Shown here in pieces: positions 1 to 64,000 of a stretch of DNA of 64,000 bases; position 1 is the first letter of the stretch, and each line of letters begins with the position of its first letter. Below the pieces are notes generated by a model that saw nothing but the letters and a program-made list of their open reading frames with translations, did no database searches and had not been told where the DNA came from. The stretch covers positions 124,001 to 188,000 of the forward strand of contig CAKKQC010000021.1 of NCBI GenBank assembly GCA_919901855.1, written 5' to 3'. The position numbers and the translations under genes are program-made. This DNA comes from a bacterium. GTDB lineage: Bacteria > Oederibacteriota > CAKKQC01.

Positions 1-346
1 TCCCGTTCGCGCCCGGGATGATGACGATGCTGTTCTCGCCGGACGCGTCGACCTCGATTATCGCGATGCCGGAGGAGACGCCGGGCTCGACGGCGACGCC
101 GTCGGACTTCACGTGTTCACGGGCCAGCACCTCGAGATAGGTCCGTCCGTACGCGTCGTCGCCGACCTTGCCCACCATGGCGACGTCCGCGCCGAGCCGT
201 CCGAGCGCGACCGCCTGGTTCGCGCCCTTGCCGCCGGGAAAGGTGTGGAAAGCGCTGCCGGTCAGCGTCTGGCCGGGCCGTGGCAGGGAGCCTACCGTCG
301 CGACCAGGTCCGTGTTCAGGCTGCCGATGACGCAAAGGGACTGCAT
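1..346 (-). CDS. rbsK: ribokinase, PfkB family (N-terminal part, runs off the window)
   Basis: Reading leftward from an ATG at 346, the frame stays open to the window edge and gives about 115 residues. It starts MQSLCVIGSLNTDLV and contains FPGGKGANQAVALGRLG, the N-terminal signature of ribokinases in the PfkB fold (sugar-binding Gly-Gly-Lys-Gly-x-Asn). The family phosphorylates D-ribose with ATP in the cytoplasm. The C-terminal half with the ATP site and catalytic Asp lies outside the window. A TATCAT hexamer ends 7 bases before the ATG and no Shine-Dalgarno is present, so the mRNA is probably leaderless. Other PfkB sugar kinases cannot be fully excluded. Confidence 0.88.
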   Translation of the reverse strand, partial: MQSLCVIGSLNTDLVATVGSLPRPGQTLTGSAFHTFPGGKGANQAVALGRLGADVAMVGKVGDDAYGRTYLEVLAREHVKSDGVAVEPGVSSGIAIIEVDASGENSIVIIPGANG

Positions 347-353
347 GGAGACG

Positions 354-359
354 ATGATA
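354..359 (-). promoter_or_regulatory. -10 box of the ribokinase gene
   Basis: TATCAT on the minus strand, separated from the ribokinase ATG by 7 bases. No convincing -35 is seen. The spacing puts the transcription start at or next to the start codon. Confidence 0.5.
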
Positions 360-404
360 CCGCCGGGCGGGGCCTGAACGCGCTCCCGCCCGGCGGCTTA
401 AGGG

Positions 405-878
405 TTACTCGCCCTTCATCTGCTGGGCGAGGTAGTTCTGGATGCCGATCTGCTTGATCTGGTCGGCCTGGGACTCGAGGAAGTCGATGTGCGACTCCTC
501 GTCCTTGAGGATCGACTCCAGCAGCTCGCGGGTGCCGTTGTCGCCGGTCTCGACCGCGAGCTTGATTCCGTCGTTGTACGACTTGACGGCGCCATCCTCG
601 GAGGCGTGGTCGTTGGCGACCTGGGTCTCGACTCCGGCGCCGATGTTGATCTTCCCGTACTTCGAGACCGTGGGGGAGCCCTCGAGGAAGAGGATCCGGC
701 CGATGAGCTTCTCGGCGTGCTTCATCTCGTCGATGGCCCGCTTCTCGTCCGCCTTGTGGAGGTCGACATAGCGCCAGTTGGCGCACATCTCGGAGTGGAC
801 CATGTACTGGTTGATGGCGGTCAGCTCGTCGGAGAGCAGGTCGTTGAGTTTCGCGATGATCCGGTCGTTGCCTTTCAC
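405..878 (-). CDS. bfr: bacterioferritin
   Basis: Iron-storage ferritin of 157 residues, the usual length of the family. Counted from the GTG at 878, the dinuclear ferroxidase ligands fall exactly at the classical positions: Glu18, Glu51, His54, Glu94, Glu127 and His130. The haem-ligand Met52 is also present, so this is a haem-type bacterioferritin predicted to oxidise and store iron in a 24-mer. GTG was chosen because AGGAGG lies just upstream; upstream in-frame codons would add about 30 residues without family similarity. The gene appears to be monocistronic. Confidence 0.95.
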   Translation of the reverse strand: MKGNDRIIAKLNDLLSDELTAINQYMVHSEMCANWRYVDLHKADEKRAIDEMKHAEKLIGRILFLEGSPTVSKYGKINIGAGVETQVANDHASEDGAVKSYNDGIKLAVETGDNGTRELLESILKDEESHIDFLESQADQIKQIGIQNYLAQQMKGE

Positions 879-914
879 GGGGGCCTCCTGTTGAGCGTTG
901 ATGAATCCGGGTTC

Positions 915-920
915 ATGGTA
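915..920 (-). promoter_or_regulatory. probable -10 box of bfr
   Basis: TACCAT on the minus strand with a weak TGGACT about 18 bases upstream. This would give bfr a leader of roughly 30 bases carrying its AGGAGG, in contrast to the leaderless genes elsewhere in the window. Confidence 0.4.
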
Positions 921-1085
921 GCCCTTCCCCCGGGATCGAGTCCACTTCACGTTCCCGCAACCTGCCAAGGTGAACGAACTCGCTGATGAAACAACGTCCG
1001 CCGCGCCCTTCTAGTGCCGCGCCGCAGGGCCTGATTCTGGTAACCTCCGGAGGTGGGTGCGACACGACCGAGTGGAGGGCTGAAC

Positions 1086-2531
1086 ATGGCGAAGCTGGAA
1101 TCCCTGACCGGACCGTCCCGCGTGACCCTGGCCGCTGCCCCCTGCGCCGTGGACCTCGGCGACGGGAGCGAGCGCGGCGCGTACGTGAACCAGGACTACC
1201 TCCTGCGCGTCCTCGGCAGGCCGCACCGGAGCATCAACCTCATGTACTGCTACTATCCCCTGGACAAGGGTTGGCCTGTCCGCGCGTCGGTGAAGTTCAA
1301 GCGCTCGGCGGATTTCGCGTGGGCGTACCCCTACGATGACTATTTCCCCTACGAGGGCGGGCCGCAGGGCACGACGAAAGGGGAGCCGTTCCGGCAGATC
1401 AGGGACATTCGCCGGCACGGGCAGGACGTGACGCTCACGCTGACCATGGACTGCGGCGTGCCCGACGCGCACATCCGGTGGATCGCGCGCGAGCTCAAGG
1501 ACTTCGGCAAGCTCCGCATCCGGCTCAACCACGAGGCGGACGGGAGCTGGTTCTCGTTCAACAAGCGGTACGACTATGCGACCGTGGGGAAGTTCTTCTG
1601 CAAATTCGCCGGGATCGCGAAGTCGGTCGCCCCGAACCTGTCCCTCGTGTGCTGCTGGGGCTCCGTGGACTGGACGACGGGGAAGCTGAGCCATTTCGAC
1701 GAACTCGCTCCCATGCTGGCCGCCGCGGACGTCTGGTCGATCGACAAGTACCTGGCGCTGCACTGGGGCTGGCCGCACGACCTCTGCGAGATCGACACCA
1801 AGGGGCCGTGGAAGCACGAGGGGTTGGACCTGGTGTGGAAGGAGATGAGGATCATCTACGAGGCGTTCGCGAAGCATGCCGGGGTGCGCAAGCCCCTCGA
1901 GATCTGCGAGTTCAACTGCGACGGCGACGTCGAGGGGCCGCTCCTCCAGGCGAAGGAACTCCGGGCCTGGTACGACCGGGTGAGGACGAAGCGGCCGGAC
2001 TACCTGCGCGCGATCACGTACTACCAGTTCCGCGACGGCGGCCGGCTGGGCCTCGAGCAGGAAGACCCCAACAACCCGGCCGTCGGCGTGCCCCAGCCGT
2101 TCCTGGGCATGTACCGGGACCTCATCCGGGACCCGTACTTCTCCCCGGGCGAGACATGGACCCGGCTCTCGTCCTCCGCGCAACTCGCGATGAACTGGCG
2201 CGGGAGCGACGATTCCGATGGATTGGGCTGGAAGATCAAGGTGAAGACGGTTCCCAGCTTCCTGGAGCTGAAGCTCCCGAAGGACGCGAACCTCATCGTG
2301 AGAGTGGGGACGGAGTGGTTCTACAAGAAGCCCGGCGTCGAGTGGGTGAATGCGACGGAGGCCGCGGCGGGGATGAACCGCGGCGGCAGGCTCCCCATCG
2401 TAGTCTTCGCGCCTCCGGCCGACGGCGCCAATCACGGCGCATCATCGGTGAAGGCTCGGCTCCCGCGTCCGCCCGAACTCCGCCTCCGGTACCCGGTCTC
2501 GGTCCGGAGCATCCCGGAAACGCTCGGTTGA
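1086..2531 (+). CDS. GH-A clan-like TIM-barrel glycoside hydrolase (putative)
   Basis: 481 residues with no signal peptide, so cytoplasmic. The motifs RLNHEADGSWFSF (Glu150) and LEICEFNCDG (Glu275) resemble the acid/base and nucleophile strands of GH26/GH39-type barrels, where two Glu residues on strands 4 and 7 act as the catalytic pair. Residues beyond about 380 look like a beta-rich accessory domain. Substrate is unknown. ATG at 1086 was chosen because GGAGGG precedes it by a few bases; an upstream ATG at 1053 is less likely. The last 24 codons (from about 2460) are built from a 56-base sequence that recurs at 12270, so the C-terminal tail may have been acquired or altered by recombination. 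Confidence 0.6.
   Translation: MAKLESLTGPSRVTLAAAPCAVDLGDGSERGAYVNQDYLLRVLGRPHRSINLMYCYYPLDKGWPVRASVKFKRSADFAWAYPYDDYFPYEGGPQGTTKGEPFRQIRDIRRHGQDVTLTLTMDCGVPDAHIRWIARELKDFGKLRIRLNHEADGSWFSFNKRYDYATVGKFFCKFAGIAKSVAPNLSLVCCWGSVDWTTGKLSHFDELAPMLAAADVWSIDKYLALHWGWPHDLCEIDTKGPWKHEGLDLVWKEMRIIYEAFAKHAGVRKPLEICEFNCDGDVEGPLLQAKELRAWYDRVRTKRPDYLRAITYYQFRDGGRLGLEQEDPNNPAVGVPQPFLGMYRDLIRDPYFSPGETWTRLSSSAQLAMNWRGSDDSDGLGWKIKVKTVPSFLELKLPKDANLIVRVGTEWFYKKPGVEWVNATEAAAGMNRGGRLPIVVFAPPADGANHGASSVKARLPRPPELRLRYPVSVRSIPETLG
2460..2515 (+). repeat. 56-base direct repeat, copy 1
   Basis: Identical over 56 bases to 12270-12325. Weaker similarity continues about 14 bases upstream and 16 bases downstream, to a TGA at the same offset in both copies. 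Copy 1 codes for the C-terminal tail of the GH-like protein. It contains an imperfect hairpin with CTCCGG and CCGGAG arms. The two copies flank the four-gene envelope module in direct orientation. Confidence 0.9.
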
Positions 2532-2621
2532 ACAAGACGGATCGCAACGTTTGACTGCGGTGCGGTTTCCGGCCGCTCCGCCTGCGCTGTGACCTGAAGG
2601 CCACTCATTTGCCGGTGCTGC

Positions 2622-2627
2622 TATAAT
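2622..2627 (+). promoter_or_regulatory. -10 box (TATAAT) of the first envelope module
   Basis: Consensus TATAAT, extended by TGC upstream, ending 9 bases before the ATG of the 2146-residue protein. There is no Shine-Dalgarno between them and no clear -35. Predicted transcription start is within a few bases of the ATG. Confidence 0.6.
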
Positions 2628-2636
2628 GGCAGCGCA

Positions 2637-5600
2637 ATGCGAGTACTGCGACGCTCGGTTTCGCCCTCCTGGGCTCTCGCGCTCGTTGCGTTCCTCATCG
2701 GCCAAACCGCAAGTACCTCGGATCCCGCCTGGACGACGAAGGCGCCGCTGCTGGCAGCGCAGGGCTGGCAGATTGGCGCCGCGGTGGGTGGCACGGTCTA
2801 TTCGATCGGCGGAACCGACGGCTTCAACTGGCTCTCGACGGTGGAAGCCTACGACCCGAACACGAACACGTGGGTGATGAAGGCGCCGATGCCGACGGCG
2901 CGGGCTGTCATGGGTGGCGCCGTGGTGGGCAGCATCATCTACGCGATCGGTGGAGCCGGCGGCAGCGCGACGGTGCAAGCGTACGATTCGGACACCGACA
3001 CGTGGGTGACGAAGGCACCGATGCCGACGGCGAGGAGGGATCTGGCTGCCGCCGCGGTGGGCGGCACGATTTACACGTTCGGCGGAGGCAACGGTGGCGG
3101 TCCCCTCTCGACGGTGGAAGCCTATGACCCCAACACGGATACGTGGGTGACGAAAGCGGGCATGCCGACGGCGCGGGTTAATCCGGCTGCCGCCGCAGTG
3201 GGTGGCAAGATATACGTGATCGGCGGACAGAACAGTTTCTACCGCGCAACGGTGGAGGCGTACGATCCGAATACGAACACGTGGGCGACGAAAGCGCCCA
3301 TGCCAACGGCGCGGGGGATGCTGGCTGCCGCCGTAGTGGGCGGGACGATCTACGCGATCGGTGGCTACACCTCCGGAGTGGACTACTTCACGGTGGAGGC
3401 CTACGATCCGAACACGAACACGTGGGTGACCAAGACGCGCATGCCGACCAAGCGAGAGTTTCTGGCTGCCGCCGCAGTGGGCGGGACGATCTACGCGATC
3501 GGCGGGCAGCAATCGAGTCCCTCCATCACGACGGTTGAAGCGGGGATGCCCGGTGCTGATCTCGCCGCAGGGCTGAGTATGCTGGCGAGTGCGGTATGTA
3601 CTGGCCAGGGCTTCCTCCTGACGCTCACGGTCACCAACACGGGTCGGGTGACGGCGCTGGGGCTGGACGCGGCACCGTTCCTCCTCGGCGGCGGCGGGGG
3701 GGTGACGTGGGCTGACGGCCCCTTTCCCTCCCTGCCCCTTGACCTCGCGGGCGGTGCGTCCAAGACTTTCACATGGTCTTACACAGGGTCGGGGCCGGGG
3801 CTGGTGGCGTGGACGACGACGGTGGTGGGAACCGATGTGGACTCGGGTCTGACGGTGACGACGGGAGCGGTGGTGTCGAACGGGATCACGGTCGGTGCTC
3901 CCGGCGGATTGCTGGCGCCCTCCACGGCGGTTCAGCCAAACGTCTCTGTGGGGCAGTGGTGCGCGGTTGCGCTAACGGTTACGAACACGGGCGTGGCGGA
4001 TGTGACCGGGCTGACGGCGACGATCTACGTGAACCCCGGAGGGGCGCTCACCAGTCGCCCCTCGCCTCCGGTTCCCTCGAGCGTGCCCCTATTGACGGTC
4101 GGCGCGTCGCAGACGTTCGTGTTCGGTCTCACGGCCACGGGAGCTGGGCTGGTGACTTTCACGACGAGCGGGATGGGCACGTGCGTGACTACGGCTGGCT
4201 CAACGAGCTCCGTAACAATCCAGACACCGGCCGCGCTGGCGGCCGTCGCGGACATGTTCGCGGGAGTGATCTGCCTGGGTCAGGGCTTCCTTGTGACGGT
4301 AACGGTGACGAATACAGGTCAGGCGGGGGCGGTGAACGTGAACGTGCCGGCCATGCCGTTCGTCATGAGTGGGAGCGGGGGCGCAGCGCTGGCCGCCGGT
4401 CCGACGCCCGCGATGCCTGTGACGCTGACCGGAGGCTCATCGCGCACATTCACGTGGACGTATACCGGATCGTCAGCGGGGAGTGTATGGCTGACCACGA
4501 CGGTGACGGGAACGGATATGAACTCGGGCCAGGTCGTGAAGACGGGCCCAGAACCGACGTCGACGGGGACGATCGCAGCGCCGGGAACGCTTGTGGCGAG
4601 TGGGTCGGCACCCGCATCTGTTTCGGTCGGTCAGTGGTTCCAGGTGAAGCTCACGGTGACGAACACGGGAGGGGTGGCGGTGACCGGTCTAGCAGCGACG
4701 CTTTACGCGGGGCCGGGTGGCGCGCTCGCGAGCGTGCCTGGCGGGCCAGTTCCTGTGGACCTCGCGAGCCTGGCGCCGGGGACGGCGACGACGTTCGTCT
4801 TCAGCTGCACTGCGACGGGGTCTGGGCCGGTCACGCTTTCGATGACCGTGAACGGCACGGCTCTGTGCGGAGGGGTGCCGACACCGGTGGAAGCCGTGGC
4901 CGTGGCCACGGTTACGATCCAGATGCCGGCGGTGCAGGTCATTGATGCCCAGTCACCGGCGTCCCCGGGAGTGGGGGTGCCGGTGACGTATCGGATCGTC
5001 GTCGAGAACGCGGGGACGGTGGTGATCGACAGCCTCGTCGTGGTCGACACGATTTCGCCGGTCGTGACGCCACCGTATTCTGCCGATCAGCCGGCGGGGT
5101 TCGCCCTGACGAGCCCGGTGTCGGTGACGGGCGGCACACGGTTCGAGTGGAGCGGAACTGGGTTGAACATGGTGCCCAGTGCGACCTTCACGTTCACGAT
5201 TACGGGAACGGTCGGATCGGTGGGTGTCTCGACTTGGGTGACCAATAGTTCGCACGTGACCGCCGGGACGGTATGCGGAACGACCGTGATGCAGTCGAGT
5301 GCGGCGGGTTTTGGCGTTACGGCTCCGCCTGCGCCAATGAACATCATTACGGTGGCGGGCACGGGGGTGCAGGGGTATAACGGAGATGGCATTGCGGGGA
5401 CAGCGGCGCAGTTGTCAGCACCTGTGGGGGGGTGTTTCGATGGTGCAGGTAACCTGTTCTTTTCTGACTACGCGAATGACCGCATACGGAAGATCGATCT
5501 GAATGGCGAGATCACGACGGTGGCCGGGAGTGGAGTCAAGGGATACTTCGGTGACGGCGGCCCCGCAGTCTCCGCGCAGATGGATTCTCCTGGCCAGGTC

Positions 5601-8600
5601 GCGCTGGACTCCTTCGGGAATATCTATATTCCAGATCACGTGAATCGCCGCGTGCGGAAGGTGGACTTGGCGGGGAACATAACCACTTTCGCAGGCGATG
5701 GGACTTGGGGGTACGGTGGCGATGGAGGTCCAGCCACATCGGCTCAATTGGGGAGGCCGTCACAGGTCCTGGTGGATCCCACCGGCAACGTCTATATCAG
5801 CGACCAGTACAACCACGTTGTCCGCAGGGTCGACACGGGCGGCATCATCACGACGGTTGTTGGCAACGGGGTCCAGGGGTACTCCGGTGATGGAGGACCG
5901 GCCACATCCGCGGAGCTTTACGCGCCGGTCAGTCTCGCTATGGACAGTTTCGGCAATCTTTACGTGGGAGACATTGATCTGGGATGCGTTCGCAAGGTCG
6001 ACACCTCTGGGATGATCACAACCTACGCAGGTACCGGCGTTTCGGGATTCTTTGGAGATGGCGGACCCGCGACTTCTGCGCAACTGTACGGTCCTTTCAG
6101 TCTCGTGTGCGATGCGTCCGGCAATCTCTACATCGCCGACCGGAACAATCATCGCGTGCGCAGGGTGGATGCGGCCAGGAATATCGCGACTATTGCAGGC
6201 GCGGGTACCGCGGGTTTCTCCGGAGACGGCGGACCGGCGGCGTCTGCGGAAATGAACCAGACGACCGGCGTGATGCTGGATTTGTCGGGGAACCTCTATG
6301 TCGCGGACTGGCTGAATCATCGTATTCGGAAAGTGGGCCAGCAACTGTTCATGCTCAGTGAGCGGGTGGCGCCGGCGGGGCCCGTGTGTGCGGGATCGGC
6401 GCTGACCTGCACGATCTCCTGGAGCAACTACGGGACAGCGACGATCACGGGCCTCACGATCACGGACACGTTGCCTGCCGATACGCTCTACTCCTCCCCG
6501 AGCCGTGTCTATTGGGGCGACAACCCGATCGTCTCGTCCGCATACGCCACGTCCATGGCTGGGCCGTGGACGGCGGGGGAGCCGCCCAATGCCACCGGTC
6601 CGCCACTCGTGATGCGGTGGGTGGTGGGAGACGTGTATCCCGGCCATTCCGGCTTCATCACCTACAGGGCCAACGTCTCGAGTGCCGTCCCCGGATGGAC
6701 CACGATTGCAAACCGGGCCTCGGCAACCATCTACGGGGATCGGTGGACCACCCTCACGCCGGACGCCAAGGTGGAGGCGTATGGAATGAACGTGGCGGTT
6801 GCGAACACCCAGACGCCCGCGAATCCGGCGGTGGGTGGGCGGGTGACCTACCGGATTGTCGTAGCCAACATCGGGGCGGCGACGATCACGGACCTGCTGA
6901 TCGCGGATTCCATCGCTCCGGTGATCATGAGCGCGACAACGGACGAGCCGAGTGGATTCCCAGCGCCGCTGGTGTCGAGCGTGGCCGGGACGGGGAGCCT
7001 GTTCGTGTGGAGCGCGAGCGGGTTGACCTTCGCCCCCGGGCAGATCTTCACGTTCACGATCACCGGAGGGGTTGGTGATGTGTGCGGGAGCACGGCCGTG
7101 TCGAACACCGCGTTCGTGATCGCGATGACGTCGTGCTCGGCGACCGCGCTCGCGTCTCAGGCGGCCGGGATGGTCGTGGCCCCGCTGGTTGTCGGGTTGA
7201 CGATCGTCAAGATGCAGACTCCCGCCTCCCCGGTGGTGGGAGGGCCCGTCCAATACCAGATCCTGGTGACGAATACGGGGTCGGCGACCGTCGAGAGCAT
7301 CGTGGTCGTGGACACGCTCTCGCCGATGATCACGGGAGTGGTAGTGTCCTCGCCCGCGGGGTTCTCGGCACAGCCGGTCGCGCAGTCGTCTTCGGGGACG
7401 ATCTATAGCTGGGCGAATGCGGTTCCCTTCGCGCCGGGGTCGGCCGCCACGTTCCAGCTCGACGGCACTCTCGGGACGGTGTGCTTCCAGGCGACGGTTT
7501 CGAACACGGCGTACCTGGCCACGGTGGCGTCATGCACGGCCACGGTGTTGGGATCGAATGTGACCGGCTTCACGCTGGCCCTGCCGGTGATGTCCGCAAG
7601 CGTCATGAAGACGCAGACGGGAGGGGGCGGGGTTGGGGCGCCGGTAGAGTACATGATCCACGTGACCAACACGGGAGGCGTTGTGATCGATGGGCTCACG
7701 ATCGTGGACACGCTTTCGCCGGTCCTCAGCAACGCCGTGACGGCACAGCCGCCTCCGTTTGCGGCGCCCGTCGTGACGAGCGCGGCCGGATCCGGGACGC
7801 GGTACGTCTGGAGCGCCGCGGGGGTGAACCTGGCGCCGGCGCAGACCCTGACCATCACGGTGACCGGGGAGATGGGATACGTATGCGCGACTACGGCAGT
7901 CTCGGGCGCCGCCTACATGACCGTGCGGGATGCGGGGGCGTGCGGGGAGATGCGCGGATTCTCGAACGCCGTCGGGAACGTGGTCGAGCCGCCCGGGAGC
8001 GCGATCTCGGTGGTAAACACACAGGTGGGCGGTGGACCGTCCGGATCCGGGGTGATCTACACCATCGTCGTGACGAACACGGGCGCCGCGACGATCGACC
8101 GGCTGACGGTCGTGGACACGGTGTCGCCCATCCTGGTGAACGGCATGACCGCCCAGCCGGCCGGATTCGGGCCGCCGACGGTGGCGGGGACGGGAAGCGG
8201 GACCCGGTATGTGTGGTCCAGCGTGGGGCTGGCCTTCCTGCCGGGCGCGCAGCTCTCCTTCACGGTGACGGGCAATGTGGGGGCGGTCTGCGCGTCGACG
8301 AGCGTGTCCAACACCGGGTATGCCGTCGCAGGTAGCGCATGTGCTACGTCGGGATCGTTCGCCCCGGTAGTCGGGTTCACGACGACGGGGGGCGGTTGCG
8401 GTGCGGCGGCACTCTCCGTCGGCATCGCTTTCGTGCCGGGAAATCCGCGAGTCGGGGATGCCTGGCAGGCGTGGGTGACGGTCAGCAACACCGGTACTGC
8501 GTCCGCGAACAGCGTGGCAGCGACGTTGCTGGTCGTGAACGGCGGAGGGAACTTGAAAGAGATGAACGGGCCCGTCCCGTCCGGGCCGGTCACGCTCGCG

Positions 8601-9077
8601 CCGGGAGCCGCGCAGGTATTCGTCTGGAGCGGCAACTCGGCTGCGGCCGGCCGGATCAGCTTTAGCGTTTCCGCCACGGGCATCGACTCCGTGGGCGGCG
8701 CCCCATTGTTCGCCGCTATCGCCGGATCGCTCTCGGTCGCGCCGGGCCAATCGGTCGCCCAGAGGGTGCTGGATCAGGCGGCGCCCGGCACTGAGGCGGC
8801 GGTCTTCCCGAACCCGGTCAAGGGCGGCGACAAAGCCCGGATCGCGCTCAAGCTCAAGTTCGGCTGTGCGACCGAGGTGGTCCTCGATGCATTCACGGCC
8901 GACTTCCGGCCGTACTATCACGCGACGTTCAACAACGTGAGCGCCGGAGACGGGCTCCTCGACCTCTCGGGGCTGCGCCAGTGGCCGCCCGGGGTCTACC
9001 TGCTCAAGATCACGGCCAAGTGCCCGGCGCATCCGGATCAGGTCTTCCCGATCACGAGGCTGGAGGTTTCACGATGA
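2637..9077 (+). CDS. giant exported Kelch / NHL / DUF11-repeat protein with FlgD/Por-like C-terminal domain
   Basis: 2146 residues. An N-terminal signal peptide (about residues 1-27) is followed by six Kelch repeats (about 35-308, each with a VGGTIYAIGG-type strand and a TVEAYDPNTNTW loop). Next come CARDB/DUF11-like Ig modules (about 310-900), then six NHL repeats (about 902-1236, each with a GxGxxGYxGDGGP turn). More DUF11-like modules (about 1240-2030) precede a C-terminal domain (about 2050-2146) beginning with AVFPNP and ending GVYLLKI, the pattern of FlgD-Ig/Por-type C-terminal domains. It is a cell-surface or secreted protein with two likely six-bladed propellers on a flexible Ig-like stalk; its ligand is unknown. 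It opens a four-gene operon and overlaps the PorV-like gene by ATGA. Neighbouring Kelch units are nearly identical at DNA level, implying recent duplication. Confidence 0.85.
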   Translation: MRVLRRSVSPSWALALVAFLIGQTASTSDPAWTTKAPLLAAQGWQIGAAVGGTVYSIGGTDGFNWLSTVEAYDPNTNTWVMKAPMPTARAVMGGAVVGSIIYAIGGAGGSATVQAYDSDTDTWVTKAPMPTARRDLAAAAVGGTIYTFGGGNGGGPLSTVEAYDPNTDTWVTKAGMPTARVNPAAAAVGGKIYVIGGQNSFYRATVEAYDPNTNTWATKAPMPTARGMLAAAVVGGTIYAIGGYTSGVDYFTVEAYDPNTNTWVTKTRMPTKREFLAAAAVGGTIYAIGGQQSSPSITTVEAGMPGADLAAGLSMLASAVCTGQGFLLTLTVTNTGRVTALGLDAAPFLLGGGGGVTWADGPFPSLPLDLAGGASKTFTWSYTGSGPGLVAWTTTVVGTDVDSGLTVTTGAVVSNGITVGAPGGLLAPSTAVQPNVSVGQWCAVALTVTNTGVADVTGLTATIYVNPGGALTSRPSPPVPSSVPLLTVGASQTFVFGLTATGAGLVTFTTSGMGTCVTTAGSTSSVTIQTPAALAAVADMFAGVICLGQGFLVTVTVTNTGQAGAVNVNVPAMPFVMSGSGGAALAAGPTPAMPVTLTGGSSRTFTWTYTGSSAGSVWLTTTVTGTDMNSGQVVKTGPEPTSTGTIAAPGTLVASGSAPASVSVGQWFQVKLTVTNTGGVAVTGLAATLYAGPGGALASVPGGPVPVDLASLAPGTATTFVFSCTATGSGPVTLSMTVNGTALCGGVPTPVEAVAVATVTIQMPAVQVIDAQSPASPGVGVPVTYRIVVENAGTVVIDSLVVVDTISPVVTPPYSADQPAGFALTSPVSVTGGTRFEWSGTGLNMVPSATFTFTITGTVGSVGVSTWVTNSSHVTAGTVCGTTVMQSSAAGFGVTAPPAPMNIITVAGTGVQGYNGDGIAGTAAQLSAPVGGCFDGAGNLFFSDYANDRIRKIDLNGEITTVAGSGVKGYFGDGGPAVSAQMDSPGQVALDSFGNIYIPDHVNRRVRKVDLAGNITTFAGDGTWGYGGDGGPATSAQLGRPSQVLVDPTGNVYISDQYNHVVRRVDTGGIITTVVGNGVQGYSGDGGPATSAELYAPVSLAMDSFGNLYVGDIDLGCVRKVDTSGMITTYAGTGVSGFFGDGGPATSAQLYGPFSLVCDASGNLYIADRNNHRVRRVDAARNIATIAGAGTAGFSGDGGPAASAEMNQTTGVMLDLSGNLYVADWLNHRIRKVGQQLFMLSERVAPAGPVCAGSALTCTISWSNYGTATITGLTITDTLPADTLYSSPSRVYWGDNPIVSSAYATSMAGPWTAGEPPNATGPPLVMRWVVGDVYPGHSGFITYRANVSSAVPGWTTIANRASATIYGDRWTTLTPDAKVEAYGMNVAVANTQTPANPAVGGRVTYRIVVANIGAATITDLLIADSIAPVIMSATTDEPSGFPAPLVSSVAGTGSLFVWSASGLTFAPGQIFTFTITGGVGDVCGSTAVSNTAFVIAMTSCSATALASQAAGMVVAPLVVGLTIVKMQTPASPVVGGPVQYQILVTNTGSATVESIVVVDTLSPMITGVVVSSPAGFSAQPVAQSSSGTIYSWANAVPFAPGSAATFQLDGTLGTVCFQATVSNTAYLATVASCTATVLGSNVTGFTLALPVMSASVMKTQTGGGGVGAPVEYMIHVTNTGGVVIDGLTIVDTLSPVLSNAVTAQPPPFAAPVVTSAAGSGTRYVWSAAGVNLAPAQTLTITVTGEMGYVCATTAVSGAAYMTVRDAGACGEMRGFSNAVGNVVEPPGSAISVVNTQVGGGPSGSGVIYTIVVTNTGAATIDRLTVVDTVSPILVNGMTAQPAGFGPPTVAGTGSGTRYVWSSVGLAFLPGAQLSFTVTGNVGAVCASTSVSNTGYAVAGSACATSGSFAPVVGFTTTGGGCGAAALSVGIAFVPGNPRVGDAWQAWVTVSNTGTASANSVAATLLVVNGGGNLKEMNGPVPSGPVTLAPGAAQVFVWSGNSAAAGRISFSVSATGIDSVGGAPLFAAIAGSLSVAPGQSVAQRVLDQAAPGTEAAVFPNPVKGGDKARIALKLKFGCATEVVLDAFTADFRPYYHATFNNVSAGDGLLDLSGLRQWPPGVYLLKITAKCPAHPDQVFPITRLEVSR

Positions 9078-10009
9078 CCGCGCGCTGGGCCGTGATCGCC
9101 GTCTCCGCCATGCTCGCGGCCGGACGGGTCGGGGCGGTGACGGCGGGGTCGGAAGAAGTCGTGGGGGCTGACAACGTGGCCGGGACGTTCCTCCTGCGTG
9201 GAGTCGGTGGGCGGGCGGCCGGGATGGGCGAAGCCTTCGGGGCGGTCGCCGACGACGCGTCGGCGGGCTCGTGGAATCCCGCGGGCCTCTCCCGCGTGGA
9301 CCGCGCGGGGGGCGTCCTGATGTACGATGCGGCGGGCGAAGGGCTCGGCCTCCGCTACGCGGCCGTGGGGGGGCCGGTCGGGGTCGGGAGCGCGTCCCTC
9401 AGCCTGACGGCCATGACGTACGGCGGCTTCGATGCCTTTGACGAGCAGGGCGTGCGGACCGGTTGGCGGAGTCCTGTCGACATTGGCGCGCTCGCGGGAT
9501 GGGGCTGGCGGCATCCCGCGTGGTTCGGGGACATGGGGGGGGTCGGGATTGCGGGGGAGTTCGTCTCCACGACGACCGCCAACCGGTTCCTCGGTCTGAG
9601 CGCGGGTGTCATCTACCAGCTGGCGCCCGGGACGGCCGTCGGGATGGCTGTCCAGCACGTGAGCACGCACAGCGACGGGTACGCCCTGCCTGGGCTCTTC
9701 CGGTTCAGTTGGACGTCCTCGCCGATGGCTCACCTCCGAGTCGCTGCGGACGGCGTCCAGGGCCTGGTGGATCGCGAGAGATGGATCTCGGGCGGCGCCG
9801 AGGCATTCCTGAGCCGGAAACTGGCACTGCGCGCGGGGTACAAGTGGTCGCCGGCCAATTCGGGGGTCAAGGGCCTGACCGGCGTCACGGCGGGCGTAGG
9901 GGTGCGGCTGCGCAACGTGGAGGTGGACTACGCGTACCAGCCGGTTGGGTACCTGACCACGAGTCACCGGCTGTCGCTTGGTTACCGCGCGCGGGGGGGG
10001 TCGGAATGA
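9074..10009 (+). CDS. PorV/PorQ-like outer-membrane beta-barrel protein
   Basis: 311 residues with a signal peptide (about 1-20). The segment RAAGMGEAFGAVADDASAG followed by WNPAGL is the hallmark N-terminus of PorV/PorQ/UPF0164-type barrels. The rest alternates beta strands rich in Gly and aromatic residues, consistent with an outer-membrane barrel. In Bacteroidota PorV shuttles cargo carrying a C-terminal Por domain to the surface. The ATGA overlap with the preceding gene, whose product ends in an FlgD/Por-like domain, suggests this is its dedicated partner (inference). ATG at 9074 was chosen over upstream in-frame starts because of the overlap and the signal peptide. Confidence 0.75.
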   Translation: MTARWAVIAVSAMLAAGRVGAVTAGSEEVVGADNVAGTFLLRGVGGRAAGMGEAFGAVADDASAGSWNPAGLSRVDRAGGVLMYDAAGEGLGLRYAAVGGPVGVGSASLSLTAMTYGGFDAFDEQGVRTGWRSPVDIGALAGWGWRHPAWFGDMGGVGIAGEFVSTTTANRFLGLSAGVIYQLAPGTAVGMAVQHVSTHSDGYALPGLFRFSWTSSPMAHLRVAADGVQGLVDRERWISGGAEAFLSRKLALRAGYKWSPANSGVKGLTGVTAGVGVRLRNVEVDYAYQPVGYLTTSHRLSLGYRARGGSE

Positions 10010-10920
10010 AGCGGCACCGGCTCGCGCTGGTCGGACTCGCCGCCGTTCTCGTCGGGGGGGCGGCGGCCGACGGTTGGGGGGCGGCGCGGGCGCCGGCCAC
10101 GATCATCCGCGCGACTGGTCTCGTGCGTCTGAGGTCGGCGGAGACTGCCGCGTGGACGCAGGTGGTCGCGCCCTTCCCGCTTCACTACGGAGACGAGCTG
10201 AAGACCATCAGCGGCAGGGCGACGGTCGAGTTCGCTGACGGCAGCCGCATTTATGTCAGCCGGCTGACGACCTTCAAGCTCGAGGTGCCGGACACCAGCC
10301 GGCAGAAGGGCGTCAGCCACCGGGTGATCCGCCTTGTGGCCGGGTTGATACGTTCAGTCGTCAAACCCCTGAAGTCTGGTGAATCCTACTACATGGTTTC
10401 GGCGGGGGCGATTGCGGCAATCAAGGGGACCGACTTTGCGTTCGACGGGACCAGCGTGATTGTGTTCGACGAGAACGATCCGGGGGTCGACCACGTGGTG
10501 GTGCTCTCGGACGCCCAGGGCGCGCACGGTGTCGAGGTGAGAGAGGGTCAAATGGCGACCGTCCACCCGGATGGGTCGGTGGGCAGGCCCGTCGAGGTTC
10601 CGCCGGACCGTGCCCGTGAACTCAAGGACGCGACCAGTGGGCCGGAGGCCCCCGCCGACACCGAAGGGTCCGCCAAAAGCCGCGAGGTGCTGTCCTTCAA
10701 GCCCGTGGTGCGCGAGGTCGTGGGTGCGCTAGCTGTCCCGAAGGGGGAACGCGGTCCGGTCGTCACCCTCACGCCGCGCGAGGCCGAGCGGGACCAATGG
10801 GGTGGAGCCGGGATGCAGGGCTACACGGGGCTGATGGATCGGGCGGCGGTGTCTGCCCGGGAAGCACCGTTGCCGCCCGCCCCGCCGCCGCCGGTCAACG
10901 GGTGCGAGGTGGCGCCATGA
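10006..10920 (+). CDS. exported FecR-domain protein
   Basis: 304 residues with an N-terminal signal peptide (MKRHRLALVGLAAVLVGG...). Residues about 55-190 form a FecR domain: GDELKTISGRATVEFADGS, then the SAGAIAAIKGTDFAF strand. The C-terminal third is Pro/Ala-rich and probably disordered. Periplasmic FecR domains scaffold envelope complexes or sense their state. No FecI sigma factor or TonB receptor lies nearby, so a structural role in the envelope module is more likely than iron signalling (inference). The start overlaps the previous stop as ATGA, and the stop overlaps the next start the same way. A second FecR protein lies at 55807. Confidence 0.75.
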   Translation: MKRHRLALVGLAAVLVGGAAADGWGAARAPATIIRATGLVRLRSAETAAWTQVVAPFPLHYGDELKTISGRATVEFADGSRIYVSRLTTFKLEVPDTSRQKGVSHRVIRLVAGLIRSVVKPLKSGESYYMVSAGAIAAIKGTDFAFDGTSVIVFDENDPGVDHVVVLSDAQGAHGVEVREGQMATVHPDGSVGRPVEVPPDRARELKDATSGPEAPADTEGSAKSREVLSFKPVVREVVGALAVPKGERGPVVTLTPREAERDQWGGAGMQGYTGLMDRAAVSAREAPLPPAPPPPVNGCEVAP

Positions 10921-12254
10921 CCTGTAAGCGGCGCCTCTTCGCCTTCATGATCCTCGCGACGGCTGGGGGATCAGCCGTCGCGGGGGCGAGCCCGATCCCG
11001 CTCGTGCCATTCCTGGACTTCTCCCAGGGGGTGAACAGCAACCCCGGCACGATCCCCGATGAGACGCCCACGGCCGCCCGTCCGCGGGCGGACACGTTCA
11101 CGCTCATTCAGCCCGGGGCGGGCCTTGGCCTCGTCAATGGTCCCGTGTTCAAGGCGGGACTCCGGTACCAGGCCGAGTGGGAGCGGTACGACCAGGTGCG
11201 CGAAGGCGACACGGTGTCGCACCATGCGATGGCACGAATGCGGTGGGGATCAGGAGCCACCAGCGCGAATGTGACGCTCGGATACTCGCACTTCGCGTTC
11301 CCGCGCATCCTGGGGGCCGACGATCAGCCGGTGCTCGACCATGATGCCGCGCGGATTGGGCTCGAGCTGATGACACCTCTTGCATCGGGCGATGGCCTGG
11401 GGGCCTTTCTCGAGGCGTCGGCTGAGGCGCGTTCGTATCCCCACTATCTGGTCGTCACGAACGGCGAGGCCCCCGGGGACCTGTCCAGGAGGTCTGACCG
11501 CACCGGTTGGGGAGCGATCGGGGTGTCCTTTTCGAAGGGCGACGCGGCGGGCATGCGAGTCGCGGCAGAAGCCGGCGACACCGTCGGCAACGGGCTGGCC
11601 AGCCAATCCGGCGAATGGGGTGATTTCTTCTCGTATCACGCCTTGGGCGCGCGGGTGTCTGGTTGGCGAACGTTTTCCCGCTGGCCGGTGCGACTGGAAG
11701 GCGTGGTGAGGTACCAGCGGCGGAGCTCCGTGGGCCGGATCGCAACGGATGAGGGCGACCTTGAACGCTCCGATCTCGCAAGCCTCGCCGGTTCGGCTAC
11801 GTGGTCTCTCGGCCGCGGCATTGGCCTGACCGCGGACCTGGGCGTGCTGCTGAACAAGTCAAATGATCCGCAGACGTCGTTCCGCGAAACCCGGTTTGCG
11901 GTGGGCCTCAGGCTGATGGATCTCCTGTTCGGCGAGGAGGCGGTCGTGGCGCCGCAGCAGGCGTCGACACCGTCCCTCGAAGAGTCGGAGGTCAACCGCC
12001 TCTACGACGAAGCGCGTGGCACGTACGACCGCGGTTCCTTCGCGCGATGCGTCTCGCTGACCGAGGACCTTCTGCGGTTGGTGCCGAACTTCTGGCAGGG
12101 CTGGTCGCTGCTCGGCAGCTCCCTCTACGCCGACGGCGACACGATCGAGGCGTACGATGCCTACCAGCGGTCGCTGGAACTGAATCCGGAGAACCCGGAA
12201 CTCAGGGAGTGGCTCTCCCGCGTGCGCTCTGCGACTCCTGCCGTAGCCCCCTGA
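10917..12254 (+). CDS. outer-membrane beta-barrel protein with C-terminal TPR
   Basis: 445 residues: signal peptide (about 1-23), a central region of alternating amphipathic strands (about 30-350) typical of an outer-membrane barrel, then two TPR-like helical hairpins (about 370-445, including WQGWSLLGSSLYADGDT and LNPENPELREWLSRV). A TPR attached to a barrel would face the periplasm and could dock the FecR protein (inference). It is the last gene of the four-gene module. No enzyme motif is visible, and I do not recognise a named family. Confidence 0.6.
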   Translation: MTCKRRLFAFMILATAGGSAVAGASPIPLVPFLDFSQGVNSNPGTIPDETPTAARPRADTFTLIQPGAGLGLVNGPVFKAGLRYQAEWERYDQVREGDTVSHHAMARMRWGSGATSANVTLGYSHFAFPRILGADDQPVLDHDAARIGLELMTPLASGDGLGAFLEASAEARSYPHYLVVTNGEAPGDLSRRSDRTGWGAIGVSFSKGDAAGMRVAAEAGDTVGNGLASQSGEWGDFFSYHALGARVSGWRTFSRWPVRLEGVVRYQRRSSVGRIATDEGDLERSDLASLAGSATWSLGRGIGLTADLGVLLNKSNDPQTSFRETRFAVGLRLMDLLFGEEAVVAPQQASTPSLEESEVNRLYDEARGTYDRGSFARCVSLTEDLLRLVPNFWQGWSLLGSSLYADGDTIEAYDAYQRSLELNPENPELREWLSRVRSATPAVAP

Positions 12255-12269
12255 TTGGCCAGGGCCTGC

Positions 12270-12325
12270 CTCCCGCGTCCGCCCGAACTCCGCCTCCGGT
12301 ACCCGGTCTCGGTCCGGAGCATCCC
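12270..12325 (+). repeat. 56-base direct repeat, copy 2
   Basis: Perfect copy of 2460-2515 in the same orientation, 16 bases after the stop of the TPR-barrel gene. Downstream similarity to copy 1 continues to a TGA at 12339-12341. Here it is non-coding. Together the copies bracket the module at 2637-12254. Confidence 0.9.
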
Positions 12326-12387
12326 CGAGCCCCTGGGCTGACCGGGGGGGAGTCGCTTGCGTTCCCGCGCGGGGACTTGCCGCGTGT

Positions 12388-12419
12388 CCATACGAGGAGT
12401 ATGGTAGGCGTAGCCATAC
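12388..12419 (+). promoter_or_regulatory. probable VapB operator
   Basis: CCATAC at 12388 and GTATGG at 12399 form a perfect inverted repeat with a 5-base spacer, and a third CCATAC half-site follows at 12414. Type II toxin-antitoxin operons are normally autorepressed at such palindromes, which supports the vapBC call. A GGAGG at 12424 serves the antitoxin. Confidence 0.55.
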
Positions 12420-12437
12420 GATTGGAGGTCCGCAACT

Positions 12438-12635
12438 GTGAAGATCACGACTCACGTGGACGAGAAGCTCCTCAAGGATGCCATGAAGGCGACGCGGGCC
12501 CGGACGCAACGCGATGTGATCGAGCGGGGCCTGCGGAATGTCCTCCAGGAGAGCAAGCACCGCGAATTAGCGAAGCGGCTCGGTAAGTTCCGGATCGCGT
12601 GGACACACGATGAGCTGATGCGCTCGCGCGCATGA
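12438..12635 (+). CDS. vapB: VapB-like antitoxin
   Basis: 65 residues starting at GTG with GGAGG 9 bases upstream. The N-terminus (MKITTHVDEKLLKDAMKAT) followed by a helix-turn-helix-like pair is a ribbon-helix-helix DNA-binding fold of the VapB type. The basic C-terminus would wrap the toxin. The stop overlaps the toxin start as ATGA, and a palindromic operator lies upstream. Confidence 0.8.
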   Translation: MKITTHVDEKLLKDAMKATRARTQRDVIERGLRNVLQESKHRELAKRLGKFRIAWTHDELMRSRA

Positions 12636-13039
12636 CCGCGGTCCGCCTTCTCGACACGTCTGTCTGGATTCGAGCGCTCGGCGCGCATGCCGTCCCGCGG
12701 GTGAGGGACCTGGTTCAGGGCATCGTCGAGCGGCATGAGGCGGCCACCTGCACACCCGTCGCGTTCGAGCTCCTGCGAGGGGTGCCGGATCCCGGAGAGT
12801 TCGACGAGCTGCTGGATTACCTCATGAACCTGAACAGCCTTCCCGTGGACTGGGTGGGGGCGGCCCGGTGGGCTGCGAGTCCGGCGATCCGGTCGCTCAA
12901 GGTAAAGTCCATGGATCTCGTGATCGCGCATACGGCGCTGGCAAACGGGGCCGTCCTCGTGCACGCGGACTCGGACTTCGACCGGTTGGCGCGTTCCGTA
13001 CAGCTCAAGGTGGAGAGTCTTGCGGGAGTGTCCAGGTGA
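12632..13039 (+). CDS. vapC: VapC-type PIN-domain ribonuclease toxin
   Basis: 135 residues, the normal VapC length. Begins MTAVRLLDTSVWIRAL with the first catalytic Asp in LLDTSVW. Further acidic residues lie in AFELLRG, KSMDLVIAHTA and HADSDFDRL, giving the full PIN metal-binding set. VapC toxins cleave structured RNA such as tRNA when freed from VapB. ATGA overlap with vapB gives translational coupling. Confidence 0.88.
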   Translation: MTAVRLLDTSVWIRALGAHAVPRVRDLVQGIVERHEAATCTPVAFELLRGVPDPGEFDELLDYLMNLNSLPVDWVGAARWAASPAIRSLKVKSMDLVIAHTALANGAVLVHADSDFDRLARSVQLKVESLAGVSR

Positions 13040-13563
13040 GGGCGCCGGGAGTGGACAAGGGCCGAACGGGACGCTCGCGCCGGGCCGAGTTCGTCCTCGC
13101 CTTGGTGGTCAGTTTGACCTGCGTATCCGCGGGAGCCTTGGGCGCTGACCCGTCCGACCTGAACGGGCAGGAGCCCGTGCCGTCGGCGTTCCCTCCGCCT
13201 GATACACGCAGTAGCGCCGCAGCGTCGGGTATTCCGGTGCCATCGATGGAATCCCGGACGGCATCCAGCACCGTGTCGACGACGGCCGCGACCACGACTC
13301 TCATGGCGGTTTCGGCCACGCCAAGCACCGAGTACCGCCGGCCGTGGAACGCGTGCAGGATACTCCTCGATGGCGGTGGCGGATGCGTGGGGGTGGTTTG
13401 CGGAGGGTTCCTCGGGTTCATTGTTGGAGCGGCCGCAACGTTTGCGTCAGAAGACACCGCGACGCACAAGACGCTTACCACGCCAATGGTGGTCGGCGCT
13501 GTCCTGGGAGGAGTTGTCGGAGTCATCGTGTCGGACGACTTCGCCAGCAGTTGGTGTGACTGA
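13036..13563 (+). CDS. hypothetical exported/membrane protein with glycine-rich transmembrane hairpin
   Basis: 175 residues from a GTG that overlaps the vapC stop as GTGA. An N-terminal hydrophobic segment (about 17-35) resembles a signal peptide. A Ser/Thr-rich linker follows, then two Gly-rich hydrophobic stretches (about 110-130 and 150-165) of glycine-zipper type. I do not recognise a family. It may be a passenger transcribed with vapBC, or an unrelated gene using its transcript. Confidence 0.5.
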   Translation: MRAPGVDKGRTGRSRRAEFVLALVVSLTCVSAGALGADPSDLNGQEPVPSAFPPPDTRSSAAASGIPVPSMESRTASSTVSTTAATTTLMAVSATPSTEYRRPWNACRILLDGGGGCVGVVCGGFLGFIVGAAATFASEDTATHKTLTTPMVVGAVLGGVVGVIVSDDFASSWCD

Positions 13564-13572
13564 GATGGTCTC

Positions 13573-13908
13573 CTACGCGCGGTATTTCATCCTCAAGAGC
13601 TTCTTCCAGCGGGAGATTACCAGGCCGCGGCCACGCTCGACCTTGAGAGACCGAGCCCAATCATCCAGTTGAGACTGCGGGATAGGGTCATCCGTGACGA
13701 AACGAGGGAATGGAATGGGAGGTGCGGGTTTCTTCCTGCGAGGCCAGGGGAAGCTGCAGAGCGCCTCCATGGCCCGGGCCGACTCTGCCATCGTCATTCG
13801 GCGGAGCCGCTTCATGCGCTCGTCGGCATCCTCGCGGAATGCCCGGGCGCGCCGTTTCATGACTGCGTCGTGGGTCTGGAACGCTCCAGGCGGCTTGACG
13901 TGCCTCAC
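13573..13908 (-). CDS. hypothetical basic protein
   Basis: 111 residues from a GTG at 13908, highly charged with many Arg/Lys. It contains a predicted helical region (about 17-50) and an end rich in basic residues. A TACGAT hexamer lies 6 bases before the GTG, matching the leaderless pattern of this window, which supports a real gene. An internal ATG at 13860 is an alternative start. No recognised domain. It converges on the preceding gene with only 9 bases between. Confidence 0.5.
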   Translation of the reverse strand: MRHVKPPGAFQTHDAVMKRRARAFREDADERMKRLRRMTMAESARAMEALCSFPWPRRKKPAPPIPFPRFVTDDPIPQSQLDDWARSLKVERGRGLVISRWKKLLRMKYRA

Positions 13909-13914
13909 GTCGTC

Positions 13915-13920
13915 ATCGTA
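13915..13920 (-). promoter_or_regulatory. -10 box of the 111-residue hypothetical gene
   Basis: TACGAT on the minus strand, 6 bases from the GTG start, without Shine-Dalgarno. Confidence 0.4.
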
Positions 13921-13945
13921 GCGCGCTTGCGGCGGTCCGTTGCTG

Positions 13946-15442
13946 CTACTTCTTCGGCGCGGCGGGCTGGCCCCATGCGTGCTCGGGGCGGGCGAGGATG
14001 GCGTCGATGACGGCGTTGACCTTCGCGTTCCCCTTCGCGAGCTCCCGGGCCTCCGGGATGAGGTGGACGTAGAACCGGTCCGCGACCTCGTACATCCCGT
14101 GCCAGTGGGTGTAGTCCGGCGCCATCATGGAGGCGCCGTGGCGGGCCCGCCGCCCCTCGTGGTGCCATAGGTAGTACCAGGTCCACTCGATCGGCTCGTC
14201 GAATTCCGCGGGGGTCAGGAGCTTCGCCTCGCGCAGGGCGGCCATGATCTCCGACCCGGCCTTCGAGAACTTCTCGTTGAAAAGAACGATGAGGTCGTCG
14301 TACTGGCGGTAGAACCCGTCGATCCAGCCGGGCGAGTGGCAGTTCGAGCAGACTTCCCGCATCCGGTCCCGCTTCTGCTGCCAGGTGTCCACGATGAGCG
14401 CCTTGCGCTTGACCGGATCGGTCTCGGTCACGACCCGGTGCGCGGTGTCCGTGTCCATCGCCAGGCTCAGCGGTGGCCGGTTCGTCCACGAGATCCGCTC
14501 GCCGGGATCGTGCGTCACGCGGCCGTTGTTGTTCGCGTTCCCGGACATGTGGCAGGTCGCGCAGGTCGGGGCCTGGGTGTAGTCCTTGCCCAGCACCCAG
14601 CTCTTCGCGTCAAGGTGCATCTTCTCGCGCAGGTCCCGGAAGGCGACCCCGTGTTTGGACTCGTCGTAGATCTCCTTCTGCGGATGGTCCGGCCCGAGGT
14701 GGCACTTGCCGCAGTTCTCGGGCTGGCGCGCGCGCCGGGCCGAGAAGTCATGGCGGCTGTGGCACGCGGAGCAGGAGCCGCGGGAGCCGTCGAGGTTGAT
14801 CCGCCCGATCCCGGTGTTGGGCCACGTCGCGGAGTCGAACTTCGGCCGGCCGTCGTCGCCCCGGGCGAGACTCCTGAGCACGTCGGCGGCGGTGGGCCGC
14901 CCGTCGGGACCTGGCTTGAAGTCGTCCGCCGTCACCGTCTTGCCGTCGGTCGTGAGCAGGCCAACCTTGCCGCCGTGGCACTGGCGGCAGCCGCTCGAGA
15001 CGCTCGCCATGCCGTTGACCGACGTGATCTCCGGCCGGCCGGGGGTGGCGCTGTGCGGGTTGAAGGTTAGCCGCGCGCCCTCGACGATCTCGGCCAGCCG
15101 GTTGTCGAGCGAGGCCAGGATGTTACCGGCCGCGGCATGGTGGCTGGCTTCGAACTCCGCGGTCTCGCGGGCGTGGCACCGGGCGCAGTCGCGCGGTGTC
15201 ACGATCGTGGCGATGGTCCCGCCGTTGTGCTCGAATGCGTCGGGCTCTCCCGCCGAGGCCGCGTGGCAGGCCAGGCAGCCCACCCTGGCCTTCGCGTGCC
15301 CGCTTGCCTTCCACTGCTCGATGATGCCGGGGGTCGCGACCGCATGGCACTCGACGCAGGCCTGCGACGGGTCGGGGTTCTTGGCGGCGCAAGCCGGATG
15401 GACGAGGAGTATGGACAGGACGGCGAGTGCGGTGCGGTTCAT
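13946..15442 (-). CDS. octahaem c-type cytochrome, hydroxylamine oxidoreductase (HAO)-like
   Basis: 498 residues with a Sec signal peptide (MNRTALAVLSILLVHPACA). It carries eight CxxCH haem motifs: CVECH, CLACH, CARCH, CRQCH, CSACH, CGKCH, CATCH and CSNCH. The C-terminal region has LWHHEGRRARHG and PDYTHWHGMYE, a signature of the HAO family of periplasmic octahaem enzymes. Members either oxidise hydroxylamine/hydrazine or reduce nitrite/hydroxylamine; whether the Tyr cross-link of the oxidative type is present cannot be judged here. ATG at 15442 was chosen because a TAGAAT -10 lies 7 bases upstream and the signal peptide begins there. No NapC/NrfH-type quinol partner is adjacent. Confidence 0.9.
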   Translation of the reverse strand: MNRTALAVLSILLVHPACAAKNPDPSQACVECHAVATPGIIEQWKASGHAKARVGCLACHAASAGEPDAFEHNGGTIATIVTPRDCARCHARETAEFEASHHAAAGNILASLDNRLAEIVEGARLTFNPHSATPGRPEITSVNGMASVSSGCRQCHGGKVGLLTTDGKTVTADDFKPGPDGRPTAADVLRSLARGDDGRPKFDSATWPNTGIGRINLDGSRGSCSACHSRHDFSARRARQPENCGKCHLGPDHPQKEIYDESKHGVAFRDLREKMHLDAKSWVLGKDYTQAPTCATCHMSGNANNNGRVTHDPGERISWTNRPPLSLAMDTDTAHRVVTETDPVKRKALIVDTWQQKRDRMREVCSNCHSPGWIDGFYRQYDDLIVLFNEKFSKAGSEIMAALREAKLLTPAEFDEPIEWTWYYLWHHEGRRARHGASMMAPDYTHWHGMYEVADRFYVHLIPEARELAKGNAKVNAVIDAILARPEHAWGQPAAPKK

Positions 15443-15449
15443 GAGCCCG

Positions 15450-15455
15450 ATTCTA
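15450..15455 (-). promoter_or_regulatory. -10 box of the octahaem cytochrome gene
   Basis: TAGAAT on the minus strand, 7 bases from the ATG at 15442, in the short gap after the amidohydrolase stop. It suggests the cytochrome can be transcribed independently as a leaderless mRNA. Confidence 0.5.
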
Positions 15456-15459
15456 GCAT

Positions 15460-16440
15460 TCACGGCTCCAGGCGGGTCGCGGCCTCCGCGATCGTGCGGG
15501 CGACGAACTCGCGGTAGGAACCGGTCTGGTCCCCGCCGAGGGCGAGGTAGGCCTCGACGAGCCGGCGGTTGACCTCTTCGGGCAGGTCGATCATGCCCGT
15601 GGGAAATAGCCAGACCGGGGCGTGGGACTTGAGGTCCGGCCGGCTCCAGCGCTCGTCCAGGGGCTTCGCCGGCCGGACCGGCCGGGCGAAGATCAGCCGG
15701 CGGGCGTTGTCCGAGAGATAGGCCTGCCGCTCCTCTTCCGTCGGGTTCAGCCCCGTCCCGTCGATCCAGAGCGCGGTCGAGGCGTAGCTCTCGTCGCGGT
15801 ACAGGGCGACCGGGTACTCGCTGCCCCAGCAGACGCGCTCCCAGCCCGTGCGCGCGATCACGGCGCAGGCCCAGTCGATGATCTCCGAGCGCCGGAACAT
15901 GCCGTGCCGGGAGAAGATGACGACGAACCGGGGGTGGCGGAACAGCCGGTCGATCCCGGGCATCCGGGAGAACATCTCGGGGGTGCCGCCGGAGGCGAAG
16001 TGCGGGGCGAGCACGAGCGCGTCCGGGTACCGGTCGAGGAACTCGAGCAGGTTGGGAGCCGCCACCGCGAGGCCATCGGATCCCACTACGAGCGGGACCG
16101 CGCCCTCGCGGCCGAGCACGTCGAGGAGCGCGGGCTCCTGGGCGACCGTCCCCTCGCCGATCCGGATGCCGAAGAAACCGGCCGCGAGCTGTTCGCGCAC
16201 GCTCGCGAGCCGCTCCTCGGGGGTCGCGCCGGTCGGTAGCCCGGCGACCCGGAACCGGCCGGGCCAGCGCGCCGCCGTGCGCGCGAGCTCGCCGAGGTCG
16301 GGGCAGGTCTCGGCGGTGCAGACCAGGGCCTCGTGCACGCCGTTCCGGTCCATGACGCGCAGGAACTCCTCGCCGGAGAGGAAGCGGGGGAGCGCGACGT
16401 GGCCGTAGGCATCGAAAAGGGGTTTCGGCAGCTCAGACAT
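15460..16440 (-). CDS. amidohydrolase-2 family TIM-barrel protein
   Basis: 326 residues. FDAYGHVALP near the N-terminus and CWGSEYPVALY near residue 230 occupy the positions of the metal-binding DxHxH and GSDYP motifs of the amidohydrolase-2 family, which hydrolyses or decarboxylates small ring and sugar-acid substrates. The first motif keeps only one His and the last has Glu for Asp, so metal binding may be altered. Its ATG overlaps the end of the upstream aldo-keto reductase by 8 bases, so the two are translationally coupled. Substrate unknown. Confidence 0.75.
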   Translation of the reverse strand: MSELPKPLFDAYGHVALPRFLSGEEFLRVMDRNGVHEALVCTAETCPDLGELARTAARWPGRFRVAGLPTGATPEERLASVREQLAAGFFGIRIGEGTVAQEPALLDVLGREGAVPLVVGSDGLAVAAPNLLEFLDRYPDALVLAPHFASGGTPEMFSRMPGIDRLFRHPRFVVIFSRHGMFRRSEIIDWACAVIARTGWERVCWGSEYPVALYRDESYASTALWIDGTGLNPTEEERQAYLSDNARRLIFARPVRPAKPLDERWSRPDLKSHAPVWLFPTGMIDLPEEVNRRLVEAYLALGGDQTGSYREFVARTIAEAATRLEP

Positions 16441-17302
16441 AGCGATGGTGAAGCGCCCGGAGGTCGTACCGGTCCGCCGGGTCGTCCGCGAGCCTCACGT
16501 TCGCATCGACCTCGGCCTCCGAGATCATGCCGGCCACGGCGACGTCGACCTCCGGGGTCGAGAGCACGAACTTGAGCGCCATCCGCGACACCCGGTCGGC
16601 CGGAAGGTCCGGGAACTCGGCGGCCAGGAGCTTCTGGAGGAATCCGCTCGTGAGCGGCCGCATCACGGCGCACCCCATGCCGAGCGACCGCGCGTAGGGA
16701 ATGATCCCGAACGGCTCGCGCTGGTAGTCGCAGACGCACTGGTAGATGAGGCTGTAGGCGAACAGCCCGACATCGAACCGCCCGGTCTTCAGGAGCCGCT
16801 CGAGCCCGCCCGACGGCGCCTCGGCCGTGATGCCGAGGAACCGCGTGTGGCCGCGCCTTCGCATCTCCTCCATCCAGTCGAGCACGCCGGAGGCCAGGAT
16901 CCGGTCGGAACGCGCGTCGTCGAAGGAGTCGCCGTGATACTGGAGGATGTCCACGGCCGGGGTCTTGAGCCGGTCGAGGCTCTCCCGGAGCGCGGCGGTG
17001 GCCGCGGCCGGGTCCCAGGGCTCGCGGAAGAAGAACTTCGTCGCCAGTACGACCTTCTCCCGGATCCCTTCGAGCGCTTCGCCGAACATGCCCTCCGCCA
17101 GCCCCTCGCCGTAGCCGGGGGCGGTGTCGAAATACGTGACGCCGCGCGCCGCGGCGGCGCGTATGGCCGCGATCAGGGCGCGGCGGAAGGCGGGGCTGTC
17201 CCGGTCGTCGGCGGTCAGGTACCGGCGCAGGCCGGCGGGCGCGCCGCCGAACCCGAGCCGGGAGACCCGGAGTCCGGTGCGCCCGAGCGTCCGGTACTCC
17301 AC
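16433..17302 (-). CDS. aldo/keto reductase
   Basis: 289 residues from a GTG at 17302 preceded by GAGG. MEYRTLGRTGLRVSRLGFG is a standard AKR opening. The catalytic Asp and Tyr are in FDTAPGYGEG, Lys in VLATKFF and His in ILQYHGDS, so the tetrad is intact. It reduces or oxidises carbonyls with NAD(P)H. The gene starts 4 bases after the stop of the Gfo-AKR fusion and overlaps the amidohydrolase, forming a three-gene minus-strand operon. Confidence 0.9.
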   Translation of the reverse strand: MEYRTLGRTGLRVSRLGFGGAPAGLRRYLTADDRDSPAFRRALIAAIRAAAARGVTYFDTAPGYGEGLAEGMFGEALEGIREKVVLATKFFFREPWDPAAATAALRESLDRLKTPAVDILQYHGDSFDDARSDRILASGVLDWMEEMRRRGHTRFLGITAEAPSGGLERLLKTGRFDVGLFAYSLIYQCVCDYQREPFGIIPYARSLGMGCAVMRPLTSGFLQKLLAAEFPDLPADRVSRMALKFVLSTPEVDVAVAGMISEAEVDANVRLADDPADRYDLRALHHRYV

Positions 17303-17306
17303 CGCA

Positions 17307-19301
17307 TCAATCCTCTAGGTTCAGCCAGCGCAGTTCCTGCGCCGATAGCTTGATCGAGAGCGCCGAGGTGCAGGATGACAGCTCTCCCATGTTCGCCGGC
17401 CCGACCAGGGCCCACATCGGCGTGGGCTGGTTGAGCACGTAGGCGGCGGCGATGTTCACCGGCTCCACGCCGCGCTTGACCGCCAGCTCCTTCGCCCTTT
17501 CCAGCCTCTTGAAGTTGTCGTCCGCGTACCAGCAGCGCACCATCTCCTTGTCGGAGCGGTCGTCCGCCTTGCCGCGAGCGAAGAACCCCCGGCCCTGGCT
17601 GGACCACGAGAAGACCGGGGTCTTCGTCTCTTCCAGCCACGGCCGCCATGCGGGCTCCGAGCAGGCGAGGCAGCCGTCCCACGGCGCCTCGACCATGCGG
17701 GCGAGGCTGAAGTTGTTCGACAGCACGCCGAACCCCTGGAGTCCCTTGGACTTCGCGTAGGCATTCGCCGCGTCGAGCCGCTCCATGGTCCAGTTCGAGC
17801 CGCCGAACACCCGGATGCGGCCCGCCTTCACGTGTTCGTTGAGGACGTCCACGAATTCCCCGACGGGCACTTCGGGGTTGTCCCGGTGCATGACGTAGAG
17901 GTCCGTGTACCCGGTCTGGAGCCGCTCGAGCGTCTCCAGGAGCTGCTTCGACAGGGCCTTCGGGTTGCAGTGGGGCGTGTGCGCGCCCTTGGCGAGAACC
18001 ACGACCTGCTCCCGGACGCCGCGGAGCTTGATCCAGGAGCCCAACGTCTTGTCCGACGCCCCCCCGCCGTAGATGTAGGCGGTATCGAAGCAGTTGCCGC
18101 CCTGGGCGAAGAATTCGTCTGCCAGCGCCATCGCGGTCGGGCCATGGCCCATGACGCCGAGCACGAGGCGCGAGATCTTCTTGTCGATTCCGGGTAGCTG
18201 GCCATAGGTCATCGGGGCCTCCTTGCGGACCGCGAGCGGCCGCTGATCGACGGGCAGCGTCATGTTCTCGGGCTTCTCGGCGGGATAGGCGACGCCGATG
18301 GCTTCGCGCCACCGGTCGCAGGCGCGCAGGTTGCCCAGCGTGTCCTCGGGCGTCATGGCCGGGGGCGCCGCGCGCCGGCGCTCGACGCCTTCGGCGACCG
18401 CGTCGGCCTCGTAGGCGTAGCTGCTGCGGTCCGCGCGCCCCGTGATCTCCTCGGGCTTCTCCGCGCCCTGCCGGTGCAGGATCATCTTGTACGCGCCGGC
18501 GCCCTTCATGCCCCACGGGGAGGGCAGCAGGAGCCAACCTAAAGTCCCGTACACGCGGACGACGTTCTCCATATTGAGGCCCACACCGGTCGCGACCTCG
18601 GCCACGATCCCGCCGGGGAACTCGAGGCACCCGACCGCGACCTCGTCGATGCCGTCCGGGCTCAGCCGGGCGCACCCGGTCACCTTCACCGGATCGACGA
18701 AGTCGCGGCTCATCGCCGCCCCGGCGATGAGGCGGGCGATCGAGACGGGGTAGCAGCCGACGTCGAGGATGCCGCCCCCGCCGAGGGCGGGGTTCCAGAG
18801 CCGCCCTTGCGGGCTGTACCCCGACTGGAAGCTGAAGGAGGCCTGGATCGATCGGACCTCGCCGATGACGCCTTCCTTGATGACCCGGACGAGGTGCGCG
18901 GTCTGGGGGTGGGAGCGGTACATGAAGGCTTCCATGAGGAGGACGCTGTGTCGGCGGGCGGCCTCGACGACGGCCATCGCGGACGCGTAGTTGATCGTCA
19001 GCGGCTTCTCGCAGAGGACGTGCTTGCCGGCCTCGGCGGTCTTGATCGCCCACTCGGCGTGAAGGGTATGAGGAGGGGCTATGTAGACGGCCTCAACGTC
19101 GCCGTCCGCGAGGAGGGCCTCGTAGCTCGCGTGCCGGTGTCCGGCGGGCACGCCGAACTCGTTCCCGAACTTCTCCGCCGCCGCGGCCGTCCTGCTGCCG
19201 ACGGCCACGAGGGTGCCTGTTTGCGATTCCTTGAGCCCGCGGGCGAAGACGCCCGCGATGCGACCCGTCGAAAGAATGCCCCAGCGTAGTGTGTTAGCCA
19301 T
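17307..19301 (-). CDS. Gfo/Idh/MocA oxidoreductase fused to an aldo/keto reductase
   Basis: 664 residues. The N-terminal half (about 1-335) is a Gfo/Idh/MocA dehydrogenase, with a Rossmann GILSTGRIA, the catalytic-region CEKPL and a GGGGILDVGCYPV strand. The C-terminal half (about 345-664) is a complete aldo/keto reductase with the tetrad in CFDTAYIYGGG, VVLAKGAHTP and YVMHRDNP. Fusing two nucleotide-dependent oxidoreductases suggests consecutive redox steps on one sugar or polyol (inference). The joint has no stop or frameshift. ATG at 19301 was chosen because GATAAT lies 6 bases before it; an ATG six codons upstream would put that hexamer inside the gene. First gene of its operon. Confidence 0.88.
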   Translation of the reverse strand: MANTLRWGILSTGRIAGVFARGLKESQTGTLVAVGSRTAAAAEKFGNEFGVPAGHRHASYEALLADGDVEAVYIAPPHTLHAEWAIKTAEAGKHVLCEKPLTINYASAMAVVEAARRHSVLLMEAFMYRSHPQTAHLVRVIKEGVIGEVRSIQASFSFQSGYSPQGRLWNPALGGGGILDVGCYPVSIARLIAGAAMSRDFVDPVKVTGCARLSPDGIDEVAVGCLEFPGGIVAEVATGVGLNMENVVRVYGTLGWLLLPSPWGMKGAGAYKMILHRQGAEKPEEITGRADRSSYAYEADAVAEGVERRRAAPPAMTPEDTLGNLRACDRWREAIGVAYPAEKPENMTLPVDQRPLAVRKEAPMTYGQLPGIDKKISRLVLGVMGHGPTAMALADEFFAQGGNCFDTAYIYGGGASDKTLGSWIKLRGVREQVVVLAKGAHTPHCNPKALSKQLLETLERLQTGYTDLYVMHRDNPEVPVGEFVDVLNEHVKAGRIRVFGGSNWTMERLDAANAYAKSKGLQGFGVLSNNFSLARMVEAPWDGCLACSEPAWRPWLEETKTPVFSWSSQGRGFFARGKADDRSDKEMVRCWYADDNFKRLERAKELAVKRGVEPVNIAAAYVLNQPTPMWALVGPANMGELSSCTSALSIKLSAQELRWLNLED

Positions 19302-19307
19302 GGGGGG

Positions 19308-19313
19308 ATTATC
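19308..19313 (-). promoter_or_regulatory. -10 box of the Gfo-AKR operon
   Basis: GATAAT on the minus strand, 6 bases before the ATG at 19301, no Shine-Dalgarno. Confidence 0.5.
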
Positions 19314-19365
19314 CCTCATTCGTCCGGCGAGTGCGCGGGGGTGGTCACGGCCCCCCGGAGTCCAC

Positions 19366-19371
19366 TACAAT
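19366..19371 (+). promoter_or_regulatory. -10 box of the pterin methyltransferase gene
   Basis: TACAAT on the plus strand. Expected transcription start is near 19378, giving a leader of about 48 bases that carries the AAGGAGG at 19411. It is divergent from the Gfo-AKR operon promoter. Confidence 0.45.
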
Positions 19372-19425
19372 CCTAAAGCGGTTACGGCCGGTCCGGCGAT
19401 GCCGGCCGCCAAGGAGGTCAGGATA

Positions 19426-20298
19426 ATGGCGATTCCGGGACTGACGATCATCGGGGAGTCGATCAACGACTCCATACCGTCCACGAAGAAGCTATACGAC
19501 GCCAACGATCTCGACGGCATCATCGCGCTTGCGAAGGCCCAGGACGAGGGCGGCGCGGCCTGGATCGACGTCAATGTCGGGCGGCGGCCCGCGGCCTTCA
19601 TGGCCGACATGATCCGGCGCGTCCAGTCGGTCACGGCGAAGCCCCTGTCCATCGATACCCCGGATCCCGAGCTGGCCAAGGCCGCGCTCGAAGCCTACGA
19701 TCCGGCACGCGCCGGCGGGAAGATGCCGGTCCTGAACTCGGTCTCGTCCCTGCGCATGGGGATGCTCGATCTCTACAAGATTCGCCCGTTCATGCCGATC
19801 CTGCTCGTCTCCGAGCGGATGGAAGGCGGGGCGGGGAAGCCGAACCGGACGACCGGGGAGACCGTCGCGACGGCGCGCGAAATGGTCGCGGCGATCAAGG
19901 CCTCCGGGCTCGGCATCCGGAACGATCAGCTCATCTTCGATCCCGGCATCGGGCCCATCGCGAGCGACATCGAGGGGATGCTGGGCCGGATCCTGGGGTC
20001 GATCAAGGCGATCCATTCCGACCCCGCGTTCGCGGGCGCCCATGTCAGCGTGGGGCTCAGCAACTTCAGCCACATGCTGCCGTCGAAGAAGGCGGACGGC
20101 ACGCCGGTCAAGGGCGCGATCGAGAACGCGTTCCTGACGCGGGCCATGCCGGCGGGGCTTGACTTCATCATCGGGAGCGTCAGGCGCAAGTACGAGATCC
20201 TGCCCGATGGGCACCCGGCCCTCGTCTGCCTCGACGGCGCGGCCAGGATCGTGGGCGAGGACGCCCTCGACCTGGTCGTCGAGTTCTACACCGGCTGA
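19426..20298 (+). CDS. methyltetrahydrofolate:corrinoid methyltransferase-like pterin-binding protein
   Basis: 290 residues, ATG with AAGGAGG 8 bases upstream. It is a pterin-binding TIM barrel: IIGESINDS at the N-terminus, AAWIDVNVG for the pterin-site Asp/Asn, SIDTPDPELAKAAL, and LIFDPGIGPI. These match AcsE/MtgA/MetH-type domains, which transfer the methyl of methyl-tetrahydrofolate to a corrinoid protein. Dihydropteroate synthase is less likely, since its sulfonamide-site motifs are not seen. No corrinoid protein lies adjacent. A hairpin terminator follows. Confidence 0.85.
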   Translation: MAIPGLTIIGESINDSIPSTKKLYDANDLDGIIALAKAQDEGGAAWIDVNVGRRPAAFMADMIRRVQSVTAKPLSIDTPDPELAKAALEAYDPARAGGKMPVLNSVSSLRMGMLDLYKIRPFMPILLVSERMEGGAGKPNRTTGETVATAREMVAAIKASGLGIRNDQLIFDPGIGPIASDIEGMLGRILGSIKAIHSDPAFAGAHVSVGLSNFSHMLPSKKADGTPVKGAIENAFLTRAMPAGLDFIIGSVRRKYEILPDGHPALVCLDGAARIVGEDALDLVVEFYTG

Positions 20299-20308
20299 CG
20301 GGACAGCC

Positions 20309-20337
20309 GGCGGACCGCCGCTTCACGGCGGCCCGCC
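20309..20337. terminator. bidirectional hairpin between convergent genes
   Basis: Twelve-base arms GGCGGACCGCCG and CGGCGGCCCGCC (one mismatch) around loop CTTCA, located between the stop of the pterin methyltransferase and the stop of the convergent isomerase-like gene. No long T-tract. Confidence 0.6.
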
Positions 20338-20344
20338 TTCAGGG

Positions 20345-21106
20345 TCAGGCGGCGGGGCCGTCCCACGCCGCGAGCTGCATCCGGATCCGCGCGAGCTGGA
20401 TCGAGACGTTGTCGTACTCGTTCTTGGCCGAGTGGTGCTCGACGCTCCAGTAGCCCTTGTAGTTGGCGTCCTTGAGGATCTTCATCTTGGGCTCGAGTTC
20501 CTTCTCGCAGACGTCGTAGGAGATGTGCGAGTGCATGGCCCACTTGGCGAACTTCTCCTCGCCCGTGTTCTTGAAGTGGACGAGCACGCCGAACCCGGGG
20601 TGGTTCACGGCCTCGCAGAGCTTCTTCATGTTGTCGGGCTCGTTCTCGGTGCCCCAGTGGTTCTCGGGTCCGACGAGGAAGCCGTTGTCATGCGCGAACT
20701 TCGCGTATTCCTGGTAGCGCTTGACGATGAGGTCGAACTGTTCGTTGGACCAGGTCTTGTCCCGGCCGCCCGCGTCGATCCGGATCGTCTTCGCCTTGAG
20801 GAAGATCGAGGCCTTGAGCCACTCGAGCATCTGCTTGTAGTTGGCCTCGCGCTTCGCGGCGTCGTCATCCCACAGGATGGGGCCGTCGACGCAGAGGTTC
20901 GCGAGCTTGAGGTCGCGCTCCTCGAGTCCGTTCTTGATCCGGGCCAGGAATTCGGGCTCGAGGGTGGGGATCATGCCGTTCCAGATGTCGGCGCCACGCA
21001 CGTGGTAGCGGTGACGGATGGTCTCCATGTAACCGAAGACGTCCATGGACTTGGCTCCGTGGAGGCCGTGGAAGCTGTATGACGCGATCGAGACTTTCAG
21101 TTTCAT
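20345..21106 (-). CDS. sugar phosphate isomerase/epimerase-like TIM barrel (xylose isomerase-like)
   Basis: 253 residues. The candidate metal ligands of the AP-endonuclease-2/xylose-isomerase-like fold are present: Glu in GPENHWG, His in NHPGFGVLVHFKN and Glu in YWSVEHHSAKNE. Members epimerise or isomerise sugars and inositols and often work with Gfo/Idh dehydrogenases, three of which lie in this window. ATG at 21106 was chosen because ACAGGAG lies 8 bases before it; an ATG ten codons upstream lacks one. Substrate unknown. Confidence 0.8.
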   Translation of the reverse strand: MKLKVSIASYSFHGLHGAKSMDVFGYMETIRHRYHVRGADIWNGMIPTLEPEFLARIKNGLEERDLKLANLCVDGPILWDDDAAKREANYKQMLEWLKASIFLKAKTIRIDAGGRDKTWSNEQFDLIVKRYQEYAKFAHDNGFLVGPENHWGTENEPDNMKKLCEAVNHPGFGVLVHFKNTGEEKFAKWAMHSHISYDVCEKELEPKMKILKDANYKGYWSVEHHSAKNEYDNVSIQLARIRMQLAAWDGPAA

Positions 21107-21179
21107 CGGTTGGGCTCCTGTCGTTATCGGATGCATGGAGATTCGCAGGTGCGGCGGGTGTTGTCAAGGATGGAGGGCA

Positions 21180-21185
21180 TACAAT
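21180..21185 (+). promoter_or_regulatory. -10 box of the CoA-binding protein gene
   Basis: TACAAT, 7 bases before the ATG at 21193; no Shine-Dalgarno. Confidence 0.5.
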
Positions 21186-21192
21186 AGACGCC

Positions 21193-21645
21193 ATGACGAG
21201 CCGGGCGGTAATCGAGGATTTCATGGCCCAGAAGACGCTGGCCCTGGCGGGGGTGCGCCGCCGGGGGGACGGGTTCGGGCATGCCATCCGCAAGGAGATG
21301 ACCCAGCGCGGCTGGGACGTCCGGCTCGTGCACCACCAGACCGACGAGATTCAGGGCCTTCCGTGCGTCCGTTCGGTGAAGGAGGTGGCCGGCCAGGTCG
21401 GGGGACTGATCCTGGTCACTCATCCGAACGTGACCGAGCGGCTCGTGCGCGAGGCGGCCGACGCCGGGATCAGGCGGATCTGGCTCCAGCCGGGCTCGGC
21501 CTCGAAGGAGGCGGTCCGGGTGTGCGAGGAACGCGGGATCGCGGTCGTATCCCGGGAGTGCATCCTCATGTACGCGGCGCCCGGGACCTTCCCGCATGGG
21601 CTACACCGCTGGTTCCGCGGCCTCCTCGGCCGCATGCCGCGCTGA
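21193..21645 (+). CDS. CoA-binding domain protein (YccU-like)
   Basis: 150 residues. KTLALAGVRRRGDGFGHAI is a Rossmann-like nucleotide loop of the CoA_binding_2 family, followed by LPCVRSVKEV, ILVTHPNVTERLV and IWLQPGSASKEAV. These small proteins resemble the CoA-binding domain of succinyl-CoA synthetase; their role is unknown. The ATG follows a TACAAT by 7 bases. Confidence 0.85.
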   Translation: MTSRAVIEDFMAQKTLALAGVRRRGDGFGHAIRKEMTQRGWDVRLVHHQTDEIQGLPCVRSVKEVAGQVGGLILVTHPNVTERLVREAADAGIRRIWLQPGSASKEAVRVCEERGIAVVSRECILMYAAPGTFPHGLHRWFRGLLGRMPR

Positions 21646-21703
21646 ACCCCGCGAGCGGGCTGATCAGGAGGGGTGGCTTGGCCTTCCGACGTTCCGGGGG
21701 TCG

Positions 21704-22144
21704 TCAACGCGGTTCCGTGTCGAGCGGGTGCCGCCAGCGAAGGCCGGGGAACCTGCCGTAGTCCCGATCGGCGGTCACCCAGGTCGAACCCGACTCGATG
21801 GCCAGCGCCGCGAACCATGCGTCCGTGATCCCGGGCCCGCGGAGGCGCGTGCGGGATACCAGGTCGCGGAAGATGGCCCAGTGGCGCGGACCGGGAGCGA
21901 TCAGGACCGCGTTGGGACGGTTGCGGAGCGCCTCGGCGTCCTCGAGGGCGGAGTCGGCCGGGGTGGGCATCGGGAAGATCGAGCGGTTCGTCACGATCCT
22001 GACGTAGCCGGCAAGGGCGAGGTCCGAGATCCCGAACGGGGCCGCTCCCCCGGCCGTCGTGGCGAGCCACTCGCGGTACTCGGCGTGCCTTTCCGCGTCG
22101 GCACGGTGGGCGTAAACGAGAACGTTGACGTCAGGAAGATCCGT
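21704..22144 (-). CDS. PIN-domain toxin without a standard start codon
   Basis: About 146 residues. DLPDVNVLVYAHRADAERH opens a PIN domain with its first catalytic Asp. Other acidic residues lie in GITDAWFAALAIESG and TADRDYGRF, and WRHPL closes it. It is a VapC-type RNase partnered by the upstream antitoxin. No ATG, GTG or TTG exists in frame between the antitoxin region and the PIN core. The nearest in-frame start is an ATG at 22270, inside the antitoxin gene. I place the start at an ACG (22144), where relatives have their Met, so the gene may use a rare start or may be silenced. Confidence 0.72.
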   Translation of the reverse strand, partial: TDLPDVNVLVYAHRADAERHAEYREWLATTAGGAAPFGISDLALAGYVRIVTNRSIFPMPTPADSALEDAEALRNRPNAVLIAPGPRHWAIFRDLVSRTRLRGPGITDAWFAALAIESGSTWVTADRDYGRFPGLRWRHPLDTEPR

Positions 22145-22382
22145 GGTGCTTGTCCCCGATCTCGAGCAGCTCCGAGGTCTTGTCCAGGTTGATGCCCGGC
22201 CGGACGCCCGTTCCCTTGAAGGTCCGCATCTTGAAGGGGGAAACGGAGGCGGTCTTGGCGCGTACTGCAAGAGACATCCGGATCGCGTCCGCCACCACCT
22301 GCCCCACGGTCCGGCGGGTGGCTGCGGCCTGTTGCTTCACCTGCCGCGCGAGATCATCGGGGATCGTGAGCGTGGTCCTCAT
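22131..22382 (-). CDS. ribbon-helix-helix antitoxin
   Basis: 83 residues. MRTTLTIPDDLARQVKQQAAATRRTVGQVVADAI-type sequence is a CopG/Arc ribbon-helix-helix DNA-binding domain, and the C-terminal half would bind the toxin. It is the only gene in the window with a near-perfect sigma70 promoter, embedded in repeated GATGCA/TGCATC half-sites as expected for autorepression. Its stop lies about 14 bases inside the probable start of the PIN toxin. The ATG is 7 bases after the -10, so the transcript is leaderless. Confidence 0.82.
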   Translation of the reverse strand: MRTTLTIPDDLARQVKQQAAATRRTVGQVVADAIRMSLAVRAKTASVSPFKMRTFKGTGVRPGINLDKTSELLEIGDKHHGSS

Positions 22383-22389
22383 GCATCAA

Positions 22390-22418
22390 AGCATATGATG
22401 CTTGCATCACGATGTCAA
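22390..22418 (-). promoter_or_regulatory. consensus promoter and operator of the second toxin-antitoxin pair
   Basis: On the minus strand TTGACA (22418-22413), a 17-base spacer and TATGCT (22395-22390), then 7 bases to the ATG. The spacer holds the palindrome GATGCAAGCATC, with further TGCAT half-sites on the start-codon side, a likely autoregulatory operator. Confidence 0.75.
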
Positions 22419-22452
22419 CCTCGCGTCCCGCGTCTCAGGGGGGACCGCAGGC

Positions 22453-23193
22453 TCAGGCGGGCTTGGCCAGTTCGTAGAGGATGAAGTTCGGGACCCGCGC
22501 TTCCTCGCCGAGCTCGGGGAATCGGGCGATGTCCTCCGGCGTGGCCGTCGGTTCCACGAGGCCCTCGAACACGAATCCGGCGGCGAGGAACCCGGTGACG
22601 GTCGTCATCAGGGAGCGGTGGAAGTTCGTGAACTCGACGCCCATCATCGTCCACGTGCGCTCGTTCTCCTCGAAGTATCGATCCAGGATGACGTGCAGCT
22701 TCTTCCCGTCGTCGGCCTTGAGCCATCCGCCGAAAGCCGAGCGCATGGGGTGGATGTTGGCGATGGCGAATCGTCCGCCCGGCTTCAGGATCCGGAAGAC
22801 CTCCCGGTTGTTCGCATCGACCTCGGGCAGGTCGCACTGGCTGAGGTAGGACACTGCCAGATCGAACTGGTTGTCGGCGATGCCGGGCATCTCCTGAACG
22901 TCCGCGACCCGGTACTCGTCGCGCCCCGTCGCGAGGGCCCGGGCGGCTTCGACGAGGGGCTCGCAGAGGTCGAGGCCGAGGACATATCCGGCGTCCCGCG
23001 CCGCGAGCATCCTCGAGAACCGGCCCTCCCCGCATCCCGTGTCGACGATGCGCAGTCCCCGGACGTCGCCACAGGCCTCGATCATGGCCCGATCGAGCAG
23101 GCCGGCTCGGACCGCATTGCGGCCCTCCCGGACCTCCCGGATCCAGAGCGGGGCGAGATTCTGCCATTGCCGGCGGAGATCCGGATTGTTCAT
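22453..23193 (-). CDS. SAM-dependent methyltransferase, class I
   Basis: 246 residues. Motif I is RIVDTGCGEGRFSRML; GLDLCEPLVEAA, FDLAVSYLSQCDL and ILKPGGRFAIANIHP follow as the SAM-pocket and post-motif strands. The protein would methylate a small molecule in the cytoplasm; target unknown. The ATG lies 10 bases after the tRNA-Asn gene on the same strand with AGGAG upstream inside the tRNA 3' arm, so it is probably co-transcribed with the tRNA and freed by tRNA processing (inference). Confidence 0.85.
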   Translation of the reverse strand: MNNPDLRRQWQNLAPLWIREVREGRNAVRAGLLDRAMIEACGDVRGLRIVDTGCGEGRFSRMLAARDAGYVLGLDLCEPLVEAARALATGRDEYRVADVQEMPGIADNQFDLAVSYLSQCDLPEVDANNREVFRILKPGGRFAIANIHPMRSAFGGWLKADDGKKLHVILDRYFEENERTWTMMGVEFTNFHRSLMTTVTGFLAAGFVFEGLVEPTATPEDIARFPELGEEARVPNFILYELAKPA

Positions 23194-23203
23194 GAAGAAG
23201 GCG

Positions 23204-23275
23204 CTCCTCGGGCTGGGCTCGAACCAGCAACCCCCCGGTTAACAGCCGGGTGCTCCACCATTGAGCTACCGAGGA
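23204..23275 (-). tRNA. tRNA-Asn (GTT)
   Basis: 72 bases on the minus strand. The acceptor arms TCCTCGG/CCGAGGA pair fully. The D-arm is GCTC/GAGC, the anticodon stem CCCGG/CCGGG encloses CTGTTAA (anticodon GTT), and the T-arm GCTGG/CCAGC encloses TTCGAGC. The discriminator is G and the CCA end is not encoded. Confidence 0.97.
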
Positions 23276-23309
23276 ATATCGTGGCCCCTCTTGGGGCACC
23301 TTGACCTCA

Positions 23310-23338
23310 ATTGTACCAAGTGCGGGGCTATACTGAAG
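23310..23338 (-). promoter_or_regulatory. possible tRNA-Asn promoter
   Basis: On the minus strand CTTCAG, 17 bases, then TACAAT, ending 34 bases before the tRNA 5' end. The -10 is good and the -35 is poor. Confidence 0.35.
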
Positions 23339-23371
23339 CCCGGCAGGCACTGGAGCCGGGGAGGGAATCGG

Positions 23372-23680
23372 ATGTACATCGTGTCGGTGACGATCAAGGT
23401 CAAGCCCGGGAACGTGGAGGAGTTTGTCCAGGCCACGCTGGCCAACGCGGAGGCCACGCGGGGCGAGTCCGGGAACGCCCGGTTCGACGTTCTCCGCGCC
23501 GAGGACGACCCGACCCGGTTCCTCCTCTACGAGGCCTACCGCACGAAGGACGACTTCGTCGCGCACCAGAAGACCGCGCACTACCTCGCCTGGCGGGACA
23601 CGGTCAAGGACTGGATGGCCGAGCCCCGGACCGGCGTCCGCCACGTGAACGTCTTTCCCGGGGACTCGGGGGGCTGGTAG
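23372..23680 (+). CDS. antibiotic biosynthesis monooxygenase (ABM) domain protein
   Basis: 102 residues. MYIVSVTIKVKPGNVEEFVQ, then ESGNARFDVLRAEDDPTRFLLYEAY and HQKTAHYLAWRD, is the typical ferredoxin-like ABM/LsrG fold. Members oxidise or isomerise small quinone-like or autoinducer-2 substrates without cofactors, or act as scavengers. GGGAGGG precedes the ATG. It is followed with a 1-base overlap by the iron alcohol dehydrogenase, and a TATACT at 23329 may be the promoter. Confidence 0.85.
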   Translation: MYIVSVTIKVKPGNVEEFVQATLANAEATRGESGNARFDVLRAEDDPTRFLLYEAYRTKDDFVAHQKTAHYLAWRDTVKDWMAEPRTGVRHVNVFPGDSGGW

Positions 23681-24834
23681 TGGCCGAACCGGTCTTCCCG
23701 GCGGAGTTGCGGGTCCCGTCCCGGGTCCTGTTCGGGCCGGGCGTCCTCAGGCATCTTGGAGAGGTCGCCGGAGCCTTCGGCAAGCGGGCATTGCTGGTCA
23801 CCGGGTCGGCGTCGGTTAGGCGGGGCGGGACGCTGGGCAAGATCGAGGCGGTGCTGCAATCGCACGGTGTCGCAAGCGTCCATGTCACGGTCCGCCATGA
23901 GCCCGACGTGGAGTCCGTCGACAAGGCATCCGCCATGGGGCGATCGGCGGGCTGCGATTTCGTCATCGCGGTCGGCGGGGGGAGCGTGATCGACCTCGCG
24001 AAGTCCGCCGCCGGCATGATTCCGAACGAGGGCTCCCTCCTGGACTACCTCGAAGGGGTCGGGACGGGGAAGACCATGGCGCGAGCCCCCCTGCCCCTTA
24101 TCGCGGTGCCGACCACGGCGGGGACCGGGAGCGAGGCCACGAAGAACGCCGTCATCAACGGATACTCGCTGACCCGCGGGCCCTTCAAGAAGAGCTTCCG
24201 GGACCCCCGGCTGGTGCCCGCCGTGGCCCTCGTGGATCCCGAGCTCTCCATGGGGGCGTCGTCCGAGATCACGACGGCGTGCGGGATGGACGCGCTGACC
24301 CAACTCGTCGAGTCGCTGACCTCCCTGCACGCGACGGCCGTCACGGACGCCCTCGCGGTATCCGGGATCGAGGCGGTGGGGCGATCCCTCCAGCGCGCGG
24401 TCGAGAACGGGTACGGGCTGGAGGCCAGGGTCGAGATGGCGTACGCCGCCCTGCTCTCGGGGATCTGCCTCTCCAACGCCGGACTGGGCGCCGTCCACGG
24501 GCTCGCCTCGCCCGTGAGCGCCCACGCCCCCGTGCCGCACGGCCACATCTGCGCCGTGCTCCTGCCGCTGGTTACCGGGGCCAATCTTGCCGCGCTCCGG
24601 GAGGGCCGGGGGAGGCAGGAGGCGCTGCGCGGGTACGAGCGCGCCGAGGAGGCGCTGGGTGCTCCCATCGCCGGGTTCTGCGGCCGGTTCAGGATCCGCG
24701 GCTTCGGGTCCTTCGGCCTGAAGCTGGAGGATCTGTCCCGCGTCGTGGCGGGCGCGACCAGCGGGAGCATGAAGACGAACCCGGTGGAGCTGACGCCGCA
24801 GGAACTCGAGGGCATCCTGAAGGAGGCGCTGTGA
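23680..24834 (+). CDS. iron-containing (group III) alcohol dehydrogenase
   Basis: 384 residues from a GTG overlapping the previous stop by one base. The NAD-binding loop AVGGGSVIDLAKSAA, the VPTTAGTGSEATKNAV loop and GAVHGLASPVSAHAPVPHGH (two metal-site His) identify the family. The usual DALTH metal ligand reads CGMDALTQLVES here, so one His ligand is Gln. Family members with altered ligands may use Zn or other metals. It interconverts an alcohol and an aldehyde; substrate unknown. The stop overlaps the next start as GTGA. Confidence 0.88.
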   Translation: MAEPVFPAELRVPSRVLFGPGVLRHLGEVAGAFGKRALLVTGSASVRRGGTLGKIEAVLQSHGVASVHVTVRHEPDVESVDKASAMGRSAGCDFVIAVGGGSVIDLAKSAAGMIPNEGSLLDYLEGVGTGKTMARAPLPLIAVPTTAGTGSEATKNAVINGYSLTRGPFKKSFRDPRLVPAVALVDPELSMGASSEITTACGMDALTQLVESLTSLHATAVTDALAVSGIEAVGRSLQRAVENGYGLEARVEMAYAALLSGICLSNAGLGAVHGLASPVSAHAPVPHGHICAVLLPLVTGANLAALREGRGRQEALRGYERAEEALGAPIAGFCGRFRIRGFGSFGLKLEDLSRVVAGATSGSMKTNPVELTPQELEGILKEAL

Positions 24835-25142
24835 GCGGCGCCCTGCCGGTCCGTCCGGGGGCCGGCGGAGTCGAGTTCACGGTCTATGCCGCGCCGCGGA
24901 GCGCCAAGCCCGGAGTACGCGGCGTCCAGGCCGACGCCCTGAAGGTCGCGGTCCGCAGCGCCCCCGAAAAGGGACGGGCGAACGAGGAGCTGGTCGACGT
25001 GCTCGCGGACTTCCTCGGGGTGAAGCGCGGCGCCGTCGAGATCGTGGCCGGCGCCGGCATGCGGCGCAAACGCGTGCGCGTGGCGGGCATGTCGGCCGCG
25101 GCCCTGCTGAAGGCCGTCGAAGGTCCGTTATCGAAGCCCTGA
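24831..25142 (+). CDS. DUF167 / YggU family protein
   Basis: 103 residues from a GTG overlapping the alcohol dehydrogenase stop. KVAVRSAPEKGRANEELV and GAVEIVAGAGMRRKRVRV are the conserved DUF167 motifs. The function is unknown. The gene closes the ABM-ADH-DUF167 operon. Confidence 0.9.
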   Translation: MSGALPVRPGAGGVEFTVYAAPRSAKPGVRGVQADALKVAVRSAPEKGRANEELVDVLADFLGVKRGAVEIVAGAGMRRKRVRVAGMSAAALLKAVEGPLSKP

Positions 25143-25166
25143 TATTCCCGCATCCGCTTCGACAAC

Positions 25167-25182
25167 GAACCCGTCCGGGTTC
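25167..25182 (+). terminator. short hairpin between the DUF167 operon and the epimerase gene
   Basis: GAACCCG-TC-CGGGTTC, a perfect 7-base inverted repeat ending 2 bases before the TATAAT of the next gene. It could terminate the upstream operon or act as an operator for the downstream gene. Confidence 0.4.
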
Positions 25183-25184
25183 GC

Positions 25185-25190
25185 TATAAT
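25185..25190 (+). promoter_or_regulatory. -10 box (TATAAT) of the epimerase gene
   Basis: Consensus TATAAT, 7 bases before the ATG at 25198, no Shine-Dalgarno. Confidence 0.6.
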
Positions 25191-25197
25191 CCGTCGC

Positions 25198-26217
25198 ATG
25201 AACACCCTCGTGATCGGCGGCACCGGGCTCATCAGCGGCGCGATCGTCCGCGAACTCCGGCGGAAGGGTCATCGCGTCACGGTCTTCCACCGCGGCCGGC
25301 ACCCGCTCGGCCTCCAGGGCGTCGCCGAGATCATCGGCGACCGGCAGGACCGCCGGCTCTTCGAGGCCGCGATGCGCGCGCTCTCGTTCGACGCCGTCGT
25401 CGACATGATCTCGTTCTCGCGCGAAGATGCGGCGTCGGCGTTCCGGGCGTTCCACGAGCGGGTGCGGCATTTCATCCACTGTTCGACCGTGTGCGCGGTC
25501 GGCGTGCCGACGCGCCAGGTCATCTGCGACGAGACCGAGCCGTACCATCCCGTGTCGGGATACGGGCGGGGGAAGGCCGACGGCGAGCGGTTCCTGCTCG
25601 CGATGTGGCGGCAGAAACGCTTTCCGGTCACGATCTTCCGGCCGTCGCACACGTATGGGCCCGGGGGCGGCTGGGTGCTCGGGACCTTCCTGACCGACTG
25701 GGACACGGACTGCGAGCTCGTGAACCGGATCAGGGCCGGCAGGCCGGTGGTCGTGCACGGCGACGGCACCACGCTCTGGCAGTCGTGCTACTGCGACGAC
25801 GCGGCGAAGGGCTTCGTCGGCGCGCTGGGGAAGGCCCACGTGCGCGGGCAGGTGTACCAGGTCTGCGGACGCGACATCATGGACTGGAACGCCTACGTCG
25901 AGGCGGTGGGCCGGGCCGTCGGACGCAGGCCGAAGATCGTGCACGTGCCGACCGACGTCATCGTGCGGGGCGCGCCGGAGTCCGCGACCGGGTTCCTCCG
26001 GGAGATAGCGTTCACGCACGGGGCCTACTCGATCGACAAGATTCGCCGTGACATCCCCGAGTTCGACCCCGTCATCGATGTCGAGGAGGGGACGCGCCGC
26101 CATATCCGCTGGCTCCGGGCCGAGGGCCGGCTGGCGAAGGCGCCGAAGCGTCCGTTCGAGGACCGGCTGGCCCGGTTCGGCCTCCGGATGCAGCGCGCGG
26201 CCGCCCGCCTGCGATAG
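25198..26217 (+). CDS. NAD-dependent epimerase/dehydratase (extended SDR)
   Basis: 339 residues. MNTLVIGGTGLISGAIV is the NAD-binding GxxGxxS loop and SGYGRGKADGE carries the catalytic Tyr-x3-Lys. RPSHTYGPGGGW and GTTLWQSCYCDDAAKGF are typical of the CSP41-like/extended SDR branch acting on nucleotide sugars or RNA. Predicted to modify a sugar nucleotide. Leaderless start behind a TATAAT. Confidence 0.85.
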   Translation: MNTLVIGGTGLISGAIVRELRRKGHRVTVFHRGRHPLGLQGVAEIIGDRQDRRLFEAAMRALSFDAVVDMISFSREDAASAFRAFHERVRHFIHCSTVCAVGVPTRQVICDETEPYHPVSGYGRGKADGERFLLAMWRQKRFPVTIFRPSHTYGPGGGWVLGTFLTDWDTDCELVNRIRAGRPVVVHGDGTTLWQSCYCDDAAKGFVGALGKAHVRGQVYQVCGRDIMDWNAYVEAVGRAVGRRPKIVHVPTDVIVRGAPESATGFLREIAFTHGAYSIDKIRRDIPEFDPVIDVEEGTRRHIRWLRAEGRLAKAPKRPFEDRLARFGLRMQRAAARLR

Positions 26218-26303
26218 GGGAGGGGTCCGTTTCGGCCCCCATGGTTCGTCCTCGAACCGACTTGACCGGAGGCCCGGCGCGGGCCTATCCTGCGTAGCCG
26301 AAC

Positions 26304-26690
26304 GTGCCTATCAAGGAGTTCGAGTGCCAGGCCTGCCACCACCGGTTCGAGGAGATCCTTGGGCTGACCGAGCCCGTGCCGGTGAAGTGTCCCAAGTGCT
26401 CGGGCGGGCCCCTCAAGCAGTTGCTGGGCACCTTCCGGATCGGCGGGGCCACCCGCAAGAGCGCCTCCGAGAGCGAGTTTGACGGCGGTGGCGAGGCGCC
26501 ACCCGACGGCGGGTTCGGGGGGGGCGGCGATTTCGGAGGCGGCGGGGATTTCGGCGGCGGCGAGGATTTCGGCGGGGATGAGCCGCCGGCCGAAGCCGGG
26601 GACGACAACATGGCCGGGTTGGGCGGCGAGCCCGCCGGCGGCGACGACGACTTGGGGGGAGCGGAGACGCCCCCCCGCGAGGAGGACTGA
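26304..26690 (+). CDS. FmdB-type zinc-ribbon protein with glycine/acid-rich tail
   Basis: 128 residues from a GTG. Residues 1-45 form a FmdB zinc ribbon with CQAC and CPKC pairs (MPIKEFECQACHHRFEEI). The remainder is low-complexity: tandem GGGGDF/GGGEDF units followed by an acidic Pro-rich end. FmdB proteins are putative regulators. TATCCT lies 12 bases upstream of the GTG. The next gene starts 3 bases after the stop, so the two are co-transcribed. Confidence 0.82.
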   Translation: MPIKEFECQACHHRFEEILGLTEPVPVKCPKCSGGPLKQLLGTFRIGGATRKSASESEFDGGGEAPPDGGFGGGGDFGGGGDFGGGEDFGGDEPPAEAGDDNMAGLGGEPAGGDDDLGGAETPPREED

Positions 26691-26693
26691 CAC

Positions 26694-27728
26694 GTGAAGA
26701 CACTGCGAGTGGGCATCATCGGTACCGGGGGCATCGCGCAGACGCACCTCCAGGGCTACAAGGAGTCGGAAGGCGTGGAGGTCGTCGCGGCCTGCGACGT
26801 CCGGGAAGAGGCGGCGCGCTCCACGGCGCAGAAGTGGAACATCCCCAACGTCTATACCGACTACCGGAAGATGTTCAAGGAGCAGAAGCTCGACCTCGTA
26901 TCCGTCGCCACGCCCAACGCCTTCCACATGGCGCCCACGGTCGCGGCGCTCCAGGCCGGCTGCCACGTCCTCTGCGAGAAGCCCATCGCCATGAACGCCC
27001 GCGAGGGCGCGATCATGTGCGCGGCGGCGAAAAAGGCGCGGCGCATGCTGGACATCGGGCTCAACTGCCGGTTCATCCCGGGGAACCAGGCGCTCAAGAA
27101 GTTCGTCGTCGCGGGCGAGCTCGGGAAAATCTACTACGTCCGCGTGCAGGCCCTCCGCCGCCGCGGGATTCCGGGCTGGGGCGCCTTCACCCGCAAGGAC
27201 ATGTCCGGCGGCGGGCCGCTGATCGACATCGGCGTCCACCAGCTCGACCTCGCGCTCTGGCTCATGGGGCATCCCGAGCCCGTCTCCGTCACCGGTAACG
27301 CCTACTGCGTCTTCGGGAAGCGGAAGAACATCTTCGCGCCCTGGGGTGCCTGGGACCCCAAGACCTACACGGTCGAGGACATGGCGGCCGGAATGGTCAG
27401 GTTCCGGAACGGGGCCACGCTGACGCTCGAGGCCTCGTGGGCCGCGCACATCGAGCACGATGTGTGGAACGTCTCGCTCATGGGCACTGACGGCGGCGCC
27501 TCGACCTCGCCGCTGCGCATGTTCAAGGAGGAGCAGAAGACGCTCCTCGACGTGAGCCCGGCGCAGGTGCCGAACCTCGAGAGCCACACCGCCGAGGTCC
27601 AGGCGCTCGTGCACGCTATCCGGACCGGCGGCAAGGCGCCCGTTCCGGGCGAGCAGGCGCTCATGGTCACGCGGATCCTGGATGGCATCTACCAGTCCGC
27701 GAAGACGGGACGCGAAGTCCGGCTCTAA
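26694..27728 (+). CDS. Gfo/Idh/MocA family oxidoreductase
   Basis: 344 residues from a GTG with AGGAGG 8 bases upstream. The Rossmann motif RVGIIGTGGIAQTHLQGY, the catalytic HVLCEKPIAMN and the GGGPLIDIGVHQLDLALWL strand are all intact. Enzymes of this family oxidise sugars, inositols or glycosides with NAD(P). Substrate unknown. It follows the FmdB gene, and a perfect hairpin begins at its stop codon. Confidence 0.9.
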   Translation: MKTLRVGIIGTGGIAQTHLQGYKESEGVEVVAACDVREEAARSTAQKWNIPNVYTDYRKMFKEQKLDLVSVATPNAFHMAPTVAALQAGCHVLCEKPIAMNAREGAIMCAAAKKARRMLDIGLNCRFIPGNQALKKFVVAGELGKIYYVRVQALRRRGIPGWGAFTRKDMSGGGPLIDIGVHQLDLALWLMGHPEPVSVTGNAYCVFGKRKNIFAPWGAWDPKTYTVEDMAAGMVRFRNGATLTLEASWAAHIEHDVWNVSLMGTDGGASTSPLRMFKEEQKTLLDVSPAQVPNLESHTAEVQALVHAIRTGGKAPVPGEQALMVTRILDGIYQSAKTGREVRL

Positions 27729-27756
27729 AGGCCGTTGTGAAGACCCAACGGCCTTT
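27727..27756 (+). terminator. intrinsic-type terminator hairpin
   Basis: Perfect 11-base arms AAAGGCCGTTG and CAACGGCCTTT around an 8-base loop, starting at the stop codon of the Gfo/Idh gene. The flanking A/T runs make it bidirectional in form. Confidence 0.75.
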
Positions 27757-27797
27757 GGCGGCAGTGGTTGGATTATGTAATGGCCGCTAGTGTTTCG

Positions 27798-28562
27798 ATG
27801 GAAGGCCGGTTCGCGGGCCGGGTCGTCCTCGTCACGGGGGCGGCGCAGGGGATCGGGGCCTGCCTGGCCGCGTCCTTCGCCGCCGCGGGGGCGTCCGTCG
27901 TCCTGGCGGACGTCGACGGCCGGGCGGGAACCCGGCGGGCTGGTGAACTCGTGCTGAAGGGCTGCCGCGTCCGGTTCGTGAAGGCGGATGTCGGCAAGCC
28001 GGCCGATGTCCGGCGTCTGGTGCATGACGCGGTCCGGTGGGGCGGCCGACTGGACGTGCTCGTCAACAACGCCGGGATCGGCTCCTCCGCGCCGCTCGCG
28101 ACCCGGCCGGTCGGTCAGTGGGACCGGGTCCTGGCCGTGAACCTGCGGGGGGCCTATCTGGCGTCCCAGCTCGCGGCACCCCACCTCGCGAAGACCAGGG
28201 GCGTCATCGCGCTGATCGCGTCGACGCGCGCGCTCCAGTCGGAGGCGGATACGGAACCGTATTCGGCCTCCAAGGGTGGCCTGCTCGCGCTGACCCACGC
28301 GCTGGCGGTCACCCTGTCGGGACGGGTGCGCGTGAACGCGATCCTGCCGGGCTGGATCGTTACGGACCGGTGGCGCTACGACAGCCGGCGCACGACCGTG
28401 TCTGAGGCGGACGACGCCCAGCATCCGGCCGGACGGGCGGGCCGGCCGGAGGACATCGCGTCCGCGGCGCTGTTCCTCTGCTCCGCCGAGGCGGGATTCA
28501 TCACGGGCGCCCACCTGGTCGTGGACGGCGGGATGACCCGCCGGATGCAGTACCTCGAGTAG
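27798..28562 (+). CDS. short-chain dehydrogenase/reductase
   Basis: 254 residues. VVLVTGAAQGIGACLA is the nucleotide loop, LVNNAGIGS the structural motif, IASTRA the catalytic Ser, and YSASKGG the Tyr-x3-Lys. VNAILPGWIVTDRW and FITGAHLVVDGGM are typical of the C-terminus. The ATG at 27798 fits the usual family start distance; an ATG at 27780 and a TTG at 27768 are alternatives. No Shine-Dalgarno. It lies just after a terminator, so it has its own promoter, with TAATGG at 27778 possible. Confidence 0.88.
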   Translation: MEGRFAGRVVLVTGAAQGIGACLAASFAAAGASVVLADVDGRAGTRRAGELVLKGCRVRFVKADVGKPADVRRLVHDAVRWGGRLDVLVNNAGIGSSAPLATRPVGQWDRVLAVNLRGAYLASQLAAPHLAKTRGVIALIASTRALQSEADTEPYSASKGGLLALTHALAVTLSGRVRVNAILPGWIVTDRWRYDSRRTTVSEADDAQHPAGRAGRPEDIASAALFLCSAEAGFITGAHLVVDGGMTRRMQYLE

Positions 28563-28572
28563 CGGGGAGGCG

Positions 28573-29235
28573 CTAGCGACCGAGCCGCCGGAGGGCGGCG
28601 GGAAGGTTCGCGGCCCGGGTGACCATGGCGTCGGGCCGCCACCGGGCCAGCTCCCGGCGCCGCCCGAAGCCCCAAGTCACGCCGCACAGGAGGGCATGAG
28701 CCCTTCTTCCGGCCTCCATGTCGAACCGGCTGTCCCCGACGACGACGGTTTCGGACGGACGGGCGCGGAAGCGCCGCATGAGATCGAGGATCGCGGCCGG
28801 GTGCGGCTTGCGCTTCCGCATCTCGTCGCCGCCGACCACGGCCCGGAACCGCCCCGCGACGCCGAGCCCCTTCAGGATCCGGCGGCTTAGACGCCCCGGC
28901 TTGTTGGTGAGGACGACCAGCGTGGGGCCCCGCAAGGCGGCCAGGGCGCGCCGGACTCCCGGGTAGAGCCGGGTGCGCCGAAGGCACCGGCGGCCGTATA
29001 GCCGCAGGAACCGGCGGTAGAGCGCCGGCATCCCCGCGGGGTCGGGTCCGAGGACTTCCGGCAGCGTGTGGCGGAGCAGGTGCCGGGCGCCCTGGCCGAC
29101 GCATGCGGCGATGGCGGCGGGGGGCTTGCGGCGCAGGCCCAGGCCCGCCCGCAGTTCGTTGACCGCGTCCGCGAGGTCGGCCCCCGTCGACGCCAGGGTG
29201 CCGTCCAGGTCGAAAACGACGAGTTTGAGCGCCAC
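28573..29235 (-). CDS. HAD-superfamily phosphatase, phosphoglycolate phosphatase-like
   Basis: 220 residues. VVFDLDGTLAST carries the nucleophile Asp and acid/base Asp, VVLTNKPGRL the second motif Thr, GDEMRKRKPHP the motif III Lys, and VVVGDSRFDMEAGRRA motif IV. This matches Gph-type phosphoglycolate phosphatases, which detoxify 2-phosphoglycolate; other small phosphoesters are possible. GTG at 29235 was preferred because TATGAT lies 10 bases upstream and relatives start close to the DLDGTL motif. ATG-ATG at 29250 would overlap that hexamer. Confidence 0.85.
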   Translation of the reverse strand: MALKLVVFDLDGTLASTGADLADAVNELRAGLGLRRKPPAAIAACVGQGARHLLRHTLPEVLGPDPAGMPALYRRFLRLYGRRCLRRTRLYPGVRRALAALRGPTLVVLTNKPGRLSRRILKGLGVAGRFRAVVGGDEMRKRKPHPAAILDLMRRFRARPSETVVVGDSRFDMEAGRRAHALLCGVTWGFGRRRELARWRPDAMVTRAANLPAALRRLGR

Positions 29236-29253
29236 CGGAGTTTCCATCATACT
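29225..29253 (+). promoter_or_regulatory. promoter of the diguanylate cyclase gene
   Basis: TTGAGC (29225-29230), 17 bases, CATACT (29248-29253), then 8 bases to the ATG at 29262. The -10 overlaps that of the divergent HAD gene. Confidence 0.55.
29246..29251 (-). promoter_or_regulatory. -10 box of the HAD phosphatase gene
   Basis: TATGAT on the minus strand, 10 bases before the GTG at 29235; overlaps the opposing -10 by 4 bases, so the two polymerases would compete. Confidence 0.45.
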
Positions 29254-29261
29254 GAAGTGCC

Positions 29262-30104
29262 ATGGTTGAGGGAGGGCGGAAGCCGAACGCCCCGCGGGCG
29301 AAAGCGCCCCGGGCGCCGGGGACTGCGCATGACGATGCGCCGTACCCCGTGATCCGGGTGGTCGCGGGCGGGGCCGTCGAGCACACGAACGGCGCGGCCG
29401 AGATCGTGTTCCCGGGTCTTCGCGCGCGCGGGGCCTCCCATCCCCTCGTCGCGGGCATCCTCACGGCGGCGGCGGGCATGACCCGCGGCTCCCGGTTCGT
29501 GGATCGCGAGGAGGCGCATGGCGACCGCGTCTGGGCCCAGCGCATCGTGCGAGAGCCGGGGCGGTTCACGGTCTACATGACCGACATCACGGAACTGAAA
29601 CTGGCGCGCGAGGAGCTGCGCCTGCTCGAGACGCACGACCGGCTCACGACCCTGCTGTCCCGCGGGCTCCTGCTCGACCGCCTGACCGAGGCCGTGCACA
29701 GCGCGCTCCGCTACAAATTTCCGCTCTCGCTCGCGCTCTGCGACGTCGACGGCATGCACCAGATCAACGACACGTTCGGCCACCGGGTCGGGGACGAGGT
29801 CCTCGGGGGCGTGGGCGCCACGCTCAAGGGGTGCCTGCGGGCCGAGGACATCGCGGGGCGGTACGGTGGCGACGAGTTCGCGATCGTCTTTCCTCACACG
29901 ACCGCGTATGACGCGGTTATCGGGATCGACCGGATCCGGCAGCGGCTCGACCGGCTCGACATCCGGACGAAGCCGGCGCATGCGCTCAAGGTGACGATGT
30001 CATACGGCGTCGCGGATCTCTCGCCCCGGGACATGAGCGAGCGGGACCTCCTCGACGCCGCGCAGAAATCCCTCGCCGAAGCGAAATCCTCTACCTCTCG
30101 ATAA
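29262..30104 (+). CDS. diguanylate cyclase (GGDEF) with N-terminal sensory region
   Basis: 280 residues. Residues about 25-110 look like a PAS-type sensor ending in TVYMTDITELKLAREEL. The GGDEF domain (about 120-280) has the active-site YGGDEFAIVF and, five residues before it, an RAED sequence that fits the RxxD product-inhibition site. It should make cyclic di-GMP in the cytoplasm with feedback control. No membrane segment is seen. Its 3' end overlaps the convergent VOC gene by 14 bases. A PilZ-like protein lies far downstream at 61725. Confidence 0.9.
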   Translation: MVEGGRKPNAPRAKAPRAPGTAHDDAPYPVIRVVAGGAVEHTNGAAEIVFPGLRARGASHPLVAGILTAAAGMTRGSRFVDREEAHGDRVWAQRIVREPGRFTVYMTDITELKLAREELRLLETHDRLTTLLSRGLLLDRLTEAVHSALRYKFPLSLALCDVDGMHQINDTFGHRVGDEVLGGVGATLKGCLRAEDIAGRYGGDEFAIVFPHTTAYDAVIGIDRIRQRLDRLDIRTKPAHALKVTMSYGVADLSPRDMSERDLLDAAQKSLAEAKSSTSR

Positions 30105-30465
30105 GTTCGATCTCGTAGCCTTCCGGCGCGTCCACGAACGCCATGCGGCCCTGGCCCTTGGTCCCGTGCGGTCCCTCCGAGAACGCGAAGCCCTGGGCCT
30201 TCAGCCGTCCTGCGATCGCGTCCAGGTCGTCCACGAGGAAGGCGAGATGCGTCAGATCCGGACCGACCGTGACGGGGCCCGAGGCGGGGAAGCGGCAGAT
30301 CTCGATCTCCTCGTCGCTGTCGGGGGCCTTGAAGAAGGCGAGTTCGGATCCCCGGCCCGAGGTGGACCGGCGCGTGAGGGTCAGGCCCAGCGCGTCCCGG
30401 TAGAAGGCCACGGTGCGCTCGAGGTCCTCGACGCGGTAGCGGGTGTGCAGGAGCTTCCTGATCAT
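30091..30465 (-). CDS. glyoxalase I-like VOC metalloprotein
   Basis: 124 residues. LLHTRYRVEDLERTVAFY opens the VOC fold with a metal His, EIEICRF, LTHLAFLVDDL and GYEIELIER supply the other expected ligands. It resembles lactoylglutathione lyase (GloA) and methylmalonyl-CoA epimerase; the sequence does not decide between them. GGGAGG lies 8 bases before the ATG at 30465. Confidence 0.85.
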   Translation of the reverse strand: MIRKLLHTRYRVEDLERTVAFYRDALGLTLTRRSTSGRGSELAFFKAPDSDEEIEICRFPASGPVTVGPDLTHLAFLVDDLDAIAGRLKAQGFAFSEGPHGTKGQGRMAFVDAPEGYEIELIER

Positions 30466-30497
30466 GGCGTATACCTCCCGGAGTGTCTCTCGCCGGA

Positions 30498-30503
30498 TAT
30501 AAT
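30498..30503 (+). promoter_or_regulatory. -10 box (TATAAT) of proA
   Basis: Consensus TATAAT, 6 bases before the ATG at 30510, no Shine-Dalgarno. It supports ATG 30510 over the upstream GTG at 30483. Confidence 0.6.
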
Positions 30504-30509
30504 ACCCGG

Positions 30510-31799
30510 ATGGCTACCAGCGCGAAGATGGGGACCGGGTCGGCGTCACTGAAGGCGCAGGTCGGCGCCCAGGCGCAGGCGGCGCGGCAGGGCGCCCTGC
30601 GCCTGGCGTCCGTGCCGACCGCCCAGAAGAACCAGGCCCTGGAATTCCTTGCCGGCGCGCTCGAGCGCGAGCAGGCTGCGATCCTGGCCGAGAACCGGCT
30701 CGACGTCGAGGCGGCGCGGAAGGCGGGGGAGCGGCCCGCCCTGATCGACCGGCTGACGCTCACCGAGGGGCGCCTGCTGGCGCTGGCGGCCTCCGTGCGC
30801 GAGGTCGTCGCCTCGTCCGATCCGATCGGCGAGGTCACGGGGCGGTGGCCCCGCCCCAACGGGCTGCGCATCGTGCGGCAGCGGGTGCCGATCGGCGTCA
30901 TCGCGATCATCTACGAGTCCCGGCCCAATGTGACCGTGGACGCCTCCGTCCTGTGCCTCAAGGCCGGGAACGCGGTCGTGCTCAAGGGTGGTTCCGAGTC
31001 CCTGAACAGCAACCGCCTGCTCGCGGCGCTTCTGGCGAAGTCCCTGGGCCAGGCGGGCCTGCCCGGGGAGGCGGTCCAGTTCCTGGACACGACGGACCAC
31101 GCCGCCGTCAGCGAGCTGGTGCGGCTGGACGGATTCGTTGACCTCGTCATTCCCCGCGGCAGCGAGGAGATGATCCGCCGGATCCGGGAGCAGGCGACCG
31201 TGCCTGTCATCGGCCACGGGAAGGGGCTCTGCCACGTCTTCGTGGACCGGTCCGCGAACCTCCGGATGGCCGAGGACATCGTCTTCAACGCGAAGGTGTC
31301 GCGGCCCGGCGTCTGCAACGCCATGGAATGCCTGCTCGTGCACCGGGACGCGGCGGCAGCGTTCCTGCCCGCCGCCGCCCAGCGCCTGGCGGCCGCCGGC
31401 GTCGAACTGCGGGGGGACGAGGCCGCGCGGAACCTTGTGGCATCGATGAAACCGGCCACGGACGAGGATTTTCGGACCGAGTACCTGGACCTCATCCTTT
31501 CGGTTAAAGTAGTGGACGGCGTGGACGCAGCCATCGAGCACATCAACAACTACTCGTCCCACCTGTCCGAGGCGATCGTGTCCGAGGACCGGCGGGCCGT
31601 CAAGCGGTTCATGGACCAGGTGGACTCGGCCGTCGTCTACCACAACGCCTCGACGCGGTTCACGGACGGCGGGGAGTTCGGGTTCGGCGCCGAGATCGGC
31701 ATCTCGACGGGCCGCCTGCACGCGCGGGGTCCCATGGGCCTCAAGGAGCTGACCTCGTACAAGTACCTCGTGTACGGACAGGGCCAGGTGCGCGCGTGA
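30510..31799 (+). CDS. proA: glutamate-5-semialdehyde dehydrogenase
   Basis: 429 residues, the usual length. The enzyme reduces gamma-glutamyl phosphate to the semialdehyde in proline synthesis. Family motifs are GVIAIIYESRPNVTVDA, KGGSESLNSN, and the catalytic Cys in RPGVCNAMECLLVH; GGEFGFGAEIGIST and KYLVYGQGQV end the protein. The proB partner is not adjacent. The next gene (adenylate cyclase) starts in a GTGA overlap with its stop, so a signalling enzyme is translationally coupled to proA. Confidence 0.97.
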   Translation: MATSAKMGTGSASLKAQVGAQAQAARQGALRLASVPTAQKNQALEFLAGALEREQAAILAENRLDVEAARKAGERPALIDRLTLTEGRLLALAASVREVVASSDPIGEVTGRWPRPNGLRIVRQRVPIGVIAIIYESRPNVTVDASVLCLKAGNAVVLKGGSESLNSNRLLAALLAKSLGQAGLPGEAVQFLDTTDHAAVSELVRLDGFVDLVIPRGSEEMIRRIREQATVPVIGHGKGLCHVFVDRSANLRMAEDIVFNAKVSRPGVCNAMECLLVHRDAAAAFLPAAAQRLAAAGVELRGDEAARNLVASMKPATDEDFRTEYLDLILSVKVVDGVDAAIEHINNYSSHLSEAIVSEDRRAVKRFMDQVDSAVVYHNASTRFTDGGEFGFGAEIGISTGRLHARGPMGLKELTSYKYLVYGQGQVRA

Positions 31800-33721
31800 A
31801 GATTCCGGAGAAGCTCCAGTTCTGGCGCAGGTGGTCCAATACCCGGAAGGCGCGCTGGATCGGGTATGCGATCACGGCGTTCACCATCCTGGCCGCGGTC
31901 GCGGACCTCGGGGAAGGCGTGAGCCTGCGGAGCCTCGACCTCCTCTTCTACCTGCGCGGCGAGATTCCCGCGACGGCGCCCGTCGTCATCGTCGCGATCG
32001 ACAACGAGTCGTTCGACGAGATGACCGAGTCCTCCGGCCGGTGGCCCTGGCCCCGGAGCACGCACGGGAAGGTGATCAACCAGATCATGAAGGGCAAGCC
32101 GAAGGTGATCGTGTTCGACGTGCTCTTCACCGAGGAGGACACGAAGCATCCGCTCGAGGACCCTGCGCTCGCGGCGGCCTGCCGGAAGGCCGGGTGCGTC
32201 ATCCTCGGCGCGGAACTCGTTCACGTCGTGGATCGCGCGTTCGAGTCCGACGAGCTCAAGCTGCCGATCAAGATCCTCCGTAACGCGATCCTGGAGCCGG
32301 GGCTCGTCAATACGCCCCAGGACTCCGACGCCTTCGTGCGCCGTGCCCAGCTCTACAAGAAGATCCACGAGGAGCGGTACTACTCCCTCGCCGCCGAGGC
32401 CCTGCGCAAGTACCTGGGCGTGGGCCGGGGCGAGATCAACACCGAGCTCGGCCGGATGGAGTTCGGGCCCGACCGGGTGATCCCCCTCGACAGCAGGGAG
32501 ATGATGCTCATCAACTACTGCGGGGGCGCCAAGACCTTCAAGACCATTCCCTACTACCAGGTCTACAAGGGGATGACCGACCCGCAGGTCTTCAAGGACG
32601 CGATCGTGTTCGTCGGCGCCACGGCGATCGACCTGCACGACACCTTCCATGTCCCGTTCTCCTGGACCCCCCTCGCCGAGGACCGGATGGCGGGGCAGAT
32701 GCCCGGGGTCGAGATCCACGCGAACGTGATCGACACCATCCTGAACAAGCGGTTCATAAGGGAGCCTTGGGATATTTTCACGCTCGGCCTCATTCTGGGA
32801 TTGGGCGTGCTGGTCAGCTCGGTGGCGATCCGGGCCCGGATCTGGCTGTCCCTCCTCGTGGCCGCCGGGGCCGCGGTCGGCCTGCTCGTGCTCTCCGTCT
32901 GGCTCTTCGCCTCGCAGGCGATTTTCCTGAACTTCGTCTACCCGCTGGCCGCGATCGGGGCGAACTTCCTCGTGGTCACGACGTACCGGGCCTCGGTCGA
33001 GATGCGTGAGAAGCAGAAGGTCCGGGCGACGTTCGCCCGCTACGTCTCGCCGCACGTGCTCACCACGGTGTTGAACAACCCGCCCGAACTGGGCGGCGCC
33101 CGCCGGGTGGCGACTGTGCTGTTCTCGGACGTCCGGGGTTTCACCTCGATGTCCGAGAAGCTCACCGCCCACGAGGTCGTCGAGATCCTGAACGAGTACC
33201 TGACCGAGATGGTCGAGGTCGTGCTGGCCCACGACGGCACTCTCGACAAGTTCGTCGGGGACGCGGTCATGGCCGTCTTCGGCTCCCCGATGGACCAGTC
33301 GGATCACGCCCTGCGGGCGGTTTCCACGGCGTGGACCATGCACATCAAGCACGAGGCCCTCAAGGTAAAGTGGGTCAACGAGGGGAAGACGCCGTTCGAG
33401 ATCGGTATAGGCGTGAACACGGGCGAAGTCGTGGCGGGGAACATGGGGTCGCCCAACCGGATGGAGTTCACGGTCATTGGCGATAACGTCAACACCGCCG
33501 CCCGTCTCGAGTCCGCGACCAAGGAGGCCCACTGCAAGATCCTGATCAGCGCTTCGACACTCGAGCAGGTCAAGGATCATGTGCAGGTCAAGGAGCTCGA
33601 TCCGATCATGGTGAAGGGCAAGGCCCAGCCGATTCCCGTTTACCAGCTCCTCGGGGTGTCCGCAGAGGCGCAGGCGCGCATGCTCGTCGGCGTCTCCACG
33701 CACCGGGCCGGCGCGCAGTAA
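31796..33721 (+). CDS. adenylate cyclase with extracytoplasmic CHASE2 sensor
   Basis: 641 residues. One membrane segment near the N-terminus (about 22-38) is followed by a CHASE2 domain (about 40-310, with [15 protein letters not shown] and [14 protein letters not shown]). Three membrane helices follow (about 322-400), then a class III cyclase domain (about 425-620). Metal-binding Asp residues lie in [13 protein letters not shown] and [28 protein letters not shown] carries the transition-state Asn/Arg. It should make cAMP in response to an extracytoplasmic signal. Start GTG overlaps the proA stop. Confidence 0.92.
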
Positions 33722-33738
33722 TAGTTCGCCCAAAGCCC

Positions 33739-34977
33739 GTGAGCCTCCCGGTTCCCTCCGACGGACAGCCGATCACGATTCGCGACGGGCGCCTCGTCGT
33801 GCCCGACCGCCCCGTGATCCCGTTCATCGAGGGCGACGGCACCGGCCGCGATATCTGGCGCGCGTCGAGCCGCGTGCTCTCGGCCGCCGTCGAGAAGGCC
33901 TACGCGGGCAGGCGTTCGATCGCGTGGCTCGAGGTGCTCGCGGGGGAGAAGGCCTTCAAGGCGACGGGTACCTGGCTGCCCGACGAGACACTCGAGGCCA
34001 TCCGCCGCTGGCACGTCGCGATCAAGGGCCCGCTCACGACGCCGATCGGCGGCGGGATCCGCAGCCTCAACGTGACGCTGCGGCAGGCCCTCGATCTCTA
34101 CGCCTGCGTGCGGCCCGTTCGCTGGTTCAATGGGGTGCCCTCCCCGATGAAGGAGCCCCAGCGGCTCGACATCGTCATCTTCCGGGAGAACACGGAGGAC
34201 GTCTACGCCGGTATCGAGTGGCCCGCCGGGAGCCCGGAGGCGAAGAAGTTCATCGAGTTCGTGAAACGCGAGCTTGGGGCTACCATCCGGCCGGACTCGG
34301 GCGTGGGGGTGAAGCCGATCTCGCCGTTCGGGACGAAGCGGCTGATGCGCATGGCGCTCAAGTACGCGGCGGCGCACGGGCGGACGCGGGTCACGATCAT
34401 GCACAAGGGCAACATCATGAAGTACACGGAGGGCGCGTTCCGGCAGTGGGCGTACGACGTGGCGAAGGATGAGTTCGGGGCCTCGACCGTGACCGAGGAG
34501 GCCGTGGGGTCGGGCGGGACGCCCGCGGGGGCGTCGGCCGATGGGAAGATCCTGGTCAACGACCGGATCGCGGACATCACCTTCCAGCACCTCCTGCTCC
34601 GGCCGGACGAGTTCGAGGTCATCGTCACGCCCAACCTCAACGGGGACTACCTTTCGGACGCCGCCGCCGCCCAGGTGGGCGGGCTGGGGCTGGCGCCGGG
34701 GGCGAACATCGGGGACGAGGCGGCGGTCTTCGAGGCTACCCACGGAACCGCGCCCAAGTACGCCGATCGGGATATGGTCAACCCCTGCGCGGTCATCCTG
34801 TCCGGAGCCATGATGCTGGAGCACCTGGGCTGGGGGGAAGCGGCCGCCCGTCTGACGGCGGCCCTGGATCGCACGATCGGCGAGCGGATCGCGACCTACG
34901 ACCTGGCCCGGCAGATGGCCGGCGCCCGGCAGGTCGGGACGGCCGCCTTCGGCGACGCCCTGATCGAGCGCCTGTGA
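33739..34977 (+). CDS. icd: isocitrate dehydrogenase (NADP-dependent type)
   Basis: 412 residues, GTG start. [15 protein letters not shown] at the N-terminus, [22 protein letters not shown] for substrate binding, [14 protein letters not shown], and [20 protein letters not shown] for the metal-binding Asp residues identify dimeric bacterial Icd. It oxidatively decarboxylates isocitrate to 2-oxoglutarate. Spacing to the cyclase stop is short, so read-through is possible. Two strong hairpins follow. Confidence 0.96.
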
Positions 34978-34990
34978 GGCCCCCGGGGCG

Positions 34991-35031
34991 CGGCGCCGCA
35001 GGAGCGGCGCCGAAGGCGGGCTCGGCCCGCC
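34991..35031 (+). terminator. tandem hairpins after icd
   Basis: Hairpin 1 has perfect 9-base arms CGGCGCCGC/GCGGCGCCG with loop AGGA. Hairpin 2 has perfect 7-base arms GGCGGGC/GCCCGCC with loop TCG. No T-tract follows, so termination may be structure-driven. Confidence 0.55.
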
Positions 35032-35033
35032 CC

Positions 35034-35063
35034 TTGAGTCCGGCCGCGGTGGCATGCTACGAT
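35034..35063 (+). promoter_or_regulatory. promoter of the infC-rpmI-rplT operon
   Basis: TTGAGT (35034-35039), 18 bases, TACGAT (35058-35063). The same TTGAGT appears as a -35 at 54108. It would give infC a leader of about 80 bases. Confidence 0.6.
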
Positions 35064-35093
35064 CGGCCGAGTGAACGTATACCCCGAATCGAA

Positions 35094-35140
35094 GGAGCCC
35101 CAGGGTTCTTGACGCGTAGCCAAGCGGAATCCGGGGCTCC
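35094..35140 (+). promoter_or_regulatory. infC leader hairpin (possible ribosomal-protein-type control element)
   Basis: Perfect arms GGAGCCCC (35094-35101) and GGGGCTCC (35133-35140) enclose 31 bases, just upstream of the infC ATG. An AAGGAG (35092-35097) is partly inside the stem, and no Shine-Dalgarno stands before ATG 35150. Operons of infC-rpmI-rplT are commonly controlled by L20 or IF-3 through their leader, so an autoregulatory role is plausible (inference). Confidence 0.45.
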
Positions 35141-35149
35141 GGCTTCCTG

Positions 35150-35683
35150 ATGCCAGGCAACGAGCGCCATTACCGGATCAACCGGGAGTTGACGGCGCCA
35201 CGCCTGCGTCTGGTGGGGGCCAAGGGCGAGCCGCTGGGCATCGTTCTCCTCGAGGACGCGCTGCATCGCGCCGAGGAAGTCCGGATGGACCTGGTTGAAG
35301 TCGCGCCCGAGGCGGATCCGCCGGTGGCGCGTCTGATGGATTTCGGGAAGTTCCGGTATACGCAGCAGAAGCACGAGCAGGCGGCCCGTCGCCGCCAGCA
35401 CGTGGTGAAGATCAAGGAGGTCAAGTTCCACGTGAAGATCGCGCCGCATGACTTCCAGGTGAAACTGCGGCACGCGGAAGAGTTCCTCACGAAGGGGGAC
35501 AAGGTGAAGCTCGTGATCACCTTCCGCGGTCGCGAGGCGGATCACGCGGACCTCGGCATGCGCGTCCTCGAGAACTGCGTGCGCGATCTGGGCAAGGTCG
35601 GCGTCGTCGAATACCGGGACGAGAGCGAGCCCAAGTACAAGTCCATCATCATGACCCCGAAGGCCGCCAAGCCCAAGGCCTGA
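35150..35683 (+). CDS. infC: translation initiation factor IF-3
   Basis: 177 residues. YRINRELTAPRLRLVG and VDLVEV-like MDLVEVAPEADPPVARLMDFGKF form the N-domain, KEVKFHVKIAPHDFQVK and KLVITFRGREADHADLG the C-domain. IF-3 binds the 30S subunit and proofreads start codons. ATG 35150 was taken, but no Shine-Dalgarno precedes it. infC often uses rare starts, and an in-frame ATC (35129) lies in the leader hairpin, so a longer product is possible. First gene of infC-rpmI-rplT. Confidence 0.96.
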   Translation: MPGNERHYRINRELTAPRLRLVGAKGEPLGIVLLEDALHRAEEVRMDLVEVAPEADPPVARLMDFGKFRYTQQKHEQAARRRQHVVKIKEVKFHVKIAPHDFQVKLRHAEEFLTKGDKVKLVITFRGREADHADLGMRVLENCVRDLGKVGVVEYRDESEPKYKSIIMTPKAAKPKA

Positions 35684-35703
35684 CGAGAAGAAGGAGAACA
35701 GTC

Positions 35704-35907
35704 GTGCCGAAGCTCAAGAGCAATCGTGCAGCCATGAAGCGGTACCGGTTCACGGCCAGCGGGCGGGTCAAGTACGCCAAGGTCGGACGCCGGCACAACA
35801 TGCACCAGAAGTCCGAGAAGAACAAGCGGGGGTTCAACCACGCCGTGTACCTGCCCAAGCAGGACGCCGTGCACGTCGAGCGCCTGCTGCCCTACGGGTC
35901 GAGGTAG
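35704..35907 (+). CDS. rpmI: 50S ribosomal protein L35
   Basis: 67 residues from a GTG with AAGAAGGAG upstream. MPKLKSNRAAMKRYRFTASG is the standard L35 N-terminus and the protein is strongly basic. It sits between infC and rplT, the conserved order. Confidence 0.97.
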   Translation: MPKLKSNRAAMKRYRFTASGRVKYAKVGRRHNMHQKSEKNKRGFNHAVYLPKQDAVHVERLLPYGSR

Positions 35908-35916
35908 GAGGCCGCC

Positions 35917-36279
35917 ATGCCGCGCGTAAAGCCGGGCAAGACCACCCGCAAGTGGCACAAGAAGATCCTCAAGCTTGCTAAGGGCGCGTACGGCGCGCGG
36001 AGCAAGCGCTACGCGACCGCGCTCACGCACGTTCAGCGCGCCGGGAACTTCGCCTGGCGCGACCGCCGGAACAAGAAGCGCGACATGCGCCGTCTCTGGA
36101 TCGAGCGGATCAACGCGGGCGCGCGCGAGCACGGCCTGCCGTACCATGTGTTCGTTCACGGGTTGAAGCTGGCGAAGATCGAGCTGGATCGCAAGCAGCT
36201 TTCGGAGATCGCCATCCACGACCCGGCCGCGTTCGCGAAGCTCGTCGAGCTGGCGAAAGGCGCCGTCCCGGCCGCCTGA
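35917..36279 (+). CDS. rplT: 50S ribosomal protein L20
   Basis: 120 residues with GGAGG overlapping the rpmI stop. MPRVKPGKTTRKWHKKILKL and YGARSKRYATALTHVQRAG are classic L20 sequences. L20 binds 23S rRNA early in assembly and, in several bacteria, represses this operon through the leader. Confidence 0.98.
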   Translation: MPRVKPGKTTRKWHKKILKLAKGAYGARSKRYATALTHVQRAGNFAWRDRRNKKRDMRRLWIERINAGAREHGLPYHVFVHGLKLAKIELDRKQLSEIAIHDPAAFAKLVELAKGAVPAA

Positions 36280-36296
36280 CGGGACCCTTCTTCCCC

Positions 36297-36683
36297 GTGC
36301 CGGTCGATCGCGCCTCCGAAGTAACTGTCATCCTGCTCGAGGGATTGCGGTTTCGCGGGCGGCACGGCGTTCTGGCCGAGGAGCGGAAGCTCGGCGGTCC
36401 GTTCCGGGTCGATCTCGCGCTCGACATCCTCTCGCCTCCGCGCTGGCGTGACCGGCTCTCCGAGACCCTCGATTACCGGTCCGCGTTCGCGCGGACGAAG
36501 GCGCTGATGGAGGGCCGTCCCTTCCGGACCCTAGAAGCGCTCGCGGACACCCTCGCCGTGGCGCTCATCCGCCTGCCGAAGGTGCGTCGCGCGCGCGTGC
36601 GGATCACGAAGCTGGCGCCGCCGTTCATGCCCGGAGCCACTTCCGCCGTCGAAATCGCGAGGACGCGCGGGGAGGTCCGGTGA
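36297..36683 (+). CDS. folB: dihydroneopterin aldolase
   Basis: 128 residues from a GTG. LEGLRFRGRHGVLAEERKLG carries the conserved substrate-site Glu, and LDYRSAFARTKALMEGRPFRTLEALADTLA the catalytic region; RVRITKLAPPFMPGATSA is the closing strand. It converts dihydroneopterin to hydroxymethyl-dihydropterin for folate. It begins 17 bases after rplT and is followed by folD. Confidence 0.93.
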   Translation: MPVDRASEVTVILLEGLRFRGRHGVLAEERKLGGPFRVDLALDILSPPRWRDRLSETLDYRSAFARTKALMEGRPFRTLEALADTLAVALIRLPKVRRARVRITKLAPPFMPGATSAVEIARTRGEVR

Positions 36684-36729
36684 CGGAGGGGCCGGTCGCC
36701 GGCCAGTCGCTCGCCCGGTTCCCCGCGAG

Positions 36730-37608
36730 TTGACGGTGGGGGAACCGAAGCTCCTCAAGGGCTCGGCGATGGCGCAGGCGATCCGGGAGGTCGTCGTGCG
36801 GGAGGTCGACGCGCTCAAGGCAAAGGCGATCCATCCCACGCTCGCCTTCGTCTATCCGGACGGGGACGGCGGCGCGATCTCCTACGCGGAGTCCCAGAGC
36901 CGGTCCTGCGGGAAGGTCGGGATCGGCTACCGCGCGTGTCCACTGGAGAACCCGACGCAAGTGACGCTGCTCGAGACGATCCGCGTTCTCAAGGAGGATC
37001 CGGAGGTGACGGGCATCCTCCTCCACCAGCCCTGGCCGAAGACCGTGGACGAGCTGGCCGCTCGCCTCCGGATCGGTGCCTCGCACGACGTCGAGGGCAT
37101 GGATCCGGCCGCGCTCGGCCTGCTCGCCCTCGGAGCCCCGGCGCAGGTGCCCTGCACGGCGGCCGCGGCGCTCGAGATGCTTAAGGCTTCGGGTGCGCCG
37201 CTCGCGGGCCGGGACCTCGTAATCGTGGGGCGGAGCCCTGCGGTCGGACGCGCGCTCGCGCTCCTGCTCCTCAAGGACAGACAAGCGCCCACGATCACGA
37301 TCTGCCACACGGCGACCGCCGACCTCGCCGCGCACACGCGCCGGGCGGACCTCCTCGTCGTCGCCGCGGGCAGTGCGGGTCTGGTGACCGGGGACATGGT
37401 CAAGGATGGCGTGGTCGTCGTCGACGTGGGTACCAACGTCATAGCGGCGCCTGACGGGACCGACACGCTCACGGGTGATGTGGATTTCGCGAGCGTGGCC
37501 GCGCGGGCTGCCGCGATCACGCCGGTGCCGGGCGGGGTGGGGCCCGTGACCGCGGCCCTCCTGCTTCGGAATGTCGTCATCTGCGCCCGCCAACTCCTCC
37601 TGGACTAA
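36730..37608 (+). CDS. folD: FolD-like methylene-tetrahydrofolate dehydrogenase with altered active site
   Basis: 292 residues from TTG 36730 (GTG 36736 is the alternative). The fold matches FolD: SYAESQSRSCGKVGI, VPCTAAAALEML, VIVGRSPAVGRALA for NADP, and TPVPGGVGPVTAALLLRN. Against the E. coli enzyme the catalytic Lys54 is Gln, the Gln of the QLPLP motif is His (HQPWP), and DVDG is DVEG. The Tyr is kept. Lys54 is needed for cyclohydrolase activity, so this protein may be a dehydrogenase only (inference). It sits in the folate/one-carbon block beside folB and gcvT. Confidence 0.88.
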   Translation: MTVGEPKLLKGSAMAQAIREVVVREVDALKAKAIHPTLAFVYPDGDGGAISYAESQSRSCGKVGIGYRACPLENPTQVTLLETIRVLKEDPEVTGILLHQPWPKTVDELAARLRIGASHDVEGMDPAALGLLALGAPAQVPCTAAAALEMLKASGAPLAGRDLVIVGRSPAVGRALALLLLKDRQAPTITICHTATADLAAHTRRADLLVVAAGSAGLVTGDMVKDGVVVVDVGTNVIAAPDGTDTLTGDVDFASVAARAAAITPVPGGVGPVTAALLLRNVVICARQLLLD

Positions 37609-37635
37609 CCCCCCCGGCCGTTTCCGTGCGTGGCG

Positions 37636-37641
37636 TACAAT
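37636..37641 (+). promoter_or_regulatory. -10 box of the gcv operon
   Basis: TACAAT, 11 bases before the gcvT ATG at 37653. No Shine-Dalgarno in between, so the leader would be about 5 bases. No clear -35, and no glycine riboswitch could fit in this gap. Confidence 0.5.
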
Positions 37642-37652
37642 GTGTCCCGTCG

Positions 37653-38771
37653 ATGGACGCGACCACGATCAACCTGCGTCACACGCCGCTCGCCGAATGG
37701 CATCGCGCCCACGGTGCGAAGCTCGTCGGGTTCGCGGGCTGGGAGATGCCCGTGATGTACTCGGGGATCGTCGAGGAACACATGGCCGTCCGCGAGCGCG
37801 CCGGGCTGTTCGACGTCAGCCACATGGGCCGGCTCGACGTGCGCGGCGCAGGCGCCGAGGCGTTCCTCCAGCGCGTCCTCACGAACGATCTCGCGCGGAT
37901 CGCCCCCGGCCAGGGCCAGTACACGCTGGCGCTCAACGAGGCCGGGGGCGTGCTCGACGATCTCATCGTCTTCCGCCGTGCGGACGGGTACCTCGTTGTA
38001 ATGAACGCCGGGAATCGGGAGAAGATCATGGGGCACTTCCGCGCGCACGCCGACGGCGCTTCCGTCGAGTTGGTGGATCGCTCCGCCGATCTGGCCATGA
38101 TCGCGCTGCAGGGGTTGAAGGCGCCGGCCCTGCTTGCCGCTCTGACGCCGGCCACGGCCGCACTCCCGCGATCTGCCATGGCCGAGTTCGCGATCGCGGG
38201 CGAGACGATGCTCGTGTCGCGCACGGGGTACACGGGTGAGGACGGGTTCGAGCTGTATCCGCCGTCGGCGCGTGCGGTGGCCGTGTGGGATGCCCTGCTG
38301 GCCGCGGGGAAGGGCCTGCCGGCGGTGTCCTGCGGGCTGGGCGCGCGGGACGGACTGCGGCTCGAGGCGGGCTACTCCCTCTACGGGCACGAGATCGACG
38401 AGGAGACATCGCCCTGGGAAGCCGGGCTGGGTTGGGCCGTGAGACCGGAAAAGGGCAACTTTATCGGGCGGGAGGCGTTGCTGGAGTTGAAGGCGAAAGG
38501 TCCCCGGAAACAGCAGGTCGCGTTCACGTGCGCGGGGCCCGGGATCCCGCGGAAAGATCAGGCGCTGACGGACGGCAACCAGGAGGTGGGAATCGTGGTG
38601 AGCGGAACGTTCTCTCCGTGTCTGAAGCTCGGGATCGGAATCGGCTACGTCCGGGGCGGCGGGGAAGTGCCGGCCGGGCTCGGGGTTGTCGTTCGGGGGC
38701 GGGCGCTCCCGGTGGTTCGCAGCAAGCTGCCGTTCTACCGTAGTCCCGGCCTCGCGGGAGGTCATCCATGA
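37653..38771 (+). CDS. gcvT: glycine cleavage system T protein (aminomethyltransferase)
   Basis: 372 residues. LVGFAGWEMPVMYSGIVEEH, AGLFDVSHMGRLDVRG, and TGYTGEDGFELY are hallmark GcvT motifs. The protein transfers the aminomethyl carbon from lipoyl-GcvH to tetrahydrofolate, releasing ammonia and forming methylene-THF. ATG 37653 was preferred over GTG 37626 because of the TACAAT upstream. Its stop overlaps the gcvH start as ATGA. Confidence 0.96.
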   Translation: MDATTINLRHTPLAEWHRAHGAKLVGFAGWEMPVMYSGIVEEHMAVRERAGLFDVSHMGRLDVRGAGAEAFLQRVLTNDLARIAPGQGQYTLALNEAGGVLDDLIVFRRADGYLVVMNAGNREKIMGHFRAHADGASVELVDRSADLAMIALQGLKAPALLAALTPATAALPRSAMAEFAIAGETMLVSRTGYTGEDGFELYPPSARAVAVWDALLAAGKGLPAVSCGLGARDGLRLEAGYSLYGHEIDEETSPWEAGLGWAVRPEKGNFIGREALLELKAKGPRKQQVAFTCAGPGIPRKDQALTDGNQEVGIVVSGTFSPCLKLGIGIGYVRGGGEVPAGLGVVVRGRALPVVRSKLPFYRSPGLAGGHP

Positions 38772-39169
38772 GCGTTCCCGCGGGGCTCCGGTACGCCAAG
38801 AGCCACGAATGGGCGAAGCTCGACGGGGCGCGCGTGCGCGTGGGGTTGAGCGCCTTCGCGGTCGCCGAGATCAAGGACGTCGTCTTCGTGGATCTGCCGG
38901 CCGCCGGCACCGCCGCCAGGGGCGGGCAATCCTTCGGCGCGATCGAGACCGTCAAGGCCGCCTTCGACCTCTACGCGCCGGTGTCGGGCACCGTGCACGC
39001 CGTGAACGGCGCGCTCGCGGGCTCACCCGAGACGGTCACGCGCGACCCCTACGGAGAGGGGTGGATGATCGAGATCGAGGCGGCGAATCCGGAGGAAGCG
39101 GCGAAGGCGTTCGCCGGCCTTCTCGACGAGGCGGCCTACGCCGCCCACTGCACGGCGCAGAAACACTAG
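38768..39169 (+). CDS. gcvH: glycine cleavage system H protein
   Basis: 133 residues. RYAKSHEWAKLDGARVRVGL opens the lipoyl domain, and GAIETVKAAFDLYAPVSG holds the lipoylated Lys. GcvH shuttles the aminomethyl group between GcvP, GcvT and the dihydrolipoyl dehydrogenase (not in this window). It is translationally coupled to gcvT. Confidence 0.97.
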   Translation: MSVPAGLRYAKSHEWAKLDGARVRVGLSAFAVAEIKDVVFVDLPAAGTAARGGQSFGAIETVKAAFDLYAPVSGTVHAVNGALAGSPETVTRDPYGEGWMIEIEAANPEEAAKAFAGLLDEAAYAAHCTAQKH

Positions 39170-39174
39170 GGCGC

Positions 39175-40512
39175 ATGGACTACCTGCCGCACACCGGAAC
39201 GGACGTCCGCGAGATGTTGGCGGCCGTCGGCGTGGCGGATATGGACGCGCTTTTCGCGGACATCGGGCCGGAGCTCGCGCCAAAGTCCTTCGACCTGCCG
39301 GCAGGCCGCTCGGAGATGGAGGTCCGGGCCTCCCTTCGGGAGGTTGCGGGGCGCAACGCCACGAACCTCGTGCCATTCGTCGGGGGCGGTTTCTACGACC
39401 ACTACATCCCGGCGGCGGTCGACGCGCTCGCCTCGCGCGCCGAGTTCGTCACGGCTTACACCCCCTACCAGCCCGAATGCGCGCAGGGGACCCTGCAGGC
39501 CATGTTCGAGTACCAGAGCGCGATATGCGCCCTGACGGGGATGGACGTGTCCAACGCGTCGCTCTACGACGGGGGCACCGCGCTCTACGAGGCCGCGATG
39601 ATGGCGGCGCGGATCACGGGACGTTCCCGGATCGTCATGGACAGCGGCGTCAGTCCCATCTACCGGACGATCCTGCACACGTACACGCGCAACCTCTCGC
39701 TCGGATTCGAGGAGGTTGCGACGACGCACGGCCAGAGCGACCGGGGCAAGCTGTTCGCGAAACTCGACGACCGGACGGCCGCCGTCATCCTTCAGAATCC
39801 CAACTTCTTCGGCTCGGTCGACGACCACTCGGACATCGTGGCGGAAGCGCACCGCCGGGGCATCCTGGTCATCCAGTCCGTGTACCCCGTCGCCCTCGGG
39901 CTCCTCAAGACTCCGGGAGAGGTGGGGGTGGACATCGCGACGGGCGAGGGTCAGAGCCTGGGCCTGCCGCTGTCGTTCGGCGGTCCGTACCTCGGATTCA
40001 TGGCCGTCCGCCGGGAGCACATGCGCAAGATGCCCGGCAGGGTCGTGGGCGAGACCGTGGACCGGAACGGCCGCCGGTGCTACGTCCTGACCCTCCAGGC
40101 CAGGGAGCAGCACATCCGGCGGGAGAAGGCGACCTCGAACATCTGTTCCAACGAGTCCCTGTGCGCCCTTAGGTCCGTGATCTACCTCTCGCTCATGGGG
40201 CGCCAGGGTCTGGTCGATCTGGCCGGGCTGATCCGGGACAAGGCGGAGTTCGCGAAGGACGTGCTCGGAAGGATCCCCGGGGTCCTCGTGGACCGGGCCC
40301 TGCCGACGTTCAACGAGTTCACGGCCATCCTGCCCCGCCCCGCCGACGAGGTCGTCGGCCGGATGATCCGCAAGGGCTTCGTGGCCGGATTCCCGCTCGG
40401 GCGCTACTACCCGGGGCAGAGCCACGGGCTTCTCGTCGCGGTGACGGAGAAGAGGACCCGGGAGGAGATCGTCAAGTTCGCGCACAGCCTGGAGGCCGTC
40501 CTGTGCGCCTGA
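39175..40512 (+). CDS. gcvPA: glycine dehydrogenase (decarboxylating) subunit 1
   Basis: 445 residues. MDYLPHTGTDVREMLAAVG, FVGGGFYDHYIPAAVD, TPYQPECAQGTLQAMFEYQ and SNASLYDGGTALYEA are typical of the N-terminal half of split GcvP. It forms a PLP enzyme with GcvPB that decarboxylates glycine onto GcvH. It starts 5 bases after the gcvH stop and overlaps gcvPB by 10 bases. Confidence 0.96.
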   Translation: MDYLPHTGTDVREMLAAVGVADMDALFADIGPELAPKSFDLPAGRSEMEVRASLREVAGRNATNLVPFVGGGFYDHYIPAAVDALASRAEFVTAYTPYQPECAQGTLQAMFEYQSAICALTGMDVSNASLYDGGTALYEAAMMAARITGRSRIVMDSGVSPIYRTILHTYTRNLSLGFEEVATTHGQSDRGKLFAKLDDRTAAVILQNPNFFGSVDDHSDIVAEAHRRGILVIQSVYPVALGLLKTPGEVGVDIATGEGQSLGLPLSFGGPYLGFMAVRREHMRKMPGRVVGETVDRNGRRCYVLTLQAREQHIRREKATSNICSNESLCALRSVIYLSLMGRQGLVDLAGLIRDKAEFAKDVLGRIPGVLVDRALPTFNEFTAILPRPADEVVGRMIRKGFVAGFPLGRYYPGQSHGLLVAVTEKRTREEIVKFAHSLEAVLCA

Positions 40513-41960
40513 TCTTCGAGCGCGGCGCGCCCGGTCGACACGGCGTCGCGCTGCCGCGGCCGGACGTGCCGGCGGCACCCGTGCTCGACGCCCGGTGGCG
40601 GCGCGTCGAGCCGGCCGCCCTGCCGGAAGTGTCCGAGCTCGACGTGGTGCGGCACTACACGCGGCTGTCGCAGGAGAACTTCTCGGTCGACACGAACTTC
40701 TACCCCCTGGGCTCGTGCACGATGAAGTACAACCCGAAGTTTACCGAGGTGGTGGCGGGGCTGGAGGGATTCCGGGACCTTCACCCGCTACTGCCCCAGC
40801 TCGAGCAGGGGTGCCTGCTGACGCAGGGGGCCCTGGAGGTCATTCACAGCCTCGAGCGGCTACTCTGCGAGATCACGGGGATGCGGGCGTTCACGAGCCA
40901 GCCGATGGCGGGGGCTCACGGGGAGCTCACGGGGATCATGCTCGTGGCCGCCTACCATCGCGCGAAGGGGCGCAAGCGGACGCACGTCCTCGTGCCGGAT
41001 TCCTCCCACGGGACCAACCCGTCCAGCGCTGCGATCGCGGGGTACGAGACGCGGACGATCCAGACGGACGCGCGGGGCGTCATGGACCTAGGGAAGTTCC
41101 GGGCGGCGCTGAACGACGAAACCGCGGCGGTCATGCTGACGTGCCCCAACACGCTGGGCATTTTCGAATCGCGGATTGCCGAGATCGCGCACATCGCGCA
41201 TGAGCGCGATGCGCTCATGTACTGCGACGGGGCGAACATGAATGCGATCATCGGCCGCGTGCGGCCCGGCGATATCGGTTTCGACGTCGTGCACCTGAAC
41301 CTGCACAAGACCCTTGCCACGCCGCACGGCGGGGGTGGCCCCGGCGCGGGGCCCGTCGGGTGCGGCGCGAAGCTGGAGCCGTTCCTGCCGGTCTCGCGGG
41401 TGGTGCGCCGAACGGACGGCTCGTTCTTCCTCGACTACGACCGGCCCGACACCATCGGCTACATCGCGCCGTTCTACGGCAACTTCGGGATCCTGCTGAG
41501 GGCCTACGCCTACCTCCTCCTGCTCGGCCGCGAGGGCCTGGCGAAGGTGAGCGAGCACGCGGTCCTGAACGCGAACTACGTCCGCGTGAAACTGCGGGAC
41601 GTCTTCGATTTTCCGTACGACCGGATCTGCATGCACGAGTGCGTCGCCTCCGCGTCGCGGCAGGCGGCCCGCGGCGTGCAGGCGATCGACATCGCCAAGG
41701 CCCTGATCGACCGGGGATTCCATCCCCCCACCGTGTACTTCCCGCTCATCGTCAAGGAAGCGATGATGATCGAGCCGACGGAAACCGAGAGCCGCGAGAC
41801 GCTCGACTCCTTCGTCGCGGCCATGCGCGAGATCGCGGCGCTGGCCGATCGGGACCCCGAGGCCGTGCGCCGGGCTCCCGAGAAGACGCGAATACGCCAT
41901 CCCGACGAGACCAGGGCGGCACGCGAGGCGAAGCTCCGCTGGATTCCCGGGGCGCCTTGA
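40503..41960 (+). CDS. gcvPB: glycine dehydrogenase (decarboxylating) subunit 2
   Basis: 485 residues from a GTG overlapping gcvPA by 10 bases. PLGSCTMKYNPKF, VPDSSHGTNPSSA and the PLP-Lys motif HLNLHKTLATPHGGGGPG identify the C-terminal half of split GcvP. With GcvPA it completes the P protein. Confidence 0.97.
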   Translation: MRLIFERGAPGRHGVALPRPDVPAAPVLDARWRRVEPAALPEVSELDVVRHYTRLSQENFSVDTNFYPLGSCTMKYNPKFTEVVAGLEGFRDLHPLLPQLEQGCLLTQGALEVIHSLERLLCEITGMRAFTSQPMAGAHGELTGIMLVAAYHRAKGRKRTHVLVPDSSHGTNPSSAAIAGYETRTIQTDARGVMDLGKFRAALNDETAAVMLTCPNTLGIFESRIAEIAHIAHERDALMYCDGANMNAIIGRVRPGDIGFDVVHLNLHKTLATPHGGGGPGAGPVGCGAKLEPFLPVSRVVRRTDGSFFLDYDRPDTIGYIAPFYGNFGILLRAYAYLLLLGREGLAKVSEHAVLNANYVRVKLRDVFDFPYDRICMHECVASASRQAARGVQAIDIAKALIDRGFHPPTVYFPLIVKEAMMIEPTETESRETLDSFVAAMREIAALADRDPEAVRRAPEKTRIRHPDETRAAREAKLRWIPGAP

Positions 41961-41994
41961 CTGTGATGCCCTTGACGCGGGACCCTAGGACGTG

Positions 41995-42855
41995 ATGGCT
42001 TTCGCGACGAAGATGACCGTGCCCGGCGTCCGGGCCCGCAAGGGCGGGAAGGCGCTCACATGCGTGACCGCCTACGACGCCCCGACCGCGGCGCTCCTCG
42101 ACGAGGCGGGCGTCGACCTCGTCCTCGTCGGCGATTCGGTGGGGAACGTCGTGCTCGGCTACGAGTCCACGATCCCCGTGACGATGGACGAGATGGTCCA
42201 CCACGTGCGCGCGGTGCGACGGGGGATGTCGCGGGCCCTGCTCATCGCGGACATGCCGTTCCTTTCGTACCAGCCGGGGACGGAGGAGGCCATCCGGAAC
42301 GCGGGTCGTTTCCTGAAGGAGGGGGCGGAGGCGGTCAAGCTCGAGGGCGGCCCCGAGGTTGCGGGCACGGTGGCCGCGCTCGTGGCGGCGGGGATTCCGG
42401 TCATGGGCCACGTCGGGCTCATGCCCCAGCGCCTGCGGCTGTTGGGCGGGCCCCGGTCCCAGGGGCGGGACGCGGCATCGGCCGCGGGCATCTGGCGGGG
42501 CGCCCGGGCCCTCGAGCGGGCGGGGGTGTTCGCGATCGTCCTCGAGTCGGTGCCCTCCGAGCTCGCGCGCCGCGTGACCAGGGACTGCGCGGTGCCGACC
42601 GTCGGCATCGGGGCCGGCCCGTTCTGCGACGGGCAGGTCCTCGTGTTCCACGACCTCGTAGGGCTGACCGCCTCGCCGCCCCCGTTTGCCAAGGCCTGGG
42701 GCCGGGGTCGCCTCGAGTTCCGCCGGGCCCTCGCAGGATACCGGCGGGACGTTGAGTCCGGCCGCTGGCCCTCGGCGCGGGGGGGCGCGGATCTGCCGGT
42801 GGCGGAGCTGGCCGAGCTGGACGCCATGATCCGGGACCTGGGGGACAAGGCGTAA
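41995..42855 (+). CDS. panB: 3-methyl-2-oxobutanoate hydroxymethyltransferase
   Basis: 286 residues. ALTCVTAYDAPTAALLDEAG, LVGDSVGNVVLGYEST, PVMGHVGLMPQ and VPTVGIGAGPFCDGQVLV are the conserved PanB motifs, including metal- and substrate-binding Asp and Glu. It uses methylene-THF to make ketopantoate for coenzyme A, drawing on the one-carbon unit produced by the Gcv proteins upstream. GTG 41992 directly before the ATG is an alternative start. Confidence 0.95.
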   Translation: MAFATKMTVPGVRARKGGKALTCVTAYDAPTAALLDEAGVDLVLVGDSVGNVVLGYESTIPVTMDEMVHHVRAVRRGMSRALLIADMPFLSYQPGTEEAIRNAGRFLKEGAEAVKLEGGPEVAGTVAALVAAGIPVMGHVGLMPQRLRLLGGPRSQGRDAASAAGIWRGARALERAGVFAIVLESVPSELARRVTRDCAVPTVGIGAGPFCDGQVLVFHDLVGLTASPPPFAKAWGRGRLEFRRALAGYRRDVESGRWPSARGGADLPVAELAELDAMIRDLGDKA

Positions 42856-42946
42856 CGACCTCGGGTTGGCCTGCGCCGGACGTTGCCGCCGATGCGGCGG
42901 TAGTCGGCCCGCCCCAGGCCGCGCGCACTCCACGGCCCCGGGGCTG

Positions 42947-42952
42947 TACACT
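42947..42952 (+). promoter_or_regulatory. -10 box of the ABC transporter operon
   Basis: TACACT, 10 bases before the ATG at 42963, no Shine-Dalgarno. A weak GCCGC/GCGGC hairpin at 42885-42898 may end the gcv-panB transcript. Confidence 0.4.
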
Positions 42953-42962
42953 AGGCGAATAC

Positions 42963-45341
42963 ATGCGTCGCATGATTCGGGTCGTTTCGTCGCTCTTTCT
43001 GTTCGCGTGCCTGCTGGCGCCCGCGGCTCGCGCCGAACGCAGGATCGTCCTGAGTGCCCAGCTCGGCCTCGTGCCCTGGAAGGGTGTCGGGCACATTCAC
43101 GGGGAGTCGGAGCGGGCGGCCTTCGACAAGTTCCTCGCCGCGCATCCCGAAGCCGACGTCCAGGAGTTCGACCGGCTCTGGCTTCCCGGCCAAGCCTGGG
43201 GGGCGGCCCAGGTCATGAGCCTGGCGGCGACCGCGGGACCGGACCTGGCCTACCTCGACTTCCCGGACCTCGCCCGGTACGCGCGCGAGGGGCTCATCCA
43301 GCCGATCGACGACCTCTGCGGAAACTGGGACGAGCGTGACCGCTGGCCGGAGTCGCTCGTCGAGGGGCTCAAGTTCGAGGACAAGACGTGGGGGATCGTG
43401 AGCCTGGCGCAGCACGCGGTCCTCGCGGGGAACCGCGAGGCTCTGCTGAGCCTCGGGATGACCGAGACGAGCATGCCGCGGACCTTCGCCGGAATCGCGG
43501 ACGTGGCCGCGAAGCTCAACGTTCCGGGCCGGCGGGCCGGCCTCGGCGTCGTCGCCGGACGTCCGCTCGCGTACCTCTGGCTCGCGCTCGCGCGCGAGAC
43601 CGGCCAGGACCCGGTGATCGTCGGCAAGCACGGGATCGAGGCGACCCTCGACTCCGAGCCCGCAAAGGCGGCGGCGGAGGCCATCGCGACCCTGGGGGCG
43701 GCGCTGCGGGCCGGCGGCGCCACGGTCCTCTATGTCGCGCCCGACGCGCTGACCCTCCGGAAGGAATTCGCCGCCGGCAAGGTCGGACTGGCCCTCGTGT
43801 CGCTCGCGGACCTGGACGATCATCTCGGCGGAACGGCGGGCGAGATCAGGGACTTCGCGGCGCTCCAGCCGCTCAAGCCGTTCCTCGGGCCGGTTCCGGG
43901 CGTCATGGCGGGGTCGATCCTGGGTTACACGGTTGGGGGCCAGGTGCTCGTACTGCCCTCGTACATCCGCGACGGCGTCCGCCGCAGTCTGGCGTTCGGG
44001 TTCTACACCGACGCGACGTACGCCGGCAGCCACATCGAGACCGAGTGGCTGGCCCTCCTGGGCCAGCGCGCGGGATGGGTGCGCACGGACTTCCTGCCGC
44101 GGTACCCCAAGCACCCGGCGTTGGCGTCGTTCCCCCCCCACTGGGCCGGCGTGCTCTCGCAGGTCACCGCCCGCGCGCGGCCCATGCCGCCGGACCCGGA
44201 GTTCGAGGAGCTCGCGATCCGGCTGGGAGAGCGGCTCACGAAGGTCCTCCAGGGCACCCTCGAGCCCGGGCCGGCGCTCGCCGACGCCCAGCAATCCTTC
44301 GAGGAGGAGATCCACCTCAAGACCCGGCGCACGTCCTCGAAGTGGACCGCGATCGGCTGGATCGTCCTGGCGGGATTCGCGGCGCTGCTCGGGTTCGGGC
44401 TGTGGCGGCTCGTGGCGGCGCTGCGGGACGAGTTCAGCATGTTGTCCCGCTCGACGGCGTCGGCGGGGGGCGTGCGCCACTGGGATATCGGCCTCGTTCT
44501 GTTCGCGCCGGCCGCCATTCTGGCCATAATCTTCGGCGTGATCCCGCTCCTCCTCGGGTTCAAGATGAGCCTGTCCGACCATGTCCTCCGCGGCGGCGGC
44601 GCGTTCACGGGAATGCGGAACTACCTGGACGTCATCGTGACGCCCACGACGCTCACGGTCTTCCTGAACACGGTCTATTTCCTGTCCCTGTCGTTCCTGC
44701 TCGGGTTCGTCGCCCCGTTCATCCTCTCGCTTGCCCTCTCGTCGTTCCCGTTCGGGTTGACGTACGTGCGGACCGCGTTCTTCATGCCCGCGGTGGCCTC
44801 GGCGGTCGTAATCGCCATCCTCTGGCAGCAGATGTTCGATATCGGGGGGCCGTTCAACACGCTCGTGCACTTCCTCGGGTTCGCGGAGCGCAAGTGGCTG
44901 GCGGAGCCGTCCACGGCCATGCTGGCGGTCGTCCTGCCCCCCGCGTGGGCGACGCTGGGAGTGGCGGGGCTGACGTACCTCGCCGGCCTGTCCGCGATTC
45001 CGGAGGCGCTCTACGAGGAAGCCGAGCTGTCGGGCGCGGGGCTGGCGGAGCGGTTCCGGCACGTGACGTGGCCGCACATCAAGCCGCTCGTCGGGATCAA
45101 CCTCGTGGGGTGGGCGATCACGGCCACGCGGACGGCAGAGCAGGTGTTCCTGCTCACGGGCGGGGGACCCGACAACGCGACCTACATCGTAGGGGTCGAC
45201 ATCTTCACCCGGGCGTACGTGTCGATCCGGTTCGGATACGCGATGGCCGAGGTGTGGCTGCTCGTGGCGATCATCCTCGTGTTCTCGATCTACCAGATGC
45301 GCGGCGTGCGATCGGGCCAGCTCCAGGTTACGAGGGAGTAG
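42963..45341 (+). CDS. ABC sugar transporter: substrate-binding domain fused to MalF-like permease
   Basis: 792 residues. A signal-anchor (about 1-24) leads to a type I extracellular solute-binding domain (about 28-440). A membrane helix (about 460-482) follows, then a MalF-like permease with about six helices (about 505-785). The EAA loop for ATPase docking is EEAELSGAGLAERFRHVTWP. Substrate binding and translocation are normally separate proteins, so this fusion tethers the receptor to the channel. No ATPase gene is adjacent, so a shared MsmX/UgpC-type ATPase is likely (inference). The 45346 permease is its partner. Confidence 0.85.
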   Translation: MRRMIRVVSSLFLFACLLAPAARAERRIVLSAQLGLVPWKGVGHIHGESERAAFDKFLAAHPEADVQEFDRLWLPGQAWGAAQVMSLAATAGPDLAYLDFPDLARYAREGLIQPIDDLCGNWDERDRWPESLVEGLKFEDKTWGIVSLAQHAVLAGNREALLSLGMTETSMPRTFAGIADVAAKLNVPGRRAGLGVVAGRPLAYLWLALARETGQDPVIVGKHGIEATLDSEPAKAAAEAIATLGAALRAGGATVLYVAPDALTLRKEFAAGKVGLALVSLADLDDHLGGTAGEIRDFAALQPLKPFLGPVPGVMAGSILGYTVGGQVLVLPSYIRDGVRRSLAFGFYTDATYAGSHIETEWLALLGQRAGWVRTDFLPRYPKHPALASFPPHWAGVLSQVTARARPMPPDPEFEELAIRLGERLTKVLQGTLEPGPALADAQQSFEEEIHLKTRRTSSKWTAIGWIVLAGFAALLGFGLWRLVAALRDEFSMLSRSTASAGGVRHWDIGLVLFAPAAILAIIFGVIPLLLGFKMSLSDHVLRGGGAFTGMRNYLDVIVTPTTLTVFLNTVYFLSLSFLLGFVAPFILSLALSSFPFGLTYVRTAFFMPAVASAVVIAILWQQMFDIGGPFNTLVHFLGFAERKWLAEPSTAMLAVVLPPAWATLGVAGLTYLAGLSAIPEALYEEAELSGAGLAERFRHVTWPHIKPLVGINLVGWAITATRTAEQVFLLTGGGPDNATYIVGVDIFTRAYVSIRFGYAMAEVWLLVAIILVFSIYQMRGVRSGQLQVTRE

Positions 45342-45345
45342 CGCA

Positions 45346-47271
45346 GTGCCGCTCATGCTCCCGTTCCGCCGGGCCGCCATCCACGAGAAGGTGGTGCAGG
45401 CGATCGTCTACCCCGTCACCCTCGTGCTGGCCGCCATGGTCCTCGTGCCCTTCGTGATGACGCTCGCGCTCTCCTTCGGCGACGTAGACGATTTCTGGGC
45501 GGGGCGCAAGTGGCCGGACCTGCGCCACCTGCGCAACCCGGGCCGGTTCTACATCCACTACCTGGCCACCCGGTACGACTACTGGGGGTCGATGACCGGA
45601 TTCGACGAGTTGTACGGGGTCCAGACCGACGCGGCGGGGACGATCCTGGCCCTGCCGGCCGTTCCCGAGCTGAAAGGGGCATGGCGGAAGCGTGCCGCGG
45701 ACGGGATCGACTGCCTCAGGTTGCTGCCGTGGACGCACTTCAGGCCCCTGTTCACGGGATGGTTCTACTACCGCGGATGCTCGGCCAACGATTTCGCGGC
45801 GTTCACGGGATTAACCGAGCTCGACTGGAAGCGGTACCTCAAGGCGACCTACGGGACGATCGAGAGGGTGAACGCGAAGTTCGGGACCACGTTCATCTCG
45901 TTCCCGTCCGTCAAGGTCCCCGGTCTCGCGTCGCTCGGGGACCGGTCGGGGTTCCCGGCGGCCGATCCGTGGCTGGCCGAGTACATCGCCTTCCTCAAGA
46001 CCACGGTGAAGCGCGAGCGTTGCTTGCCACTCCTCGGCGATGCCGCGTGGCGAGGTTGGCTCCGGGTCCAGCCCGAGATCGGCGGCGACCTCGCCCGGCT
46101 GAACGCCGCGCTCGGCGGGACATACCCCGCATGGTCGGACGTAACGTTGTCGGAGACGGTGCCGGCCCCGGGCCCGGCCCGGCGATACTGGGAGACCTTC
46201 GTGCGCACCGTCGTGTCTCCCTACCTGCTCGAGTTGAAGGTGACGCCCGGGCTCGAGCAGTCGTTCCAGAAGTTCCTCAGGGGTCGGCACGGGAGCGGCG
46301 AGGCGGTGCAGGCCCGGTACGGCGCGCCGCCGGAGTCGGTGCGCCTGCCCGCGAACGCCCGGGATCTCGCGAGTGCGACGGCCTACGCCGACTGGGATGC
46401 GTTTTCCCGGGAGGCTCCGGCGGAGGTCATCATGGCGCGCGGGGCGGACGCCTGGTGGCGCCAGTTCCTGCGGGAGAAGTACGGGACGCCGGAGAGGGCG
46501 GCCGAGGCCTGGGGCGTTCCCGTTCCGGGCTTCGACGCCGTGCCCTGGCCCCAGCCCGAGATCGACCGGCTCGACTGGGCGAATCACCGGTTCGAATACA
46601 CGAGGGAGGTGCTGTTCAAGAACTACCGCCGGGTGTGGAGCCTCATGACCGATGCCACCTCGTCCCTGCTCAACACGGCGCTTTTCGCGATCGTATTCAC
46701 GGTCCTGTCCGTCGCGGTCAACGCGGGGGCGGCATACGTGCTCTCGCGGTTCGGGTTGGGGCCCATCCAGATGAGCCTCGTGTTCTTCCTGGCGTTGGCC
46801 GCGTTCCCGATCGAGGCGATGGCCGTCCCGAACTTCCTGCTCTTGCGGAACCTCGGACTGCTGAACTCCCTGTGGGCGCTGGTCCTGCCGACGGCGGTGA
46901 ACGGGTACTACATCTACCTGCTCAAGAGCTACTTCGACGCGATCCCGCGGTCGTACTACGAGGAGGCGACGCTCGAGGGCGCCTCCGAGTGGCGACTTTT
47001 CTGGTTCGTCGGAATCCCGCTGGCCGCCCCGATGCTCGCGGTCGTGGGACTCTACGCCCTGCTGTGGTCCTACGCGAACTTCATGTGGGCGCTGATCGTG
47101 TGCCAGCAGCGCGCGCACTGGACCCTGCCCGTCATGCTCTTCAACATGAACACGTGGGCGGCGACCCCCATGCTCGCGGCGGCGATCATGATCGCGGTCC
47201 TGCCGCCGCTGGTGGTCTTCATCTTCGCGCACCGGACCCTTCAGCGGAGCCTCGCTCTCCCAAGGTTTTAG
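45346..47271 (+). CDS. ABC sugar transporter, MalG-like permease with ~390-residue periplasmic insert
   Basis: 641 residues from a GTG 4 bases after the partner gene. Helix 1 (about 17-43) is followed by a large extracytoplasmic region (about 45-430) instead of the short loop of normal MalG. The remaining five helices (about 438-630) surround the EAA loop EEATLEGASEWRLFWFVGIP. The insert holds four related units (about 161-192, 234-273, 306-335, 370-401) of the form W-x2-FL-x3-YGT-x-E-x-hydrophobic-N-x-WGT, resembling a helical motif seen in GH42-type beta-galactosidases. It may bind substrate or cover the fused receptor (inference). Confidence 0.82.
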   Translation: MPLMLPFRRAAIHEKVVQAIVYPVTLVLAAMVLVPFVMTLALSFGDVDDFWAGRKWPDLRHLRNPGRFYIHYLATRYDYWGSMTGFDELYGVQTDAAGTILALPAVPELKGAWRKRAADGIDCLRLLPWTHFRPLFTGWFYYRGCSANDFAAFTGLTELDWKRYLKATYGTIERVNAKFGTTFISFPSVKVPGLASLGDRSGFPAADPWLAEYIAFLKTTVKRERCLPLLGDAAWRGWLRVQPEIGGDLARLNAALGGTYPAWSDVTLSETVPAPGPARRYWETFVRTVVSPYLLELKVTPGLEQSFQKFLRGRHGSGEAVQARYGAPPESVRLPANARDLASATAYADWDAFSREAPAEVIMARGADAWWRQFLREKYGTPERAAEAWGVPVPGFDAVPWPQPEIDRLDWANHRFEYTREVLFKNYRRVWSLMTDATSSLLNTALFAIVFTVLSVAVNAGAAYVLSRFGLGPIQMSLVFFLALAAFPIEAMAVPNFLLLRNLGLLNSLWALVLPTAVNGYYIYLLKSYFDAIPRSYYEEATLEGASEWRLFWFVGIPLAAPMLAVVGLYALLWSYANFMWALIVCQQRAHWTLPVMLFNMNTWAATPMLAAAIMIAVLPPLVVFIFAHRTLQRSLALPRF

Positions 47272-47284
47272 CCGGTCGGGATGG

Positions 47285-47290
47285 TATCAT
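47285..47290 (+). promoter_or_regulatory. -10 box of the glyA operon
   Basis: TATCAT, 10 bases before the glyA ATG, no Shine-Dalgarno. Confidence 0.45.
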
Positions 47291-47300
47291 AGGGGCCGCC

Positions 47301-48563
47301 ATGAGCGCCATTCGCATCGACTCGCTCGCGCTGACCCAGTTGGGAGTCCAGGATCCGAAACTCGCCGGCTACATCCGGTCCGAGCTCCGGCGGCAGCAGG
47401 AATCCCTGGTCCTCATCCCGTCGGAGAACTACGCCAGCCCGGCCGTGCTGGAGGCGGCGGGGACCGTCCTCACGAACAAGTACGCGGAAGGGTATCCGGG
47501 CCGGCGGTATTACCACGGGACGCGCTGGTGCGACGCGGTCGAGACGCTGGCCATCGACCGGGCGAAGCGGCTGTTCGGGTGCGATCACGCCAACGTCCAG
47601 CCGCACGCGGGCGCGCAGGCGAACTTCGCCGTGTATCTCGCGTTCCTGAAGCCGGGCGACACCGTGCTCGGGATGGGGCTCGACTGCGGCGGGCACCTGA
47701 CGCACGGCCAGCGGCTCAACTACTCCGGCCGCTGGTTCAACATAGTGTCCTACGGCGTGGACCGGGAATCCGGGCGCATCGACTACGCGGAGGTCGAGCG
47801 GCTCGCGGACCAGCACAAGCCGAAGATGATCATCGCCGGGTTCTCCTCGTACATGTTCCAGCTCGACTTCGCCCGGTTCGGCGCCATCGCGAAGCGGGTC
47901 GGGGCGGTCTTGATGTCCGATATCGCGCACATCGCCGGCTTGGTGGTGGCGAAGCTCCATCCGGACCCGCTGCCGCACTCGACGATCGTGACGACGACCA
48001 CCCACAAGACCCTGCGGGGACCCCGCGGGGGGCTGATCCTGTGCGGCGGCGAGCACGCGGCCGCGATCGACCGGGCGGTCCTGCCGGGGACGCAGGGCGG
48101 CCCGCTCATGCACATAATCGCGGCCAAGGCCGTCGCGTTCAAGGAAGCCCAGGCGGCGCCGTTCCGGCGCTACCAGGCCTGCATTCTCCGCAACGCCTCG
48201 GTCATGGCCGCGACGCTCGCCTCGCGCGGGCTCCGGGTCGTCGGCGGCAAGACCGAGAACCACCTCATGGTCGTGGACCTCACGGCCCAGGGGCTCACGG
48301 GCAAGGATGCGGCGACGCTGCTGGAGGAAGCCAACCTCGTCGTCAACATGCAGGTGATCCCGTACGATCAGCGTCCGCCGCAGGTGACATCGGGCATAAG
48401 ACTGGGGTCGCCCGCGGTCACGACCCGCGGCCTGGGGGAGACCGAGGTGCGCCAGGTCGCCGAGTGGATCGCCGAGATCCTCAAGCGTCCCGGCGAGCCC
48501 CGCCTCCGGCGGGCGATCCGCGCCAAGGTCGTCAAACTCGCGAAAGCGTTCCCGATTTACTGA
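47301..48563 (+). CDS. glyA: serine hydroxymethyltransferase
   Basis: 420 residues. SLVLIPSENYASPAVLEA, TNKYAEGYPGRRYYHG, SDIAHIAGLV and the PLP-Lys motif VTTTTHKTLRGPRGG are all present. It interconverts serine plus THF with glycine plus methylene-THF. It opens the glyA-folC-aminotransferase-serA-purA run. Confidence 0.98.
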   Translation: MSAIRIDSLALTQLGVQDPKLAGYIRSELRRQQESLVLIPSENYASPAVLEAAGTVLTNKYAEGYPGRRYYHGTRWCDAVETLAIDRAKRLFGCDHANVQPHAGAQANFAVYLAFLKPGDTVLGMGLDCGGHLTHGQRLNYSGRWFNIVSYGVDRESGRIDYAEVERLADQHKPKMIIAGFSSYMFQLDFARFGAIAKRVGAVLMSDIAHIAGLVVAKLHPDPLPHSTIVTTTTHKTLRGPRGGLILCGGEHAAAIDRAVLPGTQGGPLMHIIAAKAVAFKEAQAAPFRRYQACILRNASVMAATLASRGLRVVGGKTENHLMVVDLTAQGLTGKDAATLLEEANLVVNMQVIPYDQRPPQVTSGIRLGSPAVTTRGLGETEVRQVAEWIAEILKRPGEPRLRRAIRAKVVKLAKAFPIY

Positions 48564-48594
48564 CGCCCCGTCCCCAGGGAGGGAGCCGAAGCCT

Positions 48595-49920
48595 TTGACC
48601 TACGCCAACGCCGTCGCATTCCTCGAACGCCTCGCCGACTACGAGCGGCTGACCGGCTACCGGTACGACACCAAGACGTTCGGCCCGGACCGGATGAAGG
48701 CGCTCCTGGAGCGCATCGGGCGGCCGCAGGACGGGTATCCGTGCCTCGTCGTGGTCGGGACCAAGGGGAAGGGCTCGACGGCGGCGATGCTGGCGTCGAT
48801 TCTCGATGTCGCCGCCCCGCCGGTCGGCCTCTACACCTCGCCGCACCTCGCGAGCTGGACGGAGCGCATCCGGATCGGAGGCGCCGACGTCACGGAGGAG
48901 GAATTCGCGGCGCTGGCGGCGGCGGTCGCGGGCCCGGTGGCCGCCCTCGAGGCCGAGGGCTCCGACCGGGTCCCTACTACCTTCGAGGTGCTGACGGCGA
49001 TGGCCCTCGTCGGCTTCGCCCGGCGGGGCGTGAAGGCGGCGGTACTCGAGGCGGGGATGGGCGGCCGGCTGGACGCCGTAAACGCCGTCGACGCGGCGGG
49101 CGTGGTCTTCACGTCCGTCTCGCTCGACCACATGGACCAGTTGGGGAGCACCGTGGAGGCGATCGCGGCGGAGAAGGCGGGCGTGATCCGCGTCCCCCAG
49201 CCGGTTACCTGCGCGCCGCAGGCCCCCGGCGTCCAGGCCGTGATCGACGCGGCCTGCCGGGAGGCGGGTGCCCCGCCGACGCTCGTGGGCCGGGAGGTGG
49301 CCGAGGCCTCGCCGGCCCGGTGCGACGTGTCGGGATGCCGGTTCGACGCCCGCACGCCGCGCGGGATCATCCGGGATCTTGCGGTGCCTCTCGTGGGTCG
49401 CCACCAGGTCGTGAACGCCCTGGTCGCCGTGGGGGCGGCGATGAACGTCCCCCTGGCCGTCTCCGACGATTCGATCCGGCAAGGGCTGGCGTCAGTCCGG
49501 TGGCCGGGCCGCCTCCAGTTGCTGCGTCCGGGGCTCCTCGTGGACGGCGCCCACAACGGCGCGTCGGCGGAGGCGCTGGCGGCGGCGATCCGCGAGTTCT
49601 GGGGGAGCCGTCCTCGGCGCGGGCTCATCTTCGCGCAGTTGAAGGGCAAGGATCACGCGGCGGTCGCCCGCGCGCTCGTGCCCCTCGCGAACCGGATCTG
49701 GTGTCCCGCCCTCGCGCATGCGCGAGCCGTCGCGCCCGCCGAGCTCGTGGCGATCGTGCGCGAGGCCGGCGGCCAAGCGGAGACGTGCGGGGACGTGGCG
49801 GGGGCGCTCGCGGCGGCGCGCAGGGACTTCGGTGAGGACGGCGACCTCGTGCTCGTGTCGGGGTCGCTGGCGCTGGTGGGGGAAGTTATGCTAGCGTGTT
49901 CGGCGGCATGGCGACCCTGA
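48595..49920 (+). CDS. folC: folylpolyglutamate synthase / dihydrofolate synthase
   Basis: 441 residues from a TTG with GGGAGGGAG upstream. The Mur-ligase P-loop VVGTKGKGSTAAMLASIL, TSPHLASWTERIRIGG and LEAGMGGRLDAVNAVD are FolC motifs; LLVDGAHNGASAEAL is the C-terminal domain signature. It adds glutamate to folates. The final codons overlap the start of the aminotransferase. Confidence 0.95.
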   Translation: MTYANAVAFLERLADYERLTGYRYDTKTFGPDRMKALLERIGRPQDGYPCLVVVGTKGKGSTAAMLASILDVAAPPVGLYTSPHLASWTERIRIGGADVTEEEFAALAAAVAGPVAALEAEGSDRVPTTFEVLTAMALVGFARRGVKAAVLEAGMGGRLDAVNAVDAAGVVFTSVSLDHMDQLGSTVEAIAAEKAGVIRVPQPVTCAPQAPGVQAVIDAACREAGAPPTLVGREVAEASPARCDVSGCRFDARTPRGIIRDLAVPLVGRHQVVNALVAVGAAMNVPLAVSDDSIRQGLASVRWPGRLQLLRPGLLVDGAHNGASAEALAAAIREFWGSRPRRGLIFAQLKGKDHAAVARALVPLANRIWCPALAHARAVAPAELVAIVREAGGQAETCGDVAGALAAARRDFGEDGDLVLVSGSLALVGEVMLACSAAWRP

Positions 49921-51077
49921 AACGCAGGATCATGGCCCCGGGCCCGGTGGAAATACCGCCGGAAACCCTGATCGCCGCGGCGGCGCCCGGGCCCCACCAC
50001 CGTACCCGCGAGTTCCGCCTGGCGCTCCAGGAGGCGCTCGCGGGGCTCCGGCGTATTCTCGACACCACCGGCCCCGTCATGCCCCTGGCGACCTCGGGGA
50101 CGGGCGCGATGGAAGCCTGCGTCGTCAGCCTCTTCTCGCCGGGCGAGGAAGTGCTCGTCACCGTCTGCGGGAATTTCAGCCAGCGGTGGGCCGAGATCTG
50201 CGAGGCGTACGGGCTGCTCGTGCACCGGATCGAGTCGGCCTGGGGCGAGCCCGTGAACGTGAAGGAGCTGGAGACGAAGCTCAAGCGCCACGATACCTAC
50301 GCGGGCGTATTCACGATCCTGAGCGAGACGTCGACGGGGGTCGAGAACGACATCCAGGGCATCGGCGAGGCTGTTGCGCGGTCGCGCGCCATCCTGGTCG
50401 TCGACGGCGTGAGCGGCATCGGGGCCCTGCCGTTTCATATGGACGCATGGCACGTCGATGCCCTCGCAATCGGGTCGCAGAAGGCGCTCATGGTGCCCCC
50501 GGGGCTGGGCCTGGTCGCGCTCTCCGCGAAGGCGCGCGAGCGCCTCGCGGGGGCGAAGATCCCGCGGTACTACCTGTCGCTCCAGAAGGCGCTCAAGGCG
50601 CTCGAGGCCGAGGACCTGCCGGACACCCCGTTCACCCCGCCGGTGTCGCTGATCCTCCAGCTCAGGGAGTCGATCCGCGCGATCGAGCGCGAAGGGCTCG
50701 AGAAGGGGTGGGCGCGCCAGGCGAGGCTGGGGAACGCCGTGCGGGCGGCGGTCCAGGCGATGAACCTCAAGCTCCTGGTCGGCCCCGGGGCCAGCAACGT
50801 GTTGACCGCCGTCGATTGCGAGAAGGGGCCGGACGCCAAGGCCGTGGTCAAGCGCCTGCGCGACGACTGGGGAATCTCCATCGTGGGCGGCCAGGGCAAG
50901 CTGAAGGGCCGCATCTTCCGGATCGGGCACGTGGGCTACGTTGACGAAGTCGACGTGCTGGGAACTATCGCCGCCATCGAGATGGTGCTTCGGCGGCTCG
51001 GCTGGGCATGCACGCCCGGGGCCGGGGTCGCGGCGGCGGAAGCCGTATTTCTGGCCGGGGACGCCCCGCATGCCTGA
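49908..51077 (+). CDS. class V aminotransferase (alanine-glyoxylate/phosphoserine type)
   Basis: 389 residues. LKRRIMAPGPVEIPPETL, TSGTGAMEACVVSLF, VVDGVSGIGALPF and the PLP-Lys motif AIGSQKALMVPPGLGLVALS place it in the AGXT/PucG/SerC-like branch. Overlapping serA by 8 bases, it most likely works as phosphoserine transaminase (inference from context); alanine-glyoxylate transaminase is the alternative. ATG 49908 was chosen; GTG 49896 is possible. Confidence 0.88.
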   Translation: MATLKRRIMAPGPVEIPPETLIAAAAPGPHHRTREFRLALQEALAGLRRILDTTGPVMPLATSGTGAMEACVVSLFSPGEEVLVTVCGNFSQRWAEICEAYGLLVHRIESAWGEPVNVKELETKLKRHDTYAGVFTILSETSTGVENDIQGIGEAVARSRAILVVDGVSGIGALPFHMDAWHVDALAIGSQKALMVPPGLGLVALSAKARERLAGAKIPRYYLSLQKALKALEAEDLPDTPFTPPVSLILQLRESIRAIEREGLEKGWARQARLGNAVRAAVQAMNLKLLVGPGASNVLTAVDCEKGPDAKAVVKRLRDDWGISIVGGQGKLKGRIFRIGHVGYVDEVDVLGTIAAIEMVLRRLGWACTPGAGVAAAEAVFLAGDAPHA

Positions 51078-52701
51078 CCGCTCTCCGGCTCCCCGCGATA
51101 AGGCCGGTCGCACCCGGTTCCGCGTCCTCGTCACCGACCCCGTGGCCGAGGAGGGGCTCGAGATCCTGAGGCGCACTGCCGGATTCGAGGTGGACGTCCG
51201 GCTCAAGCTCGCGGGCCCGGAGCTCAAGAAGGCGCTGGCCGCCTCCGACGCCCTCGTCGTCCGCAGCGAAACCAAGGTCACGGCGGACGTCATGCCCGAC
51301 GGCGGCCGTCTCAAGGTCGTGGGGCGGGCCGGCGTGGGCGTGGACAACGTGGACGTGCCCGCCGCCACCCGGCGCGGGATCCTGGTCATGAACGCGCCGC
51401 AGGGCAACACGATCGCGGCGGCCGAGCACGCGCTCGCGCTCCTGATGGCCCTCATGCGGAACATCCCGGCGGCCCACGCGTCCCTGAAGTCGGGCGAGTG
51501 GAAGCGGTCGAAGTTCGTCGGCCACGAGCTCTACGGCAAGGTGCTCGGAGTGGTGGGGCTGGGCCGCATCGGCGGCGAGGTCGCGAAGCGGGCGAGGGCG
51601 TTCGGGATGTCCGTCCTCGGCAGCGATCCCCTGATCACGGTGGAGCGGGCCCGCGATCTCGGCGTCGAGCTCATCGACCTCAAGGCCCTGCTCAAGCGCG
51701 CCGACCTCATCAGCCTGCACGCCCCCAAGACGACGGAAACCCGGCACCTGATCGGAGCCGCCGAGCTCAAGCTCATGAAGCCGGGAGTGCGGATCGTGAA
51801 CTGCGCGCGGGGGGGGCTGATCGACGAGGCGGCACTGGCGGACGCGATCCAGCGCGGCCAGGTCGCGGGCGCCGCCCTCGACGTGTTCGAGACCGAGCCG
51901 CTGCCGGCGACGTCCCCCCTGCTGAAGCTGGACCAGGTCGTGGTCACGCCCCACCTGGGCGCGTCGACGGCGGAGGCCCAGGTCAACGTCTCGGTCGTGA
52001 TCGCCGAGCAGATCCGGGACTATCTGGTCTCCAAGATCGTCCGCAACGCGGTGAACGCGCCGGCCACCTCGCCGGAGGCGATGGGCGTCGTCGGGCCGTA
52101 CATCGCCCTGGCGGAGCGGATGGGACGTTTTCTGGTCCAGCTCACGTCCGGCGTGCCGAAGCGGATCATCGTCGAGTACCGGGGGGAGATCGCGGGCCGC
52201 AAGTTCGCGGGCGTCACGGCCGCGGCGGTTCAGGGCGTGCTCTCGGTGGCCCTCCAGGACCGGGTCAACGTCGTCAATGCCCTGCCGCTCGCCAAGGAGC
52301 GGGGGATCGCGGTCAACGAGGGGACGAACACGGAGCCGGGGGAGTTCAGCTCGCTCGTGCGCATCACGATCGCCACGGCGACCGAGACCAGGTACATGGA
52401 CGGGACCGTGATCGGCAAGGACGAGCCGCACGTGGTGGGGGTGGACGGGCTGCACCTGGACATCCTGCCGGAGGGCGTAATGATCACATTTCAGAACGAC
52501 GACCGCCCGGGCATCGTGGGCAAGGTCGGAACGATCCTAGGAACCCACCACATCAACATCGCTGGGCTCCACGTCTGCCGCCCGACGCCGGGCCAGCGGG
52601 CCTTCTCGATCTTCAACGTCGACAATCCCGTCTCGGATCAGGTCGCGCGGGAGCTGTCCCGGCTCGCGGAGCTTGCGAATCTCCGCGTGGTGACGGTCTA
52701 G
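51070..52701 (+). CDS. serA: D-3-phosphoglycerate dehydrogenase
   Basis: 543 residues, the long type. RFRVLVTDPVAEEGLEILR, GRAGVGVDNVDVPAAT, the NAD loop VVGLGRIGGEVAKRA, and the catalytic His in VVTPHLGASTAEAQ are intact. An intervening substrate-binding domain (about 320-460) precedes an ACT domain (about 465-543), the usual site of serine feedback. It starts serine synthesis from 3-phosphoglycerate. Confidence 0.97.
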   Translation: MPDRSPAPRDKAGRTRFRVLVTDPVAEEGLEILRRTAGFEVDVRLKLAGPELKKALAASDALVVRSETKVTADVMPDGGRLKVVGRAGVGVDNVDVPAATRRGILVMNAPQGNTIAAAEHALALLMALMRNIPAAHASLKSGEWKRSKFVGHELYGKVLGVVGLGRIGGEVAKRARAFGMSVLGSDPLITVERARDLGVELIDLKALLKRADLISLHAPKTTETRHLIGAAELKLMKPGVRIVNCARGGLIDEAALADAIQRGQVAGAALDVFETEPLPATSPLLKLDQVVVTPHLGASTAEAQVNVSVVIAEQIRDYLVSKIVRNAVNAPATSPEAMGVVGPYIALAERMGRFLVQLTSGVPKRIIVEYRGEIAGRKFAGVTAAAVQGVLSVALQDRVNVVNALPLAKERGIAVNEGTNTEPGEFSSLVRITIATATETRYMDGTVIGKDEPHVVGVDGLHLDILPEGVMITFQNDDRPGIVGKVGTILGTHHINIAGLHVCRPTPGQRAFSIFNVDNPVSDQVARELSRLAELANLRVVTV

Positions 52702-52703
52702 CC

Positions 52704-53978
52704 GTGCCGGCCACGCTCGTCGTCGGCGCCCAGTGGGGCGATGAGGGCAAGGGCAAGGTCATCGACGTCCTGACCGCGGAGGCCGACGTCGTAGTCCGCT
52801 ACCAGGGGGGCTCCAACGCCGGGCACACGGTCGTGGTCGGGGCGGAGACGTACGTCCTGCACCTGATCCCCTCCGGCATGCTCTACCCGGGCAAGATGAA
52901 CGTAATCGGCAACGGGGTCGTCGTGGACCCCGCCCGGCTCGTGGAGGAGATCGACACGTTCAAGGCCCGCGGGATCGACGTCGAGTCGAGGCTCCTGCTG
53001 AGCGACCTCGCGCACGTGACCCTGCCGTACCACAAGCGGCTGGACGAGGCGCGGGAGGCCAAGCGGGGCTCGGACAAGATCGGGACCACCCACCAGGGCA
53101 TCGGCCCGACGTACTCGGACAAGTACGGGCGCGTCGGGATCAAGGTGGGCGACCTGGCCGACGAGGCGGATTTCACGGAGAAGGTGCGGCGGAACCTCGA
53201 GGAGAAGAACGCCTTCTTCCGCGAGTACTACCACGCCCCGGAGATGTCCATGGAGGAGGTCCTCGGTCCCTACCGGGCCTACTGGCCCCGGCTCAAGGGG
53301 CTCGTCCGAAACACGATTCCGTACCTGCGCGACGAGCTCAAGGCGGGGAAGAGGATCCTGCTGGAGGGGGCCCAGGGCACGCTCCTGGACGTCGATTTCG
53401 GGACCTACCCCTACGTGTCCGCTTCGCACCCGACCGCCGGGGGCTCTTCGGCGGGGTCGGGCATTCCGCCCCGGGCCATCGTCCGGGTGGTCGGGGTCGT
53501 CAAGGCTTACACGACGCGGGTGGGCGCGGGGCCCCTGCCCACGGAGCTGCCGGCCGAGGAGCAGGAGCGCCTGCGGATGGTCGGGCGCGAATACGGGGCG
53601 ACGACGGGCCGGGCGCGTCGTTGCGGCTGGTTCGATGCCGTGGTGGTGCGCCGCGCCGTGGACGTGAACGGGTTGACCGAGGTGGCGGTGACGAAGCTCG
53701 ACATCCTGGACCATCTCGACGAGGTGCCCGTCTGCGTCGCGTACCGGTACCGGGGTCAGGAACTGACCGAGTTTCCGACCCGGACCGAGGTCGTGGCGGA
53801 GTGCGAGCCCGTCTACCGGATGCTCCCGGGCTGGAAATCCCCGACAAGCGGGATCCGGCGCTGGGCGGACCTGCCCGCCAACGCGAAGGGGTACATCGAG
53901 ACCCTGCAGTCGCTCATGGGGGTTACGGTCTCGATCGTGTCGATCGGCCCCCGCCGCGACGAAATCATTCGCGTGTGA
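52704..53978 (+). CDS. purA: adenylosuccinate synthetase
   Basis: 424 residues from a GTG 2 bases after the serA stop. VVGAQWGDEGKGKVIDVL is the GTP/IMP loop, YQGGSNAGHTVV the catalytic His, KIGTTHQGIGPTYSDK the substrate loop. It joins IMP and aspartate toward AMP. Last gene of its run; a terminator follows. Confidence 0.98.
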   Translation: MPATLVVGAQWGDEGKGKVIDVLTAEADVVVRYQGGSNAGHTVVVGAETYVLHLIPSGMLYPGKMNVIGNGVVVDPARLVEEIDTFKARGIDVESRLLLSDLAHVTLPYHKRLDEAREAKRGSDKIGTTHQGIGPTYSDKYGRVGIKVGDLADEADFTEKVRRNLEEKNAFFREYYHAPEMSMEEVLGPYRAYWPRLKGLVRNTIPYLRDELKAGKRILLEGAQGTLLDVDFGTYPYVSASHPTAGGSSAGSGIPPRAIVRVVGVVKAYTTRVGAGPLPTELPAEEQERLRMVGREYGATTGRARRCGWFDAVVVRRAVDVNGLTEVAVTKLDILDHLDEVPVCVAYRYRGQELTEFPTRTEVVAECEPVYRMLPGWKSPTSGIRRWADLPANAKGYIETLQSLMGVTVSIVSIGPRRDEIIRV

Positions 53979-54081
53979 CGGGAAGCACAACTCCGGCCTC
54001 CGTAAACCCTTCAACACGCGCGTGGGCGGCGCATGTGATCGCTGTCACCGAAAGCCCCTGGTTATCGCGCGCAAGCTTGAG

Positions 54082-54106
54082 CCGTCGTCCGGAATACGGA
54101 CGGCGG
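54082..54106 (+). terminator. terminator after purA
   Basis: Ten-base arms CCGTCGTCCG and CGGACGGCGG (one G-U pair) around loop GAATA, followed by TTTG. The tail overlaps the -35 of the next promoter. Confidence 0.6.
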
Positions 54107-54107
54107 T

Positions 54108-54136
54108 TTGAGTGCCCGGGGTAAATCCTGTAGCAT
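54108..54136 (+). promoter_or_regulatory. promoter of the second envelope module
   Basis: TTGAGT (54108-54113), 17 bases, TAGCAT (54131-54136). A leader of about 25 bases follows with AAGGAGG before the lipoprotein ATG, so this transcript is not leaderless. Confidence 0.6.
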
Positions 54137-54167
54137 CTAGACCGGAGCTTCCACCAAGGAGGAACAG

Positions 54168-54617
54168 ATGAAATATGCAGCGTATCTGGCATCAGCCATG
54201 ATGCTTACGGCCACGATGGCCGGTTGCGGCCCCAAGTCGGTCGCGCTCAACAACGGCGAACTGCGCTCGACCATCGACGCGCCCACGCAGAGCGGGGACT
54301 TCATCGAGGCGATGGGGATCGGCGCGGCCGACCCGGCGCTTCCGACGGCTACCCAGCGCAAGGCCACGTCCCGGAACGCGGCAATCGTGGATGCCCAGTA
54401 CCAGCTTGTCGCGAAACTCAAGGGCGTCACGATCGAGGGCGGCATCACGATCGAGAAGGCCATGGAAACGAGCTCGAAGATCACGGCGTCCGTCAACAAC
54501 ATGGTCAAGGGCGCCGAGGTGACCAAGATCGAGTGGACGAACGACGACGGGTGCGTCGTCACGGTCCGCATCAACAAGAAGGCCGTGGAGCAGGAGCTGG
54601 GGGTTCGCCTGAAGTGA
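54168..54617 (+). CDS. LPP20-like outer-membrane lipoprotein
   Basis: 149 residues. The lipobox LTATMAGC (Cys20) ends the signal peptide. DFIEAMGIGAADPALPTATQRKATSRNAA and a following amphipathic region resemble the LPP20/FlgT-N family of small envelope lipoproteins. AAGGAGGAACAG precedes the ATG. It opens the module and its stop (TGA) overlaps the next ATG by one base. Confidence 0.7.
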   Translation: MKYAAYLASAMMLTATMAGCGPKSVALNNGELRSTIDAPTQSGDFIEAMGIGAADPALPTATQRKATSRNAAIVDAQYQLVAKLKGVTIEGGITIEKAMETSSKITASVNNMVKGAEVTKIEWTNDDGCVVTVRINKKAVEQELGVRLK

Positions 54618-55810
54618 TGAAGCTCCGCGTGGCGGCGCTTGCCGCCGCGACCGTATCCGTGTTCCTCCTGGCGGGCTGCGGAGGGGCGCCTGCGCGCCCC
54701 TCCCAGACCGCGGAGGCACCGGGGGAAGATGTCGTTACCGTCGAGGCGGAAGGCTCGGCGAACGTCATTCCCGGCAACAAGCTGAACACCCACGACCAGG
54801 CCCTCGCGATGGCCCAGCGCAACGCGGTCGAGAAGGCCGTGGGGGTGCTGGTCACCGGCCAGATGGTCGTGTCCCAGGCCAGGCTCATCGAGGACCAGGT
54901 TTTCGCCAAGTCCGCGGGGTACCTCAAGGCGTGGGACATCGTGTCGGAGGCGGAGACGGACGGGCTTTATACCGTCAAGATCCGCGCGAAGGTCAAGTTC
55001 GGGGACGTTCGGAAGGACCTGGACGGGCTGGGGTTGCTGATCAGGACGAAGAAGGTCGGGAACCCGCGGGTCATGGTCCTGATTGACGAGACTGTGGATG
55101 GAAACAAGTCGGAGAGCCGGACGGTGGAGACGGGGCTCGTGAAGGCCCTCCTGGACGCAGGCTACAAGGTAGTGGACCTCGAGCAACTCGCCGAGATCCG
55201 GTCGCAGGAGCAGGCGGTCCGGGCGATCGGCGGGGACGCGGCGGCGGCGGCGGACCTGGGAAAGCGGTTTGGCGCCGAAATCGCGCTGGTGGGGACCGTG
55301 AAGACCGCCAAGCTGACCGGCGCGGACGAGGCGGCGATGGCCGGGATGCTGACCTACCGCGGCCGGCTGAACCTCAAGGCGGTCAAGACGTCGTCGGGGC
55401 AGGTGGTGCTGGCGGATTCCCGCGAAGGGTCCGGCATGGACCTCCTGGCCGAGAGCGCCTCGATCCGGTGCCTGGCGAATCTGGCCGAGGCGTCGGGGAC
55501 GGAGATGGCGCAGAAGCTGGCGCCCGCGCTCTGGGAAGGCGCCGAGGTCCAGCTCGCGCTTTCCGGGATCAGGGATTTCGCCATGTTGCAGACGATCGTG
55601 GCCGCCCTGAAGGCGGCTGACGGGGTCCGGAACGTGACGGTCCGGAGTTTTGCGGCCGGGGCGGCGGTGTATGACATCGACCTGGCCGGGGGCAACGCGC
55701 AGACGCTGGCGGCCCAGCTCGAGGGCAGGCGGAAGCCGCCGATGGACATCAAAGAGGTGGCCGCGTACCGCATCGAAGCGGTGCTGACGGCGGAAGGGAC
55801 GCAACCGTGA
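54617..55810 (+). CDS. exported lipoprotein with FlgT/CsgG-like domains
   Basis: 397 residues, lipobox FLLAGC (Cys near 22). Residues about 50-140 (ALAMAQRNAVEKAVGVLV) resemble FlgT-N/LPP20. Residues about 145-270, with GNPRVMVLIDETVDGNKSE, ALLDAGYKVVDLEQLAEI and FGAEIALVGTVKTAKL, resemble the FlgT/CsgG-type periplasmic fold. The C-terminal 100 residues repeat the pattern seen at the end of the 55807 protein. Its role is unknown; it is predicted periplasmic and outer-membrane anchored. It is coupled to both neighbours by overlaps. Confidence 0.65.
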   Translation: MKLRVAALAAATVSVFLLAGCGGAPARPSQTAEAPGEDVVTVEAEGSANVIPGNKLNTHDQALAMAQRNAVEKAVGVLVTGQMVVSQARLIEDQVFAKSAGYLKAWDIVSEAETDGLYTVKIRAKVKFGDVRKDLDGLGLLIRTKKVGNPRVMVLIDETVDGNKSESRTVETGLVKALLDAGYKVVDLEQLAEIRSQEQAVRAIGGDAAAAADLGKRFGAEIALVGTVKTAKLTGADEAAMAGMLTYRGRLNLKAVKTSSGQVVLADSREGSGMDLLAESASIRCLANLAEASGTEMAQKLAPALWEGAEVQLALSGIRDFAMLQTIVAALKAADGVRNVTVRSFAAGAAVYDIDLAGGNAQTLAAQLEGRRKPPMDIKEVAAYRIEAVLTAEGTQP

Positions 55811-57354
55811 GCAAGGCAATGATCGTGGGCGGATGGACGAGGATGGCGGCCGTGGTGGCCCGGCGGGTCGGCCTGGGGGGCCTCGTGCTGTGCGCGATGA
55901 TGGCGGCCGGAATGGCCGGGAGCGCGGACAGCTACAAGGCCACGGTGACCTTCCTGAAAGGGATGGCCCGGCACCAGGGCAAGGGCGGCGCGATCGCGAA
56001 CGTGACGCTGGGGCAGGCCCTGCTCGAAGGCGAGACGATCCTGACCCTCCAGAACACGAAGTGCGAGCTCAAGCTCGAGAACGGGACGGTCATCCGGCTC
56101 GGACCCTCGACCAAGTTCACGCTGGCGACGCTGCAACGTACGCCCATGGGCGGGGTCAAGGGCGTCTTCAAGGTCGTGTCCGGCCGCCTCTGGTTCACGG
56201 TCGCGAAGCTCACGGGCGATTCCGAGATGACCACGCAGACGCCCAGCGTCGTCGCGGCCGTGAAGGGGACCGTCTACCGCGTGGATGCGGCCGCGGACGG
56301 CAAGACCGACCTGGCCGTCTACGACGGCGTGGTCGCGGCGAGCCAGCCGGGGCAGGCGCCCGTCGACGTGCACCCGATGGAGCAGCTCGCGGCGATGCCG
56401 AACTCGGCGTTCGAGCGCGGCACGGTCGACGAATCCCAGGACGACAAGGACGACTGGATCAAGTGGAACAAGAACCGCGACAAGCTCCGGGTCATGATCA
56501 TCATCCCCGAGAAGCACGGGGAAGAGCGCGTGAGCTCGTCCGTGTCCGAGAACGCGGCGATGAAGCGGTTCCTGAACAACTACCTGTTCAAGCTCGTGGA
56601 GAAGGACCAGGCCGACAAGATCCGGGACGGCGAGAAGCTGAAGGCGGCCCTCAAGGGCGATACCGCCGCCGCTGCGGCGGCCGGGCTCGAGGTCGCGGCG
56701 GACCTGATCATCGTGGGCGAGGCGCGGGCGAGCTACTTCAAGAGCCCCGTCCTCGGCGGGCTCATCTCCGCCACGGCGAACCTGACCGGGCGCGCGGTGC
56801 GCGCCGACACGGCGGAAGTGATCGCGGCCCTGCCGGGGCTCTCGACCCGGGCCGTGGACATCACGGACGAGTCGGCGGCGTCGAAGGCGCTCATGGCCGC
56901 GGGCGAGAAGATGGCGAGCGAGTTCATCGACTCGATCATCGCGGGCTGGAAGCGCGACGCCCGGAAGGGCACGGGCCTCAACGTGATCGTCGACGGCGTC
57001 GACTACAAGAAGCTCAAGATCCTGACGAACGTGCTCGCCGGGATCGAGGGCGTCCGGGACGTGCAGTCCCTGTACCTCGTCGGCCGCCGGTCGCTCCTGA
57101 GCATCACGTTCGCGGGCGATTCGACGGGGCTCGCGGACCGCATCGAGGCCGCGAACTTCGCGCCGCTCAAGGTCGGCGTCGTCGGGCTCTCGGCCTACAA
57201 GCTCGAGCTCGAGGTGACCGGCGGAGGGGCCATGGCGCCCGCGCCGGCGCCGGCGGCTGCCTCCCCAAAAGCCGAAGCCGGCGCTGAGGAGTCGGCCCCG
57301 GAGGGAGCCGCTCCCCAGGCGCCGGTGACTCCGGCCGCGACCCCGGCGCAGTAA
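55807..57354 (+). CDS. exported FecR-domain protein fused to FlgT-like domains
   Basis: 515 residues from a GTG overlapping the previous stop as GTGA. A signal segment (about 15-42) precedes a FecR domain (about 60-200: LGQALLEGETILTLQNTKC, RLGPSTKFTLATL, SVVAAVKGTVYRVDAA). Residues about 230-470 resemble the FlgT/CsgG-like region of the preceding gene, and the last 40 residues are Ala/Pro-rich. It combines the FecR scaffold of the 10006 gene with the partner domain of 54617. Role unknown; likely periplasmic. Confidence 0.65.
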   Translation: MSKAMIVGGWTRMAAVVARRVGLGGLVLCAMMAAGMAGSADSYKATVTFLKGMARHQGKGGAIANVTLGQALLEGETILTLQNTKCELKLENGTVIRLGPSTKFTLATLQRTPMGGVKGVFKVVSGRLWFTVAKLTGDSEMTTQTPSVVAAVKGTVYRVDAAADGKTDLAVYDGVVAASQPGQAPVDVHPMEQLAAMPNSAFERGTVDESQDDKDDWIKWNKNRDKLRVMIIIPEKHGEERVSSSVSENAAMKRFLNNYLFKLVEKDQADKIRDGEKLKAALKGDTAAAAAAGLEVAADLIIVGEARASYFKSPVLGGLISATANLTGRAVRADTAEVIAALPGLSTRAVDITDESAASKALMAAGEKMASEFIDSIIAGWKRDARKGTGLNVIVDGVDYKKLKILTNVLAGIEGVRDVQSLYLVGRRSLLSITFAGDSTGLADRIEAANFAPLKVGVVGLSAYKLELEVTGGGAMAPAPAPAAASPKAEAGAEESAPEGAAPQAPVTPAATPAQ

Positions 57355-57363
57355 GATTTCGCG

Positions 57364-57369
57364 TATGAT
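57364..57369 (+). promoter_or_regulatory. -10 box of the exported propeller gene
   Basis: TATGAT, 7 bases before the ATG at 57377. It supports that start over the ATG at 57365 and suggests an internal promoter within the second envelope module. Confidence 0.5.
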
Positions 57370-57376
57370 GTATCGC

Positions 57377-58831
57377 ATGCGAACGATCGTCCTCCTGTGT
57401 TCCTTGATCGCTGCTTCGTGGGCCGCGGCCATGCCGCAGCCTTCCGGGTCGGCGGGGGCGTATGCGTACCCGACCCCACCCAGCTTCGGGAAATGCGTCG
57501 CGAGCTACACTGACGGGAGTTTCTTCGTGGCGGGATCGGTCGGGGGATGCGGCGGCAGCGACTTCTTCGTTCAGCGCCACGATGTGCCGCTGACCCAGAC
57601 GCGGTGGTCCAACGTGTATGACGCCACCTGCATGGACAACGTGCCCCGGGGAGCCGCGACCTTCGGCGACATCGCCTACGTGGCCGGCGGGGTGACGGGG
57701 GGGCAGTATCTCGCCCGGATCGGCGCGGACGGGTCGCGGGTCTGGACGGTCGTTCCCAACATGACATACGTATGCGACGTGGCGGTGGCTTCCGATGACG
57801 GCTCGATCTGGGTGGTGGGGTACGACAGCGGTCCGCCGATGTCGGCCGTGGTCATCCAGTACCGGGACAACGGGTCGGGGGTGACCCAGCTCGGGCGCAA
57901 CGCCTACCGCTTCCAGGATTCCTACGATACGCAGGCCTTCGCGGTGGCCGTTGCCGCGGATGCCGCGTACATCGGCGGGGCGGTATTGGCCGCCTCGATC
58001 CCGAGTCCCTGGGTCATGGCCGTCAACCGGACCGGCGGTGTAGTTCGTTTCTCCCAGCGGACCACGGATACCGTGAGCCGGTCCTGGATCGCCCGGCTGG
58101 TGGCGGGACAGGGGCGGGTGTTCGGATTGCACCTGCGCGACAACGGCAGCGGCCTGCCCCTCTCCGGCCGGGTGGCCGCGATCGACACCTCGAACGGCAC
58201 GTACTCCGAGAGCGCGGACGTGTTCAACGGGATGGGGATGACGACCTTCAGCGACTTTCCCTGCGGGATCGCGATGCATCCGACTCTCCCGATCCTGATT
58301 ACGGGAGGCGTCGGCACGATCCGCGTCCATAACTTCGGACTCGAGGGGCTCTGGAGCGTCGGGGACGTCAGCGCGGGCGGGACTGGCCCCGTTGTCGGCG
58401 GGGTCGCGATCAGCAACCGGCTGGACTACACCGTCGCGGTCGCCTACACCACCGGGTTCGCGGCGACCGAGATCGCCCATCTGGACGGGTACGCGTTCAC
58501 GCAGGACCTGACCCAGGTGGCCGGCACGAGCAACCTCGTCGCCGCCCCCAACCTCATGGACCTGGCGGAGGCCGGCTCGTTCATCCGGTTCATCGTGAAG
58601 CCGCTCAAGGCGACGAAAGAGACCAAGATCGAGGTCTTCGACCGCGCGGGTAACCTGTTCTGGTCCAAGGTCGTGGCCCTCGAGGGGGCGGGCAACACGG
58701 AATACGTGTGGGACGGTTTCTCAGTGGCCAAGCGCCGGATCGGGCCGGGCGGTTACGTCGCCATCCTGACGGGAAGCGGGTCGAACAGCTCCGACCGCGC
58801 GCCGTTCGTCGTGACGGGGAAGTCCAAGTGA
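57377..58831 (+). CDS. exported beta-propeller-like protein with FlgD-like C-terminal domain
   Basis: 484 residues with a signal peptide (MRTIVLLCSLIAASWAAA). Residues about 30-390 repeat short beta strands with AVASDDGSIWVVGYDS-type units, like delta-60/propeller proteins. The C-terminal 95 residues (PNLMDLAEAGSFIRF, KIEVFDRAGNLFWSK, GPGGYVAILTG) are an FlgD-Ig-like domain, comparable to the tail of the 2637 protein. Its stop overlaps the PorV-CsgG-like gene as GTGA, repeating the cargo-barrel pairing of the first module. Confidence 0.65.
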   Translation: MRTIVLLCSLIAASWAAAMPQPSGSAGAYAYPTPPSFGKCVASYTDGSFFVAGSVGGCGGSDFFVQRHDVPLTQTRWSNVYDATCMDNVPRGAATFGDIAYVAGGVTGGQYLARIGADGSRVWTVVPNMTYVCDVAVASDDGSIWVVGYDSGPPMSAVVIQYRDNGSGVTQLGRNAYRFQDSYDTQAFAVAVAADAAYIGGAVLAASIPSPWVMAVNRTGGVVRFSQRTTDTVSRSWIARLVAGQGRVFGLHLRDNGSGLPLSGRVAAIDTSNGTYSESADVFNGMGMTTFSDFPCGIAMHPTLPILITGGVGTIRVHNFGLEGLWSVGDVSAGGTGPVVGGVAISNRLDYTVAVAYTTGFAATEIAHLDGYAFTQDLTQVAGTSNLVAAPNLMDLAEAGSFIRFIVKPLKATKETKIEVFDRAGNLFWSKVVALEGAGNTEYVWDGFSVAKRRIGPGGYVAILTGSGSNSSDRAPFVVTGKSK

Positions 58832-60249
58832 CGGCGCGCCGCCGTCTCCTCCCGGCCGCGGCGGCCGCCCTGGGGCTCGCCGCCTCGACCGCGGGCGCCT
58901 TGGGGCTGCCGCTGGTCGACCAGCCGGGGGCGATCGAGCTCAGCATGCCGGTCAGCGTCCGCCAGTATGGGATGAGCGGGGTGTCGGGGCTCGGCGGCGA
59001 CGTGCTCCGGGCCTGGAGCAACCCCGCCCTGCTCGGGCTCATGAGCTCCCGGGGAGAAGGCGCCCTCGTCGGGGGGAAGATCCTGGGGGACACGAACCTG
59101 TTCGCCGTCGGGGGGGCGTGGCAGCTCACCCCCGACTGGACGGTCGGGCTCATGATGGCGCGCTACGGTCTCAGCCTCGACGGCGTGAACGAGTTTGGCG
59201 ATCCCTCGGGCGAGCCTCTGGACCAGTCCAGCGCTGGCACCGGACTGCTGGCCGCGTACCGGTGGCGGTGGCTGCGCGCGGGGATCGCGGTCCGGCTCGT
59301 CGACGTGAGCATCCTCAAGTACCACGCGTCCGGCATGGCGGCCGACCTTGGGCTCCAGGCTTCCTGGGCGGGCGCGGTGGCCGGCGTGGCCATCCGCAAC
59401 GCCGGCGCGGCTCTCGGGGCGGCGGACACCGCGGCCGGGATCGCGGGCGTGATGATGCCGACCGAGATCCGCGCCGGGCTGGGCTACCGCCACGAGCCGG
59501 CGAGGCTCGCGGGCGGGCTCGAGTTCTCGAAGGTGACCGACCGGGACGCCCGGATCGGGCTGGGTGTCGAGTACTGGGCCGCGACGTTTCTGGCCCTCCG
59601 CGCCGGCTGGGGACCCGGGGATTCCGGCGAGATCACGATGGGGTTGTCGGCGCTCTGGCAGCGCCTGGGCCTCGACTACGGTCTCGCTGTCCACGCGGCG
59701 GGCATGAACCACCGGCTGGCGCTGTCCTGCCGCTTCGGCGAGGCCCTCGTGGCGCCGGCGCCTGGCGCGGCCGAGGAAACCCCGGCGGCCCGGGCGGAAG
59801 AGCCCGTCGCGGCGGCCGCGCCCGTTCCCGCGCCCGCCAAGGGCGCCAAGCAGCTCAACCTCGCGGTCGCGGACCTGCGCGCCGAGAACGTGTCCGCGGG
59901 GAACTCGGCCGTCATCGCCGACCTGCTGCGCGGCGAGCTCGTGAAGACGCACGCGTTCAACGTGATCGAGAAGGCCAACATGGACAAGGTCCTCGCCGAG
60001 CAGGCGTTCCAGCAGACCGGGTGCAGCTCCGAGGAGTGCGCGGTCAAGCTCGGCAAGCTGCTCAACGTCCAGCGCATGGTGGTCGGGAGCTTCGGCCAGC
60101 TTCTCGATTCCTACTTCCTCAACGTCCGCGTCGTGGACGTCGAGACCGGGCGGGTGGTCTTCGGGGATTCCGCCGAGGGGAAGACCGTCGCTGACCTCAA
60201 GGTCGGAGTGCGCGACCTTGCCAAGCGGATGGCCGTCCAGATACGATAG
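58828..60249 (+). CDS. PorV-like outer-membrane barrel fused to a CsgG/LpoB-like domain
   Basis: 473 residues from a GTG overlapping the previous stop. A signal peptide (about 1-25) is followed by a barrel region (about 30-315) with QYGMSGVSGLGGDVLRAWSNPALLGL, the PorV-type NPA turn. An Ala/Pro-rich linker (about 315-345) leads to a C-terminal domain (about 347-473) with KQLNLAVADLRAENVSAG, VIEKANMDKVLAEQAFQQTG and RMVVGSFGQLLDSYFLNVRV, resembling CsgG/LpoB-type periplasmic domains. The fused domain probably faces the periplasm and could recruit the FlgT-like lipoproteins (inference). A family for the complete architecture is not known to me. Confidence 0.7.
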   Translation: MTARRRLLPAAAAALGLAASTAGALGLPLVDQPGAIELSMPVSVRQYGMSGVSGLGGDVLRAWSNPALLGLMSSRGEGALVGGKILGDTNLFAVGGAWQLTPDWTVGLMMARYGLSLDGVNEFGDPSGEPLDQSSAGTGLLAAYRWRWLRAGIAVRLVDVSILKYHASGMAADLGLQASWAGAVAGVAIRNAGAALGAADTAAGIAGVMMPTEIRAGLGYRHEPARLAGGLEFSKVTDRDARIGLGVEYWAATFLALRAGWGPGDSGEITMGLSALWQRLGLDYGLAVHAAGMNHRLALSCRFGEALVAPAPGAAEETPAARAEEPVAAAAPVPAPAKGAKQLNLAVADLRAENVSAGNSAVIADLLRGELVKTHAFNVIEKANMDKVLAEQAFQQTGCSSEECAVKLGKLLNVQRMVVGSFGQLLDSYFLNVRVVDVETGRVVFGDSAEGKTVADLKVGVRDLAKRMAVQIR

Positions 60250-60256
60250 AGGCCTG

Positions 60257-61672
60257 ATGAACAAACTCCTTCCGCTCGCGGTTTTTCTCGCTTTCTTCCT
60301 GCCCGGCTCCGGCCGGGCCGCTTCCAACCGCCCCACGATGAAGGTCGGGAAGGTCGCCCCCGCGTTCATGTGCCCCCAGCTCGGAGTGGCGGGCACCGGG
60401 AAGGGCAGCGTGGTCACCCTCAAGGACCTCCTCGCGAAGGACCAGGTTGTGGTCATGAGCTTCTTCCATACGCAGTGCGTTCCGTGCAAGAAGGAGATTC
60501 CGAAGCTCACCAAGATCGTGGCGGGCCGGGCGGGCGTCGCGACCTACTGCGTCTTCGTGGGCGGCGAGGACGAGGACTCGGTGCGCGCCTTCCTGAAGGA
60601 GTACGGGTTCACGCTCCCCGTGCTCATGGACCGGAACGGTTACCGCATCGGGGAGCGCTACAAGGTCGTCCAGGACGAGATTGCACACGTGCCCCAGATC
60701 ATGGTGATCAGCAAGAACGGGGTGCTCAAGGCGGCGTGGACCGGGTTTCCCGACGAGCGCGAGGCCCAGTTGGCCTCCCTGCTCGACGAGCTCGTCGCCG
60801 AGGCGAAGGCGGCGCCGGTGGTCGCGGACACCCTGACGATCCTGTTCACGAACAACACGAACGGCCTCACGGGTCCCGCGCCCGCGATCGACATGGGTGG
60901 GCTGGCCAAGCGCATGACGCTGATCAGGCGCGAGCGCGCGGCGGCGCCGGCGTCGATCCTGGTCGAGGGCGGGGACTTCTTCCCGACGTCCCCCGACGAG
61001 GCTAGGACCCGCAAGGTCGTGGCGGCGTACAGGCTCATGGGCTACGACGCGGTCACGATAGGCGAGGCCGAGTTCGTCAACGGGCTCAAATTCCTGCGCG
61101 GGCTCGTCGACGGCAAGGGCCTGCCCTGGGTGTCGGCCAACGTCAAGATCTGCGAGAAGGAGGTCTGCATCGACCTCGCGCGCGGCAGCATCCTGCTTAA
61201 CGCCGGCAAGCGCAAGGTCGCCGTGATCGGGTACATGCATCCGGACGCCGTCGGATTCACCCCCGAGGAGCGTTTCAAGGACGGGGGGCACTACATCAAG
61301 TTCACGGACCCCCGTCCGCTGATCAGGGGCTTCGTGGAACGCTACCGCAAGGACGCGGATCTCCTGGTCGTGCTGTCCCACGCGGGCGTCGAGGAGGACC
61401 GCCGGCTGGCGGCGGAGGTCCCCGGGCTCGACGTGATCGTGGGGGCGCACTCGCAGACCTTCCTGACCGATCCGGGGCGCGAGGCCGGCACGATCATCGT
61501 GCAGGCGGCCGCGGACGGGCAGTACCTGGGCAAGCTGGTGCTCAAGTTCGGCGAGAACGGAAAGCCCGCGATCGAGTCCTACGAGTTGATGCCGCTCACG
61601 AGGAACGTTCCGGACGATCCGGATGTGGCGGCTGCCGTCGCGGCGGGGTCCAAACCCCCAAAAGCGGAGTAG
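60257..61672 (+). CDS. thioredoxin-like (TlpA) domain fused to a degenerate 5'-nucleotidase-type metallophosphatase
   Basis: 471 residues with a signal peptide (about 1-22). Residues about 30-190 are a TlpA/AhpC-TSA domain with the redox motif HTQCVPCKK and VPQIMVISKNG. Residues about 195-455 follow the UshA/SoxB fold (VEGGDFFP, SANVKI, VLSHAG, IVGAHSQTF) but lack key residues: HTNDxHG reads FTNNTNG and GNHEF reads GEAEF. The metal site is probably non-functional, leaving a binding or scaffolding role (inference). The gene starts 7 bases after the barrel gene and is likely co-transcribed. Confidence 0.8.
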   Translation: MNKLLPLAVFLAFFLPGSGRAASNRPTMKVGKVAPAFMCPQLGVAGTGKGSVVTLKDLLAKDQVVVMSFFHTQCVPCKKEIPKLTKIVAGRAGVATYCVFVGGEDEDSVRAFLKEYGFTLPVLMDRNGYRIGERYKVVQDEIAHVPQIMVISKNGVLKAAWTGFPDEREAQLASLLDELVAEAKAAPVVADTLTILFTNNTNGLTGPAPAIDMGGLAKRMTLIRRERAAAPASILVEGGDFFPTSPDEARTRKVVAAYRLMGYDAVTIGEAEFVNGLKFLRGLVDGKGLPWVSANVKICEKEVCIDLARGSILLNAGKRKVAVIGYMHPDAVGFTPEERFKDGGHYIKFTDPRPLIRGFVERYRKDADLLVVLSHAGVEEDRRLAAEVPGLDVIVGAHSQTFLTDPGREAGTIIVQAAADGQYLGKLVLKFGENGKPAIESYELMPLTRNVPDDPDVAAAVAAGSKPPKAE

Positions 61673-61724
61673 CCCCCCGCCGGGAGGCCAAGCCGGCCGT
61701 CCCCGCGAAAAGAAGGAAGGCGTC

Positions 61725-62210
61725 ATGACCGACACCGGATCGCGCCCGGCCCGCATCAAGGGCTGGATCGCCGTCGCGGGCCCCGGCGCCCGGGACAAGG
61801 ACCGCCGGTTCCTGGGCGGCCTGATCGAGCTGTCGAAGACGGGCGCCCGGCTCTACCTGACGTGGAAGCCGCGCATCGGCGACCACCTCTCGTTCGGACT
61901 CCGGATTCCCGGAAGCCCCAAGCCGCAGCGGATGCCGCTCAAGGTGGTCCGCGTGACCGCCGACGAGCCGGGGCGGATGGACACCTTCGAGGCCCGGCTC
62001 CAGCTCCTGCGCGAGATGGTTCAGTGGGGCATTCCGTCGAAGGGGATGACCTACGGATTCGCCGTGGGCGCCCGCTGGGAGGCTGGGGCGAGCCCCGAGG
62101 GTATCCGGTTCATCCAGCGCCACTTCGAGGACGAGGGCGGCAGAGTGCAGAAACAGGTGCTCATCACCTTCGAGCCCTCCGACGAACCGGCCGTCCTGCC
62201 GCAGCTCTAG
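61725..62210 (+). CDS. PilZ-like domain protein
   Basis: 161 residues, AGAAGGAAGG before the ATG. RFLGGLIELSKTGARLYL resembles the PilZ (D/N)xSxxG turn after an Arg pair, with Glu at the first position; a beta-barrel region continues to about residue 85. PilZ domains bind cyclic di-GMP, and a diguanylate cyclase lies at 29262. Because the motif is imperfect, c-di-GMP binding is uncertain. Confidence 0.5.
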   Translation: MTDTGSRPARIKGWIAVAGPGARDKDRRFLGGLIELSKTGARLYLTWKPRIGDHLSFGLRIPGSPKPQRMPLKVVRVTADEPGRMDTFEARLQLLREMVQWGIPSKGMTYGFAVGARWEAGASPEGIRFIQRHFEDEGGRVQKQVLITFEPSDEPAVLPQL

Positions 62211-62256
62211 GGTTGACGGCCCGCTCCGGTGCGCTCGTGACGGGAAGATGCCTCCG

Positions 62257-63288
62257 ATGAAGAAGCGGGGAATCGGGATCATCGGATTGGGCGGGATCGC
62301 CCTGAACCACCTTGCCGCGTACCGCGCCCGCGGATTCCGGGTGGTCGTGGGGCACGACGTCAATCCTGCCATCTTCGACCGCATCCGGAGGGAGTTCGGG
62401 GTGCCGCGGCTGACCACGGACCTCGCCGAGTTCCTGGCGACGCCGGGGCTGGACGTCGTGGATCTCGCGATTCCGCACTACCTCGAGCTCCGCAGGCCGG
62501 TGGTGACCGCGATCGCCTGGGCGGGCAAGGCCCTCTTCTGCCAGAAGCCGTCGGACGAATGCTTCGCCGGGGCCCTGGACCTGGTCCGGATCGCGGAGAA
62601 GGCGGGCATCCCGTACGCCGTGAACCACAATTCCTCGTTCGTGCCCGGGTTCGTGGTCGCGGAGAGGATCCTGCGCGACCGGCGCCGGTTCGGCCGCCCG
62701 TTCTGGTTCCAGATCGAGAACCGCGGGTCCCTGTGGTTCACGAAGCACCCACACTGGGGTAGCCGGTACCGCTGGATCCTCGCTGGGATGGCCGTCCACC
62801 ACATCGGCCTCATGCACCACTGGTTCGGCATGCCCCGCCGGGTATCTGCCACGCTGGTCAAGGATCCCTCCAAGCCATTCATCCGGGCGGAGAACATCGC
62901 CGTGATCGCCCTCGAATACGCGTCCGGCCTCAAGGGACTCATCGTCAACAACTGGTCATACGCGGGTCCAAGGCCCCGGGCGCATACGCGGGAGGAGATC
63001 GTGGTGCAGGGGACGAAGGGGTCATTGACCTTCGACAGCAAGGAGATCTCGTTTGATCCGGCTGGAGGGAAGCGGACGGTCACGCACGTCAAGGGCGAGT
63101 GGTTCAACGACGCGTTTGGGGAGTCGATGCGCGCATTCCTGAAGTCGCTCGACGGCGGCCCGCGGTACCCGTTCGCGGGCCGGGAGGATCTCAAGGTCAT
63201 GGCGGTCGTCGAGGCCGCGTACCGGTCGGCGGAGAAGAAACGGTTCGTGAACCCGGCCGAGATCGCCGGAAAGGAGATCGTGAGGTAA
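62257..63288 (+). CDS. Gfo/Idh/MocA family oxidoreductase
   Basis: 343 residues. GIGIIGLGGIALNHLAAYRARG is the NAD-binding loop. The usual EKP catalytic motif reads LFCQKPSDECF, and GMAVHHIGLMHHWFG holds candidate catalytic His residues. ATG 62257 was preferred because GGAAG lies 9 bases before it; ATG 62248 abuts that motif. The cupin gene follows with a TAATG overlap. Substrate is probably a sugar or sugar acid. Confidence 0.88.
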   Translation: MKKRGIGIIGLGGIALNHLAAYRARGFRVVVGHDVNPAIFDRIRREFGVPRLTTDLAEFLATPGLDVVDLAIPHYLELRRPVVTAIAWAGKALFCQKPSDECFAGALDLVRIAEKAGIPYAVNHNSSFVPGFVVAERILRDRRRFGRPFWFQIENRGSLWFTKHPHWGSRYRWILAGMAVHHIGLMHHWFGMPRRVSATLVKDPSKPFIRAENIAVIALEYASGLKGLIVNNWSYAGPRPRAHTREEIVVQGTKGSLTFDSKEISFDPAGGKRTVTHVKGEWFNDAFGESMRAFLKSLDGGPRYPFAGREDLKVMAVVEAAYRSAEKKRFVNPAEIAGKEIVR

Positions 63289-63605
63289 TGCCAATCCTCA
63301 AGGCTGGCCGGCCGAGGCGGATTCCCCAGTGGGCGGACCTGTCCGATTGGGGCGTGTCCCGCCAGGCCAGGGGTAACTGCGTCGAGACGCACTACCACGA
63401 CGCCGTCGAGACCGTGGTCATCGTCTCCGGGAAGGTCCGGGTCAGGACCGAAGGGGTGTCCCGGGACCTGGGACCGGGGGACACCGTCATCACCAGGATG
63501 GGTGAGACGCACTCGTGGCTCGCGCTCCGGAAGTCGGTCTCGGTCTGGATGGTCTCCCGGCTTCGGGGCTGCAAGCGCCCCGGTCACCTGATCCGGAAGC
63601 GCTGA
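63288..63605 (+). CDS. small cupin-domain protein
   Basis: 105 residues. CVETHYHDAVETVVIVSGKV is cupin motif 1 (His, His, Glu) and GPGDTVITRMGETHSW motif 2 (His), so the metal site is complete. A single small cupin next to a Gfo/Idh dehydrogenase suggests sugar isomerisation or binding. Its start overlaps the Gfo/Idh stop as TAATG. Confidence 0.85.
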   Translation: MPILKAGRPRRIPQWADLSDWGVSRQARGNCVETHYHDAVETVVIVSGKVRVRTEGVSRDLGPGDTVITRMGETHSWLALRKSVSVWMVSRLRGCKRPGHLIRKR

Positions 63606-63659
63606 CGGGCCGGATTGCGTCGTTGGTGGCCCGGCTTGACGCCGCGCCGCCGCCGGGGG

Positions 63660-63665
63660 TATGGT
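63660..63665 (+). promoter_or_regulatory. possible -10 box of the partial gene at the right end
   Basis: TATGGT, 15 bases before the ATG at 63681. It lies downstream of the cupin stop and would give a short leader. Confidence 0.3.
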
Positions 63666-63680
63666 CCGTCATGGCCCTCA

Positions 63681-64000
63681 ATGACACGTCTTGCCGCCTT
63701 CCTGCCGTTGTTCCTCATGAGTAGCCAGCCCGTGTCCGCCGCGAAGCTCTCGGGCGTGGCCGTCCTGGACCGGGACCACTTGACGGCTTCGTTCCTCGAG
63801 GGCGAGGTTAAGTTCAAGGACGACGGCGAAGGCCCGGTCGCCCTGGGGGGAGCCGAGAACGACGCGGCGGACAACTGGGTCGTGGCTTACGGCCCCCTCG
63901 ATGTCGCCGCCGCGGCGGAGACTGCGAACTGGACCGTCGTTTGCGCCGACGATCCGGCCTACGGCGCCAACGGCAAGCACCCGGTGCAGGTCTTCCGTAG
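63681..64000 (+). CDS. exported protein of unknown function (N-terminal part)
   Basis: The frame from ATG 63681 stays open to the window end (about 106 residues). A clear signal peptide (MTRLAAFLPLFLMSSQPVSA) is followed by KLSGVAVLDRDHLTASFLEG and an Ala/Asp-rich region with a single Cys (WTVVCADD). No family is recognised. It is the only long frame here that runs off the right edge. Confidence 0.55.
   Translation, partial: MTRLAAFLPLFLMSSQPVSAAKLSGVAVLDRDHLTASFLEGEVKFKDDGEGPVALGGAENDAADNWVVAYGPLDVAAAAETANWTVVCADDPAYGANGKHPVQVFR

What the first reader, a model, noticed from the sequence alone, without database searches (positions are those of the whole stretch)
2637..12254. Candidate secretion or surface-assembly module 1: cargo, PorV-like barrel, FecR protein, barrel-TPR
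Four genes each overlap the next by ATGA: a 2146-residue exported protein with an FlgD/Por-like C-terminal domain, a PorV-like barrel, a FecR-domain protein and a barrel with periplasmic TPR. In type IX secretion PorV receives cargo with a C-terminal Por domain, but no other Por/Sov genes are visible here. Strict coupling of a cargo to its own PorV-like barrel suggests a simplified, cargo-dedicated route to the surface.
Basis: inference. Interest (0 to 1): 0.78.

Follow-up and report, generated by a model that had tools for sequence, protein, structure and literature searches.

The report
Cargo genes paired with private PorV-like shuttles
In this uncultured bacterium about fifty large exported proteins are each encoded directly in front of their own outer-membrane barrel of the PorV type, and the genome also holds a single type IX secretion channel gene, so it seems to export each surface protein with a private shuttle where the well-studied bacteria share one.

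Summary
The gene layout is as described: four genes coupled by exact ATGA overlaps. The cargo's tail and the barrel are related to the type IX secretion (T9SS) sorting domain and to PorV. The cargo-barrel coupling is real and general. At least 53 of about 63 PorV-family genes in this genome directly follow a gene ending in such a domain, about half by a 4-base overlap. Tail and barrel distances mirror each other (Mantel r 0.68, 0 of 10,000 permutations; also within each tail type). The pairing recurs in 20 of 26 testable related genomes and at 54 of 73 PorV loci from many phyla (control ORFs 31 of 481). FecR and barrel-TPR are not part of the conserved core. Best reading: an SprA-dependent T9SS in which each cargo has its own PorV-family shuttle, probably also its surface anchor. 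In described T9SSs all type A tails share one PorV; only type B tails have private (SprF) shuttles. No PorU or GldM was found, but that negative is uncalibrated. Transport, specificity and anchoring are inferred, not shown.

The parts
2637..9077 (+). Cargo: 2146-aa exported surface protein (Kelch propeller, DUF11/CARDB repeats, NHL propeller, C-terminal sorting-like domain)
8790..9074 (+). C-terminal domain of the cargo (type 1 here; related to T9SS type A / Por_Secre_tail); predicted seven-stranded sandwich
9074..10009 (+). PorV/PorQ-family outer-membrane beta-barrel, presumed dedicated shuttle of the cargo; ATGA overlap
10006..10920 (+). FecR-domain exported protein, translationally coupled accessory; not part of the conserved core
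10917..12254 (+). Outer-membrane barrel-like protein with C-terminal TPR; the TPR resembles those fused to other PorV partners
57365..58831 (+). Second cargo in the window, 488 aa, type 3 C-terminal domain
58828..60249 (+). Second PorV-family barrel in the window, fused to a CsgG/LpoB-like C-terminal domain; 4-base overlap with its cargo gene

Best explanation
The core pair (2637-10009) is a type IX secretion substrate plus its own PorV-family shuttle. The cargo crosses the inner membrane by Sec (signal peptide). Its C-terminal sandwich domain enters the single SprA/Sov translocon encoded elsewhere in the genome, is gripped by the extracellular loops of its cognate PorV-like barrel docked at SprA's lateral opening, and leaves sideways as a cargo-barrel complex. 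Because cargo and barrel are made together by translational coupling and no PorU sortase was found, the barrel most likely stays bound as the cargo's surface anchor and is not recycled. TPR or CsgG/LpoB-like periplasmic domains, fused to the barrel or encoded next to it as in the fourth gene here, may tie the complex to the wall. Shown: gene order, homology, genome-wide and cross-phylum pairing, distance congruence, presence of SprA. Inferred: transport through SprA, pairing specificity, anchoring, the roles of FecR and TPR.
For: SprA in own genome and in 40/45 genomes of the phylum. 58 PorV-family genes plus 5 diverged ones; 48 scored pairs, 25 with -4 overlap against 18% background, and 5 more. 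14/16 type-1 tails directly precede a PorV. Tail and barrel distances correlate, r 0.678, 0/10,000 permutations, and within each tail type, r 0.75, 0.65, 0.57. Pairing conserved in 20/26 testable phylum genomes and at 54/73 PorV loci from many phyla against 31/481 control ORFs. Tail profile hits T9SS domains by sequence and fold: PorU Z 10.3, mirolase 9.8, NucA bound in the translocon 9.4, PorZ 9.2. Barrel's top PDB match is PorV in the SprA complex. Published mechanism: the CTD binds PorV loops inside the SprA pore (PMC10994853); private shuttles exist for type B CTDs (PMC12618676); PorZ stays bound to PorQ (PMC10202324).
Against: No experiment. Distance congruence could come from duplicating the two genes as a unit without molecular specificity. 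39 of 70 type-2 (FlgD-like) tails have no NF033709-detectable PorV directly behind them (5 of these have a diverged one), so private pairing is not universal. One 99% complete relative (G040) has 29 PorV matches but no SprA match. GldM was not found, so the energy source is open. The window proteins each score just below curated cut-offs. Ig-like folds are common, so the tail's fold match is not specific on its own.
Confidence: 0.68

Rival explanations
1. Ordinary T9SS with interchangeable PorV paralogues: the barrels are redundant shuttles or surface-complex subunits, and pairs exist only because the two genes are duplicated and kept at equal dose as a unit; any PorV can serve any tail.
For: Congruence also follows from co-duplication (cannot separate this); many type-2 tails have no partner of their own and must share one, e.g. 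the SprA-operon PorV; F. johnsoniae type B shuttles cross-talk between similar CTDs (PMC12618676).
Against: Pairs keep their association across phyla; three tail types track three barrel groups; redundancy does not explain more than 50 retained copies.
Confidence: 0.2
2. A simplified route: the PorV-like barrel alone passes or displays its cargo without SprA.
For: No Por/Sov gene in the window; five of 45 relatives show no SprA match although they have many PorVs, one of them 99% complete.
Against: SprA present in own genome and 24 of 25 high-quality genomes of the phylum; the modelled barrel resembles PorV and FadL, roughly 14 strands, too narrow for a folded 2146-aa protein (inference).
Confidence: 0.06
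3. Not a secretion pair: the barrel is a FadL-like transporter and the cargo a periplasmic or surface protein whose FlgD-like tail only docks on it, exported by another route.
For: PorV belongs to the FadL superfamily; FadL structures are among the top fold matches; type-2 tails match FlgD_ig.
Against: PorV ranks above FadL by fold and is the only clear sequence hit; tails match Por_Secre_tail and CHU_C models; SprA co-occurs.
Confidence: 0.06

Closest known systems
Type B CTD substrates with cognate PorP/SprF shuttles (SprB-SprF, Fjoh_3952-Fjoh_3951; PG1035-PorP-PorE)
   Same: Shuttle barrel gene directly downstream of the substrate, one private shuttle per substrate, barrel proposed as anchor, TPR/peptidoglycan-binding partner nearby (PMC12618676, PMC9143113)
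   Different: Here the barrels are PorV/PorQ family (no PorP/SprF match) and the type 1 tails are type A/Por_Secre_tail-like; about 50 pairs against 9 adjacent pairs in F. johnsoniae
PorV shuttle of type A CTD substrates (P. gingivalis, F. johnsoniae)
   Same: Barrel family, tail fold, SprA translocon
   Different: In Bacteroidota all type A tails use one PorV (PMC12618676); here over 60 PorV-family genes, most with their own cargo; PorU and GldM not found (uncalibrated)
PorZ-PorQ and PorU-PorV (T9SS attachment complex)
   Same: A CTD protein that keeps its tail and stays bound to a PorV/PorQ-family barrel (PMC10202324)
   Different: Those are machine components, one each; here the arrangement is used for dozens of diverse surface proteins

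Membership tests
Type IX secretion system | SprA/Sov translocon encoded | tested here: met
   TIGR04189 E 2.9e-78, 263.5 bits, cut-off 200; PDB SprA E 8e-19
Type IX secretion system | Substrates with a Sec signal and a C-terminal Ig-like CTD | tested here: met
   TIGR04183 matched by 11/12 type-1 tails at E<=1, PF18962 by 7/12; 7-strand model, T9SS CTDs among top matches. The window tail alone is below cut-off (14.9 vs 23 bits)
Type IX secretion system | PorV/PorQ-family barrel | tested here: met
   Genome: NF033709 over cut-off in many genes. Window barrel 85.2 bits vs cut-off 90, but top fold and sequence match PorV
Type IX secretion system | PorU sortase (Peptidase C25) | tested here: inconclusive
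   No PF01364 match in own genome, but no control genome rang
Type IX secretion system | GldL/GldM (PorL/PorM) rotary motor | tested here: inconclusive
   No TIGR03517 match in own or 14 other genomes, no valid positive control; GldL, K and N not searched
PorV equivalog (NF033710) | Score over the equivalog cut-off (250 bits) | tested here: not met
   33.7 bits: PorV family, not the single orthologous PorV
Type B CTD / PorP-SprF pair | PorP/SprF-family barrel | tested here: not met
   No PorP/SprF model among NCBIfam hits of the window barrel at E<=0.1
Cognate shuttle (functional claim) | Shuttle physically and specifically required for its cargo | not testable with these tools
   Only linkage and distance congruence

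The most novel reading that the evidence does not exclude
Outside Bacteroidota, the usual form of type IX secretion is one private PorV-family barrel per cargo around one shared SprA, with no sortase: the barrel is at once shuttle, specificity factor and permanent surface anchor. The single shared PorV plus PorU of Bacteroidota would then be the derived special case.
Probability: 0.4. Interest if true: 0.78.

Novelty: new variant of a known kind. Interest (0 to 1): 0.62.

Why it matters
T9SS is described almost only from Bacteroidota, with one PorV for all type A cargo. A genome with more than 50 cargo-PorV pairs, and the same gene order across many uncultured phyla, gives a large natural set of matched and mismatched pairs for working out how a barrel recognises a sorting domain. 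It raises whether the barrel itself is the anchor in sortase-less systems. It also offers a practical rule: a gene directly in front of a PorV-family gene is probably surface cargo, which would identify much of the surface proteome of phyla such as Elusimicrobiota.

Tried and rejected
PF14349 (SprA_N) rang nowhere and was dropped for TIGR04189. Foldseek alone on the tail gave generic Ig folds; the VIA-align second look brought up T9SS CTDs. GldM and PorU searches lack a working positive control, so absence is not claimed. The idea that SprA is always linked to a PorV was rejected: in 20 relatives only 1 has a detectable PorV within 7 kb downstream, although a large tailed protein follows SprA in most of those inspected. 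A first run of the relatives' pairing test ignored strand and was redone. Literature searches found no report of cargo-paired PorV families outside Bacteroidota, within an open-access library only. FecR and barrel-TPR as core parts: rejected.

Full report
OBSERVATION. The four genes lie where stated: cargo 2637-9077, PorV-like 9074-10009, FecR-like 10006-10920, barrel-TPR 10917-12254. Each junction reads ATGA. A VapBC pair (12438-13039) follows and is unrelated. The cargo contains Kelch, DUF11/CARDB and NHL repeats and ends in a ~95-residue domain (8790-9074).

TAIL AND BARREL. Twelve tails of the same type from this genome were aligned (A1). Eleven of the twelve match TIGR04183 (T9SS type A sorting domain) at E<=1, best 5.4e-6, and seven match PF18962. 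The profile finds PorU and HBP35 weakly among PDB sequences. The window tail is predicted as a seven-stranded sandwich, pLDDT 93. Foldseek gave only generic Ig folds, but in the VIA-align second look PorU (Z 10.3), mirolase CTD (9.8), NucA CTD bound in the translocon (9.4) and PorZ (9.2) are among the top 13. The window barrel scores 85.2 bits to NF033709 (cut-off 90). Its model (pLDDT 78, roughly 14 long strands) has PorV of the SprA complex as top fold match (6h3i_F, TM 0.70, E 1.7e-11), ahead of FadL, and PorV is the only clear sequence match.

GENOME-WIDE. The genome (4.68 Mb, 93% complete) has 58 PorV-family genes. Gene calling round all of them shows 48 with a gene ending in a Por/FlgD-like domain directly upstream; 25 overlap by exactly 4 bases and 44 lie within 30 bases. 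Background for exact 4-base overlap is 65 of 357. Five more tail genes are followed by diverged barrels that the family model missed. Conversely, 14 of 16 type-1 tails are directly followed by a PorV. Of 70 further type-2-profile hits, 31 are; the rest must share a shuttle or use another route.

CO-INHERITANCE. Tails fall into three main styles: type 1 like Por_Secre_tail; type 2 like FlgD_ig (14/14), with CHU_C in 10/14; type 3 a KRK-ended variant related to type 2. Tail and barrel distance matrices correlate, r 0.678, none of 10,000 permutations reaching it. The correlation holds within each style (0.75, 0.65, 0.57) and against permutations stratified by style. This shows the pair is inherited as a unit; it does not by itself show molecular specificity.

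TRANSLOCON. SprA/Sov is present once (C23, 1951 aa, TIGR04189 263.5 bits, cut-off 200; PDB SprA E 8e-19), followed by a 705-aa tailed protein and a PorV in one operon. No Peptidase_C25 (PorU) or GldM match was found, but controls did not validate these searches.

CONSERVATION. Taking the best type-1-like tail in each of 29 other genomes of the phylum, 20 of 26 testable are followed by a PorV within 500 bp. In named genomes found with the barrel profile (Elusimicrobia, Krumholzibacteria, Marinimicrobia, FCPU426, Ignavibacteria, Calditrichota and others), 54 of 73 PorV loci with a readable upstream ORF have a tailed gene upstream, against 31 of 481 control ORFs in the same loci. Most Zixibacteria loci are exceptions.

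ACCESSORY GENES. Searched against genes of the PorV regions, FecR matches only itself and the fourth-gene barrel has no full-length counterpart, but its TPR part resembles TPRs fused to other PorV partners. Several partner barrels carry C-terminal TPR or CsgG/LpoB-like domains. This recalls PG1035-PorP-PorE, where a TPR/peptidoglycan-binding protein joins a type B shuttle (PMC9143113).

ORGANISM. The phylum is not named by the tools. One same-phylum contig (G016:C44, 75,203 bases) has the length of JAUVAV010000012.1, labelled candidate division FCPU426. Other labels of near relatives conflict (Coatesbacteria, Proteobacteria, Methylomirabilis), so the placement is an inference.

MECHANISM AND NOVELTY. 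In F. johnsoniae the CTD binds PorV loops inside the SprA pore and leaves sideways with PorV (PMC10994853). All type A tails share one PorV, while type B tails use private SprF shuttles encoded next door (PMC12618676). PorZ stays bound to PorQ (PMC10202324). The simplest reading here is the type B strategy carried out with PorV-family barrels. No paper found in the held library describes this. I therefore call it a new variant of a known kind. Specificity, SprA dependence and anchoring remain to be tested.

Noticed in passing
window 54617-61672: A second cargo-PorV pair (57365-60249), preceded by a CsgG/FlgT-like protein and a FecR-domain protein (55819-57354) and followed by an AhpC/TSA plus roadblock-like protein. 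A FecR-domain gene adjoins both pairs of the window.
   Followed up: partly
L052:9283-10695, L058:7954-9330, L056:3818-5368, L043:18148-19371, L048:8780-9979, window 58828-60246: PorV-family partner barrels fused at the C-terminus to CsgG/LpoB-like or TPR domains, probably periplasmic.
   Followed up: partly
L230:10123-13290, L237:3226-6150, L240:4434-7697, L223:9979-14397, L222:4578-9089: A large protein with a FlgD/PorZ-like tail (FN3 repeats in several) sits directly downstream of SprA in many genomes of the phylum: a candidate conserved T9SS component.
   Followed up: partly
G000:C40 near 188445 and 121955: Type-2 tails at the end of very long open frames (10,753 and 6,372 aa), not followed by a PorV.
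   Followed up: no
window 12438-13039: VapBC toxin-antitoxin pair directly after the module.
   Followed up: no
G040 (same phylum, 99% complete): 29 PorV-family matches but no SprA match; either an assembly gap or a lineage without SprA.
   Followed up: no

Follow-up and report, generated by a model that had tools for sequence, protein, structure and literature searches.

The window analysed here is a stretch of 64,000 nucleotides in which positions 54168 to 60249 hold five co-directional genes on the forward strand (g1 to g5; module 2), all genuine open reading frames with no internal stops. The first, g1 (54168-54617), encodes a FlgP/LPP20-like lipoprotein of 149 residues with the lipobox MAGC, and g2 (54617-55810) a LipL46-related lipoprotein of 397 residues (lipobox LAGC) that combines FlgT_N/FlgP-like and CsgG-like sequence. 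The g3 product (55807-57354; 515 residues) is exported and comprises a FecR domain (residues 77-176), a region of CsgG/FlgT-middle fold (residues 225-380) and a C-terminal domain. The fourth gene, g4 (57365-58831), encodes an exported β-propeller cargo of 488 residues ending in an Ig-like secretion-type tail of class 'APNxLD' (residues 394-488; 58544-58828). In the 473-residue product of g5 (58828-60249; GTG start) a PorV-type barrel is fused to a CsgG domain that is predicted to be periplasmic and carries a C-x4-C motif (residues 343-473; 59854-60246). The reading frame check and the domain and fold searches thus bear out the five-part composition described in the first-pass annotation, but its end coordinate omits a sixth member of the same operon, g6 (60257-61672, forward strand). 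This gene encodes a TlpA/AhpC-TSA-like thioredoxin (CxxC) with a UshA/SoxB-like domain, 471 residues in all, and adjoins g5 in the sister genus as well.

The genes had been said to be joined by overlaps, which is the case for g1/g2 (1 bp, TGATG), g2/g3 (4 bp) and g4/g5 (4 bp), but not for g3 and g4, which are separated by a 10-bp gap. The operon is beyond chance, as the order of all six genes (6/6) is kept in the sister genus (G001/L059); neighbourhoods were read from genome stretches with a custom gene caller, which may misplace start codons. Upstream lies purA (52704-53978, forward strand), a conserved neighbour outside the system that is linked to the FecR-FlgT protein in other families too. 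No operon-specific terminator or promoter was found, the one promoter-like match scoring at about the level of shuffled sequence.

The match of g1 to LPP20 (E=0.019) falls under the Pfam cut-off. A 10-member g1 profile (A4) matches solved FlgP (9hmf_C, 5.3e-9; 9yds, 7.6e-4; Vibrio FlgP 8z5n_2, 1.8e-4), and Cys129 is invariant in 11/11 orthologues examined. From its sequence we class g1 as FlgP-like and not as flagellar FlgP, because it has no flagellar neighbour and FlgI (the flagellar P-ring) is absent from 9/9 Firestonebacteria genomes carrying the set, where an assembly gap is conceivable. In g2 the matches to FlgT_N (9.5e-4; 20.1 bits, cut-off 28.8) and CsgG (9e-4; 19.0 bits, cut-off 20.8) both lie under their cut-offs, the latter of which is exceeded by a Firestonebacteria orthologue (21.6 bits). 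FlgP-like sequence is present besides FlgT_N, and LipL46 is matched at 9.6e-19 with 67.3 bits, against an equivalog cut-off of 400 (NF033164).

For g3 the FecR match is above its cut-off (5.1e-11; 43.3 bits against 24). Residues 225-380 of the structure model adopt a CsgG/TolB_N/FlgT-middle fold (FlgT 3w1e, Z 12.3), and the C-terminal domain is common to g2; there is no lipobox. Against PDB sequences, g3 (A1) and g5 gave chance-level matches only. When the genome contigs were scanned, the single g3 sequence found no match; an alignment did. Neither a FecI sigma factor nor a TonB receptor was recognised beside FecR, judging the operon genes by Pfam and the immediate neighbours by sequence reading. 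The FecR-FlgT protein and the FlgT-like lipoprotein occur in an identical set of genomes (11/40), so that a link between g3 and the lipoproteins is plausible despite the FecR-FlgT protein lying at a separate locus, near purA, in 9 of those 11 genomes. A link of g3 to barrels in general is not plausible.

The tail of g4 matches FlgD_ig (0.002) and CHU_C under the Pfam cut-offs, and scores 2.2e-15 with a profile built from the other tails of this genome (leave-one-out). Its body is a β-propeller as predicted by structure modelling, with models that reach only moderate confidence (pLDDT averages of 57 and 61). The g5 barrel matches PorV_fam at 9.6e-12 and is called PorV-like only, since its NF033709 score (45.1 bits) is under the curated NCBIfam cut-off of 90, which more than 12 other barrels in this genome pass. 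The CsgG match is above its own cut-off (1.6e-10; 41.1 bits against 20.8); the domain, which also matches TolB_N, LpoB and DUF3280, follows the barrel and is not a free-standing lipoprotein, g5 having no lipobox. Among 11 paralogous PorV-CsgG barrels the CsgG domains average 52% identity and the barrel parts 34%, and other barrels in the genome bear TPR or OmpA domains in place of CsgG. Identity to the sister genus is 74% for g1, 69% for g2, 72% for g3 and 81% for the g5 CsgG domain, against 40% for the g5 barrel and 32% for the g4 cargo. At the sequence level, the predicted periplasmic parts are conserved and the outer parts are not.

A second such locus in the window, module 1, also lies on the forward strand. 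A cargo with Kelch, NHL and DUF11 domains (2637-9077) is followed by a PorV-type barrel without a fusion (9074-10009), a FecR-domain protein (10006-10920) and a second protein, a putative barrel with TPR (10917-12254). Domain searches support the FecR and PorV similarity of both modules, with the module 1 FecR just short of its cut-off of 24 (23.6 bits) and its barrel matching PorV_fam at 6e-24 and NF033709 at 85.2 bits, against 90. Pfam misses the cargo tail, which the profile of the genome's own tails picks up at 5.7e-13. The modules differ in class: module 1 pairs a 'WAPGVYL' tail (the 'WAPG' class) with a plain barrel, whereas in module 2 the tail is of the 'APNxLD' class and the barrel is a PorV-CsgG fusion.

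The first-pass annotation had taken two occurrences in 64 kb as a sign of functional association, and had seen tailed cargo, barrel and FecR recur as one core. Two barrels in one window are unremarkable, because the 4.68-Mb genome encodes about 59 PorV-type proteins, or about 0.8 per 64 kb. The cargo-barrel part of the core holds across the genome: the gene directly upstream of a barrel encodes a secretion-type tail in 47 of 54 testable cases, compared with 16 of 324 control genes, and further examples occur in Firestonebacteria. FecR does not belong to it. Of the 8 FecR loci, only 2 have a PorV barrel within 5 kb (1.03 expected, P=0.27), so the co-occurrence of FecR with PorV-like barrels is at chance level, and 45 of the 47 cargo-barrel pairs have no FecR within 5 kb. 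Distances among tails correlate with distances among barrels (Mantel r=0.69, where permutations reached at most 0.17; r=0.66 after dereplication to 43 pairs), and all 13 'APNxLD' tails pair with a single barrel cluster. On these sequence comparisons the recurring, non-random unit is a PorV-type barrel gene preceded directly by the gene for a tailed cargo; the co-divergence of tail and barrel may mean just that pairs were duplicated as units.

An SprA-like translocon is encoded in the genome (C23:70116-73514; TIGR04189, 204.8 bits, cut-off 200), with SprA-like matches, mostly under the cut-off, in 36/40 genomes of the phylum. Models for GldN and GldM (PorN/GldN) found no match in 21 genomes, and were silent in the control genomes as well. 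In Firestonebacteria, orthologues of g1 and g2 are followed by two Por_Secre_tail cargos and a PorV/FadL-type barrel at 7/9 loci (cargo 1 of locus L134: PF18962, 29.4 bits against 27). These barrels have no CsgG domain, and FecR is unlinked to the locus there. A conserved gene of 80-84 codons lies between the FlgT-like gene and the cargo; by eye its product looks FlgM-like, an assignment that Pfam does not support. Altogether g1 and g2 adjoin a cargo-barrel unit in three families, and the window's family has other outer neighbours than Firestonebacteria. Firestonebacteria families also share gene order beyond the operon, which weakens the Firestonebacteria comparison.

We favour, with a probability of roughly 0.55, the reading that the operon encodes a predicted type IX cargo and a PorV-family carrier dedicated to it, which conserved lipoproteins would hold from the periplasmic side. 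The propeller protein is probably exported to the surface via the type IX system and held there by its own outer-membrane carrier. It would reach the periplasm by its signal peptide and cross the outer membrane through the SprA-like translocon, with the Ig-like tail as the signal; tail, barrel and SprA are evident from sequence, and from them we infer the route. It would then be handed to the barrel domain of g5, the gene that directly follows its own, a dedicated role suggested by the genome-wide pairing and the tail-barrel co-divergence. At the periplasmic end of the barrel the CsgG domain would dock on a scaffold of g1 (FlgP-like) and g2 (FlgT-like), with g3 (FecR/FlgT fold) as a further scaffold or wall-facing part, as conservation and fold suggest. 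Speculatively, the C-x4-C pair of g5 and the invariant Cys of g1 may form a disulfide, with the thioredoxin-like g6 as helper. A bolder and doubtful extension is that a FlgP/FlgT-type lipoprotein scaffold, as found in flagellar rings, was adopted by the type IX secretion system, and that about 11 PorV-CsgG carriers, each with its own surface protein, dock on it via the CsgG domain, perhaps through that disulfide.

It is possible, though rather improbable, that g4-g5 is an ordinary pair of the genome-wide set and the neighbouring lipoproteins do unrelated envelope work. Nearly all pairs lack a nearby FecR, and tblastn found no full relatives of g1 to g3 at the 10 remaining PorV-CsgG loci, where L114 gave the one match, of 76 residues (E=0.007); the gene order shared among Firestonebacteria families outside the operon points the same way. 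The persistence of g1-g2 beside a cargo-barrel unit in three families, despite differing outer neighbours, argues against such hitch-hiking. FecR, barrel and FlgD-tailed cargo might instead form a functional triad, such as a FecR-based signalling or anchoring device, since FecR adjoins a cargo-barrel pair twice in the window and the FecR-FlgT protein and FlgT-like lipoprotein share exactly the same genomes; the chance-level count of FecR loci near barrels, the 45 pairs without FecR and the Firestonebacteria locus without it make this unlikely.

We think it very unlikely that the cluster is a flagellar accessory, with FlgP-, FlgT- and FlgO/CsgG-like proteins forming an H-ring or basal disk. The Vibrio H-ring is built of FlgO, FlgP and FlgT (PMC7990780), g1 matches solved FlgP of the Campylobacter/Vibrio type, g2 has both FlgT_N and FlgP-like sequence, and this organism's genome does contain a FlgI gene; the linked genes, however, are cargo and barrels, with no adjacent flagellar gene, and the lack of any FlgI match speaks against an H-ring for the Firestonebacteria loci. 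Curli-like (type VIII) export, with the CsgG folds of g5, g2 and g3 as an oligomeric pore secreting g4 and the barrel as a fused accessory, would explain why g2 and g5 match CsgG and g3 has its fold, but is the least credible of these alternatives. The CsgG domain of g5 also resembles other families and sits in a protein that is not a lipoprotein; the CsgG-type fold has a scaffold role in TolB, LpoB, PelC and FlgT, and a propeller, once folded, is poorly suited to curli-type export.

Among the systems closest to this arrangement are the PorP/SprF type B pairs of Bacteroidota (SprB-SprF, PG1035-PorP-PorE). There too the cargo lies directly upstream of its own FadL-family barrel, as reported for Flavobacterium johnsoniae (PMC12618676), many paralogous pairs exist, and the periplasmic side of the barrel is tied to TPR/OmpA or lipoprotein parts (PMC12618676, PMC9143113). 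SprF likewise has a cysteine pair in its periplasmic part, a twin-cysteine motif that locks it to the lipoprotein GldK via a disulfide (PMC12635249). The TPR/OmpA-bearing barrels of this genome recall the complex of PorE (TPR, OmpA-like), PorP and cargo in Porphyromonas gingivalis (PMC9143113). In contrast to those pairs, the barrels here are PorV/PorQ-like, the tails Ig-like (FlgD/CHU_C/Por_Secre_tail type) and the periplasmic parts fused to the barrel, in an organism outside Bacteroidota.

With Bacteroidota type A secretion the locus shares PorV_fam matches, a putative Ig-like C-terminal signal and an SprA-like translocon in the genome. The rule reported for Bacteroidota is that type A cargo all use one PorV and type B cargo have dedicated SprF/PorP carriers (PMC12618676), whereas here about 59 PorV-type proteins, some CsgG-, TPR-, OmpA- or fn3-extended, include 47 tail-barrel pairs. 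As judged from sequence, this points to dedicated carriers for Ig-like tails as well, outside Bacteroidota, and the fusions to CsgG, TPR and OmpA domains hint at how a carrier can double as an anchor. We found no published report, in the open-licence literature, of many PorV-type carriers per genome or of a PorV-CsgG fusion. The 47 co-diverging pairs form a natural set for reading a tail-carrier recognition code.

The flagellar H-ring/basal disk of FlgO, FlgP and FlgT is resembled by g1 (FlgP-like), g2 (FlgT-like) and, by fold, the FlgT-like middle domain of g3; the set differs in having no flagellar linkage and in occurring in genomes without a FlgI match. The locus bears directly on the question of whether ring proteins of the FlgP/FlgT type function in envelopes that lack flagella. 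The LipL46 likeness of g2 (67 bits) has a counterpart in g3, whose FecR part resembles Leptospira Lsa33/LipL45 (50-59 bits); both are far under the family cut-offs (350-420 bits), and g3 differs in being without a lipobox.

The second module of the window (C21:124001-188000; source genome 4.68 Mb in 91 contigs) is a tightly packed operon in which g1 (54168-54617, an FlgP/LPP20-like lipoprotein) and g2 (54617-55810, an FlgT/CsgG-like lipoprotein) carry a lipobox, g3 (55807-57354, FecR with a CsgG/FlgT fold) and g4 (57365-58831, the cargo) have a hydrophobic N-terminus without a lipobox, and g5 (58828-60249) is a PorV-CsgG barrel. None of these five genes has an internal stop and three of their four junctions overlap, with a 10 bp gap between g3 and g4. 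Since g6 (60257-61672) begins 7 bp past g5 and is kept beside it in a sister genus (66% identity), the operon probably comprises six genes. The g6 product is an unusual-looking fusion, retained in the sister genus, of a TlpA/AhpC-TSA thioredoxin and a UshA/SoxB-like phosphoesterase domain; a PilZ-domain protein lies directly 3' of it (61725-62210).

The domain names assigned to this module in the first-pass annotation were correct in substance, with several matches below curated cut-offs and supported by other methods: solved FlgP structures for g1, the fold for g3 and, for the tail of g4 (its C-terminal Ig-like secretion-type domain), a leave-one-out profile built from this genome's tails. 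The g4 body is a predicted beta-propeller (top Foldseek match CylK, 1.8e-12; also YncE, TM 0.68 on target). Mean pLDDT was 61 for the g3 model and 57 for g4, the domains discussed here being better modelled except for the g4 tail (below 50, poorly modelled).

The genome encodes approximately 59 PorV-type proteins, with 71 FlgD_ig matches, 21 CsgG matches and 12 FecR domains at 8 loci. By Pfam alone an FlgD tail lies directly upstream of 27 barrels, where 0.2 are expected. Among the 54 barrels with a same-strand upstream gene within 300 bp, that gene ends in a tail in 47 cases, compared with 16 of 324 other genes from the same stretches. Cargo-barrel junctions mostly overlap or almost touch. 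Gene calls outside the window came from a simple script and their start codons may be wrong. Of the recurring triad of tailed cargo, PorV-like barrel and FecR that had been claimed, the cargo-barrel pairing is upheld, but the counts give FecR no support as a member, only 2 of its 8 loci lying within 5 kb of a barrel (1.03 expected, P = 0.27). Four consecutive FecR domains occur in adjoining large ORFs at C1:189575-193681, with no PorV-type gene near.

Tail distances correlate with barrel distances (r = 0.69 for all 47 pairs, while 10,000 permutations stayed at or below 0.17; r = 0.66 for 43 pairs after removal of near-duplicates). All 13 tails of the type APNxLD...GVYW.VA.GGGV, including that of module 2, belong with one barrel cluster; the tail of module 1 is of the WAPGVYL class. 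This co-divergence shows that pairs stay together; the same signal would arise if each pair were duplicated as a unit, so it is not in itself proof of specific binding. For type B cargo, pairs of carrier and cargo have been described before. The literature searched gave no example, outside Bacteroidota, of so many PorV-like carriers that are dedicated to Ig-like tails and have periplasmic domains fused to them.

Eleven barrels end in a CsgG-like domain some 130 residues long; ten were identified by CsgG matches and C38_133829 from its own sequence (Pfam gives only a weak DUF3280 match). Further barrels carry TPR, OmpA or fn3 domains. As a FadL-family barrel has its two ends on the periplasmic side, all these extensions are probably periplasmic. 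Mean identity among the eleven is 52% for the CsgG domains and 34% for their barrels. A C-x4-C motif is present in 11/11 domains, and since one of them is attached to a barrel from a different class (C34_49378), the CsgG domain seems to be an exchangeable unit. The PorV-type barrels with other extensions have a C-terminal OmpA domain of the peptidoglycan-binding type (L100:5959-8313 and L094:3008-5038, the latter with an additional FlgD_ig domain between barrel and OmpA), C-terminal TPRs (L080, L088 and L096 by Pfam; L107 and L120 by eye) or fn3 domains (L085 and, weakly, L084).

Named records carrying the g3 protein are Candidatus Coatesbacteria JAHFSL010000038 (72% identity) and Candidatus Firestonebacteria (33-43%). 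A same-family relative, G001, has the whole operon; it and the matching Firestonebacteria genomes are placed in the window's phylum. The predicted inner side of the system is constant and the outer side variable, because sister-genus identities are high for g1 (74%), g2 (69%), g3 (72%) and the g5 CsgG domain (81%), but low for the g5 barrel (40%) and g4 (32%).

Eleven genomes (the window's own, G001 and nine from two Firestonebacteria families, f3 and f12) encode full-length g3 relatives, and precisely these 11 also have g2 relatives; this does not amount to 11 independent events, because the families are related. At seven of the nine Firestonebacteria loci g1-g2 are followed by a protein of 80-84 residues, two cargos of approximately 535-560 residues and a PorV/FadL-type barrel of 285-293 residues; L131 ends inside the first cargo and L132 has different genes there. 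The cargos match Pfam Por_Secre_tail, above cut-off in one of four scanned. FecR (g3) is absent from this locus and sits in another, where several of the genomes have purA, CsgG and CHASE2-adenylate cyclase genes no more than about 10 kb away; in the window's family the g1-g2 and g3 groups stand together beside purA. The small protein (L131-L139, e.g. L134:5767-6018), between the FlgT-like and cargo genes, has no Pfam family, looks slightly FlgM-like by eye, and departs from the usual length in L138 (103 residues from the called start) and L133 (67). At L040:9095-14098, in a Firestonebacteria genome, a CsgG protein, CHASE2-adenylate cyclase, TPR-like protein and purA are encoded one after another close to the FecR-FlgT gene, with similar orders in L043, L044 and L045; at L040:887-3752 (genome G036) the FecR-FlgT protein occurs as two tandem, diverged copies.

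A SprA-like gene is present in 36 of 40 genomes. GldN and GldM gave no match in 21 genomes, but the control genomes were silent too; as the genomes are incomplete, this is a failure of detection. FlgI was found in the window's genome and G001; it was not detected in any of the nine f3/f12 genomes, which are incomplete, so this is a failure of detection. Gene order, conservation, domains, pairing and the SprA-like gene form the observed basis for a route in which g4 would be exported through SprA by means of its tail and then handed to g5, which may be anchored on g1-g3 via its CsgG domain. A g1-g5 disulfide is speculative but testable, because g1 has just one cysteine outside the lipobox, which 11/11 orthologues retain, the only cysteines common to g5 and its orthologue are those of C-x4-C, and g6 has a thioredoxin CxxC. 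The lack of a CsgG domain in the Firestonebacteria-locus barrels speaks against such a bond, although a separate C-x4-C CsgG protein is encoded near g3 there.

Elsewhere in the window, genes for a VapB antitoxin and a PIN-domain toxin (12438-13039) form a pair just downstream of module 1, and the minus strand at 13946-15442 encodes an exported cytochrome of the multihaem type (Multi-haem_cyto, 9.4e-22) that has several CxxCH motifs.
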